A program made the translations under genes and the position numbers. From the IMG/VR virus record IMGVR_UViG_3300028297_000007, positions 1-48,616 of that record: a DNA stretch of 48,616 nt. The stretch is one strand, 5' to 3'. Of the stretch, positions 1-48,616 are shown piece by piece (the first letter of the stretch is position 1; each line of letters opens with the position of its first letter). Below the pieces are notes generated by a model. The model ran no database searches. It was not told the origin of the DNA and saw only the letters and a list, made by a program, of their open reading frames with translations. The stretch comes from a virus.

Positions 1-1
1 T

Positions 2-3000
2 GGTGCATCGGCTCATTTAGATAGCAATGGGGAATTAATAAGTCCTTATTATGGTGAATTATCAACAGAGCCTGTCAGTGCTTCGAAGAGCGGAACATTA
101 AATATTATAACAGAAGCTTCAACCGGTTCAAGCCCCAATAACCCCACTCCATCTCCTCAGAATTCTATCATATTTGCAGAAGATAAACATCTCGATAAGT
201 CATATAATATTGGATTAAAAATAGAAGAAGATAGTAATAATATTGAATTTCCTGTTTTAACATTTACTCCGGATATCAATGCTGATCACGTAAATAATAA
301 ATTTGCTATAAAATTTGATAGAGACAATAGGTTTTATTTTAATGGAACCATTCAAAACGTATTAGGTGCCGAATCCGTAATTCCGTATGAACTTAATGTA
401 GATGCAACCTCGCCGGGTAGTGTAATAGAATTTAAAGTAGGGGAGATAAAGTATTCTAATCACTCTCCAAGTTTAAATAAATTACTAAAATCACACGACA
501 CACAGGGAAGAGTTGAATGGGAAGATGTTTTTAACATGTTTCAAGTATTCCCCGTGGGATCTATAATAAGAATACCCAGTGATACCTTCTTTGGTGAAGA
601 GAACTTTAATCTATCGGATGCCGAGACAGGGCCTATGTTAATTGTAGACGGAGATGAAGTAATTAAAACAAACTTCGGATCAGGTAAACCAACCGGGCTT
701 TATGCAGGATGGTACTTATGTAATGGAGAAACATGGGGTGATGGAGGAATCGTAGCATACGATACACCTAACTTAAACGGGTTTGACTGGGCTATTACTA
801 ATATAGCAGGTTTAACGGGAGATTTATCAGGCAGTACAAGTGGAGGTAGCTTAGCCACATATAATGGTAATATACTTTTTTCAGGAGGAGTTAGTGCATT
901 GGGTCTCGATGGTTCTGGATTAAACCCTAATGTCATATCACATTCTTTTGATAATAGTACAGAAGATGTAAGAATATATGACAATGAAAATATACAGTTT
1001 GCGCCTTCTGAGCATATCATAATGGGAGAACAAATTAGTATAATTTATTTGAAAGAATATGATTATAAGTGGAGTACGGCCGCCGCCTCTACCAGCTCTT
1101 CTAATATACAATTACAATATCACGCGATGACAGGATCTATAGATTCAAATACTGTCGCACCAGGTACGTACAGCACTAACATAGATATTGCAATGCAATA
1201 TGCAACTACATTAAACCCAGAAACAATACAATGGACGGCAGACGGTGCTCCAAGTGATGGAGCTCAATTAGATGCTTATTGGAATAACGATAATAATTTT
1301 GCAAATGGTAATGTAAGATGCTATTCAAACGGACAGGAATTAGCAGACGGATGGTTAGCTAGAGAATCTGGTGGACAGAATGGATGGGGCTATGCAAGAA
1401 AATATATTAATGGTGTTGGGATATCTTCAGATGACGCTTTAGAAACAGAGCCTAAAGAATGCTGGATGATGTATTCTGAAAGTGTAAATGGAGTTGACGG
1501 TACGTATTCTAGCATTGGTATTTCTAATAACGGACTGCTCCCTCCTGTAACAATGACAGAGGCAGATGTAACCGGGTTTACTGGATGGCCAGCCGGCACT
1601 TCTTTGGAAAAAGTATTTATTTCTAATAAAATAGACAATCATCCAGATGTCGTGGGATCTTCTAGTGATTTTAAAGATTATGAAAATACTTCACATATAT
1701 GGAAACGTAATGATGGAAATAATACCATAGATCAATTAACTGATGGTTGGTATAGGAGTGTACCAAATACGGATACGTATCTGGTTAATTTTGGCTTCGG
1801 TGGTATGTTAACAATAGATTCTGGATTATATATGGCATGGAGAAAATATTGGTCAGCAAATGATAATGAATTTAAAGGAGATGTTATAAAATCTAGATTT
1901 GTACAATGGTCGAGTGGAGACCTTTCTCTTGGAATAGGTGCTACTACGGCATGTGATGCAACTTCAGGTAATGATATATTTTATTCTTCTGATATGTTTG
2001 AATTAGGAGAAAACCCTGGATCATGGCGCGTAACGAATTTAGGTGCATCTAATTCAAATGCCGAGAATGAAGGTAGAGTTTCGTCATGGTTGTCAAACCA
2101 AATATACGTAAGACAAGACCAGAGTTCTAACACAGTTCTTTATAGTTCAATCGCTAATCTTGGAAAATATCCACTTACATTATTAAAATCAGATACCTTT
2201 ATTCCAGGAACAAACATCTCGATAAAAATAGCCGACTGGACTGGAGACTCTGGTACATCAGGATATACAGGTGAACATTATAAAGCTATTGATTCAAATA
2301 GTCAAGCAACTGCCACTAATCCGACAGAATGCTCGGGAGGAAGTCCATCCGGTGTTATATTTGACTGGGATGACGGAAATACCAATAATACACTTAATTA
2401 TTTCGGTGGAGGAGGTAATGGAAATGTTTATTTTACGCTTAGTGGCATATCTCCATCCCAGCTTAGTTCTTCTAATTTTACTATAGAGGATCCTAGCAAC
2501 AGCATGAATTGGGCTAGTGTAAGTTTCAACCCAGGTGACAATTATGTATCACTAAGTATCATGACGCCAATAGAAGAGCCTAGTGAAATATTGGACTTAG
2601 ATTTTGATTATAGTGGTACATTGAATGAACTCGCTAGCGATACTACTATAGGAATTTCCATTGATCCATGTCACGTTGAAGGTACTGTAATTAGTATGGC
2701 AAATGGAACTACTAAATTAGTTGAAAACTTAAAAGTAGGAGATGTATTAGATTCGTTTGATATAAAAGGATTAAGCGATAGTGGTGAATGGAGAAATTTT
2801 AAAACTAATGCGATGGAATTCAGGGCTCCTAAGTCATCTGCTAAAATAGTCAGAATAATAAAAGGAACTTATAAGAACTATCAAGATATTAATAACGGAT
2901 TAACTAAAATAACAAACGAACACCCTATATTAATAAAAAGACCAGATGGAGAAATATTCTTTAAACAGGCTCTTTATATTGATACGACCGACATGATATA

Positions 3001-3151
3001 TGTTAATGAAAAATGGACAAGAGTTAACTCTAATGAAACTATTCACAAAACGGTTAACACATATTCTATTGATGTTGAAAATGAAGATGTTTATATTGCA
3101 GACGGTATTTTATGCCATAATGTTGAAGAGCTAGAGGAAAAGGTCCAGTAA
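2..3151 (+). CDS. Tail fibre protein with collar-type module and C-terminal Hint domain (5' end outside window)
   Basis: The reading frame is open from base 2, so the ATG at 536 is internal and at least 1049 residues are present; the true start lies upstream of the window. The segment around nt 548-800 has the layout of a phage tail-collar domain: a 'FPVGSII' opening, then 'AGWYLCNGETW', then 'DTPNLNGF'. A related module is found in the next gene. The middle is Gly/Ser/Asn-rich with low hydrophobicity, as expected of a beta-rich fibre shaft. The last ~150 residues form a Hint (hedgehog/intein) domain, annotated separately. The protein probably contributes to host recognition at the distal tail. 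The role is inferred from the collar module and from lying beside a second fibre gene. Confidence 0.8.
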   Translation, partial: GASAHLDSNGELISPYYGELSTEPVSASKSGTLNIITEASTGSSPNNPTPSPQNSIIFAEDKHLDKSYNIGLKIEEDSNNIEFPVLTFTPDINADHVNNKFAIKFDRDNRFYFNGTIQNVLGAESVIPYELNVDATSPGSVIEFKVGEIKYSNHSPSLNKLLKSHDTQGRVEWEDVFNMFQVFPVGSIIRIPSDTFFGEENFNLSDAETGPMLIVDGDEVIKTNFGSGKPTGLYAGWYLCNGETWGDGGIVAYDTPNLNGFDWAITNIAGLTGDLSGSTSGGSLATYNGNILFSGGVSALGLDGSGLNPNVISHSFDNSTEDVRIYDNENIQFAPSEHIIMGEQISIIYLKEYDYKWSTAAASTSSSNIQLQYHAMTGSIDSNTVAPGTYSTNIDIAMQYATTLNPETIQWTADGAPSDGAQLDAYWNNDNNFANGNVRCYSNGQELADGWLARESGGQNGWGYARKYINGVGISSDDALETEPKECWMMYSESVNGVDGTYSSIGISNNGLLPPVTMTEADVTGFTGWPAGTSLEKVFISNKIDNHPDVVGSSSDFKDYENTSHIWKRNDGNNTIDQLTDGWYRSVPNTDTYLVNFGFGGMLTIDSGLYMAWRKYWSANDNEFKGDVIKSRFVQWSSGDLSLGIGATTACDATSGNDIFYSSDMFELGENPGSWRVTNLGASNSNAENEGRVSSWLSNQIYVRQDQSSNTVLYSSIANLGKYPLTLLKSDTFIPGTNISIKIADWTGDSGTSGYTGEHYKAIDSNSQATATNPTECSGGSPSGVIFDWDDGNTNNTLNYFGGGGNGNVYFTLSGISPSQLSSSNFTIEDPSNSMNWASVSFNPGDNYVSLSIMTPIEEPSEILDLDFDYSGTLNELASDTTIGISIDPCHVEGTVISMANGTTKLVENLKVGDVLDSFDIKGLSDSGEWRNFKTNAMEFRAPKSSAKIVRIIKGTYKNYQDINNGLTKITNEHPILIKRPDGEIFFKQALYIDTTDMIYVNEKWTRVNSNETIHKTVNTYSIDVENEDVYIADGILCHNVEELEEKVQ
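2669..3121 (+). other. Hint (intein/hedgehog-type) autoprocessing domain at the fibre C-terminus
   Basis: The domain opens with a Cys in 'DPCHVEGTVISMANGTTK', followed by 'VENLKVGDVLDSF', which is the intein/hedgehog block A pattern. A block-B-like 'NEHPIL' lies at about nt 2917-2934. The domain closes with 'VYIADGILCHN' (block G, His-Asn). Only nine residues (VEELEEKVQ) follow the Asn, and the first is Val rather than Cys, Ser or Thr. Canonical protein splicing is therefore not expected. By analogy with bacterial intein-like domains, self-cleavage or transfer of the fibre through the Cys thioester is more likely. There is no room for a homing endonuclease. Confidence 0.8.
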
Positions 3152-3170
3152 TAATTAGTTCTAGAAATTA

Positions 3171-3180
3171 AAGATATATA
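3171..3180 (+). promoter_or_regulatory. Candidate phage promoter element AAGATATATA
   Basis: AAGATATATA lies in the short gap between the two fibre genes, 24 bases before the ATG at 3204. The core GATATATA recurs in the gaps at 10152, 11292, 11522, 15827, 25629 and 48579, always in the coding direction. This placement suggests a phage-specific promoter comparable to the T4 late TATAAATA box. The promoter role is inferred. Confidence 0.5.
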
Positions 3181-3203
3181 CTAAATAAATAAAGATTTAA
3201 GTA

Positions 3204-6200
3204 ATGCCAATACCTATTAATTTAAAGCAGATTCTACAATCTGATACACAACAGGAAAAACTGGATAAAGTTAATTATAACTTTGATCAGTTAGTTGCTA
3301 ATGGCGGTGGACCAATGGGAGCCACTGGTTCTATTGGTGAAACGGGATTTCAGGGTGCAACTGGTGACGATGGTCCTCAGGGTATTGACGGTCCTCAGGG
3401 TTTTCAAGGACCTGCTGACGCTTCTAATAATTCAAAATGGAAAGACGGAGCAATATGGTACAATGGAGCTCTTAATATTAAAACTATAGTACCTGAACAT
3501 GAGCTGGCAGGTCCAGCAACACAGGTGAATTTCCCTCCAACTAACGTATTATTAGGTTATGCAAGTAATGATGATGAGTATAATGATTTAAATTTAATAT
3601 CGGGGTATCTAAATAGCGTTTTATTAATTAATAAGAATTCAAATTATCATGATTCTAACATTAGATTAATATCTGAAAAAGGAACAGATAAGTATTTAGA
3701 CATAGCATTGACTAATTATCCTGCTTTAAGTTCAATTGGCGAACAGTCTGTTCTAGAATTTAAATTTGCATCTAGTGTAGCGGCAGGAGAATATAGATGG
3801 AATGCAGATACGTACATAATCAACGATGTCAATGATAATGAGATGATGTCAATGGACGCTATTAACGGTGTAAAATTTACAGGATCATTTCTTTCTACTA
3901 ACGATGCAATATTTACAGGTAGTATTTTTAAAATTAATAACTCTTACGTAGGTGGAACAACTAACACTAACCCAGATGTAGATAAGATTGCGGTGGCATT
4001 AGACAATACTGGAACGATAGGTTTTAAGGAAGCATCTGAAATAGGTGCAAGTGTTCCCATAGGAACAATAATATCTTTTCATTATGACACATATATTGAT
4101 GTTAGTAACTTTACACAGAATCAAACAATAAATTTAAATAGTGATCCAAGTACGATAGATATTGTAGTTGGAAGAGGAGTTGCAGGTACGCAATATGAGG
4201 GATGGTATTTATGTAATGGTCAAACTTGGAAAAATAGTAATATAAACTACACTGTTCCTAATTTAAATTCCTTTTCATTTAATTTTACAACAAACGTAGG
4301 CCAAATAACATCACTAAGTGGTGCATCAAGACCTAATTTTATAGGAGGAGGTCTATTTACTTTCTCTCAAGACGCGAATTCAATTGAATATGATATAACT
4401 GTTGATTCTACAGAGGCATGGGTAAGTGAGACTTCAACTAATTCTAATTATGCAACAACTGAGTATGCGGTTGTTAAAACTCCTCAATTAATATATTTAG
4501 GAGCATCTGATTTATATTATAATGTTACAGGCCCTGCTCCTCTTACATTCCCTGCCATGTATTCTAAATTATTAGATAACAATAGCACAACATATAACGA
4601 TGCAGTATTTCCTAATTCACCAGATGAAGCAGGAGCAGATAGATGGAGAGAAATAAATTTAGTAGATGCTAATGGATATCAAGGTAATTCGATTATCGTT
4701 GGACAGCCACTTCAATCAGCAGGTAGAGAAATTAAAAATACTACAACAGGAACATGGTCAGCAGGAAGTACGTCAGATGTTCAACTCGAATACGGCCAAG
4801 TTAATATATTTGACTTAAGATTAACAGCTAGAGGTAAAGATACCTCATGGTCATCAAATCCTTCTCCAGAATCACCACCTAATTGCAATACTGAAAGAGA
4901 AGCAGAATCTTATTCATGGTTTACTGACTGGTCAGAAAGATGGAATGGAAATACATCTACTACATCTGCATGGAATTACGTAGGAGAATTTAATCCAAGT
5001 TCAACTAGTTCATATTACGAAGGTCAGATTTTTAGTTATCAAAACAACTTTTATACAGTTTCTCCCGGACAGTCCAGTATGGGAATAGATCCGGTGGCTT
5101 TAAATATAACAGATCCATCTGCACATATAGTTGCAACTGGAAGCTCATGGGAAAAAGGAGGAAATAGCTGGTATGGTACTCCTCGTTATTTTTATAGATT
5201 GCCTAAAGTAGAAGATCCTGAAGAAGAGAGTTGGCACTATAGTCCTATGAATCAATCAAACAGTCCTTCTAATTCTGCTCCTCCGCCGAACAACAGATTT
5301 AGTTTAACACTAACAGGAGGTAGAGGAGGATATGGCGATTGGGCTACTAATACATCAGACGGCGCAATAGTACGTCCAATATCGGGAAGCCCTGGTCAAT
5401 TTGAGCCCGTATGGCCTTCACTTTATGAGCAGGCTAATTCTACCACAGCAAACGCATTAACAAGCGGAGAATTATATGATCAACAGGGAAGATGGACATG
5501 GCCAGCAGAGGTCTTTTTAGACATTTATAATGATATAGGTCAAACTGTTGCGATGGTTCAAGTTCCTATAATTACAAGATGGAACAAAGGTATAATAGAA
5601 GACCTCTATGATAGTTTAACAATAGACCCGACAACTGACTTTCCACAATATTCAATGCCATATAACTATACAGAGGGTACTAATCACTGGAATACGGCTG
5701 CAACAATAGGTACACAAGTTGGTCCGACAATAAGCGGTCCCGGTGGTACCATAGAAAAGATGTATAGCGGAGGATGGGAAAACCCAGGGACAGGTGTATT
5801 ATCTGGAGAAGATTGGGATTATTGGTATACTGGACAGAATGATACTGAATTTAGAAGATATCAGAGGGTTGAATTTAAAATCCTAGTATCACCTTCAGTT
5901 TCAAACGACATATATTCTTATTTAGATAATAATCCTGGTTCTACTATTAAATTTAGAACTGCATGGTGGAGTGATAAGATACAAGATGGAACCGAAGATT
6001 ATTTAGATCCTGACACTGACAACGGTATATATAATGGCGGTGGAAGTCCGGATTACAGTTCTTCAGCATGGAATAGACAGCCGGCTGGAATGGGATACGA
6101 TCCATCAGTGTGCGTACAGAACTATAATCCACCTACTTCAGCACTTCAAATACAAGGAGGGTCTACCTTTAATTTGGATGATTATTCCTTTGGAGCGGGA

Positions 6201-6686
6201 AACGGTAGCGACCAGGTACAGTATATAACAAACGATGCTACTCAAACTCCTATTGTAATTTCAGGTACTTCCCAAAACACTGGAAATGGAACTAGGTATA
6301 CTGCAACCGTAAATCCACCTAACATTAATACTGGAATAGGAACAATTGATATCCAATCAGTGACAGCATGTTCGCAATTAGGCATGGGATATACCACTAA
6401 CGATCTTGTAATACAGCATTCAGCGGGTAATTCTACGCAAATTACGTATACTGGTTCTTTAACAACAGCTACATGCCCTAGTCTATGTGAGTCACATGTG
6501 GTGACAGCCGGGACTAATTCCTCATCACTTTACTCTTATGAAGATTGTAACGGTGTTATACAGTTTGATACGATCCTGGTAAATGGACCTTCACAAACAT
6601 TCTGTGCAGCGATCGGTAGTGTAATAATAACAACTCCAAGTTCCGGTGCATCGGTTTCCCTAGGAGGAATGCTGAGATGTGATTAA
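3204..6686 (+). CDS. Large tail fibre protein with collagen-like stretch and collar-type module
   Basis: This 1160-residue protein is built in modules. Residues 1-35 form a short N-terminal segment, possibly for attachment or trimerisation. Residues 36-71 are twelve collagen-like Gly-X-Y triplets. Residues ~290-365 form a collar-type module ('VPIGTIISF', 'EGWYLCNGQTW', 'TVPNLNSF') that parallels the one in the upstream fibre. A long Ser/Thr/Gly/Trp-rich region follows, and the C-terminus contains several Cys residues and ends in 'GGMLRCD'. Collagen-like triplets are common in phage fibres, where they drive trimerisation. The protein is probably a distal fibre or adhesin. The receptor-binding part is likely the C-terminal half, but I do not recognise a specific fold there. 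Confidence 0.8.
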   Translation: MPIPINLKQILQSDTQQEKLDKVNYNFDQLVANGGGPMGATGSIGETGFQGATGDDGPQGIDGPQGFQGPADASNNSKWKDGAIWYNGALNIKTIVPEHELAGPATQVNFPPTNVLLGYASNDDEYNDLNLISGYLNSVLLINKNSNYHDSNIRLISEKGTDKYLDIALTNYPALSSIGEQSVLEFKFASSVAAGEYRWNADTYIINDVNDNEMMSMDAINGVKFTGSFLSTNDAIFTGSIFKINNSYVGGTTNTNPDVDKIAVALDNTGTIGFKEASEIGASVPIGTIISFHYDTYIDVSNFTQNQTINLNSDPSTIDIVVGRGVAGTQYEGWYLCNGQTWKNSNINYTVPNLNSFSFNFTTNVGQITSLSGASRPNFIGGGLFTFSQDANSIEYDITVDSTEAWVSETSTNSNYATTEYAVVKTPQLIYLGASDLYYNVTGPAPLTFPAMYSKLLDNNSTTYNDAVFPNSPDEAGADRWREINLVDANGYQGNSIIVGQPLQSAGREIKNTTTGTWSAGSTSDVQLEYGQVNIFDLRLTARGKDTSWSSNPSPESPPNCNTEREAESYSWFTDWSERWNGNTSTTSAWNYVGEFNPSSTSSYYEGQIFSYQNNFYTVSPGQSSMGIDPVALNITDPSAHIVATGSSWEKGGNSWYGTPRYFYRLPKVEDPEEESWHYSPMNQSNSPSNSAPPPNNRFSLTLTGGRGGYGDWATNTSDGAIVRPISGSPGQFEPVWPSLYEQANSTTANALTSGELYDQQGRWTWPAEVFLDIYNDIGQTVAMVQVPIITRWNKGIIEDLYDSLTIDPTTDFPQYSMPYNYTEGTNHWNTAATIGTQVGPTISGPGGTIEKMYSGGWENPGTGVLSGEDWDYWYTGQNDTEFRRYQRVEFKILVSPSVSNDIYSYLDNNPGSTIKFRTAWWSDKIQDGTEDYLDPDTDNGIYNGGGSPDYSSSAWNRQPAGMGYDPSVCVQNYNPPTSALQIQGGSTFNLDDYSFGAGNGSDQVQYITNDATQTPIVISGTSQNTGNGTRYTATVNPPNINTGIGTIDIQSVTACSQLGMGYTTNDLVIQHSAGNSTQITYTGSLTTATCPSLCESHVVTAGTNSSSLYSYEDCNGVIQFDTILVNGPSQTFCAAIGSVIITTPSSGASVSLGGMLRCD
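3309..3416 (+). repeat. Collagen-like Gly-X-Y repeat region (12 triplets)
   Basis: Residues 36-71 of the fibre read as an uninterrupted series of twelve G-X-Y triplets, for example 'GATGSIGETGFQGATGDD' followed by several 'GPQ' and 'GFQ' units. The DNA shows related short repeats of the 'ggtcctcagggt' type. Such segments form trimeric triple helices in phage fibres and are prone to changes in copy number. Confidence 0.85.
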
Positions 6687-6695
6687 AATAAAGAT

Positions 6696-7517
6696 ATGAA
6701 TATAATAAACACATATAAACTTTACAAAAACGTAATTCTTTTCGGAGGACTTGCGATTTTGTTGTTTTGTCTTTTACAACAATGTAACTCTAACCAAAAC
6801 TTAAAAAGAGAAATTATACAAGTTCAGAAGGTATCTGATAGAAACCTTAATAACTATAAAGCCACGCAAGATACTATTATAATTGAAAAGAATAAAAATA
6901 AAGAATTAGTTTCTAGTATAAGATCCTTTGAGTATGATGTAAACACCCTAACTGAAAGTAATAAGAAACTAGTTTCTAAATATGCTAATCAATTAAATAT
7001 TAATAACGAATTAGAGAATGTTAATAGTTTACTTTCAACAACTTTAAACGTAAAAGATTCTATAATAAACGCAAATGGAGTTGTAACCGTTGATACGGAT
7101 TCTATAAATAATATAGATACGATAACAGTTGACGTAAACGATAAGTGGGAGTTTGATAAATATAACTGGAGAAGATTTCAAGGAAGTATATCTCTTTTAA
7201 AGGATAGCACTAATTATAATTTATTCTCTTCTAGATTTGATATTATACAGGGAATAGGTTTAAGTGCTGCCATCATTAATGAAGAAGGATTTGACAGACT
7301 TAAAATTACAACTCCATATAAAGGAGTAACGTTCACTAATATAGAAAATATAAACTTAGTTAACGATAGATTAAATAATAAATATGAGAAAAAAGCAGGG
7401 TGGTCTATTGGTGTTGGATTTCAATATGGACTTAACTTGAATAACAATCAAGTTATAAGTACTGGTCCATCAATTGGTATAGGAGTATACTGGTCCCCTA
7501 AATTTCTTAGATTTTAA
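6696..7517 (+). CDS. Membrane-anchored coiled-coil protein with a beta-strand-like C-terminus (possible spanin-like)
   Basis: This 273-residue protein has a short cytoplasmic start followed by one hydrophobic segment at residues ~13-27 ('VILFGGLAILLFCLLQQC'). Residues ~30-125 are charged, Asn/Lys-rich and likely coiled coil. The C-terminal ~40 residues alternate small and hydrophobic residues ('GWSIGVGFQYG', 'GPSIGIGVYWSP') and end in Phe, as do outer-membrane beta-strand proteins. Small proteins of this plan occur near lysis or tail genes in Bacteroidetes phages. I infer an envelope-spanning role, possibly as a spanin equivalent. The Cys at residue 30 has no proper lipobox. No lysozyme or holin is visible next to it, so the lysis role is tentative. 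Confidence 0.45.
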   Translation: MNIINTYKLYKNVILFGGLAILLFCLLQQCNSNQNLKREIIQVQKVSDRNLNNYKATQDTIIIEKNKNKELVSSIRSFEYDVNTLTESNKKLVSKYANQLNINNELENVNSLLSTTLNVKDSIINANGVVTVDTDSINNIDTITVDVNDKWEFDKYNWRRFQGSISLLKDSTNYNLFSSRFDIIQGIGLSAAIINEEGFDRLKITTPYKGVTFTNIENINLVNDRLNNKYEKKAGWSIGVGFQYGLNLNNNQVISTGPSIGIGVYWSPKFLRF

Positions 7518-7532
7518 AATAATAAATAAACA

Positions 7533-9590
7533 ATGGCACAATCATCCAAATTCTTAAGACTAGATGACGACATTCTAATGGAGTTCATGTATCATGATCA
7601 AAATGTTGATTATGTAGATGATGCTAAGATAGAAAACGACGACAACGGAAGTCAATTTAAATTTTTAAACACAGAGGCATCTAACGATTCAGCCTCTAGA
7701 TTCTTAATTCATGAATTAGGAGCAGATGTTGTTAACTTCAGTGTAAAGATACAAGATGGTTATGTTTTTATTAATGATTTTGCGTCTAGGCAATTAGTTC
7801 TTAAAAACGGCAAAACTTATAAATTTAACCTATCTGATTCTACGATAGACAATATAGCTGGATTCACAATAGATGGTTCAACTACCCAATTAATTGGTAA
7901 CACATACATATATACTCCAGGAACTAATGGAAGATTTGAATATTCATATGAAAATATGGCTGGAGATAGTGCTAGAGGTGGAGAAATAAACGTAGGAAAT
8001 AGAGCTAATCCTTTATTTGCAGAACCAGAACAAGAAACTGGAAATAGTATTAAAACTGCAACAGGTGAAGTTGGAAGATATTATGGAGTTCCTTCAGAAT
8101 ATGATGGCAAATGGGCTTTACTAAAAAATGATTTAGCATATTTAGATAGTTCATCATGGAATGGAACAGACTCTTCTCTTGCAAACGTAGATGATAGTAT
8201 AGTAAGTGATGTATGGTATGACACTATAAGATTACACTTAAAGACAGGATTTTCATTTGCAGCTAGAGGTAAAGAAGGTTTTATGTTTCAGGTAAAAGCA
8301 AAAAGAGAATCAGGAGTCTATAATTATTTCACATCTATTGTGTATTTAAATCATTCTAATTTTGAAATTAGTAATCCTAATTCATTTGTATTAGGAGATA
8401 CTTCATATTCTAAATACATACAAATTAAAGTACCTTCTTTAATTTATTTTGATGTTTCAACTAAGAATAAAGATTTTCACGATGCATTCTTTGGAGAAAA
8501 CGAAGATGCAATATTAGATTCTACTAACTATGAAATAAGTTTAAAATTAATAAACACTTTAACTGAAGAAGGAGATGTAGAATACATCAATGTAGAAGAC
8601 ACTATTGATGTTACAGTCGCAATGGAAGACGAATATGTAGATATTGCAGCAAACGTCGAGGAAGTAGAAGATATGGATTATTTTCAAATATATGGGACCA
8701 AGGACGGATCTAGGCAAGGTTTTGAAAACTATATAAATGGAAGAATACAAACATCAAGTGATGATATCATAATATTCCATGACATAGAAGTTAGTGAACA
8801 AATAGGTTTAGATTTCTTAGACACATCTTCTATGACATTTACTCAAACCGCAAATTATGAAGCTCCGATACCATTTAGACCTATCATATTTAATTCTGAT
8901 ATTGCAAGTTCATTTTATATTAGACATACTATGAGAATGTATAATGAAACCGATAATACACAGATTATTAAGGTTGCTACTATGACATCATATAATCCTA
9001 AGAAATACGGTACTCGTATGGAAAAGATTAATCTAAGAAACGTAGATCCTACTATTATCTATAATAAACTACCTAACACTACAGTAAATAGAGAATTAAA
9101 TCAATTTGTTAATTCAATTAGACCGAGCGTTGGAGAAACTAAATATGTTCCAGTTGCGTTAGATACTTATGGTATATTAGCATCTGCTACAAACGTTACA
9201 ACAGATTTAACAGAATCTGAAGAATTAGATAACATTAAGTTTTTTGAAGAAGGTAAAGCTAGCATTAAATTATCTAAAGTATCTGATAACTTCGTGAAAT
9301 TTAATATTGCTCAGCCCGATGGTGACGATAAAAAAGCGGTTTCATTAGTAAGCGCTGAAAATATAATTTTAATTATTAAAAGCGGATCTATAGAACAGAG
9401 AATAGTACATGATCCTTCATTTCCTAATATAGATTTAGGATTAGGAGAAGTATTCTTTAAAATACCTAAAGGCACAGCTGTAAGATTTGATAAAACAGAT
9501 GCAAATAAGTTCGAAGACAAATTCTATATTAATATAAAGAATGGAGAAACAGAGTCCTTATTGTATCATGGAAAAGTAGAAATAGTATAA
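7533..9590 (+). CDS. Putative virion structural protein, 685 residues, unknown role
   Basis: I do not recognise a family. The protein is acidic, rich in Asn, Asp, Ser and aromatic residues, has no signal peptide or membrane segment, and looks beta-rich. It sits between the fibre/membrane genes and a tail-tube-like gene whose ATG overlaps its stop by one base, so the two are probably translated together. That context points to a baseplate or tail component. It begins with 'MAQSSKFLRLDDDILMEF'. The long Asp/Glu-rich stretch around residues 340-375 could be a calcium-binding or flexible linker region. Confidence 0.5.
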   Translation: MAQSSKFLRLDDDILMEFMYHDQNVDYVDDAKIENDDNGSQFKFLNTEASNDSASRFLIHELGADVVNFSVKIQDGYVFINDFASRQLVLKNGKTYKFNLSDSTIDNIAGFTIDGSTTQLIGNTYIYTPGTNGRFEYSYENMAGDSARGGEINVGNRANPLFAEPEQETGNSIKTATGEVGRYYGVPSEYDGKWALLKNDLAYLDSSSWNGTDSSLANVDDSIVSDVWYDTIRLHLKTGFSFAARGKEGFMFQVKAKRESGVYNYFTSIVYLNHSNFEISNPNSFVLGDTSYSKYIQIKVPSLIYFDVSTKNKDFHDAFFGENEDAILDSTNYEISLKLINTLTEEGDVEYINVEDTIDVTVAMEDEYVDIAANVEEVEDMDYFQIYGTKDGSRQGFENYINGRIQTSSDDIIIFHDIEVSEQIGLDFLDTSSMTFTQTANYEAPIPFRPIIFNSDIASSFYIRHTMRMYNETDNTQIIKVATMTSYNPKKYGTRMEKINLRNVDPTIIYNKLPNTTVNRELNQFVNSIRPSVGETKYVPVALDTYGILASATNVTTDLTESEELDNIKFFEEGKASIKLSKVSDNFVKFNIAQPDGDDKKAVSLVSAENIILIIKSGSIEQRIVHDPSFPNIDLGLGEVFFKIPKGTAVRFDKTDANKFEDKFYINIKNGETESLLYHGKVEIV

Positions 9591-10147
9591 TGATATTAAA
9601 TAGTAGAAATAACTTATTTAACTTTAAATTTCCTAGGACATTTATTCCGAAGGAAGTAGCTGACAAATATAGATCTTATTTGGGTAAAATGCCAGGCAAC
9701 ATAATAGAAGAACCTATTGATTTTGTCAATTATTCAATACAGGGTTTAAGTTTACCTGGAATTAATTTTGATCCAATACAGCAATCGCCTAACGACGGAA
9801 CTATCACATACCATAGAGGGTCTATTCCTATTCAAAATACAGTTGAAAGACAATTCTCTATAGAGTTACAGCTATTAGACGGGTATATTAATTATTGGAT
9901 AATGCAAGATACTTTATTATATTATTATTCAAAACAAGTTAGAGACCCTTTTATTAACGATCTAAAACTTCAAATAATGGATGCAGAAGGTATACATTTA
10001 ATGAGTGCAGTTTTTGAAAAGCCTATTCTTAATTCTATTTCTGAATTAGAGTTAAACATGTCAAGTAATGTTGCTGATTTTTCTACATTTACACTTAACT
10101 TCTATTATAATAAGTTTAATATTATCTCAGAGATAGACGGTAAATAA
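9590..10147 (+). CDS. Tail-tube-fold protein (gp19/gp54-like)
   Basis: The 185-residue protein has the layout of the T4 tail-tube family. An N-terminal 'LFNFKFPR' strand leads to 'YSIQGLSLPGINF', where the 'SxxLPG' turn is typical. Next comes a strand-helix unit, 'RQFSIELQLLDGYINYW' followed by 'IMQD', which parallels the 'MDSEACNYRAMQDW' region of T4 gp54. It ends with 'FSTFTLNFYYNKFNI'. It is shorter than T4 gp54 (about 320) and slightly longer than T4 gp19 (163). It may be the tube protein itself or a baseplate tube initiator. The start codon overlaps the stop of the preceding structural gene (TAATG), which supports coexpression. Confidence 0.55.
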   Translation: MILNSRNNLFNFKFPRTFIPKEVADKYRSYLGKMPGNIIEEPIDFVNYSIQGLSLPGINFDPIQQSPNDGTITYHRGSIPIQNTVERQFSIELQLLDGYINYWIMQDTLLYYYSKQVRDPFINDLKLQIMDAEGIHLMSAVFEKPILNSISELELNMSSNVADFSTFTLNFYYNKFNIISEIDGK

Positions 10148-10150
10148 ACG

Positions 10151-10160
10151 AGATATATAA
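10151..10160 (+). promoter_or_regulatory. Candidate phage promoter element AGATATATAA
   Basis: The GATATATA core (10152-10159) lies in the gap after the tail-tube-like gene, 25 bases before the ATG at 10185. It is one of seven intergenic copies in the same orientation. The function is inferred from its recurrence. Confidence 0.5.
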
Positions 10161-10184
10161 TCCATAACAATATAGACCAATATA

Positions 10185-10553
10185 ATGAAAACATTTTTTG
10201 AATACTTAAGCGAAGAGAATATAACTAAAGAGGAAATTACCCTTTTAGAAGAATCTCTGCAGTCAGAATGGACTGATGAATTAGAGCAAAAAGTAGATGC
10301 TGCTTTAGAAGAATTTACTAGACAGTATGCAAATGAAGATGGAACGTTTGATTTTGAAAGATTTAATGAGGAATTAACAAATGAAGGTTTCTTAGGTTCT
10401 ATATTTGGTGGCCTTACAGGATTTGCTCTAGGTAAAACAATTGGTAAAACAGTTGCTAAAGTTCTAGGAATTCAGAAAGGTATTTTTTACGATTTATTAA
10501 CCTCAAGATTAGTTGGCGCTGGATTAGGTGCGGCTATCGGAAAATCATTCTAA
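10185..10553 (+). CDS. Small putative internal head protein with T4-like capsid-targeting peptide and glycine-zipper helices
   Basis: The N-terminus 'MKTFFEYLSEEN' closely resembles the capsid-targeting peptide MKTYQEFIAE of the T4 internal proteins, which the prohead protease gp21 cleaves after the Glu at position 10. A second candidate site, 'ELTNE|GFLG', lies at residues 63-70. The first ~65 residues are acidic and helical. The remainder (residues 68-122) is Gly/Ala-rich with small-residue spacing ('GSIFGGLTGFALGKTIGK' and 'LVGAGLGAAIGKSF'), a glycine-zipper pattern often associated with membrane insertion. I infer a head-packaged protein whose released C-terminal part may act on membranes during ejection. 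The function is unproven. It has its own candidate promoter upstream. Confidence 0.5.
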   Translation: MKTFFEYLSEENITKEEITLLEESLQSEWTDELEQKVDAALEEFTRQYANEDGTFDFERFNEELTNEGFLGSIFGGLTGFALGKTIGKTVAKVLGIQKGIFYDLLTSRLVGAGLGAAIGKSF

Positions 10554-10554
10554 T

Positions 10555-11223
10555 TTGAATTACGTATCAGTAGACTTTTCATTAAATTCTCCAGGTATTT
10601 TTATATACCAAGAAGAAACTAACGAATATCATTTCATATCTTATATTAAAGAAGGTCAAGGAACCAAGAAAGAAAGAGCTTGGCAAGAAGACATATCTCA
10701 TTTAAAGGGAGTTACTCTTATTAATCAACCTGACTGGGGAAAACATGGTGAAGATTATTCAAGCGTTGAATTAGCAAAGATAAAGAGATACGCTAAAACC
10801 GCAGATGACATTATTAATTTAATAACGGATATTACAAAAACAAAGAAGCAATATATTATTTCTTTTGAAGGAACTTCTTTCGGTTCTAAAATGGGAACTA
10901 ATAATATTATAGATATGGCTGCAGGAGCTGCGATACTTAAAGAAAGAATGCTAAGTCAACTTGAAATCTTAGATATTCAAACCATTGCTCCCACTACAAT
11001 TAAGAAACACGCTGGAAAAGGAAACATGAATAAGTCTCAATTATGGGATGCCTTTTTAAGTAATGTATTAGGAGATCAAATTTTAGCAGAACATCCTCTT
11101 TTAGATTTTTGTGTGAAAGAAATTGGACCTTCTAAAAAAATACCAAAACCCTTTGACGATTTAGTTGACGCTTACTTTTTAACTCACTTCGTTAGAGCAA
11201 AGATGTCGGCCACTGAGGAATAG
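10555..11223 (+). CDS. RuvC-like (RNase H fold) nuclease, probable Holliday-junction resolvase
   Basis: The best start is the TTG at 10555, one base after the upstream stop. It gives 'MNYVSVDFSLNSPGIF', where the first catalytic Asp sits in the 'SVDFSLNSPG' strand as in RuvC-like enzymes. A second acidic residue lies in 'YIISFEGTSFGSKMG', and the last acidic cluster is 'PFDDLVDAYFL', the usual D-x-x-D helix end. The GTG at 10528 would only add residues that overlap the preceding gene. At 222 residues the size fits the phage RuvC-like family. The likely job is resolving branched DNA before packaging, in place of T4 endonuclease VII (gp49). No endonuclease VII homologue appears in this window. 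Confidence 0.6.
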   Translation: MNYVSVDFSLNSPGIFIYQEETNEYHFISYIKEGQGTKKERAWQEDISHLKGVTLINQPDWGKHGEDYSSVELAKIKRYAKTADDIINLITDITKTKKQYIISFEGTSFGSKMGTNNIIDMAAGAAILKERMLSQLEILDIQTIAPTTIKKHAGKGNMNKSQLWDAFLSNVLGDQILAEHPLLDFCVKEIGPSKKIPKPFDDLVDAYFLTHFVRAKMSATEE

Positions 11224-11290
11224 ATTTACCACTGAGGCTTAAAGTCTTAAGTTATACTGTCTTTTCCCCATAAAGTTTCATAAAATAAAA

Positions 11291-11300
11291 AGATATATAA
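11291..11300 (+). promoter_or_regulatory. Candidate phage promoter element AGATATATAA
   Basis: The GATATATA core at 11292-11299 is only four bases before the ATG at 11304, so transcripts from it could have a very short leader or start at a downstream gene. The 80-base gap before it carries a 9-base direct repeat, CCACTGAGG, at 11210 and 11229. Confidence 0.4.
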
Positions 11301-11303
11301 AAT

Positions 11304-11495
11304 ATGCAAACAGATAGAGAAATAATACCGGCACACCTATTAAAGCTTAAAGAGATTTTAAGTGATATGGTAACTCAACATAGAATAACAGAAAATGAAA
11401 TGATAGATATGTTAAGAAAGGCTGGTTTAGCTCGTCTTCCAAACTCTTCTTCAAAGTGGATTGACGAATCTGGATCAACCTATTCAGAGTTATAA
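11304..11495 (+). CDS. Small protein of unknown function, 63 residues
   Basis: I do not recognise this protein. It is a compact, mostly helical protein starting 'MQTDREIIPAHLLKLKEIL' and containing a likely helix-turn-helix-sized segment, 'ITENEMIDMLRKAGLARLP'. It lies alone between two candidate promoters, just upstream of gp32. A regulatory or DNA-associated role would fit, but nothing in the sequence proves it. Confidence 0.55.
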   Translation: MQTDREIIPAHLLKLKEILSDMVTQHRITENEMIDMLRKAGLARLPNSSSKWIDESGSTYSEL

Positions 11496-11520
11496 TTCTT
11501 CCCCCTGCCCCCTGCAATAC

Positions 11521-11577
11521 GGATATATAGAATAGTTATTATTGTGAAACCTTTTAGGAATTGCATGTATAACTATT
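11521..11577 (+). promoter_or_regulatory. Candidate promoter plus inverted repeat in the gp32 leader
   Basis: A GATATATA core sits at 11522-11529, 101 bases before the gp32 start. It is followed directly by a perfect 9-base inverted repeat: AATAGTTAT (11531-11539) and ATAACTATT (11569-11577), with a 29-base loop. The long leader (11530-11629) is unusual here, since most genes have leaders under 40 bases. In T4, gp32 represses its own translation by binding a structured, A/U-rich leader with a pseudoknot. The structure here may serve the same purpose, which is an inference by analogy. Confidence 0.45.
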
Positions 11578-11629
11578 GAAAGTTTTTTAAAGATTAAAGA
11601 CATTAACGTAAATTAAAGCAATTAAAGAC

Positions 11630-12586
11630 ATGGCAGATTTTGACATTTTTAACCTCAGCGTATCAGACGTTGAAACTCATGAAACAAAGAGCTCAAGCTC
11701 TACAAATGAGATCTACAAACCATCCGCAGATGATGGTAAAGACGGAACTTACAAAGCACTTATTCGTTTTGTTCCAAACCCAACAAACCCAAGAAATTCA
11801 TTAGTTAAAAAGTATGTACACTGGCTAACTGACGCTAACGGCGATGGAAGACTTATTGATTCACCTTCAACGGTAGGAGATAAGTGTCCAATTGCAGATG
11901 CATTCTTCAAACTTCGTAAGAGTGATTCAGCAGTAGACCGTAAGATGAGCGACAAGCTTAAGCGTAGAGAACAGTATTACTCACTTATCAAAGTAGTGAA
12001 AGATCCTCAGAACCCTGAATTAGAAGGTACTTATAAAGTATTTAAATTCGGTTACAAAATTAAAGAGAAGATCGAAGAAGAAACTAAACCTGCATTTGGT
12101 GAACCAACTCAGATTTATGATTTATTCGAAGGAAAGAACTTTGAACTTATTATTACTCGCCAAGGTGAATATAATAACTATGATAAGTCTAAATTCTCTG
12201 CAACTAGATCAGCTATTGCAATTGATGGAAAACCAGCTGAAAGAAACCAAGAAGCTATGACATCTATTAAAGGTGAATTAGATACAGCGCCATCTTTAGA
12301 TCCTTATGGATATAAGAAATGGGATGCTGAAACTCTTGACTTTGTCAATGGTATTTTAAGACAATATCTTAACCCTGGTTCTTCAATGGATTCTGTAATT
12401 TCTACACCGAAGCCAGCTGCTAAAAAAGCAGCAGTAAAAGAAGCAGCTCCGGTAACAGGAAATGATGCTAACTTTGAATTCCCTGACACAATGACAGCGA
12501 CTCCAACGGCAGCAGAAACAAAATCTTCAACTGCATCAGCAGATAGCGATGATCTAGATTCTTTCTTAGATGAAATCGGAATCTAA
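11630..12586 (+). CDS. gp32: Single-stranded DNA-binding protein, gp32-like
   Basis: The 318-residue protein aligns by eye with T4 gp32 (301). It has 'ALIRFVPNPTNP' (T4 'AVIRFLPSKNDE'), 'REQYYSLIKVVKDPQNPELEG' (split here only to show the VKDP..PE.EG core), 'VFKFGYKIKEKI' and 'NYDKSKFSATRSAI'. It ends in the usual acidic tail, 'DDLDSFLDEIGI', which in T4 recruits partner proteins. The core OB fold binds ssDNA cooperatively during replication and recombination. The zinc ligands of T4 gp32 (His64, Cys77, Cys87, Cys90) are not conserved: I see only one Cys in the equivalent 'GDKCPIADAF' stretch, so this appears to be a zinc-free form. An Ala/Lys-rich linker precedes the tail. The primase gene starts inside its last codons. 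Confidence 0.9.
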   Translation: MADFDIFNLSVSDVETHETKSSSSTNEIYKPSADDGKDGTYKALIRFVPNPTNPRNSLVKKYVHWLTDANGDGRLIDSPSTVGDKCPIADAFFKLRKSDSAVDRKMSDKLKRREQYYSLIKVVKDPQNPELEGTYKVFKFGYKIKEKIEEETKPAFGEPTQIYDLFEGKNFELIITRQGEYNNYDKSKFSATRSAIAIDGKPAERNQEAMTSIKGELDTAPSLDPYGYKKWDAETLDFVNGILRQYLNPGSSMDSVISTPKPAAKKAAVKEAAPVTGNDANFEFPDTMTATPTAAETKSSTASADSDDLDSFLDEIGI

Positions 12587-13652
12587 AAAAATCACAGAAG
12601 ATTTAAAGCAGAAGGTCAGAAGTTTAGTTAAACAAGTTTGTGTAAAAGAACATACTGACCCTAACAAACACATGATTAAGGAAATGCCAGGTCGTTTAAA
12701 CCTGGCATGCCCTTATTGTGGTGACTCGCATGGTGAAACTCATAAGAAAAGAGGTAATCTATATTGGGCAACGTTACAATTCCACTGCTTTAATTGTGGA
12801 CAACACTCAGATCTATATGGTTTTTTAAAAGATCATCACCTAAAATTCAAAGATACTCAAGATTCTATTACAATTATAGAATACATTAAAGAACACAAAG
12901 TATCTGTTAATGAAGTAGACACTCTACAACATGGTGTATTTAAAACCTTATATGATTTATCACCTACGAGAAAGGAACTTAAAGAAGTTTTTAAACTAGT
13001 AGAGATAGAACCAGGAGATCCTGCTTTTTTCTATTTAAAGAACAGGTTTTTACATAAGAAGCTTAATCACTTCTTGTATTCTCCCAGAGATAAAAGAATC
13101 TTAGTTTTAAACTTAGCACCTGAAGGTAAGGTTATAGGATTTCAAAGTAGATCTTTAAGGAAAAGTAAAAACACAAGATATCTAACATACGATATAGAAA
13201 AGATATATCAGGAAATGAATAAAGAAATACCTCTCCAGGATGAACAGCTTATATCCTCTAAGAAGTTATCAACTTTGTTTGGTATCATGACTGCAAACTT
13301 CCAAATGCCCTGTACGGTATTCGAAGGACCTTTAGATGCCTTATTTATGCCTAACTCTATAGCATTGGCGTCTGTAACCAGATCAACCGAAGAGTTAGAT
13401 GAAATTCCAACAATACGATATATGTTTGATAATGACGAAGCAGGAAAATCAAAGATGATGCAAAAATTAAAAAGAGGTAAAGAAGTATTTACATGGGACA
13501 AATTTATGTCTGAATCAAAGATGGATAAATATCCTAGCAAGATTAAAGATCTAAACGATCTAGTTATCGCTGCTTGGAAAACAAAAAATAAATGTTTATC
13601 CACAATGGATAAGTATTTTAGTAATTCACGACTAGATGCTTATTACTTATGA
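12570..13652 (+). CDS. gp61: DNA primase, gp61-like
   Basis: The 360-residue protein begins within the end of gp32 (17-base overlap), suggesting translational coupling. A zinc ribbon lies at residues ~48-77, with Cys pairs in 'CPYCGDSH' and 'FHCFNCG', as in DnaG/gp61 primases. The central and C-terminal part has a Toprim-type core: 'VFEGPLDALFMP' (catalytic Glu) and 'YMFDNDEAGKSKM' (D-x-D). T4 gp61 is 342 residues and works with helicase gp41 to make RNA primers on the lagging strand. Gp41 is also encoded here, at 44027. Confidence 0.85.
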   Translation: MKSESKKITEDLKQKVRSLVKQVCVKEHTDPNKHMIKEMPGRLNLACPYCGDSHGETHKKRGNLYWATLQFHCFNCGQHSDLYGFLKDHHLKFKDTQDSITIIEYIKEHKVSVNEVDTLQHGVFKTLYDLSPTRKELKEVFKLVEIEPGDPAFFYLKNRFLHKKLNHFLYSPRDKRILVLNLAPEGKVIGFQSRSLRKSKNTRYLTYDIEKIYQEMNKEIPLQDEQLISSKKLSTLFGIMTANFQMPCTVFEGPLDALFMPNSIALASVTRSTEELDEIPTIRYMFDNDEAGKSKMMQKLKRGKEVFTWDKFMSESKMDKYPSKIKDLNDLVIAAWKTKNKCLSTMDKYFSNSRLDAYYL

Positions 13653-13861
13653 TAGACGATTACGTACAAATGGTAAATGACGAATTAGATCAATTCGAAG
13701 AAGATGGAAAAAGACACAAAAATCTAAAAATGATTATTGGGTTTGCAGCAGCCGATTTATCACACGCTGAAAAAGAAATTAAAATAACTCCTAAATACAA
13801 AAAGAAATTTAAGAGTCAAGTTTATATTAAGAAGAATACTAATAATAACTCATTATTCTAA
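13649..13861 (+). CDS. Small protein of unknown function, C-terminus NNSLF
   Basis: The 70-residue protein overlaps the primase stop by four bases (ATGA). The N-terminal half is acidic ('VNDELDQFEEDGK') and the C-terminal half is very basic ('ITPKYKKKFKSQVYIKK'). It ends 'NNNSLF'. That ending resembles the C-terminal -SLF of the polymerase fragment at 40451 and could be a sliding-clamp contact. It lies inside the gp32-gp61-uvsY-uvsW cluster, so a replication or recombination accessory role is plausible. I do not recognise the family. Confidence 0.55.
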   Translation: MIDDYVQMVNDELDQFEEDGKRHKNLKMIIGFAAADLSHAEKEIKITPKYKKKFKSQVYIKKNTNNNSLF

Positions 13862-13871
13862 AAAACACCAC

Positions 13872-14309
13872 ATGACAGAACAATCAACTAACAAATCTAA
13901 GATTGTACAATTAGACGAATATTTAGCAAACCAAAGATCAGAATGGACTTTAAAGATTAAAGAACTTACTGCAAACTTAAAAGAAGGTATTAACCTAGAA
14001 GATGTTAGTGCATATACATTAAGTTATAGGCAAATATTAGTTGAAAATTTAGCAACTATCGCTGGTAAAATTAGAACACAGAAGGGAACAGTAGACAAGT
14101 TATATAAACAGAAATGGATTGAATATTATAAGTTTGATTATAAGATAACGGATAAACAAAGAGAACGTTTTATCGACGCAGATCTTTCAGATGATAAACA
14201 GATTTTGGATTTACTTGAAAGCCAAAAGGCCTTTATTGAAGGCTCAGTAAAAACTCTCGACAATATGGGCTTTGCAATAAAGAATCGCCTTGATATTTCG
14301 AGACTGTAA
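13872..14309 (+). CDS. uvsY: Recombination mediator, UvsY-like
   Basis: At 145 residues the protein is close to T4 UvsY (137). The C-terminal helix 'SVKTLDNMGFAIKNRLDI' matches the T4 'ALDAIKSRGFAIKHIQDM' region, and the body is helical and highly charged. UvsY helps UvsX recombinase displace gp32 from ssDNA. The gene lies immediately upstream of uvsW, as in T4, where the two are also neighbours. UvsX is encoded at 42006. The recognition rests on the C-terminal segment, size and position. Confidence 0.75.
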   Translation: MTEQSTNKSKIVQLDEYLANQRSEWTLKIKELTANLKEGINLEDVSAYTLSYRQILVENLATIAGKIRTQKGTVDKLYKQKWIEYYKFDYKITDKQRERFIDADLSDDKQILDLLESQKAFIEGSVKTLDNMGFAIKNRLDISRL

Positions 14310-14326
14310 AAAAAGTTAAATGAAAA

Positions 14327-15835
14327 TTGATTTTAACTCTAACAGATGATAATCAATTCTTACGAATTGATGAAGCAGAGGAACTTGAACTAGAGCAGAT
14401 TAAAATATCTTTAACTAAAAGAATTGATAGTTGGAGATTTAATCCTTTAGTCAAGAAAGGAATATGGGACGGATATGTTTCATACATCAAAGACGATAAG
14501 TGGATTCCCGCCGGTCTTTGGAGATACGTTATGCTCATTTGCAAGGAATATAAGTTTGATCTTAAACTTAATGGAATTCAAAGACTATTTGATAGAAACA
14601 TAGGTGCAGAATCATTTGAAGCATGGGCTTTAGAATTTTTTGAGGGTAGTAAATTTGTTCCAAGGGATTATCAAATAGAAACAGCATTTAATATCCTAAA
14701 GTTTAGGAGATGTTTAGCTGAATTAGCAACTTCCGCTGGGAAAACACTTATTAGTTTTTTAACAGTGGCGTATATGTTAGAAAAAGAAAAGGCCGAAAAG
14801 ATATTATTTATAGTTCCTAATGTTTCTCTAGTTGTTCAGGCCCATGAAGATTTCCACGAATACAATAATAAGAATAGAATAAAACTAAAGATACAACAGA
14901 TATATGCCGGCCAGAAAATAAAGTCAGACAGGAATGTAGTGATAGGTACATATCAGTCCTTAGTTAAAAAGCCTAAAGAATATTTTCAACAGTTCGATGC
15001 TGTTATTGTAGATGAAACTCATAAAGCGAAATCTAATTCTATTAAGACTATATTACAAAAATGTACAAGTGCACAATATAAATATGGTTTATCGGGTACA
15101 ATTCCTAAAGATGGATCTTTAGACAAGTTAACACTAATGAGTCAAACGGGTCCTGTAATTAGCGAAGTTAAGGCTGCATTTTTACAGAGTCAGGGTCACA
15201 TCGCTAAATGTAAAGTAAAAGTAATTGAAATGAATTACGCACCTGATTCCGCCAAAAAAGCATTTGAAGAATTAGCATTTAATAAGTATGATAGGAAGGA
15301 TGTTTTTCAACTGGAACAAAATTATATTATTAATTCTTTTGGTAGACTTAATTTTATATGTAATGTTGTTGGCAAGGTCCCTAGGAACTCTCTAGTTCTG
15401 TTTCATAGAATAGAACATGGTAAAAAAATATACGAACAGCTCCGCCAAAACTCAGATAAAAGAGTTTTTTATGTAGATGGAGGAACAGATAAAGATATTA
15501 GAGAAGAATATAAAAAGAAAATGGAAGCAGGAGATGAAGTAGTTATTGTAGCGAGTTATGGTACATTTTCTACTGGAATTTCCATTAAGAAAATACACAA
15601 TATATTCTTTACAGAGTCATTTAAGTCCGAGGTGATCATCAGGCAGTCAATTGGTAGAGGTCTAAGGCAGCATGAGTCTAAAGAAGCTGTATTAATTGTC
15701 GATTTTGTGGATGACATTAGAACTGACGAATGGGATAACTATTTATATAAACATAGTAAGGCGAGGCAGAAAATTTATAAACAAGAGAAATTTGAGTATA
15801 GTATTAAGAAAGTCAAATTTGACGGAGATATATAG
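14327..15835 (+). CDS. uvsW: Recombination DNA helicase, UvsW-like
   Basis: The 502-residue protein is almost the same length as T4 UvsW (503). The N-terminal domain has 'WRFNPLVKKGIWDGYVS', which matches the T4 'YRFNPRFRYGNWDGRIR' stretch. Helicase motifs follow in order: 'TSAGKTLISF' (Walker A), 'VDETHKA' (DExH), 'LSGTIP' (motif III), 'VASYGTFSTGISIK' and 'IRQSIGRGLRQHESK' (motif VI). UvsW unwinds branched DNA and R-loops and drives the switch from origin to recombination-dependent replication. The only usable start upstream of these motifs is the TTG at 14327. The nearby ATG at 14320 is in another frame and reaches a stop after nine codons. Confidence 0.9.
   Translation: MILTLTDDNQFLRIDEAEELELEQIKISLTKRIDSWRFNPLVKKGIWDGYVSYIKDDKWIPAGLWRYVMLICKEYKFDLKLNGIQRLFDRNIGAESFEAWALEFFEGSKFVPRDYQIETAFNILKFRRCLAELATSAGKTLISFLTVAYMLEKEKAEKILFIVPNVSLVVQAHEDFHEYNNKNRIKLKIQQIYAGQKIKSDRNVVIGTYQSLVKKPKEYFQQFDAVIVDETHKAKSNSIKTILQKCTSAQYKYGLSGTIPKDGSLDKLTLMSQTGPVISEVKAAFLQSQGHIAKCKVKVIEMNYAPDSAKKAFEELAFNKYDRKDVFQLEQNYIINSFGRLNFICNVVGKVPRNSLVLFHRIEHGKKIYEQLRQNSDKRVFYVDGGTDKDIREEYKKKMEAGDEVVIVASYGTFSTGISIKKIHNIFFTESFKSEVIIRQSIGRGLRQHESKEAVLIVDFVDDIRTDEWDNYLYKHSKARQKIYKQEKFEYSIKKVKFDGDI
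15826..15835 (+). promoter_or_regulatory. Candidate phage promoter element AGATATATAG
   Basis: The GATATATA core (15827-15834) overlaps the uvsW stop codon and lies 35 bases before the ATG at 15869. It would separately drive the large internal-protein gene that follows. Confidence 0.45.
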
Positions 15836-15868
15836 AATAACGAAACTAAATTAAATAAACATTAAAAA

Positions 15869-17995
15869 ATGGCACAAGTTAATAAAATTTCTTCATTTAA
15901 ATCGTTTACAGAGATTAGAAAACAGGAATCTGTTAGTAAACTTAGAGAAGAAAACAATTTAAAAAGACAAGAATCAGTTGGTAAAATAGCTGCTATTCTA
16001 GATGAATTAGGATTAACTTCTTTCGAAGGTTTAGAAGAAGATCAGAAAGAATCAATTATCTCAAAAATATTTGGAGATGTTTCAGAAGAAGAAATAGCTG
16101 AAATAGAAGTAGAGGTAGAAGATGTTACTGCATCAGAAGAAGTTACTGAATCAGACGAACCAAAGTGTACTAATAAAAAAGGACATTTATATAAGCAAAT
16201 TGACAAGGACGGAACGGTAGAATGCGTACACTGTGGTCTAAGAAATTCATTAAGCGAATCTTTAGTTACTGAAGCTAAGACCGTTACTAAAGCAGCAATT
16301 GAAGAAATTGGTGATTTTAGAGACAGTGAAGGATATTCTTCTAATCAATACTATATACTAGCTGACTTCATTGATGGAGAAATCACTATGAAAGATCTTT
16401 CAAAATTAGTAAAGTCTAAAGAAGTACAAAAAGAATTAAAGGGAGAAGATGAAATCGATATGGAACATATTGAAGAATTTTCAGAATCTTTAGTTACTGA
16501 AAAAGCTAAATTTAAAGTAGGAGATACTACTGAAAATTCAATTGGAAGCGAAGTTGAAATAATCGCTATCGATAATTGGAGAAAGATATCAAAGCAATTT
16601 AAAAAAGAAATGGGATCAGATGCAGATTCATACGGATATGAAGATACTGCAAAGGGAGATTACTATCTTGCTAAAATTGTTAAAAGTGAAGAAGGTGATG
16701 AAGGTGATTTAGGTATATTCCCAGTTGAATACGATCACGCAAATTACTGGGGATTAGGAGAATCATTAATGAATGAGGCCTTAGATATTAAATATAAAAG
16801 AGATGCAAAGAAAGTATTAACTCAATACAATAAAATATTTGCAGAACTAGGAAGCTTAACAGCTGATAAAATTTCTCACTTAGGAGCTATTAAATATATT
16901 TACGCTGAAGCATTAACTGATGCTAATTTCCATAGAGAAAGAACAGCTACTGAAAAAATTATCAAAGGAAGATTAGGAAGTGTTACTGTTAATCCTTTAA
17001 CTCTTGGTAAACAAGCTATTATAGTAGGAGCAAAGAAAATATCACAGATATTAGATGAGTATTATTCTAGAATTTCAAATGCTGCCGGATGGTCAGGTAT
17101 TGGAGTTGCTGAAGGCACTGCTCTATATTTAGAATCTATTGGTGAATCTAAACTTGCTGAAAAATTATTAGCAGGATTTAACGCAGTAGAAGAATCAGTT
17201 AAGTTTCAATTAACTGAAGAAGAAATTTCTTTAAAAGAATCTAAATTTAACGAAGTAATCAATTATGTAATTAATGAAGGAACTAGAGGTCAATTTGGTA
17301 AAATAGACAAGAAAGGAAATATTACTTCAGTATATACTCACTATGATTCATATCCTGAAAACATGTTGCCTATTATTAAATCAACCTTTAAAAGTGGTAA
17401 AAATGTAGATTTTGTTCTTAAAAATGGAGATAATTCAGGTTTAGATAAAGACGTTAAGAAAATTAATTTCTATGGCGGAGATGTTAATCTGATGAAAGGT
17501 AATGTTAAGAATATTAACAAATATATTAAAGATGCAAATTACGAAGGTGGTGCAGAATTCGTTTATTTATGGGATGAAGGTTCTAAAAAATGGATGATGG
17601 CAGATATCTACGGAGAAACTGGATTAGTTCCAGCATTTGAATCAAATATTTATGAAGGTACTACTACATCTTTAGATGAATTTACAACTGACACTAAAAG
17701 TTACTCAGGTGCTTTAGCATATTCTTTTAAGAATCATAAAAAGAATTTTGATAAAAATATTAAAGTAAGTGTTGCTCTTGGAGATAAGTTTAAATTTACA
17801 AATGAAAAAGGAGGTATTGTAATGCAAAGGTCTCATGGTCCTGAATTTGACACAGTATGGTTATCAGCTGATAAGAAAAAAGCTCAAAAAGTTGCAGATT
17901 GGCTTAAATCAGAAGGTGCTGAGATTGTTCTTTTCGGCCCAAAGACTAGATCATTTGTTGGTAGCAAAGAAGAATTTATCGATAGATATTTATAA
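15869..17995 (+). CDS. Modular putative internal head protein with repeated protease-like sites and a zinc ribbon
   Basis: I do not recognise a family for this 708-residue acidic protein. It is punctuated by short motifs resembling prohead-protease sites: 'SESLVTE|AK' (E135), 'SESLVTE|KA' (E211), 'GESLMNE|AL' (E303), 'KESKFNE|VI' (E462) and 'NYVINE|GT' (E470). The N-terminus, 'ISSFKSFTEIRKQES', resembles a capsid-targeting peptide. Residues ~100-130 contain a possible zinc ribbon, with a Cys and His in 'KCTNKKGHLY' and two Cys in 'ECVHCGL'. The segments between the sites look like separate small domains. I infer a head-packaged precursor cut during maturation. It has its own promoter-like element upstream and a strong terminator downstream. 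Confidence 0.5.
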   Translation: MAQVNKISSFKSFTEIRKQESVSKLREENNLKRQESVGKIAAILDELGLTSFEGLEEDQKESIISKIFGDVSEEEIAEIEVEVEDVTASEEVTESDEPKCTNKKGHLYKQIDKDGTVECVHCGLRNSLSESLVTEAKTVTKAAIEEIGDFRDSEGYSSNQYYILADFIDGEITMKDLSKLVKSKEVQKELKGEDEIDMEHIEEFSESLVTEKAKFKVGDTTENSIGSEVEIIAIDNWRKISKQFKKEMGSDADSYGYEDTAKGDYYLAKIVKSEEGDEGDLGIFPVEYDHANYWGLGESLMNEALDIKYKRDAKKVLTQYNKIFAELGSLTADKISHLGAIKYIYAEALTDANFHRERTATEKIIKGRLGSVTVNPLTLGKQAIIVGAKKISQILDEYYSRISNAAGWSGIGVAEGTALYLESIGESKLAEKLLAGFNAVEESVKFQLTEEEISLKESKFNEVINYVINEGTRGQFGKIDKKGNITSVYTHYDSYPENMLPIIKSTFKSGKNVDFVLKNGDNSGLDKDVKKINFYGGDVNLMKGNVKNINKYIKDANYEGGAEFVYLWDEGSKKWMMADIYGETGLVPAFESNIYEGTTTSLDEFTTDTKSYSGALAYSFKNHKKNFDKNIKVSVALGDKFKFTNEKGGIVMQRSHGPEFDTVWLSADKKKAQKVADWLKSEGAEIVLFGPKTRSFVGSKEEFIDRYL

Positions 17996-18013
17996 TAAAA
18001 AATAAAAATAAAC

Positions 18014-18043
18014 TGACCTGGATTTTTCCGGGTCAAGTTTTTT
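18014..18043 (+). terminator. Intrinsic terminator
   Basis: The hairpin TGACCTGGA / TCCGGGTCA (18014-18035), with a TTTT loop and one G-T pair, is followed by a T-run at 18038-18043. It ends the transcript of the modular gene. The next ATG is only 19 bases further on, with a TTATATTAG element in between that recurs at 31604, so a promoter probably sits there. Confidence 0.85.
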
Positions 18044-18062
18044 AATTATATTAGCTATATAC

Positions 18063-19433
18063 ATGGAACTAAATAACAACTTTGTAGATTTTATTCAACA
18101 TCACGCAGATGCACAAGGCATGACCAGAGAGGAATATGTTGCACATTATATGAGTGAAAATAAGAGTAAAGTTTTATCATTTGACGAATATATCGTTGAA
18201 AAATACAATACACTTAAAGAAGAATTAATCTTAGAAGGCGGTGCAGCTGGTCACATGTCTCATCCTTTCGATGAAAAAGATTTAACATTCGCAGATTTTA
18301 AAAAGATCGTAACGTCCGGTCTTCAAGGAGAATTAAACTTTGAAGAGGTAGCCACTGAAAAAACAGACGGTCAAAATCTATTAGCAACCGTAAAAAACGG
18401 AGTTACGATGTTTTCTAGAAATAAAGGTCAATTAATTAGTCCCGTTGATTTAGACGGTATTATAGAAATGTTTGAAAAGCATGAGGTACCTTTAGTGCGA
18501 GAAACATACGTGTTTGCAGCTAAAGATCTAAATGAAGCTCTTCCAAAAATTAAAGATCAGTCCATATTTAATGACGGTAAAGATTTTATAAATATAGAAT
18601 TAATCTATTCTAAAAACCCAAATGTAATCTATTACGAAAGAGATGTTCTTCAATTTCACGATATTCAAGAAACTGATGGGAATGGTAATATTACAGGATC
18701 TAGAAAAATAGCAGGAGAATTAGTCAAAGCTTTAAAGGAAGTAGATGCCGATGTTCAAAAGACATTTACAATAATTCCTCCTCAGATTTTAAAACTAGGT
18801 AAAGATATTAATTTTGATAAAAATCAAGCTAAATTTATAAAGCAGATTGAAAAATTAAGAGATCGTTATAACTTAACAGACGGTGACGAAGTTTCTAGAT
18901 ATCATGAAATGTGGTGGAGAGAAACAATAGATGCAAATTTCCCAGATTTACAACAAGACTATAAGGAAGGTTTATTATTAAGATGGGCTTATGGAGATAA
19001 AAAGTCTTTAAATATGAGATCACTTGCAAAGGAGATAGGAAAAGATGAAGCTGCTTCTGTTAAGAAATTTGACAAAGAAGATGTTAAAAAGAAATATAAA
19101 GAAAACATTAGACCGTTTGAAGATTTATTTTTAGAACTAGGGTCTATAATTCTTATGAATGCTTCTAATTTTGTAGCTGCAAATCCAGACAAAGAGATGC
19201 AAAGACTACATAATCAAATTAGATCAGAATCTGAAAAGATCAAAAAAGATGGAAGCGTTACTCAGATCGAAAAGGTAATGAAAGAACTAGAGAGATTAGA
19301 TAGAATTGGAGGAGTAGAATCTATCATACCAACTGAAGGAATAGTTTTTGTATATAAAGGAAAGACTATGAAACTAACAGGTACTTTTGCTGCTATCAAT
19401 CAGCTGATGGGAATCATAAAGTACGGAAGATAA
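18063..19433 (+). CDS. Ligase-like covalent nucleotidyltransferase with capsid-targeting-like N-terminus
   Basis: The 456-residue protein has ligase-superfamily signatures. Motif I is 'TEKTDGQNLLATV', with the candidate nucleotidyl-lysine at K100. A motif-III-like strand is 'FINIELIYSK'. Near the C-terminus, 'TEGIVFVYKGKTMKLTG' fits motifs IV and V. The first ~58 residues are separate: 'VLSFDEYIVE|KY' (E46) and 'EELILE|GGAAGHMSHPFD' (E58) look like capsid-targeting and protease-cleavage sequences. I infer an enzyme that transfers AMP or seals nucleic acid, packaged in the head. Its substrate (RNA, DNA or something else) cannot be told from sequence. The neighbouring gene carries another ligase-like domain. 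Confidence 0.6.
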   Translation: MELNNNFVDFIQHHADAQGMTREEYVAHYMSENKSKVLSFDEYIVEKYNTLKEELILEGGAAGHMSHPFDEKDLTFADFKKIVTSGLQGELNFEEVATEKTDGQNLLATVKNGVTMFSRNKGQLISPVDLDGIIEMFEKHEVPLVRETYVFAAKDLNEALPKIKDQSIFNDGKDFINIELIYSKNPNVIYYERDVLQFHDIQETDGNGNITGSRKIAGELVKALKEVDADVQKTFTIIPPQILKLGKDINFDKNQAKFIKQIEKLRDRYNLTDGDEVSRYHEMWWRETIDANFPDLQQDYKEGLLLRWAYGDKKSLNMRSLAKEIGKDEAASVKKFDKEDVKKKYKENIRPFEDLFLELGSIILMNASNFVAANPDKEMQRLHNQIRSESEKIKKDGSVTQIEKVMKELERLDRIGGVESIIPTEGIVFVYKGKTMKLTGTFAAINQLMGIIKYGR

Positions 19434-19443
19434 ATAATATAAT

Positions 19444-21315
19444 ATGGCACTTAAAAAACTAAGACAAGTATTTCAGGAAACTAATATCAATGCATTTCAA
19501 GATATGTTGAATAGCAGGGTTCTAGTAACTGAAAAAATACAAGGAGCTTCATTTCACGTTAGAAGAAACCAGACTAAATTTGAATATTACAAATCTGGAG
19601 ATTCTAGAATGAACATGATAGACAGAACAATAGTAGGTTTATATGAAACAGGTGTCAAGCACATCCAAAGTTTAGATCCTAGTATAAAGGAACAAATGCC
19701 ACATGATTGGAAATTTGGTTTTGAATATTTACCTGAATTAAACGTGTCAGAATATAAATATACTAAACTACCTAAAAACAATTTAATACTTACGCACATT
19801 CAAACTATGAATGAGTCAGGTAAGATTAGAAAAACAATTAGCGATCCAATTATATTAAATAAATGGGCAAAGATATTAGAGGTTCAAGGACCTAGCATTG
19901 TGTTTGATGGTATGCTATCTCAAATGCAAAAAGAAGAATTAATAAGTGTTTTATCTATGTCAGATAAGGAGTTTTCTGAAGCATTTGATTATGATCCAAA
20001 TACAGATGCAAGATTACCTTTCACTCAAAAGATGATTAAGACATTTAATCCAAATGCAGTTTCTCCTACGTTAAATGAAGACTTTGAAGTAGAAATTGAC
20101 GGATTAATAGTTTCTTTTATTGATGAGAAAAAATCTAGATCTTTTAAATTAGAAGATTTTACAAGAACTGTTAGTGAAAATAAGAGATCAAGCCACATGT
20201 ATCAAATTACTATTGCTGGTCTTATTGAATTTATTTCTACATTTGAAATGAAAGACATTCAACTAAATGAAGAAACAGCAGACTGGAGATATATTGAATT
20301 AATGTCAGTGATGTTTAATACGTATGTTAAAGAACACTCTGCTAAGTTTATTGGTGTTAACTTTGAATCAGCTGATTTTGCAGATTCAGATTCCTTTAAA
20401 CTAAATACTAAATACATTAAGAACGAGACCACTCTTTCTTATGTTGAAAACGAAATACTTGCAGAATTATTTAAAATAACTTTAGGTTCTTTTAGAAAAA
20501 AGAGAAGCAAGGAAAGCGATATCATAAATGCAGAAATGTTAGAGCATTTAAATCAAATAGTAGAAACTATAGATAAGAAAGTATTTGTAGAGAATACCGA
20601 TGAAAATTCCATATACGACTTTAATAATTTCATATTACATAATAAAGTAAAGACAAGTGTTAATTTAAATGAAGCACTTAAAGTAGATCATCCTGAACAA
20701 GGAGGAGAATTAGTAAATATGTTTGTTGGTAGATTCCAACCATTTACACTTGGACATGCTAAAGTATTAGAAACTATACACAAAGAAAATGGATATCCTG
20801 TGGTTGTTTTATTAGTAAAAGCAAAGAATAAGAAAAAGGAAGATGCATTTAAAAGACCTTATGATGAGAAGACACAATTAGATATGTTTAAGGCGGTTCA
20901 AAAACAATATCCATTCTTAAAAGAAATCTTTGTAATTCCAACCGGAGGTATTGATACAATGTTCAATGCAATGAGACCAACTTATGAACCCGTATTATGG
21001 GGAACAGGAAGCGATAGAATGAAAACTTACGGATTCCAAGTAAATAAAGATTCTTATAGAGAAGATCTTGGAGTTAGGAGTGATTTTGGATTATTTGAAA
21101 TTCCAAGAACAGACAATAATATTTCAGCGACTCAGGTTAGAAACGCAATGCTAGACGGAGATGAAGGATTATTTAAGTCAACAACACCCAAAGCATTACA
21201 TAAAATGTATGGCGAACTTAAGAAAAAATTAGAAGATTCAGTAGGTACTTCAGAATCAAATGAAGTTGCTGAATCATTATTAACATTTAAACAATTTTTA
21301 GAAAACAATGGATAG
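19444..21315 (+). CDS. Fusion of ligase-like nucleotidyltransferase and NMN adenylyltransferase-like domains
   Basis: Residues ~1-260 resemble an RNA-ligase (Rnl2-type) catalytic domain. Motif I is 'VTEKIQGASFHVRR' (compare T4 Rnl2 'REKIHGTNFSL'), followed by 'FGFEYLPEL' and 'EIDGLIVSF' with 'RSFKLED'. Residues ~410-600 are a NadM/NadR-type NMN adenylyltransferase: 'MFVGRFQPFTLGHAKVLE' carries the (H/T)xGH motif and 'ISATQVRNAM' the ISxTxxR motif. A predicted protease site, 'VNLNE|ALKVD' (E410), lies just before the NMNAT domain. The C-terminus, 'LLTFKQFLENNG', again resembles a capsid-targeting peptide. The NMNAT domain would make NAD+ from NMN and ATP. The purpose of the ligase-like partner is unknown. 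Confidence 0.7.
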   Translation: MALKKLRQVFQETNINAFQDMLNSRVLVTEKIQGASFHVRRNQTKFEYYKSGDSRMNMIDRTIVGLYETGVKHIQSLDPSIKEQMPHDWKFGFEYLPELNVSEYKYTKLPKNNLILTHIQTMNESGKIRKTISDPIILNKWAKILEVQGPSIVFDGMLSQMQKEELISVLSMSDKEFSEAFDYDPNTDARLPFTQKMIKTFNPNAVSPTLNEDFEVEIDGLIVSFIDEKKSRSFKLEDFTRTVSENKRSSHMYQITIAGLIEFISTFEMKDIQLNEETADWRYIELMSVMFNTYVKEHSAKFIGVNFESADFADSDSFKLNTKYIKNETTLSYVENEILAELFKITLGSFRKKRSKESDIINAEMLEHLNQIVETIDKKVFVENTDENSIYDFNNFILHNKVKTSVNLNEALKVDHPEQGGELVNMFVGRFQPFTLGHAKVLETIHKENGYPVVVLLVKAKNKKKEDAFKRPYDEKTQLDMFKAVQKQYPFLKEIFVIPTGGIDTMFNAMRPTYEPVLWGTGSDRMKTYGFQVNKDSYREDLGVRSDFGLFEIPRTDNNISATQVRNAMLDGDEGLFKSTTPKALHKMYGELKKKLEDSVGTSESNEVAESLLTFKQFLENNG

Positions 21316-22387
21316 GTACGATTTTGAAAGAGCACTACATAGTGCTGCAAAAACCAACGCTGAAAATGAAGCGTTAATTATAGAATCCTATATTGGAGTT
21401 GCAACGACCGGAAGTAAATCTGCCCAACAGAATTTATTTAATTCAATTAATAGAACATTTAAAAAGAATAAGTGTCCATGGCAAGGTGTTAAGTTTACTT
21501 CAACACAGGATGTTAAACAACAACCTGATGGCAGGTTATGGCTTTCTAAAATGGATGACGATACATTCGGAGTAGTTTTTCAATATTTAATGTTAAATAA
21601 AAGCGAAGCAAACGAATTGTTTAATATTGGAAGAGACGATAATGGAATTGGTGCTGGAGAAATAATGCTAGCGTATATTGTAGAAAATATAAAAATAGGT
21701 GGAGGTGCGGCCGATACTGACTTAGAATTATATAATGAAAGGTGGTCACCAATTAAACCACCCCTTGGTAAATGTGAGTTAAAAGAAGCTCAAATGTCAA
21801 AGGGCATGTTACAAAATTGGAGAACAGGTGCAAAACACCAGGGAATTAATAGTACTTATGTACCGAAGTTAACGGCATTATATGACGCAGTAAAATATAA
21901 TATTGAAGAAATCAACCCGGACGGAGATGGTAAAGATATGGCTGCCGGTGGAGGTTGGATAAATGAATGGGGAACTGTAGGTGGAAAAAGATTTAAGCAT
22001 ATTCAAAATTTAACTAAGACAGATATTCAGGCCCTTTCTTCTAGTGAAAGAGATTTTAAAATAGGTCCTGGAGATAAAGATAACGGCGCATTAGTAATTA
22101 AATTTAATGACGTAGAATTAGGAAAGCTAAGTGACTCTAAAACTGCAGAAAAAATTAAAAGTATAATAGAGACTGAGCCTTCCGTTAGAACATTTACTGA
22201 AATACAAGACGATGTAATTTCAGCAGTAGGAGATATACCTACTCCATTCCTTTTTATAGAGTCTAAAGATCATGAAATAGTAGCTTTTCACTATTACAAG
22301 AAATTACCTGGAAAAACTAGCGAATTACAAATATATTCTATTACACAAGGTAAATTTAAATATAAAATAAAGCCTAACCGAGTTTAA
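21308..22387 (+). CDS. Putative PD-(D/E)XK-type nuclease-like protein
   Basis: The 359-residue protein overlaps the upstream gene by eight bases. Residues ~110-165 show a pattern seen in PD-(D/E)XK proteins: a helix with 'GIGAGEIMLAYIVEN', then 'GGGAADTDLEL', then a strand with 'GKCELKEAQ', so that D and E-x-K are suitably spaced. A conserved-looking 'WRTGAKHQG' follows. The C-terminal half ('FLFIESKDHEIVAFHYY') is of unknown fold. A nuclease or a packaged structural relative is possible. The N-terminus, 'ENEALIIESYIG', faintly resembles the cleavage motifs of its neighbours. The assignment is from pattern only. Confidence 0.4.
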   Translation: MDRYDFERALHSAAKTNAENEALIIESYIGVATTGSKSAQQNLFNSINRTFKKNKCPWQGVKFTSTQDVKQQPDGRLWLSKMDDDTFGVVFQYLMLNKSEANELFNIGRDDNGIGAGEIMLAYIVENIKIGGGAADTDLELYNERWSPIKPPLGKCELKEAQMSKGMLQNWRTGAKHQGINSTYVPKLTALYDAVKYNIEEINPDGDGKDMAAGGGWINEWGTVGGKRFKHIQNLTKTDIQALSSSERDFKIGPGDKDNGALVIKFNDVELGKLSDSKTAEKIKSIIETEPSVRTFTEIQDDVISAVGDIPTPFLFIESKDHEIVAFHYYKKLPGKTSELQIYSITQGKFKYKIKPNRV

Positions 22388-22407
22388 ATAAACAAATACA
22401 AATAAAA

Positions 22408-25400
22408 ATGAGCACTAAAAAAACATTCGAAAGCTTTGTAAATTCAATGAACGAAAACGTTGATTTATATAAAGTATACAAAAAGGTTTCTGGGAAATAT
22501 TCCTTGAGAAAGCCTTCTTATTGGGGAGATCTATTTAACCAAAGAGCTTCTATTCCATATAGAGAATTAACTAAATATGATAAAGAATTACATTCCTTAG
22601 ACGTATACACTACTAAAGAATTAGGATGTCATAACGAATATCCATTACAATCTAACTTTAAAGTTCAAGTGCCACAGGTATTTGTATTATATTGTAACAC
22701 TGAATCAGGTGAGCTTGGAGAGTATTATGGAATGAGTATTCTTGTAAATACAGAAGGAGCAACATATCCAAGATATGCATGTGGTATGCCAGATTTCGAA
22801 CCAGAATTACATAACTTTGTAAATGGAATTCCTGAAAGCTATTTAAACATTGTAACGACTGGTGCTCAATTGTTACATGAACAGATGATAGTTGAAGGTC
22901 AATTTTCATGGCTTACATCCGATACAAACACACAAATAGGTTCTGAAAGACAGAACATGATTACAGTATTTATGTATGATAATATGGGTAACAAGTGGAC
23001 GGAAAAGGATTATGAAGGATATGGTGAATTTGGTGGAATGGATTATTATGATCTTGTTGCTACAATGAATGGATATACTGAAGAAGATGTTAAAACAATG
23101 AAAGGTTCATTTAAAGAATTAAGACAACTTGGTATTGATTTAGCATTCGGTAAAATAAAGACCAAAGATAAAAAGAAAAAGACATTATTCCCTGCATTAG
23201 TTGAAGATCCAAGATTTAATTGGAAAAGACATGACTTTACTGAAGAAGCAGAATCTGATCCAAATCAATCATGGTATCAAGAACCTGAGTATGATGATTA
23301 TGAAGATGATGACGATTACGAAAACGGATGGTATGAATCAAAGGTTACTGAAGCCAAAAAGCTTACAATTAAAGATGTTGAAAAGGCATGGGATTTTTCT
23401 TATGGTGAAGATTTTGAATATGAATATGGTAGTGTCTATGTTGAAATCATGGGAAAATATAAAGGTAAAATTACTAAAGATGAATTAGCTAAAATATGGG
23501 ACGACAAGTATGGTGAAGATTTACAAAGTGAACATGGTGGATTCTTTGATAAGCTAGACGAAAATTTAAATGAAGCTACTGTAGTAATGGATGCAATAGA
23601 TCCTAAATCAAAAACACTCAAAAAGCTTTTAAAGAAATATAATGTTAAAATGAAAGTTTTAACAATGAACGGCCCTGGTGGCAATTGGCCAGAAGTTGAA
23701 ATGACAGGTTCAAGAGAAGATTTACAATCAGTATTAGCCGATCCTAATGGATGGGACGATCCTGAATTAGGAGAATACATTGAAGAATCTAATATATTAG
23801 AAGCTAGATCTATTAACAAGATTTCAAAGGAATTTGGAGAAACAGTTAATAAGATGAAAGATATTGTAAAGATATACATCGCTGCGGAAGATGGAAGTGA
23901 TGAGAAAGCAGCAACTAGACAGCAGCTAATAGATTTAACAGCAAAAAAGAAAGCTCTTACAAATGAACTAGATGATGCAGTAGCTGGTAAAAACAAAGAT
24001 GTAAAATTAGTTATCAGTGAGGGTGTTATGTCTGACATTCACCAAATGATAGGTAATCACAAATCATTTGATACTTTTCAGAAAGAATTCTTTAAAGAAT
24101 ACGGACATAAGAAAGTAATGAAGAAAACTCCAGAGTTTTTAGAATGGTTAAAGGCACTATATAATGATTTTGAATATACGTCAGGTGAAGCTGTTGAAGA
24201 AAGGTATACTAAAAAGTCATTATTAAAAAAATTAGGAGATGCAGATGATGCAATGATTCAAACCGGAAACGGAAAAGAATATATCATTTATAATCCTGAT
24301 TCTAATAACGATGACAATGCTGCAATGTGGCATGATAAATCAGTATTTGCACTAGATCAAGACGGTGGAGAGCATGAAATAGCATATAAGGATATAGGGC
24401 TAGTAATGGTAGAATCAGCAGTTAATGAAGATGTGTATGCAGACTTAGAAGACACTATTTCTAATATGGAATTTGATGCATATCAAAACTTAGCATCTGA
24501 ATTTGGTATAGATGCTGAAGATCCCAACGAAATGATGGACTTTATTCAAAATGAACTTGACAAGAAGGGTGCTAAACTCTTAATCAAGAACATTGAAAAA
24601 GGAGTTTATGAATCATTAGTTAATGAAAAGGACGACGCCGGTGACCACTTAGATAATCTTGCAGATTTAGTAGGTAAAGCTAAAGATTTCTTTGCAATCG
24701 GTAAAGAATTAAAAGCAGGTAAATACAAATACGACTATAGTGATAGTATGATGCCAATGTATACGATAAAAGCAGATGGTTTTAAATTTGCAATACTTAA
24801 CAAAAGATATGTTGACGGCGGCGATAGAGAAGTTGGAGAGATTGCTATTGGCCTAATGGAATCAATGGTTATTGAAGCTAAGGGTTTTAAAAACGATGAA
24901 GATTTCGAAGAATTTTTAAAAGAAATCGATGCTATGCCAGAAAGAGCAGTTAGAAAGATAATGGGTAAAGAATATATCGATACTCCTGGTTTTTATCAAG
25001 ATGAAAAAGACAATTATGATGATGTAATTGACTTCATGATTTCAAACATGGGTGCAAATATTTATCACCAATTAGAACAGTGGTGGGAATTAAACGTAAT
25101 GAAACCGGGTCTTAGAGAATCTAAAATTCAAATAAAAAGAAGATATACCGATAATCATCCTGCACAAACTTCAGGTAGAACTGCTAAAGTCAGAAACGCA
25201 ATGATCGAGGCATTAGCGGATGGTGTATTAACAGAAGAAGAATTCAATAATATTCTAAAAGAAAAATCAATCGATAATAAAAGATGGATGAGAAGAAATT
25301 CTAAATACTTTACAGTAAGTGAAAATGGAATTGGTCTTTCTAAATTTGGAAAAAGAATATTAACTGGAATTAAACCAGTTGTTAGTTTAACATTAGAATC

Positions 25401-25626
25401 TTTTATTAACGAAGCTAATTATATTAAATTTAAAGGAAAGAAAGTAGATATTAGTTCATTAGAAATGGAAGATGTTGATATGAAAGATTATCCAGATTTC
25501 ACAGATGCATTCTTTAGTTATGGTGAATATTCTAATGGAAAAGAAATGACTGACGAAGAATTATCAGATTTCACAGATGATAATCCAGACTTAGCTAATG
25601 AATTAGCACATGATTCCTTACATTAA
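22408..25626 (+). CDS. 1072-residue putative polyprotein of internal head proteins
   Basis: I do not recognise a family, but the architecture is striking. The N-terminus, 'KKTFESFVNSMNE|N' (E16), resembles a capsid-targeting peptide. Eight more sites of the same kind follow: 'ESKVTE|AK' (E315), 'DENLNE|AT' (E389), 'ESNILE|AR' (E465), 'KLVISE|GV' (E538), 'ESAVNE|DV' (E674), 'YESLVNE|KD' (E740), 'MESMVIE|AK' (E823) and 'LESFINE|AN' (E1002). They divide the chain into a first ~300-residue part and then pieces of 66-179 residues. An Asp/Glu/Tyr-rich run (residues ~292-305) comes just before the first internal site. I infer a polyprotein cut by the prohead protease into many small head proteins. 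Confidence 0.55.
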   Translation: MSTKKTFESFVNSMNENVDLYKVYKKVSGKYSLRKPSYWGDLFNQRASIPYRELTKYDKELHSLDVYTTKELGCHNEYPLQSNFKVQVPQVFVLYCNTESGELGEYYGMSILVNTEGATYPRYACGMPDFEPELHNFVNGIPESYLNIVTTGAQLLHEQMIVEGQFSWLTSDTNTQIGSERQNMITVFMYDNMGNKWTEKDYEGYGEFGGMDYYDLVATMNGYTEEDVKTMKGSFKELRQLGIDLAFGKIKTKDKKKKTLFPALVEDPRFNWKRHDFTEEAESDPNQSWYQEPEYDDYEDDDDYENGWYESKVTEAKKLTIKDVEKAWDFSYGEDFEYEYGSVYVEIMGKYKGKITKDELAKIWDDKYGEDLQSEHGGFFDKLDENLNEATVVMDAIDPKSKTLKKLLKKYNVKMKVLTMNGPGGNWPEVEMTGSREDLQSVLADPNGWDDPELGEYIEESNILEARSINKISKEFGETVNKMKDIVKIYIAAEDGSDEKAATRQQLIDLTAKKKALTNELDDAVAGKNKDVKLVISEGVMSDIHQMIGNHKSFDTFQKEFFKEYGHKKVMKKTPEFLEWLKALYNDFEYTSGEAVEERYTKKSLLKKLGDADDAMIQTGNGKEYIIYNPDSNNDDNAAMWHDKSVFALDQDGGEHEIAYKDIGLVMVESAVNEDVYADLEDTISNMEFDAYQNLASEFGIDAEDPNEMMDFIQNELDKKGAKLLIKNIEKGVYESLVNEKDDAGDHLDNLADLVGKAKDFFAIGKELKAGKYKYDYSDSMMPMYTIKADGFKFAILNKRYVDGGDREVGEIAIGLMESMVIEAKGFKNDEDFEEFLKEIDAMPERAVRKIMGKEYIDTPGFYQDEKDNYDDVIDFMISNMGANIYHQLEQWWELNVMKPGLRESKIQIKRRYTDNHPAQTSGRTAKVRNAMIEALADGVLTEEEFNNILKEKSIDNKRWMRRNSKYFTVSENGIGLSKFGKRILTGIKPVVSLTLESFINEANYIKFKGKKVDISSLEMEDVDMKDYPDFTDAFFSYGEYSNGKEMTDEELSDFTDDNPDLANELAHDSLH

Positions 25627-25627
25627 A

Positions 25628-25637
25628 AGATATATAC
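25628..25637 (+). promoter_or_regulatory. Candidate phage promoter element AGATATATAC
   Basis: The GATATATA core (25629-25636) starts just after the polyprotein stop and lies 24 bases before the ATG at 25661. The spacing is the same as in the copies at 3173 and 10152. Confidence 0.5.
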
Positions 25638-25660
25638 TATTATAAACAAAACAATATAAA

Positions 25661-26995
25661 ATGAAACTATATACTAACTTCGATAATTTTATCAATGAAG
25701 CAAAGGTTATGAAGCAGAAAGATACTGCTAAAATAGCAAAAAAATTAGCAGCTGCTCTTTCAAAAGCAGACGGAAAAGAATTCACAATTTCTAAAAATTC
25801 ATTAGATTCCGGTGGTTTTGATCTAGATATGGATGGAGACGAATATGCAGGAGGAACTTATTTTATTGGTGATGCTGGTGAAATAGTAAACGCAGCAACA
25901 CATAATGATGTATATGGTCACATGGACGATAGCGAAGCTGAATTAGTTAAAACAATTAAAAAGGGTAAATTTGCAAAATACAGAGCAACTGAATCTTTAG
26001 AACTTAATGAAGCTCTAGCTTCTTCCAAGTTAAGAGGATTAATAGACATCAAAAAAGGTGGTAAGGAATTAATTAAAGGTATATACGGTCTTGCTAAAGT
26101 AGCACTAGATAAAGTTACCGATGATATGATAATTTCTAATAGCAACCCAGTTGAAGTTTATAAGAAAGCAAAAACATTCGGAAACGTAATTGTATTTTGG
26201 ATTTCTAGAAATGAAAAAGAAAATGAATATGCTCCTTCTTCCGGAAGATATGTTGAAATGATTCCTGGAAATTGTTTATTAGCTGTTTCTAATGGAAAAA
26301 ATGAAATGTTTCAGAACGATTCAATATGGAATAGAAACAGCGACACAATAGGTGGTAAGAAAAACACAAGAAGACTTAAGAACATGGGTAAATACCCTGG
26401 ATCTAAAGATACTGTCGGTGTTAACAAATCACACAACCAATATAGTGGAACGGGATTAGGTAACATTAAAAGAATTGCGGAAATGTCTGACGAATGTTAC
26501 ATTATTAATTTAGACACATTAAGAGCTTCTTTATCTACCGATGATAAGACATCTGCAAGAGCAGAGGCAAAATCTGGAGCTACTGCACTTACAAACCCTA
26601 AGAAAATCAAAGAGGATAACTTAACAAGGTATAACGATATTCTTGCGAAGAAAGCTGATAACCCAGATAAAATAGACAAGAAAGTTAAAGAAATTATCGA
26701 AGATGCACACCAATTCTTAATGGCTGGTTTAGCTAAAAAAGAATTAGGAAACTATAACGAATTAACAATAGGAAAAGACCCTAAAGGAAGAGAAATTAGA
26801 CCTAGAGATTTAACCAATTATATTGCAAATATATTGTCAGATTATCAAGGATATGTTTCAGCATACGTTAATATGAAAACTGAAGAAGAAAAATTCGGTT
26901 CATCAAGTTCTTGGTATATGAGAGATGCTAAGCGTAAAGCACTAGAGCTTAAGCAAAGAATGGCTAAATGGGATAATAAAAACATAGTTTGGTAA
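25661..26995 (+). CDS. Putative internal head protein with N-terminal targeting peptide
   Basis: This 444-residue protein has no recognised family. The N-terminus, 'MKLYTNFDNFINE|AKV', puts the candidate cleavage Glu at residue 13, the same position as in the next gene. A second site, 'ESLELNE|ALAS', is at E117. Between them is a small ~100-residue domain. The larger C-terminal portion contains 'FGNVIVFWISRNEKENEYAPS' in shortened form (FGNVIVFWISRNE), 'CYIINLDTL' and a basic C-terminal helix. The layout is leader, small domain and larger domain, as if two products were released. An enzymatic role for the C-terminal part is possible but not shown. Confidence 0.5.
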   Translation: MKLYTNFDNFINEAKVMKQKDTAKIAKKLAAALSKADGKEFTISKNSLDSGGFDLDMDGDEYAGGTYFIGDAGEIVNAATHNDVYGHMDDSEAELVKTIKKGKFAKYRATESLELNEALASSKLRGLIDIKKGGKELIKGIYGLAKVALDKVTDDMIISNSNPVEVYKKAKTFGNVIVFWISRNEKENEYAPSSGRYVEMIPGNCLLAVSNGKNEMFQNDSIWNRNSDTIGGKKNTRRLKNMGKYPGSKDTVGVNKSHNQYSGTGLGNIKRIAEMSDECYIINLDTLRASLSTDDKTSARAEAKSGATALTNPKKIKEDNLTRYNDILAKKADNPDKIDKKVKEIIEDAHQFLMAGLAKKELGNYNELTIGKDPKGREIRPRDLTNYIANILSDYQGYVSAYVNMKTEEEKFGSSSSWYMRDAKRKALELKQRMAKWDNKNIVW

Positions 26996-26996
26996 A

Positions 26997-27314
26997 ATGA
27001 AAAAAGTAAAATTATTTGAACAATACATTAATGAATCAGCTATCGATTTATTAGCAGATGAAATAGAAGATGCAAAAGCATTTGATGCGTTTTCAGATGG
27101 ACAATCAGTTCAAGCAAGATCTACTAAAAAAACATGGGACGATGGTGTTCCAGTTTTAAAGTATATTGCTAGAGCTCCAAAAAAATCTGTTAAATTACCT
27201 AAGAAATTTAAAGTAGTAGACGACACTAAATATGGATGGTGGTATTTACAAGTATCAGGAGTATGGTATGGCATCGAACAAGATGATTATGGAACTCCAC
27301 CATTTGAATATTAA
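26997..27314 (+). CDS. Small putative internal head protein with targeting peptide
   Basis: The 105-residue protein starts one base after the previous stop. The N-terminus, 'KVKLFEQYINE|SAID', has the candidate cleavage Glu at residue 13. The rest is an acidic helix followed by a Lys-rich stretch and an aromatic C-terminal part ('KYGWWYLQVSGVWYG') that looks like a small beta domain. No family is recognised. Confidence 0.5.
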   Translation: MKKVKLFEQYINESAIDLLADEIEDAKAFDAFSDGQSVQARSTKKTWDDGVPVLKYIARAPKKSVKLPKKFKVVDDTKYGWWYLQVSGVWYGIEQDDYGTPPFEY

Positions 27315-27317
27315 GAT

Positions 27318-29189
27318 ATGGAATTAAACGAAAACGAAAACTTATCACTTGGCGATATGGCCGGAATGGGAGAAGTCTCTTTACCATCTGAAACATCAGT
27401 TGGATCAGGGGATATTCCAGCCGGAAAAGGAGATGCCGAAGAAGAGTATAAGAAGAAGAGAAATAAAAAGAAACAACGCGAAATGAAAAACATTATATCA
27501 TTTGAATCTTTCGGATCACTTGATGAAGGTAAAACAATATCTTCTTCTAAAATATCTATGATGGGTGCAAGAGTTCTTAATAAAATTAGCATCGGTACTA
27601 TATTTGATACAGAAGATGGAAACTATGAAATTACGGATTATGGCCGACAGGCAAATGCATTTAAAGAATTTGAAGCAGAACATAATGGTAAAAAAGTAAA
27701 GGTAAAATTAACTGCAATGTATGGTGTTAAGTTAGAAGTAACTGACGATGTACGCAGCGCTAGATTTAATAAAGAAGTAAAGCTAAATTCTATTATTTTA
27801 GAATCGGTTAATGAAGGTAAGTTTGACGGTATTGCAGATTTAGTAAAATCTTTACATTTTGAAATGGATCCTAAAACTGCCGAAGAAAAGAAGATTGAAA
27901 TAGGTTACAGACAAGGAGAAGTAACAAAGCGTAAACAAATTGAAGGTGGTAATTATTCACTAAGAAGATTCAGAAAAGAAATTAAATATTGGGACGGTAA
28001 TAAAAGAGATCAAGAATGGGCAGAAGGCGTATTTGCTGGTCCAGACCATTATAATACTGTAAAGTCAACATTAGGAGCTGGTCCTCATAAGAAAGCTGTT
28101 AAGAAAGTAAGATGGACTCAAAGGAAATATGACCAATGGTTAGAAGACGTTGCATCAAACGACGGTTGGAAGAATGCCTATGATATGGCACAAAACGCCC
28201 AATTCGAACCAGGTCTTATTGATTGGGTTGAGAAAAACTTTAGAGGTGATGATCCAATGCAAAGAATCCAATGGGATATTGAAGCATTTGCAGAATCAAC
28301 ATCCACTAAACTGACTCATTTAAAATCTATTAATGAAGATGTTATTTTAGATAAAGAAACAGATGATGAAATATTCGATTCAGAAACATACTATACAATA
28401 AGTAAGGTTTTAGCTATTGCTAGAAAATCTAAAGAATGTAAAGAAGCATACAAAAGAGAATCTAACTTCGGTAATGGTTTACAAATGGCTGAACGTTTAA
28501 AAAAGGAATTTCCAAAAATTCAATTCAAATGTAGAGTTTATAGATCAGAATGGAATTATGGAGGTAACTTATGTTTGAGCATTGAGCTTCGAGGAAAATC
28601 ATGGAAACATGAAGTATTTAAGTTTCAGTCTAACAACTCAACGCGTAAACCTAATTATTCATTTGCAAAATTATTCAATGGAACCAAAAAAGTATCAACT
28701 GGAAAGGTAGAAGATGATTGGGGTATGGGAACTGTACATGGTTCTTATCAATCTATTTCTAGCTTTGATAAATTTATGGATGATGTAGTTGGAGTTTTCA
28801 AAGATTACAAAAGAGTAAACGGAGTAGAATTTGACATGAAAACTATCCTAGCAGGTTTTAAAGCTAATGATAAAATATTAGCCGAATGGACTAGATTAAA
28901 GCCAAGAATCGAAAAGCAATATGACATCGCAAAGGCAAGCGGAAGAAAAGCACATAGAAGAATAGAATTAAGAATGCCTTATATTAGAACGGCTGAAAAG
29001 AAAGTTTATTATAAGACTGACGAGCCAAGAGAATTAAGACATCCTGATGAATATGGAGAAAGCGCTTATAATATTATAGATGGAAGAGATTACGCTAAGT
29101 ACGAAGCTGCTCAAGCTAAGGTTTCAGATATGATTGAAAAGTTTTGTAAGAAACATAACTTTGAATTTGTATGGGCTGCTAGCTGGTAA
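27318..29189 (+). CDS. Modular putative internal head protein, 623 residues
   Basis: The N-terminal 55 residues are acidic then Lys-rich and contain 'GMGEVSLPSETSVGSGDIP'. An in-frame ATG at 27483 would start the chain at 'MKNIISFESFGSLDE|GK', which looks like the targeting peptides of the neighbours, so the long form may be a leader-extended version. Further candidate sites are 'LESVNE|GKF' (E166) and 'LKSINE|DVI' (E340). Between and after them are basic helical and mixed domains with many Trp and Tyr residues. The high Lys/Arg content of the later part would suit DNA association in the head. No known family is recognised. A strong terminator follows. Confidence 0.5.
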   Translation: MELNENENLSLGDMAGMGEVSLPSETSVGSGDIPAGKGDAEEEYKKKRNKKKQREMKNIISFESFGSLDEGKTISSSKISMMGARVLNKISIGTIFDTEDGNYEITDYGRQANAFKEFEAEHNGKKVKVKLTAMYGVKLEVTDDVRSARFNKEVKLNSIILESVNEGKFDGIADLVKSLHFEMDPKTAEEKKIEIGYRQGEVTKRKQIEGGNYSLRRFRKEIKYWDGNKRDQEWAEGVFAGPDHYNTVKSTLGAGPHKKAVKKVRWTQRKYDQWLEDVASNDGWKNAYDMAQNAQFEPGLIDWVEKNFRGDDPMQRIQWDIEAFAESTSTKLTHLKSINEDVILDKETDDEIFDSETYYTISKVLAIARKSKECKEAYKRESNFGNGLQMAERLKKEFPKIQFKCRVYRSEWNYGGNLCLSIELRGKSWKHEVFKFQSNNSTRKPNYSFAKLFNGTKKVSTGKVEDDWGMGTVHGSYQSISSFDKFMDDVVGVFKDYKRVNGVEFDMKTILAGFKANDKILAEWTRLKPRIEKQYDIAKASGRKAHRRIELRMPYIRTAEKKVYYKTDEPRELRHPDEYGESAYNIIDGRDYAKYEAAQAKVSDMIEKFCKKHNFEFVWAASW

Positions 29190-29215
29190 TCTTTAAAATA
29201 TTTAAACAATTTAAG

Positions 29216-29245
29216 AATGCTCTGTATAACTACAGAGCATTTTTT
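29216..29245 (+). terminator. Intrinsic terminator
   Basis: A perfect 11-base stem, AATGCTCTGTA / TACAGAGCATT (29216-29226 and 29231-29241), has a TAAC loop and is followed by a T-run to 29245. It closes the internal-protein island. Confidence 0.92.
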
Positions 29246-29256
29246 ATTAATAGAGT

Positions 29257-29649
29257 ATGGACAAGATGAGATTCGCATTAATTGCGCACGATAACAAAAA
29301 AGCAGACATGGTAGCATTTGTATCTAAGAGATTAGATTTCTTTAACAGTGATGCAGTAGACATAGTTACCACAGGAACTACGGGGAAAAAGGTAGAGCAT
29401 GCTGGAATTGATAGAGTTTCTACTGTTCAAAGTGGTCCTCTAGGTGGAGATGCTGAAATAGCGGCAATGGTAGTTAGAGGAGAAATCACAGGCGTAATAT
29501 TCATGAGAGACCCTCTAGATAAACATCCACATGATGTAGATATATCAATGCTAATGAGACTTTGCGATGTCCATGACATCCCCTTGGCTACCAACTACAG
29601 CACTGCAAGTATTCTTATCAAGTGGTATAGATCTAAATATAAAATATAA
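29257..29649 (+). CDS. mgsA: Methylglyoxal synthase
   Basis: The enzyme converts dihydroxyacetone phosphate to methylglyoxal and phosphate, a glycolytic bypass. Every diagnostic segment of MgsA is present: 'FALIAHDNKK', 'TGTTGKKVE' (phosphate binding), 'SGPLGGDAEI', 'MRDPLDKHPHDVD' and 'IPLATNYSTA'. The catalytic Asp and His positions known from E. coli MgsA appear conserved. The length of 130 residues is close to that of bacterial enzymes (about 150), with a short C-terminus. The start may be the second ATG at 29266, which gives 'MRFALIAHD' as in bacterial homologues. It is a host-like metabolic gene in a phage setting, directly after a terminator, so it probably has its own promoter. Confidence 0.92.
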   Translation: MDKMRFALIAHDNKKADMVAFVSKRLDFFNSDAVDIVTTGTTGKKVEHAGIDRVSTVQSGPLGGDAEIAAMVVRGEITGVIFMRDPLDKHPHDVDISMLMRLCDVHDIPLATNYSTASILIKWYRSKYKI

Positions 29650-29667
29650 ACAATTTAGTTTTTTTAA

Positions 29668-29675
29668 GTATAATA
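29668..29675 (+). promoter_or_regulatory. Candidate promoter element GTATAATA
   Basis: GTATAATA follows a T-rich run and lies four bases before the ATG at 29680. Similar GTA(T/G)A(A/G)TA elements precede the genes at 31640, 32790, 34667 and 39692. The core resembles a sigma-70-type -10 box. The function is inferred. Confidence 0.35.
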
Positions 29676-29679
29676 CAAT

Positions 29680-29925
29680 ATGGATAACATTATCTTCAGA
29701 CCCGAAAACTTTAACACATGGTCAATTCAAGCGATAGAGAAAATCGAAACTGTGATTGATTCATGTTCTAGTCTTTCCCATCTAGATGGAGCTAGAAAAT
29801 TAGTTGATAACTTTACTATCATCACTGCACTTGAAGAAGATGATGAAAAATCTATTGAAATAATTATTCACCAGCTGTGGCTCAGAATTAAGTTACAAGA
29901 AAATAAAATAAATGGATCAAAATAA
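29680..29925 (+). CDS. Small protein of unknown function, 81 residues
   Basis: No family is recognised. It is a mostly helical, acidic protein without membrane segments or Cys clusters beyond one Cys. It overlaps the next gene by 14 bases, so it belongs to the transcription unit of the two sugar-nucleotide genes that follow. Confidence 0.55.
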   Translation: MDNIIFRPENFNTWSIQAIEKIETVIDSCSSLSHLDGARKLVDNFTIITALEEDDEKSIEIIIHQLWLRIKLQENKINGSK

Positions 29926-30406
29926 AGGTAAAATAGGATTTACAGCAGGGAACTTCGATCTTCTTCACCCTGGATATATTTACACATTCGAAACAGCAAA
30001 AGAACACTGTGATTACTTTATGGTATTTCTGCAAAGAGATCCTTCGGAAACTAGATTTACTAAATACAAGCCAGTAATTCCATTATACGAAAGATATAAA
30101 ACTTTAATGGCTATTAAATACGTAGACGAAGTAGTTACATATCAAACAGAAGAAGATCTTATTAACTTAATGGAATTTTATAAACCAGATGTTAGAATTT
30201 TAGGAGATGATTACATTGGTAAAAGATTCACAGGAGATCACATGCCAATTGAGGTTATTTATACAACTAGATCACATAATTGGTCTACGACAAGAATTAA
30301 AGATTTAATAACTAAGCAAACCATCTTACAGAATCCTTCTATTATAGAAGAAAACGTAAAGTCATTAACAGCTGATGAAGCGGCTAAAATAATTAATAAC
30401 AAATGA
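29912..30406 (+). CDS. Cytidylyltransferase-family nucleotidyltransferase
   Basis: The 164-residue protein matches the glycerol-3-phosphate or sugar-phosphate cytidylyltransferase family. It has 'GFTAGNFDLLHPGYIYTF' (nucleotide-binding turn), 'KPVIPLYERYKTL', 'VRILGDDYIGKRFTG' and 'WSTTRIKDLI' (the ISSTxxR equivalent). The usual HxGH reads HPGY here: the second His is Tyr. Similar proteins occur in T4-like marine phages. It probably activates a sugar or polyol phosphate with CTP. The neighbour is dTDP-glucose dehydratase, with which it overlaps by four bases, so the two may act in one glycan-precursor pathway. The substrate is not determined. Confidence 0.7.
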   Translation: MDQNKGKIGFTAGNFDLLHPGYIYTFETAKEHCDYFMVFLQRDPSETRFTKYKPVIPLYERYKTLMAIKYVDEVVTYQTEEDLINLMEFYKPDVRILGDDYIGKRFTGDHMPIEVIYTTRSHNWSTTRIKDLITKQTILQNPSIIEENVKSLTADEAAKIINNK

Positions 30407-31332
30407 GAATAATAGTAACTGGTGGATTTGGATTTATAGGATCTGAATTTGTAAACACGATTGGTAGAAAAAACCCAACAGCAGAAATTGTAGTAGTTGA
30501 TAAAATGACTTATGCTGCAAATCCAAATAACATTAAAACTAAAGTAACATTAATTCAGAAAGATATTTGCGAAGTAACAGTAGAAGATCTAGGAGAATAT
30601 GATTTCCTTGTTCACTTCGCAGCTGAAAGTCATGTAGATAATTCTATTAAAGACGGAAGACCTTTCGTTAGAACAAACGTTGAAGGAACGTTCAATCTTT
30701 TAGAGTGTGCTAGACAAAACCCTAATCTTAGAAAATTTATTCATATTTCTACAGATGAAGTTTACGGCGACATGGACGACATTAGTAAGGACGTAGTAGC
30801 GGATGAAGAATTTCCGCTAGTAGCTTCTTCTTATTATTCGGCGACTAAAGCATCATCAGACATGCTAGTCCTTTCAGCTAACAGAACATTTGATCTTCCA
30901 TATATTATTACCAGAACATGTAACAATTATGGTGCTCATCAACATAAAGAAAAATTTATCCCAACTATCATGCGCTCTATTAAAGAAGGAAAGAAAATTC
31001 CTGTTTATGGAGATGGAAAGCAAGTTAGAGAATGGATGGACGTAACAGACAACACTTTAGTTATTTATAACTTAATGATGTCAGACCGAATTAACGAAGT
31101 ATTTAATATTGGTTCAGAGGAAAGATACACTAATTTAGAAGTTATTGAAATGATAGGAAACATCATGGGCAAAACTCCTGAATTTGAATTTGTAGCAGAC
31201 CGTCTAGGACATGATAGAAGATACGCACTTAATAGCTCAAAGGTAAATGCTATTTTAGGAGAAATGATCCCTTTATCCTTTGAAGAATTTTTAAAAGAAG
31301 AAACATTTAAACTACTAGAAACTCAATTATGA
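30403..31332 (+). CDS. rfbB: dTDP-glucose 4,6-dehydratase-like SDR enzyme
   Basis: The 309-residue extended-SDR protein begins with the NAD-binding 'VTGGFGFIGSEFV' (GxxGxxG). It has 'HFAAESHVDNSI', 'STDEVYGDM' (catalytic Thr-Asp-Glu), 'SYYSATKASSDM' (YxxxK) and 'RTCNNYGAHQHKEKFIP', all diagnostic of RfbB/RmlB. It would convert dTDP-glucose to dTDP-4-keto-6-deoxyglucose, a precursor of deoxysugars. It is somewhat shorter than bacterial RmlB (about 350 residues). No RmlA, RmlC or RmlD is in the window, so host enzymes or genes elsewhere would have to supply the other steps. The product could be used by the glycosyltransferase at 33407, which is speculative. Confidence 0.85.
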   Translation: MRIIVTGGFGFIGSEFVNTIGRKNPTAEIVVVDKMTYAANPNNIKTKVTLIQKDICEVTVEDLGEYDFLVHFAAESHVDNSIKDGRPFVRTNVEGTFNLLECARQNPNLRKFIHISTDEVYGDMDDISKDVVADEEFPLVASSYYSATKASSDMLVLSANRTFDLPYIITRTCNNYGAHQHKEKFIPTIMRSIKEGKKIPVYGDGKQVREWMDVTDNTLVIYNLMMSDRINEVFNIGSEERYTNLEVIEMIGNIMGKTPEFEFVADRLGHDRRYALNSSKVNAILGEMIPLSFEEFLKEETFKLLETQL

Positions 31333-31544
31333 ATAAGAAATTAATCGAAATGCTAAGAGCTAGTGCCTTAGCTGAAAAATCAAAAGCACTTTTATCTTTA
31401 GATCTTTTAGGAAATAAAGGATCTGGTATTGGAGATCACTCAACTGGTGATTTCTATAAAAATGCAGAAGAAGCTTTATCAATGTTAGTTGACGCTGATG
31501 ATAAGTTAGAAGCACTTGACAAGTATTTTCCAGAAGATTTGTAA
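31329..31544 (+). CDS. Small protein of unknown function, 71 residues
   Basis: It overlaps the rfbB stop by four bases (ATGA) and is the last gene before a strong terminator. It is a helical, acidic protein with no recognised family or membrane segment. Confidence 0.55.
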   Translation: MNKKLIEMLRASALAEKSKALLSLDLLGNKGSGIGDHSTGDFYKNAEEALSMLVDADDKLEALDKYFPEDL

Positions 31545-31562
31545 AACATTGCACTTTTTTTG

Positions 31563-31602
31563 AAAAAAAGCAGCCCGAGATTTTTTTATCTCGGGTTTTT
31601 TT
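31563..31602 (+). terminator. Strong intrinsic terminator, possibly bidirectional
   Basis: The stem CCCGAGAT / ATCTCGGG (31574-31581 and 31588-31595) has a T-rich loop and is followed by TTTTTTT to 31602. An A-run (31563-31569) on the other side could extend the stem and allow termination on the minus strand too. Confidence 0.92.
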
Positions 31603-31603
31603 G

Positions 31604-31619
31604 TTATATTAGTATAGTA
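31604..31619 (+). promoter_or_regulatory. Candidate promoter TTATATTAGTATAGTA
   Basis: The element follows directly after the terminator. Its first part, TTATATTAG, also follows the terminator at 18014-18043 (18046-18054), and its second part, GTATAGTA, matches the GTA(T/G)A(A/G)TA series. It is 20 bases before the ATG at 31640. Confidence 0.45.
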
Positions 31620-31639
31620 ATTAATAAACAAAGCAATAA

Positions 31640-32581
31640 ATGAAAAGATATTCGAAAGGAATTAAAACCAACGACCACACATTAACAGATGTATTTTCAG
31701 CCTATGAATGTAATAGAGAAACTCAATTCGTAGAAGCCTTTTTTGGCAAAGAAGAAATGAACACTGTAATCGAAGCATGTGGTTTATCCAGCATTGAAGA
31801 TATAGACAGAAAATTAGAAACACCTATCACAATTGGAATGGCAACCAAAAGAGCTGATCTTACGTTTGAAGACGAAGGACAGATGTATTATTTTGAAGTG
31901 ATGAGTCAATCTCAAAAGGGTAAATGGGACAATGATCACCATGAACAGTTCTATCTTAAATCCAATAGACTTAAACAGGATTACGAACAAGTATATTCAT
32001 TTGCAATTGCGTTTAAAGAATTCGATGCACCCTATCTTAATGAATTTTCTAAGATGGAAGATTCTTATGCTATACATCTAAGGTTCAATGATCAAGGTTA
32101 TTTTGCAGATGTATATGGAATAGAAGAAAAGAAGGAAAAGGTTTCAGTTAAACTCGCTTCGCTTGAAGAGCTTGGTTTAAAATGGATGAAAGTCGCTTCA
32201 TCTGAAATGGGATTCAAAAATAGAAAAGAATTACCACACCGCAGTAGATACCTTTATATTGGAAAGGCTTATACTGGTTCTAGATTGGGTATAGAATGGG
32301 TTATTAATCAAAAGAACCATGACCTTGGAATTAAAATATCAGGATATTTAGTTAAAGATCATGGACTTACTAGAATCATAGATGAAACAGGAAAGATAAT
32401 TGATAGTATAAAATCTAAAGTTCCAGGTTTTGAATTCGTAAAAGAAAGCACAGGTGCAAATGATAAAACAATTTCATTTAAATTTGATAACACTGATTTC
32501 TCAGAAGAAAATGTAAAGCTGCTAAAGGATATCACAGTTGCTTTCGCCGAAGAATTAGGAATAGAAAACTTACTAAAATAA
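31640..32581 (+). CDS. Putative PD-(D/E)XK-fold protein of unknown role
   Basis: This 313-residue protein is not assigned to a specific family. Residues ~73-95 contain 'RADLTFEDEG' followed by 'YYFEVMSQSQKGKWD', a strand-turn-strand pattern like the D...E-x-K core of restriction-like nucleases, but the usual Lys is replaced by Met in 'FEVMS'. The C-terminal third ('HRSRYLYIGKAYTGSRLGIE') looks like a separate alpha/beta domain. It could be a decayed nuclease or a DNA-end-binding protein. It is the first gene after a terminator and the candidate promoter at 31604. Confidence 0.4.
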   Translation: MKRYSKGIKTNDHTLTDVFSAYECNRETQFVEAFFGKEEMNTVIEACGLSSIEDIDRKLETPITIGMATKRADLTFEDEGQMYYFEVMSQSQKGKWDNDHHEQFYLKSNRLKQDYEQVYSFAIAFKEFDAPYLNEFSKMEDSYAIHLRFNDQGYFADVYGIEEKKEKVSVKLASLEELGLKWMKVASSEMGFKNRKELPHRSRYLYIGKAYTGSRLGIEWVINQKNHDLGIKISGYLVKDHGLTRIIDETGKIIDSIKSKVPGFEFVKESTGANDKTISFKFDNTDFSEENVKLLKDITVAFAEELGIENLLK

Positions 32582-32588
32582 AACAAAG

Positions 32589-32765
32589 ATGAGCAAAGAA
32601 GACGTAAAGGTATTGGTTAATCTACTAACCAATGCAGCAGATGAAATTAAGTATGCAAACATGGACCACGAAACACAATTCGCGTATAACGAAGGAATTG
32701 AAGATCTAATAATTCTAGTAGAATCAAAATTAGAAAAATTAGCCGTAAACAAAACGCATATATAG
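32589..32765 (+). CDS. Small protein of unknown function, 58 residues
   Basis: An ATG at 32589 with an A-rich leader opens a 58-codon frame ending at TAG 32765, seven bases after the previous gene. The protein is acidic and helical ('MSKEDVKVLVNLLTNAADEI'), with no recognised family. It fills the gap between its neighbours in the same orientation, which supports it being real. A candidate promoter overlaps its 3' end. Confidence 0.6.
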   Translation: MSKEDVKVLVNLLTNAADEIKYANMDHETQFAYNEGIEDLIILVESKLEKLAVNKTHI

Positions 32766-32774
32766 AGTATAATA
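32757..32774 (+). promoter_or_regulatory. Candidate promoter CATATATAGAGTATAATA
   Basis: This stretch combines a CATATATA variant of the first element with a GTATAATA copy of the second (32767-32774). It lies 15 bases before the ATG at 32790 and overlaps the end of the 58-residue gene. Confidence 0.4.
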
Positions 32775-32789
32775 ATTAAACACATTCTT

Positions 32790-33056
32790 ATGAAAAGTAT
32801 CTTAGAAGAAGCAAACGAAATTGTAAACAACAGGAGTGAAGAAGCGGATCGTAATTACGGTCCTTTTTCAGAAGGCATGGACAGAGCTGCCCTAATATTT
32901 AAAGGTATGACAGGCCATGATGTAAGTGGCGCTGATATGTTTAAAGCATTAGTTGCTCTTAAGTTTTCAAGAGAAAGTTACAATCATAAAAGAGATAATC
33001 TCTTAGATGCAGTAGCATACATTCAAGGTTTAGATAATTACGAAAACGGAAAATAA
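32790..33056 (+). CDS. DUF6378-like small protein
   Basis: The 88-residue protein fits the layout of the phage/bacterial DUF6378 family: 'ILEEANEIVNNRSEEADRNY' at the start, a central 'GADMFKALVALKFSRE', and 'NHKRDNLLDAVAYIQGL' at the end. The family function is not known. It precedes the next gene without a gap. Confidence 0.65.
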   Translation: MKSILEEANEIVNNRSEEADRNYGPFSEGMDRAALIFKGMTGHDVSGADMFKALVALKFSRESYNHKRDNLLDAVAYIQGLDNYENGK

Positions 33057-33410
33057 ATGAAAGTACAGGTAAGAAGAACCGAGTATCGATATATTGCCGA
33101 AGCAACTCCTATCGTAACATTAGACACTGAAAAATTCCCTAATTATAAAGGAGCAACCGAAGAAGAATTCGTTCAATACTTAGCAGAAAACTATTGGGAG
33201 CTGGAAGGAATGGACGAATTAGTAGGAACTGATATCGGGGTAAATGACGAAGAAACACATAACGCATTAGGAGATTTAGTCTATTCCGAAATGGACGTAT
33301 ATTCTGATTCATCTGAAAAAGGATATGAAGGAGAAATACAAATAGGAGAAGAAGACCAATCATACAGAAAACATGGAGGATTTAACATAAAACACGGATC
33401 ACAAATATGA
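33057..33410 (+). CDS. Acidic protein of unknown function, 117 residues
   Basis: No family is recognised. The start is directly after the upstream stop, and the end overlaps the glycosyltransferase start by four bases (ATGA), so the three genes are probably coexpressed. It is rich in Glu, Asp and Tyr, with a basic C-terminal tip ('KHGGFNIKHGSQI'). Confidence 0.55.
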   Translation: MKVQVRRTEYRYIAEATPIVTLDTEKFPNYKGATEEEFVQYLAENYWELEGMDELVGTDIGVNDEETHNALGDLVYSEMDVYSDSSEKGYEGEIQIGEEDQSYRKHGGFNIKHGSQI

Positions 33411-34630
33411 AAATAGCATTAGTATTAGCAAAAGGAGTTGAAGGTTGTGGACTCACAAGACACACAATCGAATTTTATAATTGGCTTATAAAAGAAGGCC
33501 ATGATGCCACGATTTATGCAGCGGTAGAAAAGAAATGGCCTCGCCATAAAACTACAGATATTGTTTGCACTGAATTTAAAAGAAAGGATATTCCTAATAT
33601 CGCTAAAGAACTTGAAAAAAGTGATGTAGTATATTACACATCGTATCCGCATAAATCAGTAGGAGATGAATTCAACGAAGATTTTATTGAGCACTGTATT
33701 TATGGTTTAGAAAATCCTATTAAAATAGGAAACTGCTTAGATCATAACACTGCAAACTTAGCAAAGAATTATAAGTATTGGGAAATCATGAAATCAATGG
33801 ACGCTATGTTCAACTATTCTGCAAGATCTAATTTTGCAAATAAATTAAGAGAACATGCACCTGATACTCCATTAATCGAAATGAATCTTAATCCTTATGA
33901 CTATGATGCATGGTCTAATATTGTGGTTCCAGTTGAAGAACAAGAAAGAAGAACTACATACTTTGGAAGATTTGCTGGATTTAAAGATCCTTTTAGAATG
34001 TTCGATATTATGGAACTATTGAAAGGTAATAATTTCGTAACAGAATGTAGAGGAGTTGAAAGATCTATTGGAGCTCTTCCTATGTTTTTACAAGAAGATA
34101 GAAAAACTCTAAGAGAAGATATCTTTGAAGTTCATGAAATCAAAAACCCTGTTACATATCCACAAGTCGAAGACAGAATGTATATGTATGGGCCTTATAA
34201 TTTAGCAGAAGGAATGGCAGAACTTGGAAAATCAATGTTCGGTGCAGAATTCTTTAACTTACCAGAAAGACTCTATGGTTCAATGATTGAATATGCAATG
34301 TGTGAGGTTATTGCAGCGGGAACTATACCACTATTTGACAAACACTGGGGAACTCACGTTATTCACAGAACAGAAGGAGTTCCTTTCATAGAACTTGAAG
34401 ATTTTGCAATCTTCGTAGACAAAGAAGATATTGCAGCTTCTATTCCACAGATTTTAGAATTAGCAAACAATAACGAAAGAAGAGAAGAGTTTAGAAAAAA
34501 CTCTTTAAGATTAGCTAAATTACACAACGCGCCAGAAGTTGTTAACAATGATCTCTTTGAAGCTATTAACAATGTTAATAAAAGATCAGTAGAAAAACCA
34601 GTAGAATTAAAAACAGATTCATTATTTTAA
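33407..34630 (+). CDS. agt: Glycosyltransferase homologous to T4 DNA alpha-glucosyltransferase
   Basis: The 407-residue protein is close in length to T4 AGT (400) and resembles it along its length by eye. The start 'MKIALVLAKGVEGCGLTRHT' matches T4 'MRICIFMARGLEGCGVTKFS'. 'FGRFAGFKDPFRMFDI' matches 'IGRTTTWKGFYQMFDF', and 'IEYAMCEVIAAGTIPLFDK' matches 'LEYTHLELGACGTIPVFWK'. T4 AGT (GT-B fold) transfers glucose from UDP-glucose to 5-hydroxymethylcytosine in phage DNA. I infer that this phage glycosylates a hydroxymethylated base, protecting its genome. The base-modifying enzyme (a gp42-type hydroxymethylase) is not in the window. The C-terminus is '-KTDSLF'. Sugar and acceptor could differ from T4. 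Confidence 0.75.
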   Translation: MKIALVLAKGVEGCGLTRHTIEFYNWLIKEGHDATIYAAVEKKWPRHKTTDIVCTEFKRKDIPNIAKELEKSDVVYYTSYPHKSVGDEFNEDFIEHCIYGLENPIKIGNCLDHNTANLAKNYKYWEIMKSMDAMFNYSARSNFANKLREHAPDTPLIEMNLNPYDYDAWSNIVVPVEEQERRTTYFGRFAGFKDPFRMFDIMELLKGNNFVTECRGVERSIGALPMFLQEDRKTLREDIFEVHEIKNPVTYPQVEDRMYMYGPYNLAEGMAELGKSMFGAEFFNLPERLYGSMIEYAMCEVIAAGTIPLFDKHWGTHVIHRTEGVPFIELEDFAIFVDKEDIAASIPQILELANNNERREEFRKNSLRLAKLHNAPEVVNNDLFEAINNVNKRSVEKPVELKTDSLF

Positions 34631-34638
34631 GTAGAATA
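34631..34638 (+). promoter_or_regulatory. Candidate promoter element GTAGAATA
   Basis: GTAGAATA, followed by ATAAGTAAC, starts immediately after the glycosyltransferase stop and lies 28 bases before the ATG at 34667. It matches the copy at 39659 closely. Confidence 0.4.
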
Positions 34639-34666
34639 ATAAGTAACATTAAAAAGTAGCGAAAAA

Positions 34667-35134
34667 ATGGCAAACATTGACAACGAATGTAAAGATCTAG
34701 AAGTAAAAGATTTTTACGACCAATCAACAACACACTTAGCAGATATCATGGAAAACCAAAAGAAGATGCAAGAGCAGACTTATGGTTTTAACTTTGATAA
34801 TATGACAATCCGAGAAATTATGGATTTCTGGCACTGTAACACACATGCAGTAGTTGACGAAATTCATGAAATGACAGATGCTCTAGGCGGTATTAAAGAC
34901 GGAAGTGGTAATGCAGTATGGAAATACTGGAAAAAAGACTTCACTAAGTATGATAAGTTAAAAATTTCTGACATGTCCGAAGGCGACAAAAAAGAATTGT
35001 ATATGGAATGGGTAGACATTCTACACTTCTTTATTAATTACGCCGCTTCAATTGGGCTAGATGCTAAAACAGCATACAACTACTACTTCGCAAAAGCAGA
35101 AGAGAATGTTAACCGTCAGAAAAATAACTATTAA
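34667..35134 (+). CDS. Dimeric dUTPase-like (all-alpha NTP pyrophosphohydrolase) protein
   Basis: The 155-residue all-helical protein carries the metal-binding pattern of the dimeric dUTPase/MazG superfamily: 'VDEIHEMTDAL' (E-x-x-E), then 'EWVDILHFFINYA' (E/D-x-x-D-x-x-HF). It ends 'YYFAKAEENVNRQKNNY', as in dimeric dUTPases. It would hydrolyse dUTP to dUMP, keeping uracil out of DNA and feeding dTMP synthesis. Its stop codon overlaps the start of the polymerase fragment by one base (TAATG), which places it in the replication unit. A MazG-type substrate (dCTP or others) is possible. Confidence 0.6.
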   Translation: MANIDNECKDLEVKDFYDQSTTHLADIMENQKKMQEQTYGFNFDNMTIREIMDFWHCNTHAVVDEIHEMTDALGGIKDGSGNAVWKYWKKDFTKYDKLKISDMSEGDKKELYMEWVDILHFFINYAASIGLDAKTAYNYYFAKAEENVNRQKNNY

Positions 35135-36531
35135 TGATATTAGATATTGAACAGAGAGACAGGGATGTTATCATCTCTTACTACGACACCGAAGGTAAAG
35201 TAGCATTTAAACAATATCCAATTTCACAGTATCAGAACTGGTATGTATGTAATGATAATGATAAAGGCAGAAGTCTAGATCATAAAAACTGGGATGGCAG
35301 ATCAGTCAAACTAGGAAGTGCAAGAAGATATAATAAGTTTTCTTTAACTTATTTCTTAGATTCATTACCCGCAAAGGATAAAGAAGAAATCTTTGCATAC
35401 AATATGCCTAAAACATACTTCGTCGATATTGAAACTGAAATCGTAGATGGCTTTCCAAAAGCTGAAGAAGCTAAAAGTAGAATCCTATCATTTTCCATAA
35501 TTACACCAGAACATAAAGCTATTGTATTAGGATTGGAAGATATGGATTCTAAAAGCATCCAAAAAATTGAAGACGATACTAATAAGTATTTCAAAGACTT
35601 TGATCAGGATTGGGAATTCAAATATCAGAAATTCGAGTCAGAATATGACATGGTCTATACGTTCTTAATGAAGTTCCTACCTAAGTTTCCAATGATGACA
35701 GGCTGGAACTTTATTAATTATGATTGGCAATATATTGTAAACAGATGTAAAAGATTACAAATTGATATTGCTGAAGTTTCTATGACACAATCTTTGGATA
35801 GAAATGACAGCAGACCCTTACATATTGGAATCTTAGATTACATGCAATTATATGATAAGTATGATAGAAGTGTAAAGGTAAAAGAATCTAATGCACTTGA
35901 TTATGTCTCAGGTCAAGTTCTTAATGTTAACAAGATTAAATTTACAGGATCTCTACAGGATTTATATAGGGATGATTTTGTAAAATACATTTACTACAAT
36001 GTAGTCGATTCCGTATTGGTTTATTATATAGATCAAAAGTTGAAATCGATGGAAGTTCTTTTAACCTTGGCAAACATCACAAAGATGCCTCTATATAAAG
36101 CAGCATCGCCAGTGGCAGTTACAGAATCTCTGATTGCACGAAAATTATCAGAAGAAGGTAAACGAATTGGATCTGAAAAGAAGGAAGACAGTGAAAAGAA
36201 TGCACAATATGCCGGTGCTTATGTAAAAGAACCCATTACTGGATATTATGCAGGTGTAAGTGCATTTGACTTTGCATCACTATATCCTTCTATAATGAGA
36301 CAATTTAATATTTCACCTGACGCCTTTGTTGAAAAGGTAGCAAAGCATGAAGTCGCTGAGCGAAGAAAGGATAAAGAAGTAATCGTTTGTGAAAACGGAG
36401 TAGTCTATAAACAAGAGACTTCAATGTTAAAGAAAATTCTAGGAGATTTATATGATCAGCGTAAAGATTATAAACAAACCTCATACGAATATTTCACTAA
36501 AGCCGACAGACTTAAAAAAAGATTAAGATAA
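35134..36531 (+). CDS. gp43A: DNA polymerase family B, N-terminal half (exonuclease and palm motif A)
   Basis: The 465-residue fragment holds the proofreading exonuclease and the first part of the polymerase domain. Exo I is 'YFVDIETEIVDGF', Exo II 'GWNFINYDWQYIV', Exo III 'YNVVDSVLVYYID'. Polymerase motif A is 'FASLYPSIMRQFNISP'. It ends 'DRLKKRLR', in what would be the fingers of T4 gp43. Motifs B and C are missing and are found in the separate gene at 40451. All exonuclease carboxylates are present, but the palm lacks half its catalytic residues, so it must pair with the second fragment. A small terminator hairpin overlaps its stop. Confidence 0.88.
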   Translation: MILDIEQRDRDVIISYYDTEGKVAFKQYPISQYQNWYVCNDNDKGRSLDHKNWDGRSVKLGSARRYNKFSLTYFLDSLPAKDKEEIFAYNMPKTYFVDIETEIVDGFPKAEEAKSRILSFSIITPEHKAIVLGLEDMDSKSIQKIEDDTNKYFKDFDQDWEFKYQKFESEYDMVYTFLMKFLPKFPMMTGWNFINYDWQYIVNRCKRLQIDIAEVSMTQSLDRNDSRPLHIGILDYMQLYDKYDRSVKVKESNALDYVSGQVLNVNKIKFTGSLQDLYRDDFVKYIYYNVVDSVLVYYIDQKLKSMEVLLTLANITKMPLYKAASPVAVTESLIARKLSEEGKRIGSEKKEDSEKNAQYAGAYVKEPITGYYAGVSAFDFASLYPSIMRQFNISPDAFVEKVAKHEVAERRKDKEVIVCENGVVYKQETSMLKKILGDLYDQRKDYKQTSYEYFTKADRLKKRLR

Positions 36532-36538
36532 TCTTTTT
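36519..36538 (+). terminator. Hairpin with T-run at the end of the polymerase N-half
   Basis: AAGATTA / TAATCTT (36519-36525 and 36529-36535) has an AGA loop and a short T-run. The stop codon is part of the hairpin. The stem is A/T-rich, so termination may be partial. Confidence 0.55.
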
Positions 36539-36587
36539 GTCTCGAGAGGCAGTCCATTATTCTACATGAATATATAGACTACTAACG

Positions 36588-36615
36588 AGACCAATCTGTT
36601 ACCAGTTGGTCTTTT
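36588..36615 (+). terminator. Second hairpin in the gap before nrdB
   Basis: AGACCAA / TTGGTCT (36588-36594 and 36606-36612), extended by CTG/CAG after a one-base bulge and followed by TTTTG, is the more stable hairpin in this 128-base gap. It would be a terminator or a transcript-end stabiliser. I see no gene in the gap. Confidence 0.6.
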
Positions 36616-36659
36616 GTAGACTTTAGGAACTAGTTAAAAAATTTAAGAAAACATAATTT

Positions 36660-37667
36660 ATGAAACCATCAATATTTAAAGAAAGAATAGAATACAAACC
36701 GTTTGAATATCCAGTATATTATACTGAAGGATGGTTAAAACAAGCACAGGCGTTTTGGTTACATACCGAAATTTCAATGCAAGGCGATGTCAAGGATTGG
36801 AATGAAACACTTACAGATTCTGAAAAGAATTTAGTTGGAAATATTCTTTTGGGGTTTGCACAAACTGAATGTGCAGTTTCAGATTATTGGACAGGGATGG
36901 TTACTGATTGGTTTCCTAAATGGGAAATCAAACACATGGCAATGTTGTTTGGTTCTCAAGAAACTATTCATGCAACCGCTTACTCTTATTTAAATGAAAC
37001 ATTAGGCCTTGAAGATTTTGAAGCATTCTTACATGAACCAACAACAGCAGAAAGATTCGATTATTTAATGAATACAGAAGCAGAATATACTCATGAAGAC
37101 CTTTTGAAAAATCCAACAGCTAGGAAGGATGTTGCTAGATCTTTAGCAATATTCAGTGCATTTGGAGAAGGAGTTGCATTATACTCTTCATTCGCCGTTC
37201 TTTATTCTTTTCAAATGAGAAATAAACTTAAGGGAATCGGACAACAAATGAAGTGGTCAGTTAGGGATGAATCTCTTCATTCAAAAATGGGTTGTCAATT
37301 ATTTAACCACATGTGCGAAGAATATACTGATCTTAGAGATTCAGTTCAATCTCAAGTAGAAGAAGCAGCTAAGTTAATGGTTGAAATGGAAATGAAGTTT
37401 ATTGATAAGATGTTTGAAATGGGAGATTTAGAAAATCTTAAGAAAGAAGATCTTAAAGAATTTATTAAGAAAAGAGCTAATGAAAAATTAGCAGAAATAG
37501 GATATCAATCTATCTTTGAATACAATGAAGAAAGTGCTTCAGAATTAGATTGGTTCTATCACTTAACAGGTGGACATACACATACGGATTTCTTTGCAGT
37601 AAGACCTACTGATTATTCTAAAGCAGGCGAAGATGAAAACTGGGATGAAGACGATTTGTTTTCATAA
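36660..37667 (+). CDS. nrdB: Ribonucleotide reductase class I small subunit
   Basis: The 335-residue protein carries the diiron ligands and radical site: 'FAQTECAVSDYW' (first Glu, where many homologues have Asp), 'QETIHATAYSYL' (E-x-x-H and the radical Tyr four residues later), 'GEGVALYSSF', and 'RDESLHSKMGCQLF' (E and H). The C-terminus '-DEDDLFS' is the usual peptide that docks into NrdA. It works with NrdA (next gene) to reduce ribonucleotides for phage DNA synthesis. The order nrdB-nrdA is the reverse of T4 (nrdA first). The family usually has about 350-390 residues. Confidence 0.92.
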   Translation: MKPSIFKERIEYKPFEYPVYYTEGWLKQAQAFWLHTEISMQGDVKDWNETLTDSEKNLVGNILLGFAQTECAVSDYWTGMVTDWFPKWEIKHMAMLFGSQETIHATAYSYLNETLGLEDFEAFLHEPTTAERFDYLMNTEAEYTHEDLLKNPTARKDVARSLAIFSAFGEGVALYSSFAVLYSFQMRNKLKGIGQQMKWSVRDESLHSKMGCQLFNHMCEEYTDLRDSVQSQVEEAAKLMVEMEMKFIDKMFEMGDLENLKKEDLKEFIKKRANEKLAEIGYQSIFEYNEESASELDWFYHLTGGHTHTDFFAVRPTDYSKAGEDENWDEDDLFS

Positions 37668-37694
37668 CAAATCAATAATTCTAATATAAAATAT

Positions 37695-39545
37695 ATGATG
37701 ATAAGAAATTACAACGACGCACCAAACCCCGAATACAATGAAAAGGGAAAAGAAAGAAACTTCGGAGAATCTGAAGGATGGAAATTAGGAGTAGACTTCC
37801 CAGTATGGGCTAATACTGAAGTTTATGTAAAAACTGTTTCTAAGGGATATTTACTAGAAGGAGAAACTCCAAAGGATGCATACTGGAGAGTATCGACAAC
37901 AGTTGCACAAAGATTAAGAAAGCCAGAATTAGCAAGTAAATTCTTTGATTATATGTGGAAAGGATGGTTAAATCTTGCAACTCCAGTTTTTTCAAACACG
38001 GGTTCAGAAAGAGGTCTTCCAATTTCATGTTTCGGTATAGATGTAGCAGATTCAATTCACGATATAGGTTCAAAGAATTTAGAATTAATGTTACTTGCTA
38101 AACATGGAGGCGGTGTTGGTATCGGAGTAAATCAGATAAGACCGGCAGGAGCAACCATTACAGGAAACGGAACTTCAGACGGAGTAGTTCCATTTATAAA
38201 AATTTATGATTCTACTATTTTAGCAACTAATCAAGGTTCAGTAAGAAGAGGTGCAGCGTCAGTCAATATAGATATAGAACATGATGATTTTTGGGAATGG
38301 TTAGAGGTTAGAGAACCTAAGGGTGATGTAAATAGACAATGTTTAAACGTACATCAATGTATCGTAGTATCTGACGGGTTTATGCAAAAGATCGAGGCTG
38401 GAGATAAAGAAGCTCGTAAAAGATGGGCCGCTGTGATTAGAAAAAGAAGAGCAACAGGAGAACCTTATATAATGTTTAAGGGTAATATCAATAGAATGAA
38501 TCCGGATGCGTATAAGCAAAATGGTTTAAAGGTTTATATGACTAACATCTGTTCTGAGATTACTTTACACACCGATGAAAATCATTCATTTGTATGTTGT
38601 TTATCTTCTGTGAATCTTAAAAGATATGAAGAATGGAAAGATACTGATTTAATCTATACTGCAACTTACTTTTTAGATGGAGTTCTTCAGGAGTTTATTC
38701 ATAGAGCGAAATATATGAGAGGCTTTGAAAATGCAGTAAGATCCGCTGAAAAAGGTAGAGCATTAGGTTTAGGAGTTCTCGGATGGCATACTTATTTACA
38801 AGATAGAAATATTCCATTCGATTCTTTGACAGCTCAATTTGAAACTAGAAAGATATTTTCTCAAATCAAAGTAGAAAGTGAAAGAGCAAGTAGAGATTTA
38901 GCTACAGAATTTGGAGAACCTCTTTGGTGTGTAGGAACTGGAATGAGAAACACACACTTAAGAGCAATTGCTCCTACTGTTTCTAATTCTAAATTAGCAG
39001 GAAATGTTTCACCAGGCATTGAACCATGGGCAGCAAATGTATTTACTGAACAAACTGCAAAAGGAACTTTTATTAGAAAGAACCCTGCACTTGAAAATAT
39101 GTTAACTAAGATCAAGCAAAATAAGAAAACAGTATGGGACAAAATACTAGAAGACGGTGGTTCAGTTCAAGGCGTTGATGTATTAGGAGAATATTGGGTA
39201 AAGGAAGGAAGTAGTGATGCCCCGATTAAGCAAGCCACTTATGACAAATTAACAGATCACGAAAAGGATCTTTATATTTCTGTTAAAGATGTATTTAGAA
39301 CCTTTAAAGAAATTAATCAAATGGAATTAGTTAAACAAGCTGGTGTAAGACAACAATATATTGATCAAGCAGTTTCATTAAATTTAGCTTTTCCTACACA
39401 GGCTGAACCTAAATATATTAATCAAGTTCATTTAGAAGCTTATAAGCAGGGAATAAAAACTCTTTATTATATGAGAACAGAATCTGTATTAAGAGGAGAC
39501 ATCGCACAGCGAGCAATGGAAGATTGTTTAGCATGTGATGGATAA
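37695..39545 (+). CDS. nrdA: Ribonucleotide reductase class I large subunit
   Basis: The 616-residue protein is shorter than E. coli NrdA (761) because it begins after the N-terminal ATP cone, so allosteric activity control by ATP/dATP is probably absent. Catalytic elements are visible: 'PISCFGIDV' (first Cys), 'TNICSEIT' (Asn, thiyl Cys and Glu), 'CCLSSVNLKRYE' (second redox Cys), 'TLYYMRTES' (paired Tyr for radical transfer) and a C-terminal 'CLACDG' with two Cys for re-reduction. It forms the reductase with NrdB upstream. It lies between the two halves of the DNA polymerase gene. A structured RNA-like region and a strong terminator follow. Confidence 0.93.
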   Translation: MMIRNYNDAPNPEYNEKGKERNFGESEGWKLGVDFPVWANTEVYVKTVSKGYLLEGETPKDAYWRVSTTVAQRLRKPELASKFFDYMWKGWLNLATPVFSNTGSERGLPISCFGIDVADSIHDIGSKNLELMLLAKHGGGVGIGVNQIRPAGATITGNGTSDGVVPFIKIYDSTILATNQGSVRRGAASVNIDIEHDDFWEWLEVREPKGDVNRQCLNVHQCIVVSDGFMQKIEAGDKEARKRWAAVIRKRRATGEPYIMFKGNINRMNPDAYKQNGLKVYMTNICSEITLHTDENHSFVCCLSSVNLKRYEEWKDTDLIYTATYFLDGVLQEFIHRAKYMRGFENAVRSAEKGRALGLGVLGWHTYLQDRNIPFDSLTAQFETRKIFSQIKVESERASRDLATEFGEPLWCVGTGMRNTHLRAIAPTVSNSKLAGNVSPGIEPWAANVFTEQTAKGTFIRKNPALENMLTKIKQNKKTVWDKILEDGGSVQGVDVLGEYWVKEGSSDAPIKQATYDKLTDHEKDLYISVKDVFRTFKEINQMELVKQAGVRQQYIDQAVSLNLAFPTQAEPKYINQVHLEAYKQGIKTLYYMRTESVLRGDIAQRAMEDCLACDG

Positions 39546-39553
39546 GATTAGTT

Positions 39554-39592
39554 GTGGTTAAGTCCACTTCTTAGGACCGAGATAGTTCTCGG
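39554..39592 (+). ncRNA. Possible structured RNA: two hairpins upstream of the nrdA terminator
   Basis: Between the nrdA stop and the terminator there are two further stems: GTGG/CCAC (39554-39567) and CCGAGA/TCTCGG with a TAGT loop (39577-39592). With the terminator hairpin they make three stems in about 75 bases of much higher G+C than the surroundings. It could be a small RNA or a 3'-end structure protecting the nrdA message. It is not a tRNA: I could not fold an acceptor stem or anticodon arm. Confidence 0.35.
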
Positions 39593-39595
39593 ATC

Positions 39596-39634
39596 GAGGC
39601 CAGGAGTTCGCTACTTCCTGGCCTCACTTTTTTT
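39596..39634 (+). terminator. Strong intrinsic terminator after nrdA
   Basis: A 10-base G/C-rich stem, GAGGCCAGGA / TCCTGGCCTC (39596-39605 and 39616-39625), is followed by ACTTTTTTT to 39634. It is the strongest terminator in the window. Confidence 0.93.
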
Positions 39635-39658
39635 ACTGAAACTATTTGTGATTTTTGT

Positions 39659-39666
39659 GTAGAATA
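39659..39666 (+). promoter_or_regulatory. Candidate promoter element GTAGAATA
   Basis: GTAGAATA, followed by ATAAAC, sits after the terminator and 25 bases before the ATG at 39692. A T-rich 'TTTGTGATTTTTGTG' stretch precedes it. Confidence 0.45.
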
Positions 39667-39691
39667 ATAAACAAATAAAAATTATACATTC

Positions 39692-40447
39692 ATGAAAATT
39701 TCAATCAGTAAGGTCGATTCAAACAACTTCATCGGCTTCGTTAATAGACTTAAAGTAATTGATTCTTTTGTCTATTTTAAATTAAAAGATGGTGTCGTAC
39801 AGGCATCCGCTTATTTACCACAAAGAGATGCTGTTAAGCATCACAGAATGCCGATTTCTCAAGTTTTTCAAATCGAAGATGGTGAAATCTCTACAGACAA
39901 AGAATTAAAGATTGCATTCTTTGACGCTTCTAAAATAACAGATGCATTCAAACAATTTGACTATGATGCTATTTCAGCTGAAATCGAATTCGTTGAAAAC
40001 GAAGAAGATTGTGTTGCAACTACATTCAAAATATTTAATGATGAATTAGAAATTACACTTGCATGTTCAGAGCCATCTTTAGGTTATAAAGATCTAACTG
40101 ATGCACAGATTCAAGGTATCTTTAACACCGAAGCTTCTACTTTTAAATTCGATTTAGATTACACTTCACTTGCAAAGGTAAGAAACCTATTCTCTTTAGA
40201 TAAAGAAGAAACGTTCTCAATAAATGCAAACGGAAATGGTGTAAAGCTTTTAGGAAAAACCTACAACATGTTAGTAACACCAGATTATGACGGTGAATCA
40301 GGAACTAACGTTACATTATTCAAAAAATATCTTAACCTTTTAGATAAAGAAGATTACACTGCCCATGTATTAGACAATAGAGTAGTTCTTAGATCTAATG
40401 ATTCAGAAACTTTGCTAACGATTGCAACTTGCCAAACAGCAGAGTAA
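39692..40447 (+). CDS. gp45: Sliding clamp, gp45-like
   Basis: The 251-residue protein is slightly longer than T4 gp45 (228). It has no sharp catalytic motif, as expected for a clamp, but shows repeated strand-helix units of the processivity-fold type, for example 'FKFDLDYTSLAKVRNLFSLD' and 'TLFKKYLNLLDKEDYTAHVL'. It is acidic and lies three bases upstream of the polymerase C-half. A ring clamp holds the polymerase on DNA and, in T4, also acts as the platform for late transcription. The call depends on position as well as sequence. Clamp loader genes (gp44 and gp62) are not in the window. Confidence 0.65.
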   Translation: MKISISKVDSNNFIGFVNRLKVIDSFVYFKLKDGVVQASAYLPQRDAVKHHRMPISQVFQIEDGEISTDKELKIAFFDASKITDAFKQFDYDAISAEIEFVENEEDCVATTFKIFNDELEITLACSEPSLGYKDLTDAQIQGIFNTEASTFKFDLDYTSLAKVRNLFSLDKEETFSINANGNGVKLLGKTYNMLVTPDYDGESGTNVTLFKKYLNLLDKEDYTAHVLDNRVVLRSNDSETLLTIATCQTAE

Positions 40448-40450
40448 TTT

Positions 40451-41650
40451 ATGGATATAAACACACTAATTAACAAGCCCGAAGACGACCTTACACGGGA
40501 TGAAATGCAAACCTTGGCGGATCACTATCAAACAATGTCCGCCAAGTTTACTGCATACGAACAGGCCGTTAAAGTAACTCTTAACTCGATCTATGGTGCA
40601 TTTGGTAATAAGTGGTTTCACTTTTTTAATATAGACATTGCAGAATCTATTACACTACAAGGACAGAATGCAATTCTATATTCTGAAAAGATTCTTAATA
40701 AATATTTTCAAGAGTTTTGGCCTAAAGATACTGTGGTCCATGAACATTTCAATATTTCTATTAAGAATAAATTAGTAAGACCTTCCGTGGTTTATATTGA
40801 TACAGATTCATGTTACGTTCAGTTTGAAGAAATGTATGAATCTATTGAATGGCTAGGAGATAATAAACTACCAATTGATAAGTTTATTATGGAATTATAT
40901 ACGTTCAGAATCAAAGACTATATCACGAAATGTATGGCAAAGTATGCCGAAGTTACGAACACAGACAACTTTTTATATTTCGATTTAGAAACAATTGCAT
41001 ATTCAGGAATATGGTTAGCTAAAAAGAAATATTTACAAGACATTGCATGGGAAGATAAGCTCGAAGTAGACGATAGATACCCTTCTCTTAAGAAGATTAA
41101 GACGATTGGATTTGATACTATTCAATCTTCTACTCCTACATTAGCAAGAAAGCATTTGACTGAAGCTCTTAAATTGATTTTATCTGAAAAGCCAACTGCA
41201 GAGATGTTAAGTAGATTAGTTTCTTTTTTGAAAACGGCAAAGAAAGAGTTTAAGATGTCTAATGTTGATGAAATAGCTTTCAATAAAAGAACTAATAATA
41301 TTGAAAAATACATTGTAGATGATACGATAGAATTTCAATATGGTTTAAAATGTCCTCCGAACGTCAAGGCAGCAGGATTCTATAACTTCTTAATGAATCA
41401 GAATCCAAAATATAAAAACAAGTATAAAATGATTGGTAATGGCGAAAAGCTAAAATTATATCATTGTAAACATAATGTATGTGAAATGTATGCATATCAA
41501 CCAGGTGCCCATCCTTATGAAATTGCACCACAGGTAGATTATGAAACACAATTTGAAAAATCTGTAATAGATCCTATCAATAGAGTATTATCTTCAGTAG
41601 GTCTTCAGAGACTAAACAGAAATCTAATATATTCATCTTCATTATTCTAA
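40451..41650 (+). CDS. gp43B: DNA polymerase family B, C-terminal half (motifs B and C, thumb)
   Basis: The 399-residue fragment begins with ~35 new residues and then continues the polymerase: motif B 'VKVTLNSIYGAFGNKW', motif C 'VVYIDTDSCYVQF' (catalytic Asp pair), then 'TIAYSGIWLAKKKYLQDI', matching the T4 region that follows. The C-terminus, 'NRNLIYSSSLF', resembles the clamp-binding tail of T4 gp43 (ending SLDFLFG). The two halves together make 864 residues, close to T4 gp43 (898). It follows the clamp gene by three bases, so clamp and polymerase C-half are made together. Confidence 0.88.
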   Translation: MDINTLINKPEDDLTRDEMQTLADHYQTMSAKFTAYEQAVKVTLNSIYGAFGNKWFHFFNIDIAESITLQGQNAILYSEKILNKYFQEFWPKDTVVHEHFNISIKNKLVRPSVVYIDTDSCYVQFEEMYESIEWLGDNKLPIDKFIMELYTFRIKDYITKCMAKYAEVTNTDNFLYFDLETIAYSGIWLAKKKYLQDIAWEDKLEVDDRYPSLKKIKTIGFDTIQSSTPTLARKHLTEALKLILSEKPTAEMLSRLVSFLKTAKKEFKMSNVDEIAFNKRTNNIEKYIVDDTIEFQYGLKCPPNVKAAGFYNFLMNQNPKYKNKYKMIGNGEKLKLYHCKHNVCEMYAYQPGAHPYEIAPQVDYETQFEKSVIDPINRVLSSVGLQRLNRNLIYSSSLF

Positions 41651-41661
41651 AAATAAACAAA

Positions 41662-41838
41662 ATGGATTTTAAAAGTAAAATAATAGAATTGGTTGAACAA
41701 ACCCCTAATAATTATGAATTAGGAGATAAGGTAAGAAAAATGATTTGGCCTTTAATTTTTAAAGAAAAAACAATTTCAAATGATCCTAAACAAATTAGTA
41801 TCTTTGACGAAATAGAAGAAAGAAAAAACAATGCTTGA
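41662..41838 (+). CDS. Small protein with a QISIF clamp-binding-like motif, 58 residues
   Basis: An ATG at 41662 preceded by an A-rich leader gives a 58-residue protein ending at TGA 41838, overlapping the next gene by eight bases. Residues 44-48 read 'QISIF', close to the bacterial clamp-binding consensus QL(S/D)LF. The gene lies just downstream of clamp and polymerase. A clamp-associated role is plausible but unproven. No family is recognised. Confidence 0.6.
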   Translation: MDFKSKIIELVEQTPNNYELGDKVRKMIWPLIFKEKTISNDPKQISIFDEIEERKNNA

Positions 41839-42019
41839 TCCAAATAATCTTACGGAAGAACAGAATGTATTTGTTGCAAAATACAAAACACTCTATAATA
41901 GGCTAGTTTCTCTTCAAGAAAAAATGGATTCTATGAAAAAGGAATCCGATGTTCTTATTAAAGAACTCGAAACACTAAGAAAACAAGAAAAAAACATATT
42001 TAAAAATGGCAAAAAATAA
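41831..42019 (+). CDS. Small coiled-coil protein, 62 residues
   Basis: The protein is almost entirely a heptad-like coiled coil ('LYNRLVSLQEKMDSMKKES') with a Lys-rich end. It overlaps both neighbours (eight and 14 bases), so it is translationally linked to UvsX. No family is recognised. Confidence 0.6.
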   Translation: MLDPNNLTEEQNVFVAKYKTLYNRLVSLQEKMDSMKKESDVLIKELETLRKQEKNIFKNGKK

Positions 42020-43115
42020 AGACTTTACATTCGACGATTTAAATAAGCAATTAGCTGATTTAAATCCATTAGGATCTATCATGGAAACTTCAAACTTTTC
42101 AAAGGTAACAGATTGGATTCACACAGGAAATTATCATTTGAACGCATGTGTATCAGGTTCATTATTTAAAGGATGGCCAAACAATAGATCATCATCTATC
42201 GCTGGTCCTTCAGGAACAGGTAAAACATTCTTAATGTTAAACACAGTTAGAGAAGCTATTGATAAAGGATATAGTGTAATTTATTATGATTCTGAAGCAG
42301 CCGTTGATAAGGAACAAATGGAAAAGTTTGGAATTGATACTTCCAAAGTAAATTACCAACCTACAAATACAGTTCAAGATTTTAGAACTTCTGTAACTAC
42401 AATTACTAAGAAAATGCAAGATGCTAAAAGAGCAGGTGGTGAAGTTCCTAAAGTAATGATTATTTTAGATTCAGCCGGTAACTTAGCGACTGCGAAAGAA
42501 ATAGCAGATGCAGCAAGTGGTTCTGACAAATCAGATATGACTAGATCTAAGGTTTTAAAATCTATCTTTAGAATTATAATGACTCCATTAGCAGATCTTA
42601 AAATACCTTTCTTATTTACAAACCATACATACCAATCTCAATCCTTTATTCCAATGCAAATCGCAGGTGGTGGAACAGGACCACAGTATGCAGCATCAAT
42701 TGTACTGATGTTAAACAAGGCTCAATTAAAGGACGGAGCTGAAAAAGTAGGTATTATAGTTACGGCTAAACCTGATAAAAATAGATTTGCAAAGCCACAT
42801 CCTATTAAGTTTCACTTAAACTTTACAGAAGGTATGAATCCTTATGTTGGATTAGAACAATATGCTACATGGGATATTTGTGGAATTACTAGAGGAAATA
42901 TTGTAAAAGGAGAAAAGATTCCAAAGGCAACAGCAAGAACATGGATATGTAAACACCTAGATCATACTGTTGCGAATAAAGATTTCTTTTCTGAAATGGT
43001 ATTTACACAAACCGTACTAGAGCAAATCGAATCGCACATTCAACCTTTGTTTAATTACAACACTGAAATTTCTGAAATTGACGTAGAAGAAATGTTAGAA
43101 GATAGTGAAGCATAA
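42006..43115 (+). CDS. uvsX: RecA-like recombinase, UvsX
   Basis: The 369-residue protein has the RecA core: Walker A 'AGPSGTGKTFLML' at residues 66-78, 'VIYYDSEAAVDKEQM', Walker B 'VMIILDSAGNLAT', and a DNA-binding loop region around 'QSFIPMQIAGGGTGPQYAAS'. T4 UvsX is 391 residues. It forms filaments on ssDNA for strand exchange and recombination-dependent replication, with UvsY and gp32 encoded in the other replication cluster. The acidic C-terminus ('DVEEMLEDSEA') matches UvsX. Confidence 0.9.
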   Translation: MAKNKDFTFDDLNKQLADLNPLGSIMETSNFSKVTDWIHTGNYHLNACVSGSLFKGWPNNRSSSIAGPSGTGKTFLMLNTVREAIDKGYSVIYYDSEAAVDKEQMEKFGIDTSKVNYQPTNTVQDFRTSVTTITKKMQDAKRAGGEVPKVMIILDSAGNLATAKEIADAASGSDKSDMTRSKVLKSIFRIIMTPLADLKIPFLFTNHTYQSQSFIPMQIAGGGTGPQYAASIVLMLNKAQLKDGAEKVGIIVTAKPDKNRFAKPHPIKFHLNFTEGMNPYVGLEQYATWDICGITRGNIVKGEKIPKATARTWICKHLDHTVANKDFFSEMVFTQTVLEQIESHIQPLFNYNTEISEIDVEEMLEDSEA

Positions 43116-43426
43116 TGAAGTTGAACATAAACAAGATAAACGAAGATAAGCTTCCAATTAAATATATTCTAGGAATACAAGAAGAATTAGAATCTTTTCC
43201 CGATGCATTTGACATTATGCATATATTTATAACTAGAGCAGTGAGACAGCCTGACAGACAAAAGGCGTCTTTCACCAAACATGCTCTCAATAAATATTTC
43301 GCAAAGGGGAAAAATGAAAATGTAGAATCCGGATTAAATGAAGCAATTGGTATGGGACTAATAGAACAAACCAATTCGAACGAAGGTAAAGAAGCTTATA
43401 AAATATTAATTAACCCATTCCTATGA
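43115..43426 (+). CDS. Unknown small protein, 103 residues, possible winged-helix
   Basis: It starts one base before the end of uvsX (TAATG) and overlaps the oxygenase start by four bases. The middle ('SFTKHALNKYFAKGKNENV') and end ('IEQTNSNEGKEAYKILINP') have the helix plus beta-hairpin layout of small winged-helix proteins. This is only a shape impression. No family is recognised. Confidence 0.5.
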   Translation: MKLNINKINEDKLPIKYILGIQEELESFPDAFDIMHIFITRAVRQPDRQKASFTKHALNKYFAKGKNENVESGLNEAIGMGLIEQTNSNEGKEAYKILINPFL

Positions 43427-44016
43427 TAACAATTAGAGACAACTTTATTAAAGATGAAAAACTCCTCAGAGATATTGCAAATGATAACACATTTTTTGCA
43501 GATCCAGGTGTTTATTACTGGTGGAAAGGATGGTTCAACGAAGAACCAGGCCATGAACCTACAGTAAAACAAAGGCTTATATCAGCTATTTGGGCAAATG
43601 ATTGCCCAATATCTGAAGTATGGGATATAGCAGGATTTGAATATTGGACAGGTATTCAGTCTGCTAATCCTACATTAGGACATAAGGACAATTTAGGATT
43701 TCATTTTGATAAAGATGAATCTTGGTTCAAGAAAACCAACGGAGAAGAAATAGTAAGACCTGTAATAGGCACTGTATATTATCCGCCACAGCCTGAGTTT
43801 GAAGGAGGAGAATTAATAGTTCATACTGCAGGAAAGGATAAAGCGCCTGATGTAATTCAAACCCGACCTAATAGATTAATTATATTTAGAGCAGGTGATG
43901 ATGTCCATGCAGTCGATACGGTTACTAAGGGAACTAGAAAGGCAATTGCAATTAATTTATGGTCAGATGTACCTTTTGCAAAAACAAATGGTGATTTAGT
44001 GGTAGAACAAGTATAA
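43423..44016 (+). CDS. 2-oxoglutarate/Fe(II)-dependent oxygenase
   Basis: The 197-residue protein shows the facial triad and 2OG-binding residues of the prolyl-hydroxylase-like superfamily: 'LGFHFDKDESW' (HxD), 'GGELIVHTAG', the distal His in 'RAGDDVHAVDTVTKG' and the following Arg in 'TRKAIAINLW'. Phage members are common in marine T4-like genomes, but their substrates are mostly unknown. Hydroxylation of protein or nucleic acid are both possible. Its place between uvsX and the replicative helicase suggests a DNA-related or early role. Confidence 0.8.
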   Translation: MITIRDNFIKDEKLLRDIANDNTFFADPGVYYWWKGWFNEEPGHEPTVKQRLISAIWANDCPISEVWDIAGFEYWTGIQSANPTLGHKDNLGFHFDKDESWFKKTNGEEIVRPVIGTVYYPPQPEFEGGELIVHTAGKDKAPDVIQTRPNRLIIFRAGDDVHAVDTVTKGTRKAIAINLWSDVPFAKTNGDLVVEQV

Positions 44017-44026
44017 AAACTATAAT

Positions 44027-45340
44027 ATGAAATTTGGACCTGATTTTGAAAAAATATTCTTTAAATTATCTTTACAGAAACCCAAGTATCTAGGAAATAT
44101 TAAACGAGGATTCTACACCTCAGAAGATATTGACTTAATACACTTCCTTGCTACTAAGTTCTATGATAAGTTTCATGAAACTCCTTCTAACGAGCAAATG
44201 AAACTGCTTATTAAGAATGATAAGATTTCAGGAAAGGTTGAAGAGTCTATTATAGATATTGTATATAATGTAGACCTTGACCAATATGACGAAGAATGGT
44301 TAACTTCTACAGCCGAAGCATGGATTAAATGGCGTAACTTTGATAATACTCTTATAGATACTATCGAGTATATTAAAACAACTGAAGTAACACCGGATAA
44401 TGCAGACTCGATCATCTCTAAGGTTAAAACTTTAATTAATGATAGAAACTCTATCGTATTTAACTCTGACCTAGGATTAGACTTCTTTAAACCAGAGGAT
44501 CACTCTTTCGAAGATGCCGTTAAAGTATCTACAGGATATAACTTTTTAGATCGAGCCTTAAATGGTGGTTATGATAAAGATGGTTCTTTAGTTGTTTATG
44601 TAGGTGAACAGAATATCGGTAAATCAATTTACCTTGCTAACGATGCCGCTAATTTTGTAAAGATGGGAACAAACACTGCGGTAATCACTGCAGAAATGTC
44701 AGCTATTAAATTTATGAAAAGAATCGGTTCTAATTTACTAAGCATAAATATTTCAGACTACGAAGAAAAATCTAAAAATTCTGATTTGATCAAAAGAAAA
44801 TTAGAAACAGTAGGAGACGGCTTTACTCCCCCTGGTCAATTATTTGTAAAACAATTTCCAACATCACAGGCGACTGTTCCAGATATTGAAGCATACTTAA
44901 AGCAAATTGAAGAAGAAAGAAAAATAAAACTAGGTGCAGTAGTTATTGACTATATTAATATTCTTTCTAATTTTAGAAATCCTAATTCTGAAAACACATA
45001 TCTTAAGATCAAGCAGATTGCAGAAGATCTTAGAGCAATGGGTGTAAGAAACGGATGGCTAATTGTAACAGCAACACAGATTACAAGAAACGGTTATAAT
45101 TCAAGCGATATCACAATGACAGATGTTGCAGAATCAGCAGGTCTATCACATACTGCAGATATTATGCTTGGTATTATACAAGACGATATGATGAGAGCTA
45201 GTTATGAATACTGGCTTAAAATATTGAAAATACGAGACGGTGAAGGTAGAGGATCTAAATGTAAATTAGGAATTAACTATAATTACATGAGACTTACAGA
45301 GACCGATGAAGTTACTAATTCTAACATACACAGCTTATAA
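44027..45340 (+). CDS. gp41: Replicative DNA helicase, gp41 (DnaB family)
   Basis: The 437-residue protein has the DnaB-family RecA core: Walker A 'YVGEQNIGKSIYLAND' near residues 191-206, 'TAVITAEMSAIKFMKRI' (H1a), Walker B 'GAVVIDYINIL', and 'WLIVTATQITRNG' with the downstream 'KILKIRDGEGRGSKCK'. T4 gp41 is 475 residues. It moves 5'-3' on the lagging strand and works with primase gp61 (12570). It is followed by the short gene that may be gp33 and then gp47/gp46. Confidence 0.9.
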   Translation: MKFGPDFEKIFFKLSLQKPKYLGNIKRGFYTSEDIDLIHFLATKFYDKFHETPSNEQMKLLIKNDKISGKVEESIIDIVYNVDLDQYDEEWLTSTAEAWIKWRNFDNTLIDTIEYIKTTEVTPDNADSIISKVKTLINDRNSIVFNSDLGLDFFKPEDHSFEDAVKVSTGYNFLDRALNGGYDKDGSLVVYVGEQNIGKSIYLANDAANFVKMGTNTAVITAEMSAIKFMKRIGSNLLSINISDYEEKSKNSDLIKRKLETVGDGFTPPGQLFVKQFPTSQATVPDIEAYLKQIEEERKIKLGAVVIDYINILSNFRNPNSENTYLKIKQIAEDLRAMGVRNGWLIVTATQITRNGYNSSDITMTDVAESAGLSHTADIMLGIIQDDMMRASYEYWLKILKIRDGEGRGSKCKLGINYNYMRLTETDEVTNSNIHSL

Positions 45341-45342
45341 TT

Positions 45343-45789
45343 ATGAGAACAAAAAGAGATAAAATATTTGACAACACTTTCGAAGACGGCGGAGACTTTG
45401 AACTAAATGGAACTATTTCATTTAACCTTAATCCACAATACACGGATAACAGAGACGAAGAAGATAAAATAGAAAGTGAACAAATCAGAAATAAGATTCA
45501 TGAATTAATAGAGGCTTCAAGATTTAAGAAGTTTAATGAGGTAGATGAATTTCAGCAGATAACTAAATTAAGAAAATTAGACATAAATGAAGTGTATGGG
45601 TTTATGTATGACGAACTAAGCACAAAGTTTTCTATAATAGATTTATTTTCAGAACTATGCGATTACTTTAATATCAATCCAACTAAATTTTATTCTTCAC
45701 TAAGTAACAAATATAAGGAAGCCCTTATTCAAGAACTTGACAAGAAAACAAACGTCTTAAAAAGAAAGAACATAAATAAACTTTTCTAA
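45343..45789 (+). CDS. Possible gp33-like late-transcription co-activator
   Basis: The 148-residue acidic protein has a disordered first half and a helical C-terminal part ('IIDLFSELCDYFNINPTKF' then 'SLSNKYKEALIQEL'). That part resembles the helical core of T4 gp33 ('MVEEFGMSYLEATTAFLEEN'). It ends 'KNINKLF', hydrophobic like the clamp-binding C-terminus of gp33 (ending LDFLL). In T4, gp33 links the host polymerase to the sliding clamp at late promoters. The match is weak and partly positional, and another replication accessory such as a helicase loader is not excluded. Confidence 0.35.
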   Translation: MRTKRDKIFDNTFEDGGDFELNGTISFNLNPQYTDNRDEEDKIESEQIRNKIHELIEASRFKKFNEVDEFQQITKLRKLDINEVYGFMYDELSTKFSIIDLFSELCDYFNINPTKFYSSLSNKYKEALIQELDKKTNVLKRKNINKLF

Positions 45790-45791
45790 AA

Positions 45792-46907
45792 ATGATAGAG
45801 CCAAAGGTATTAGAGAAACCAGTAAATAGAATCTGGATTCTCGGAGATATGCACCTTGGAGTTCGTTCTAATTCTCTGGAATGGTTACAGACACAGAAAG
45901 ATTTTTACGAAAACCAATTTATTCCAACACTAAAAAGAGATGTCAAAGAAGGCGACATTTTAGTTCAGGTTGGAGACGCATTCGATAATAGACAAAGTAT
46001 AAACTTAAGAGTTCTGCACTATGCAGTAGATCTTTTTGAAAGATTAGGTGAAATTTTGCCAGTTCATGTTATATGCGGTAACCATGATATATGGGCTAAA
46101 AAATCCAATGATGTAAGTTCAATAGATTCTTTAAAGTGGATTCCTAACGTTGCAGTATATAAGGAACCTAGGGAATTTAAATGGGGAGGAAAGAAAGTTC
46201 TCTTAATGCCATGGAGAAGAGATTCCACACATGAAGCAGAAACACTTGCACAATTTCCAAATTCAGATATTGTATTTTGCCATTCTGAAGTTTCAGGAGT
46301 TTCTTTAAATTCTAAAGTTAAAAACCACCATGGAACAGATACTATTTCTTATAAAAACTATGATGCAGTTTATTCAGGACATATTCATTATAGACAAACT
46401 AAAGGAAAGTTAAGATTAGTAGGAACTCCTTACGAATTAACAAGATCTGATTCGGGTAACACTAAGGGCTTTGATATGGTTGATCTAGGAACCATGGAAG
46501 AAACCTTTTACGAAAATACTATATCACCTAAGTTCGTAAAGTTTTATCTTACAGGTCTTTACAATGTTTCTCTTGGTGAATTTAAAGATAAGATTAGAAA
46601 TAATTATGTAGATTTATATGTTCCTTCTAATATTGCAACAACAAGTGCACTGTCAAGATTAATAAACAAAATACAAAAAATAGGTAGAAGAATAGAACCA
46701 AACATATATGAATTAGATTCTTTCTTAGATAAGGACTTATATGATATGGATGAAATAGAAGATCTCTATAAGAACTATAACATTCTACACCTATGTAATA
46801 CGTTCGTTGATGGTCTTCCACATGATGACGAAACTAGAGAAAGAGTTAAGACTAGTTTAAAAAACTTGCATGATAAATGTGCATATAATTACGATAACGA
46901 AGCATGA
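45792..46907 (+). CDS. gp47: Recombination nuclease subunit gp47 (SbcD/Mre11-like)
   Basis: The 371-residue calcineurin-like phosphoesterase carries the Mre11 motifs in order: 'LGDMHLGVRS' (D-x-H), 'VQVGDAFDNRQS' (GD), 'VICGNHDIW' (GNHD), 'IVFCHSEVSG' and 'YSGHIHYRQ' (GH-x-H). T4 gp47 is 339 residues. With gp46 it processes DNA ends to load UvsX and degrades host DNA. It overlaps gp46 by four bases, as expected for subunits of one complex. Confidence 0.92.
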   Translation: MIEPKVLEKPVNRIWILGDMHLGVRSNSLEWLQTQKDFYENQFIPTLKRDVKEGDILVQVGDAFDNRQSINLRVLHYAVDLFERLGEILPVHVICGNHDIWAKKSNDVSSIDSLKWIPNVAVYKEPREFKWGGKKVLLMPWRRDSTHEAETLAQFPNSDIVFCHSEVSGVSLNSKVKNHHGTDTISYKNYDAVYSGHIHYRQTKGKLRLVGTPYELTRSDSGNTKGFDMVDLGTMEETFYENTISPKFVKFYLTGLYNVSLGEFKDKIRNNYVDLYVPSNIATTSALSRLINKIQKIGRRIEPNIYELDSFLDKDLYDMDEIEDLYKNYNILHLCNTFVDGLPHDDETRERVKTSLKNLHDKCAYNYDNEA

Positions 46908-48577
46908 AAATCAAATCAATAGAATTTAAAAACTTTGCATCATACGGAAATTCAATTCAAAGGATAGAATTCGAAGATGATAAAGCGGAGTTGTTATTAA
47001 CTCTTGGTAAAAATGGTCATGGTAAAACTACCATCGCCAATGCAATAGTATATGCGCTATACGGTAAAGTTGAAGGTGTTAAGATGGCGGACCTTCCTAA
47101 TAGAATTAATAAGGAATTATGGGTAAGAATAGAACTTCAATGTAAAGGAACTATAGTAGAAATCGAGAGAGGTTTGATGCCTAATAGATTTAAAGTTCTT
47201 TTAAATGGAATTGAATTTGATAAAGCAGGTAAGAAATCAGTTCAGGATTATTTAGAAGAAGAGATATTCGGAATCCCATATCATGTATTTAAAAACATTA
47301 TAATTTTATCTGTAAATGATTTTAAGTCGTTCTTAACAATGACAAATCATGATAAAAGACAAATCATCGATAAAATGTTTGGATTCTCCATCCTTAATGA
47401 TATGCAAAAGCAGATTAAAGATGAAAGAAGAGATCTTAAAATAGAATTAGATTCTTATGAAAAAGAATTAAGCCAGCTTAGTGAAAATATAGTTTCAGTT
47501 AATATGAAATTAAATCAATTACTAGCAGAAGCTGACACTAAAAACAAAGAAGAAATAGAATCTTTGAAAACTAGTCTTAAAAAATATGATTCTAATAGAA
47601 TTAAATTAGAAGAGGCAAGCACCAAAGTATCTAAAATGATTACTTCTAATTCTTCTGACTTACAGGAAAAACAATCTAAATATACTTCACTTAAATATGA
47701 GTTAGTAGAATTAAAGAAAAAGCTAGCGTTATATGAAACTGATAAATGTCCAACATGTGAAGGCGAACTAACCTCTTCTTTTCACCAAGAAAGAAAAAAA
47801 GAAATAGAGTCTAAGGCAGAATCTCTTCCTTCTGATATCTCAAAGGCAGAAACAAAGGTGAATGATATTAAATCTAATATTTCAGATTTAAGAATTAAGG
47901 ACAAGGCAATTAACGATAAAGTGTCTACTATTAATACTAACATTAGAAATTTAAAGAATGAATTAGTAAAGATAAAAGATTCTTTAAATTCTAATAATGA
48001 TTTTTCACACTTAAAGCAAATCATTGAAGAATTCGAAATACAAGAATCATCAAAGTCAAATTTAAAGGATGAAACTTCTGGTAACTATAATTTCTTAGAA
48101 ATAATAGAAGAGGTTCTAGGTGAAGATGGCGTTAAGAACCTTGCAATTCAAACTATTTTACCAGGTCTTAATGCTAATATTGCCGCAATGGGTCAGACAA
48201 TGCACTTACCTTTCCATATAAGATTCGATGAAAAGTTTAATTGTCTTATTAATCATTTAGGAGAAGAGATCAATCCACTTACATTATCTACAGGTGAAAG
48301 AAAGAAGGCAGACTTTATTATAATTATTGCTATCATTAAAATACTTAAGTTAAGATTTCCACAATTAAATCTTTTATTCTTAGACGAGTTATTATCTTCA
48401 GTAGATGCAGATGGAGTCCATAATATTCTTAAAATTCTATCACAGGTTATTAAAGATAGTAAGATTAATACTTTCGTAATTAATCACACCGTTCTTCCCC
48501 ATGAATTATTTGATAAAAAGATACAAATATATAGAGAAAATGGATTCTCTAAACTCGAGATAGAGGTTATAGAATAA
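46904..48577 (+). CDS. gp46: Recombination nuclease subunit gp46 (SbcC/Rad50-like ATPase)
   Basis: The 557-residue protein (T4 gp46 is 560) has Walker A 'LGKNGHGKTTIANAIVYALYG' in shortened form (GKNGHGKTT, residues 35-43), a long coiled coil interrupted by the zinc hook 'DKCPTCEG' at residues 281-288, the ABC signature 'LSTGERKKADFI' near residue 460, and Walker B 'LNLLFLDELLSSVDADG'. It is the ATPase partner of gp47. Confidence 0.93.
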   Translation: MKIKSIEFKNFASYGNSIQRIEFEDDKAELLLTLGKNGHGKTTIANAIVYALYGKVEGVKMADLPNRINKELWVRIELQCKGTIVEIERGLMPNRFKVLLNGIEFDKAGKKSVQDYLEEEIFGIPYHVFKNIIILSVNDFKSFLTMTNHDKRQIIDKMFGFSILNDMQKQIKDERRDLKIELDSYEKELSQLSENIVSVNMKLNQLLAEADTKNKEEIESLKTSLKKYDSNRIKLEEASTKVSKMITSNSSDLQEKQSKYTSLKYELVELKKKLALYETDKCPTCEGELTSSFHQERKKEIESKAESLPSDISKAETKVNDIKSNISDLRIKDKAINDKVSTINTNIRNLKNELVKIKDSLNSNNDFSHLKQIIEEFEIQESSKSNLKDETSGNYNFLEIIEEVLGEDGVKNLAIQTILPGLNANIAAMGQTMHLPFHIRFDEKFNCLINHLGEEINPLTLSTGERKKADFIIIIAIIKILKLRFPQLNLLFLDELLSSVDADGVHNILKILSQVIKDSKINTFVINHTVLPHELFDKKIQIYRENGFSKLEIEVIE

Positions 48578-48587
48578 AGATATATAA
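48578..48587 (+). promoter_or_regulatory. Candidate phage promoter element AGATATATAA
   Basis: The GATATATA core (48579-48586) follows the gp46 stop and lies 27 bases before an ATG at 48614-48616, the last three bases of the window. That ATG is probably the start of the next gene. Confidence 0.45.
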
Positions 48588-48616
48588 ATCAAATAAAAAG
48601 ATTTCACTTAAACATG

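Follow-up and report, generated by a model that had tools for sequence, protein, structure and literature searches.

The locus considered here raises the question of whether a block of eight genes, at positions 15869 to 29189 of the window (the whole stretch of viral DNA analysed, 48,616 nucleotides), encodes proteins that are packed into the phage head and cut there by the head protease. An earlier note had proposed this, reading the block (hereafter the island) as a set of precursors of T4-type internal proteins. The window corresponds to positions 76838–125453 of a larger genome, G001, with exact matches at six 60-base probes. A gp21-type protease (peptidase S77), which the note had suggested looking for elsewhere in the genome, is encoded in G001. 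The protease ORF spans 132108–134168 of that genome, which also encodes a T4-type capsid protein, a head-maturation protease and a portal; the portal gene follows the end of the island at a distance of about 24 kb. Seven of 12 related records, G001 among them, scored above the PF03420 cut-off, the five without a match being fragments of 62–94 kb. No near match to the 15-kb region was found among phage records.

Site words were counted in the eight island genes (4,390 aa) and in the 38 other genes of the window (11,246 aa); a slash marks the putative cut throughout. The strict linker word ES.[VILM][NT]E[AGSKDN] occurred seven times in the island and once in the other genes (mean of 0.02 in shuffled island copies), an approximately 18-fold higher density, and ES-h-x-[NT]-E-[AGKS] occurred five times and not at all, respectively. 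The shorter word [ILVM][NT]E[AGSK] gave 17 versus 7 matches (p = 1.7e-5; shuffled mean 2.8, maximum 9) and the broader ES..E 14 versus 5 (p = 4.8e-5; shuffled island mean 3.5, maximum 11). Two forms in which the pattern had been proposed were not enriched: the search motif [FL].S[FLV]..E (1 island match versus 2 in the other window genes) and the T4 rule written as bare [LI].E (16.2 versus 13.4 per 1000 aa, p = 0.11). Twelve sites from outside the island served to train a site model, which gave 21 island matches (4.78 per 1000 aa). With the 11 training genes excluded, the same model gave 39 matches in 184 genes outside the island, a 6-fold lower density (0.81 per 1000 aa). Shuffled island copies gave a mean of 7.1 and a maximum of 16 matches; about 14 sites thus stand above chance, and the earlier figure of at least twenty was too high. 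The sites are mostly of the form [VILM][NT]E/[AGSKD], with chiefly V, I, L or M at P3.

The sites of the first long gene are as follows.

15869..17995, plus strand: module-string protein 1, 708 aa; SF-x-x-F start, conserved N-terminal module, then F28-F16-F3-F4 and a tail
16256..16273, plus strand: linker ESLVTE/A, Glu135 (motif count and site model)
16484..16501, plus strand: linker ESLVTE/K, Glu211; L016 has an extra module directly 3' of the Glu codon
16760..16777, plus strand: linker ESLMNE/A, Glu303; low-confidence gap, then a well-predicted helical module
17267..17278, plus strand: site VINE/G, Glu470; the next residue is profile position 2 of PHROG 1987
17639..17656, plus strand: degenerate linker ESNIYE/G; L016 has a further module there

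PHROG 1987 is a phage protein family with stand-alone members. In the predicted structure of 15869, Glu303 and Glu470 lie in or at low-confidence gaps, and confidence is also low away from sites (592–672). The second long gene carries eight sites.

22408..25626, plus strand: module-string protein 2, 1072 aa, eight sites (motif count, relatives)
22426..22455, plus strand: N-terminal targeting-like FESFVNSMNE/N, Glu16 (site model)
23335..23352, plus strand: linker ESKVTE/A, Glu315 (site model and motif count)
23557..23574, plus strand: linker DENLNE/A, Glu389 (site model and motif count)
23785..23802, plus strand: linker ESNILE/A, Glu465 (motif count)
24412..24429, plus strand: linker ESAVNE/D, Glu674 (motif count)
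24610..24627, plus strand: linker ESLVNE/K, Glu740 (site model and motif count)
24859..24876, plus strand: linker ESMVIE/A, Glu823 (motif count)
25396..25413, plus strand: linker ESFINE/A, Glu1002 (site model and motif count)

The remaining genes with sites, and one gene outside the island, are collated below.

18063..19433, plus strand: 456-aa conserved, syntenic protein with a TEKTDG motif
18174..18200, plus strand: targeting-like LSFDEYIVE/K, Glu46, following an N-terminal extension that is missing in 7 of 9 aligned relatives
19444..21315, plus strand: 623-aa protein; EKIQG motif in the N-terminal part, nicotinamide-nucleotide adenylyltransferase-like domain in the C-terminal part
20656..20673, plus strand: site SVNLNE/A, Glu410, between two domains of 19444; invariant in 10 of 10 aligned sequences
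25661..26995, plus strand: 444-aa protein; targeting-like N-terminus, module F10, linker and 326-aa C-terminal module F1
25676..25699, plus strand: NFDNFINE/A, Glu13 of 25661 (site model), in a tail that the structure prediction gives with low confidence
25991..26011, plus strand: linker ESLELNE/A, Glu117, in a low-confidence gap (108–117) between two predicted domains; another module in L016
26997..27314, plus strand: short stand-alone gene; targeting-like peptide and about 90 residues
27012..27035, plus strand: LFEQYINE/S, Glu13 of 26997 (site model)
27318..29189, plus strand: 623-aa protein; capsid-arm-like N-terminus, internal targeting-like peptide, then modules
27363..27413, plus strand: GMGEVSLP...GSGD segment resembling the N-arm of the major capsid protein (by eye)
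27483..27527, plus strand: MKNIISFESFGSLDE, followed by G; targeting-like N-terminus including its Met, now internal (sequence)
27801..27815, plus strand: linker ESVNE/G, Glu166 of 27318 (relatives)
10185..10553, plus strand: 122-aa protein with targeting-like MKTFFEYLSE/E, adjoining the tail-tube gene, outside the island

The TEKTDG motif of 18063 is taken by us to be that of a ligase-type nucleotidyltransferase, and the EKIQG motif of 19444 is presumably ligase-like; no convincing family or PDB match was obtained for 18063. The site evidence for 18063 and for 19444 consists of few sites each. In the predicted structure of 25661, confidence is also low away from sites, at 219–262 and 294–309. 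An N-arm-like match is seen between an L059 protein and the G006 capsid protein, both from relatives (E 3.6e-6), and the stretch at about 27537–27806 of 27318 is different or missing in relatives.

All five peptides quoted in the earlier note are present at the quoted genes; one of them, ISFESFGSLDE/G, starts after an internal Met (27483, residue 56) of the 623-aa ORF that begins at 27318, and not at an N-terminus as had been stated. The pattern had been attributed to all eight genes, and at most seven carry a site; for 21308, no protease-like site was found by the site model or by the motif count, and 27318 has none by the former and one by the latter. The targeting-like N-terminal motif is over-represented in all four of the genomes compared (in G001, 8 of 173 ORFs versus 1.5 expected). 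Within the island, the targeting peptide stands at the N-termini of 22408, 25661 and 26997, and peptides such as MKIYTNFTEFLNE begin the 18063 protein in 7 of 9 aligned relatives; 19444 and 21308 are without it, and 15869 has only the loose SF-x-x-F start.

Comparison with relatives shows what lies between the sites. The long proteins 15869, 22408, 25661 and 27318 are strings of interchangeable modules split by linkers, typically ES-V-V-[NT]-E/A; a unit begins directly behind the Glu of one linker and extends to the Glu of the next (x...ES-h-h-[NT]-E/). At or close to the linkers, units are gained, lost and duplicated, and they pass from one gene to another. Of the internal alignment ends, 207 of 523 and 206 of 509 lay no more than 12 aa from a site (16% for random positions), and about 60% were farther than that from any site. 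For ten insertions between close orthologues, both edges fell within 15 aa of a site in nine (random mean 0.6, maximum 5); two of the ten are the same module at two loci, and the merged count is 8 of 9. An additional insertion, outside the ten, lies exactly between P1 and P1'. A 34-base BLAST overlap at one insertion, considered as a long direct repeat, proved on inspection of the sequences to be the similarity of two linkers. In 15869 homologues the first module is constant and the middle modules are swapped or reordered; F0, F3, F4, F5 and other module families have several different neighbours, and F1 closes the protein in 24 of 25 family members.

The linker DNA, searched as one 20-base pattern, occurs in at least 120 viral stretches, and among the matches listed it lies inside an open frame of at least 100 aa in 151 of 156 cases. 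Also among the matches listed, at least three core sites were present in 50 of 119 linker ORFs, the density in other ORFs being 0.133 per 1000 aa; 34 of 52 linker ORFs had a targeting-like start versus 110 of 486 in the control. Sixteen pattern matches occur in a 1315-aa incomplete ORF of L166. That Glu-rich proteins yield such words by accident is scarcely credible: the lack of enrichment of bare L/I-x-E and the shuffled mean for ES..E speak for it, but the strict words are nearly missing from shuffles, the linker DNA lies in open frames, and alignment ends, like recent insertions, fall together with sites. Chance is rejected as a full explanation because the insertion edges coincide with sites in nine of ten cases.

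The linker DNA is also more uniform than codon usage predicts (same-codon pairs 0.699; simulated 0.536, maximum 0.609). Since it is nearly constant, the linker is probably also an exchange seam. This uniformity would also suit uncut polyvalent proteins, in which the linkers would be flexible joints and recombination seams and whole multidomain proteins would be injected or made in the cell; phages are known to encode polyvalent proteins of 2 to 15 domains (PMC5512222, in excerpt). We nevertheless consider that reading distinctly improbable. The linkers have Glu at P1 and mostly A, S, G or K at P1', a pattern that agrees with one in the protease protein, where [VI][NT]E/[AS] stands close to the C-terminus in four of four genomes, and three stand-alone homologues of module F4 start at P1'. 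Known polyvalent proteins are described in the same excerpt as processed by their own metallopeptidase or assemblin-like domains, whereas neither the island proteins nor ten proteins from relatives matched any peptidase family.

The head genes bear on the question in two further ways. In the capsid protein, [IV]NE/[AS] is present at residue 26 in five of seven relatives and changed in two (IND/S, IDN/K), and LYE at residues 42–44 is retained in all seven (one N-terminally incomplete row was excluded). The residue-26 site is one of the training sites of the site model. It was initially read as the actual cut; as it is lost in two of seven and LYE is always kept, either site may be the one that is cut. 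Island modules also occur in head-related proteins: within the protease-scaffold ORF of G001 and G007 (best E 3.6e-10), in the scaffold-like acidic protein 44338 (82%, E 3e-49), and in G007 ahead of a small acidic protein whose gene lies between those of portal and protease (55%, E 5e-48).

These occurrences also fit the main rival explanation, in which the strings would be an expanded disposable scaffold, that is, prohead-core proteins dismantled at the linkers, with fragments that leave the head, nothing injected, and module number or identity tuning core size or shape. Some small modules, as well as the fixed tails, carry a strong negative charge (-13 to -18 per 100 aa, in an overall module range of +3 to -18), more like core fragments than DNA-compatible cargo, and in T4 most of the several pieces produced from gp22 and gp67 by cleavage leave the head (PMC9026906, in excerpt). 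We consider this explanation unlikely, as the charge of the larger modules is close to neutral or positive (F1 +3.0, F3 +0.4, F0 -1.6 per 100 aa), F3 and F4 of 15869 are predicted with high confidence, and F4 exists as a gene of its own in the three cyanophages and two Streptococcus phages looked at, with further candidate matches in giant phages. Moreover, module content differs among close relatives in the orthologue comparison, which would be unusual in an essential scaffold, and 18063, with its presumed nucleotidyltransferase-like motif, bears the targeting-like peptide in most relatives.

The preferred reading is that the block is probably prohead cargo built as cassette polyproteins. By analogy with T4, an N-terminal targeting peptide (MKxxKxFExFxNE type), perhaps together with the linkers, would bind the precursor into the prohead core; on head maturation the gp21-type protease would cut behind each linker Glu, so that one precursor would give several separate small proteins; and the larger, near-neutral modules at least would remain with the DNA and pass into the next host cell. 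From this analogy we infer that the island proteins are cut, packaged and injected; a marine T4-like phage may thus pack and cut a changeable protein set inside its particle. The earlier observation on the island sites is partly confirmed, and its interpretation partly supported. The core idea of T4-type targeted head proteins with prohead-protease-like sites is supported by the protease, the N-termini and the modules in head-related proteins, with 21308 falling outside; in place of eight ordinary internal-protein precursors, the block contains strings of exchangeable modules punctuated by sites.

The frequent exchange suggests roles against host defences. No family match was found for nine proteins in the defence library, and family matches were few: the NMNAT-like domain of 19444, DUF3008 (Pfam) in relatives, and PHROG families of unknown function, most modules having none. 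Two predicted structures gave no PDB fold with E ≤0.001; against PDB sequences, the F1 profile gave no match with E up to 1 and the F3 profile five weak ones (best 0.067). None of 233 stretches of bacterial genomes fitting the F1 pattern was confirmed as a relative, and tblastn against the phages collection gave no match for 22408, 25661 or the 971-aa string of L066.

It is a real possibility, held with slightly more doubt than conviction, that one DNA word (about GAATCAGTAGTTACTGAAGCT) serves as both protease punctuation and recombination seam, so that the lineage rewrites its delivered proteins by swapping units; modules would then move among cargo strings and core proteins via this word. 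If this is right, many delivered proteins are stored in few reading frames and released by head maturation, a stock of unknown phage domains is explained as cargo, and the linker sequence becomes a means of locating delivered proteins in viruses that have not been cultured. The cargo that marine T4-like phages bring into host cells could then be tested one module at a time, and the arrangement would be a natural design for loading several proteins into a T4-type capsid.

For the comparison with known systems, the papers cited are used in excerpt. As with T4 IPI-III and Alt, there is a short N-terminal peptide ending in Glu, a genome that encodes portal, capsid and a gp21-type protease, and a conserved tag followed by highly variable cargo (PMC3012670, PMC9026906). 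The T4 protease rule is L/I-X-E (PMC9026906), whereas P3 here is mostly V, I, L or M; T4 internal proteins are described with one propeptide, Alt also with a C-terminal one (PMC3012670, PMC9026906), in contrast to the eight sites of 22408 and the 16 pattern matches in the L166 ORF, each ending a swappable module. The T4 core and scaffold proteins gp22, gp67 and gp68 are likewise cut into several pieces by the protease, mostly expelled, and an island module also lies inside the protease-scaffold ORF; unlike the T4 core, the island modules are diverse, exchanged between genes and, for some at least, predicted to fold. Polyvalent proteins (Iyer et al. 2017, PMC5512222) are similarly long and multidomain, in varied combinations, and are proposed to be injected with DNA; they are processed by their own zincin or assemblin-like domains, whereas in the island the modules are set off by a near-constant site that fits the head protease, and most of them lack a family match. 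Ejection proteins of SPN3US/phiKZ-type giant phages are also packaged and cut after Glu by a gp21-like prohead protease; of 14 sites in nine SPN3US proteins, 13 cuts take off N-terminal propeptides and one a C-terminal propeptide, and module strings are not described in the excerpt (PMC10052503). Integrons, finally, offer a parallel: they swap genes, and the arrangement proposed here would swap units within one reading frame.

One scan yielded 68 loci related to the island (window 15869–29189; genes are named by start coordinate), with 54–100% identity in the adjoining 19444 protein. In the ten loci compared, the flanking genes, 18063 and 19444 were positionally constant, the long proteins varied in module content, and segments of 15869 and 22408 recurred in different order and in different genes. 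The 450 island proteins were reduced to 178 by dropping copies 90% alike. Internal alignment ends lay within 12 residues of a candidate head-protease site (typically ES-V-V-[NT]-E|A, with | marking the predicted cut) in 207/523 and 206/509 cases, compared with 16% for random positions; the pairs are non-independent, and ends in site-less proteins (65/588 and 78/587) were excluded. Cutting at the sites gave 69 singletons and 58 families of at least two members (37 with at least three; some are ordinary downstream genes caught in the protein set) from 423 fragments, and F0, F3, F4, F5 and similar families had many differing neighbour modules. The fragment ends are not usable as evidence, because the fragments were cut at sites; the alignment-end and insertion tests are independent of the cutting. 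For the latter, insertions of at least 30 residues were sought between orthologues at least 75% identical, with the site set extended by [ILVM][NT]E[AGSK]. Ten were found. In nine of them neither edge was more than 15 residues from a site; random placement gave 0.6 on average and 5 at most. One module, present in two loci (140 of ~150 residues alike), accounts for two of the ten, and the count therefore becomes eight of nine after merging. A further insertion maps to window 16484–16501, where the window reads ...GAATCTTTAGTTACTGAA|AAAGCTAAA... and the related locus L016 carries a complete extra unit, ending in its own linker, between the Glu codon and the following codon. These comparisons establish, at the level of sequence, a modular construction with the linkers as punctuation.

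In the predicted structures of 15869 (mean pLDDT 56, a large part being predicted too poorly for judgement) and 25661 (mean pLDDT 69) the modules were ordered, and low-confidence gaps lay at Glu303 and Glu470 of the former and at Glu13 and Glu117 of the latter; low-confidence stretches also occurred away from these positions. Family F4 matched PHROG 1987, the post-linker residue aligning to profile position 2, which is the start of three stand-alone cyanophage genes; a stand-alone F4 relative was also located between terminase / toxin-antitoxin genes and portal in two Streptococcus phages (L228:4998–5342 and L229:4998–5342). An NMN-adenylyltransferase-like half was recognised in 19444. Motifs of 18063 and 19444 were presumed by us to be ligase-like, a reading for which searches with these proteins gave no support.

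The most frequent linkers were ESVVTE|A and ESVVNE|A. Codons were shared in 1178 of 1686 pairs of same-locus linkers (0.699), more than in simulation (0.536) or at the remaining codons of these ORFs (0.561), each comparison peaking at 0.609; the set was 123 linkers from 23 loci, some mutually related. A 20-base linker pattern occurred in at least 120 viral contig stretches, several sharing a contig. Among the matches listed, 151 of 156 lay in an open frame of at least 100 aa, and 79 of the 119 pattern ORFs held at least two core sites (50 at least three); core density in these ORFs was 4.09 per 1000 aa (1.96 once the matches that led to them are discounted), compared with 0.133 (31 in 232,598 aa) in ORFs without the pattern. 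A targeting-like start was present in 34/52 complete-start pattern ORFs among the matches listed and in 110/486 other ORFs of the same stretches. The longest clear string among those inspected was a 1315-aa ORF (L166) with a targeting-like start, split by 16 pattern matches into units that each close with an E site; two units are similar copies of each other, and the 3′ end is open, continuing past the stretch examined.

The expectation in the earlier note that such sites would be more common in the island than elsewhere was borne out for some definitions of the site. Strict linker words were enriched (7 in 4,390 island residues vs 1 in 11,246 others), and so was [ILVM][NT]E[AGSK] (17 vs 7 in the same sets). 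With 12 sites from outside the island as training set, a position model gave 21 island matches vs 7.1 expected from shuffled copies, and the density of its matches was 6-fold lower in 184 other genes (11 training genes excluded). Neither bare L/I-x-E nor the motif suggested for the check, [FL].S[FLV]..E, was over-represented in the island (4,390 vs 11,246 residues).

Targeting-like N-termini, defined here as [FYL]-x-x-[FYW]-[ILV]-...-E within the first 22 residues, were found in 8/173 ORFs of the viral contig G001 (1.5 expected) and, in related genomes, in 4/62 of G007 (0.6), 5/120 of G006 (0.5) and 3/87 of G005 (0.3). Outside the window, such starts were seen in G001 genes 32205, 125451, 150576, 174421, 44338 and 50666, among them an ATP-grasp-like protein and, by eye, a DNA ligase look-alike and an AAA-type ATPase look-alike with an additional N-terminal module. 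The 462-kb uncultured phage LR756500.1 has relatives of 18063 and 19444; its ORF at L222:19207 (minus strand) resembles 18063 and has the targeting-like start MKFLKSYEEFLNE, and a single ORF with two pattern matches was present in the 40 kb examined.

The window is a 48.6-kb piece of a T4-like phage and corresponds to G001 (178.7 kb) 76838–125453, with exact matches at six 60-base probes. By eye, its DNA polymerase is apparently in two genes (35134–36531 and 40451–41650), with ribonucleotide reductase genes and one clamp-like gene lying between them. Portal, T4-type major capsid protein and head-maturation protease were identified in G001 by PHROG matches. The gp21-type protease for which the earlier note had proposed a search elsewhere in the genome was found there as peptidase S77 (gp21 family, Pfam), which was present in 7/12 related records searched, the other five being 62–94 kb fragments.

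Island modules matched three head-related proteins encoded outside the island. The prohead protease shares a single 686-aa ORF with a scaffold-like acidic region at G001 132108–134168 (L083:12108–14168), and in the protease-scaffold ORFs of G001 and G007 the GNAFGAARAKAI module directly follows ...EE| (best E 3.6e-10); it was not present in those of G005 and G006 in an alignment of these genomes. G001 44338, scaffold-like by eye, carries an F29 module (82% identity, E 3e-49). In a small acidic G007 protein, taken as a core protein because of its place between portal and protease, a 143-residue module (55%, E 5e-48) precedes a targeting-like peptide. The motif [VI][NT]E|[AS], the same consensus as in the linkers, lies near the C-terminus of the protease protein in 4/4 genomes, and capsid proteins of relatives with a complete start have [IV]NE|[AS] at residue 26 (5/7) and LYE at 42–44 (7/7). 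A segment resembling one in the N-arm of the major capsid protein was recognised by eye in 27318 and its relatives and is also common to DUF3008-bearing proteins of relatives; in the best match, the copy in L059 aligned with the capsid protein of the relative G006 (E 3.6e-6) from right after LYE.

Window 27363–27413; G001 capsid protein residues ~59–75; L059 (related locus) 15103–15786: GMG-x-x-x-LP...GSGD-like segment

It follows that the linkers are putative prohead-protease sites, since they match the conserved site of the protease protein and island modules occur in head-related proteins. Module strings punctuated in this way were not described in the titles and abstract openings covered (open-access literature, few subscription papers). 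A role of the modules as disposable scaffold would suit some of them, the small acidic ones above all, and is rather unlikely for the set; the modules are probably cargo, packed and cut, and the two estimates overlap because the set may include both. For packaging and injection of such cargo the T4 paradigm would be the only ground; in T4, as described in PMC9026906, ten N-terminal residues are enough for packing.
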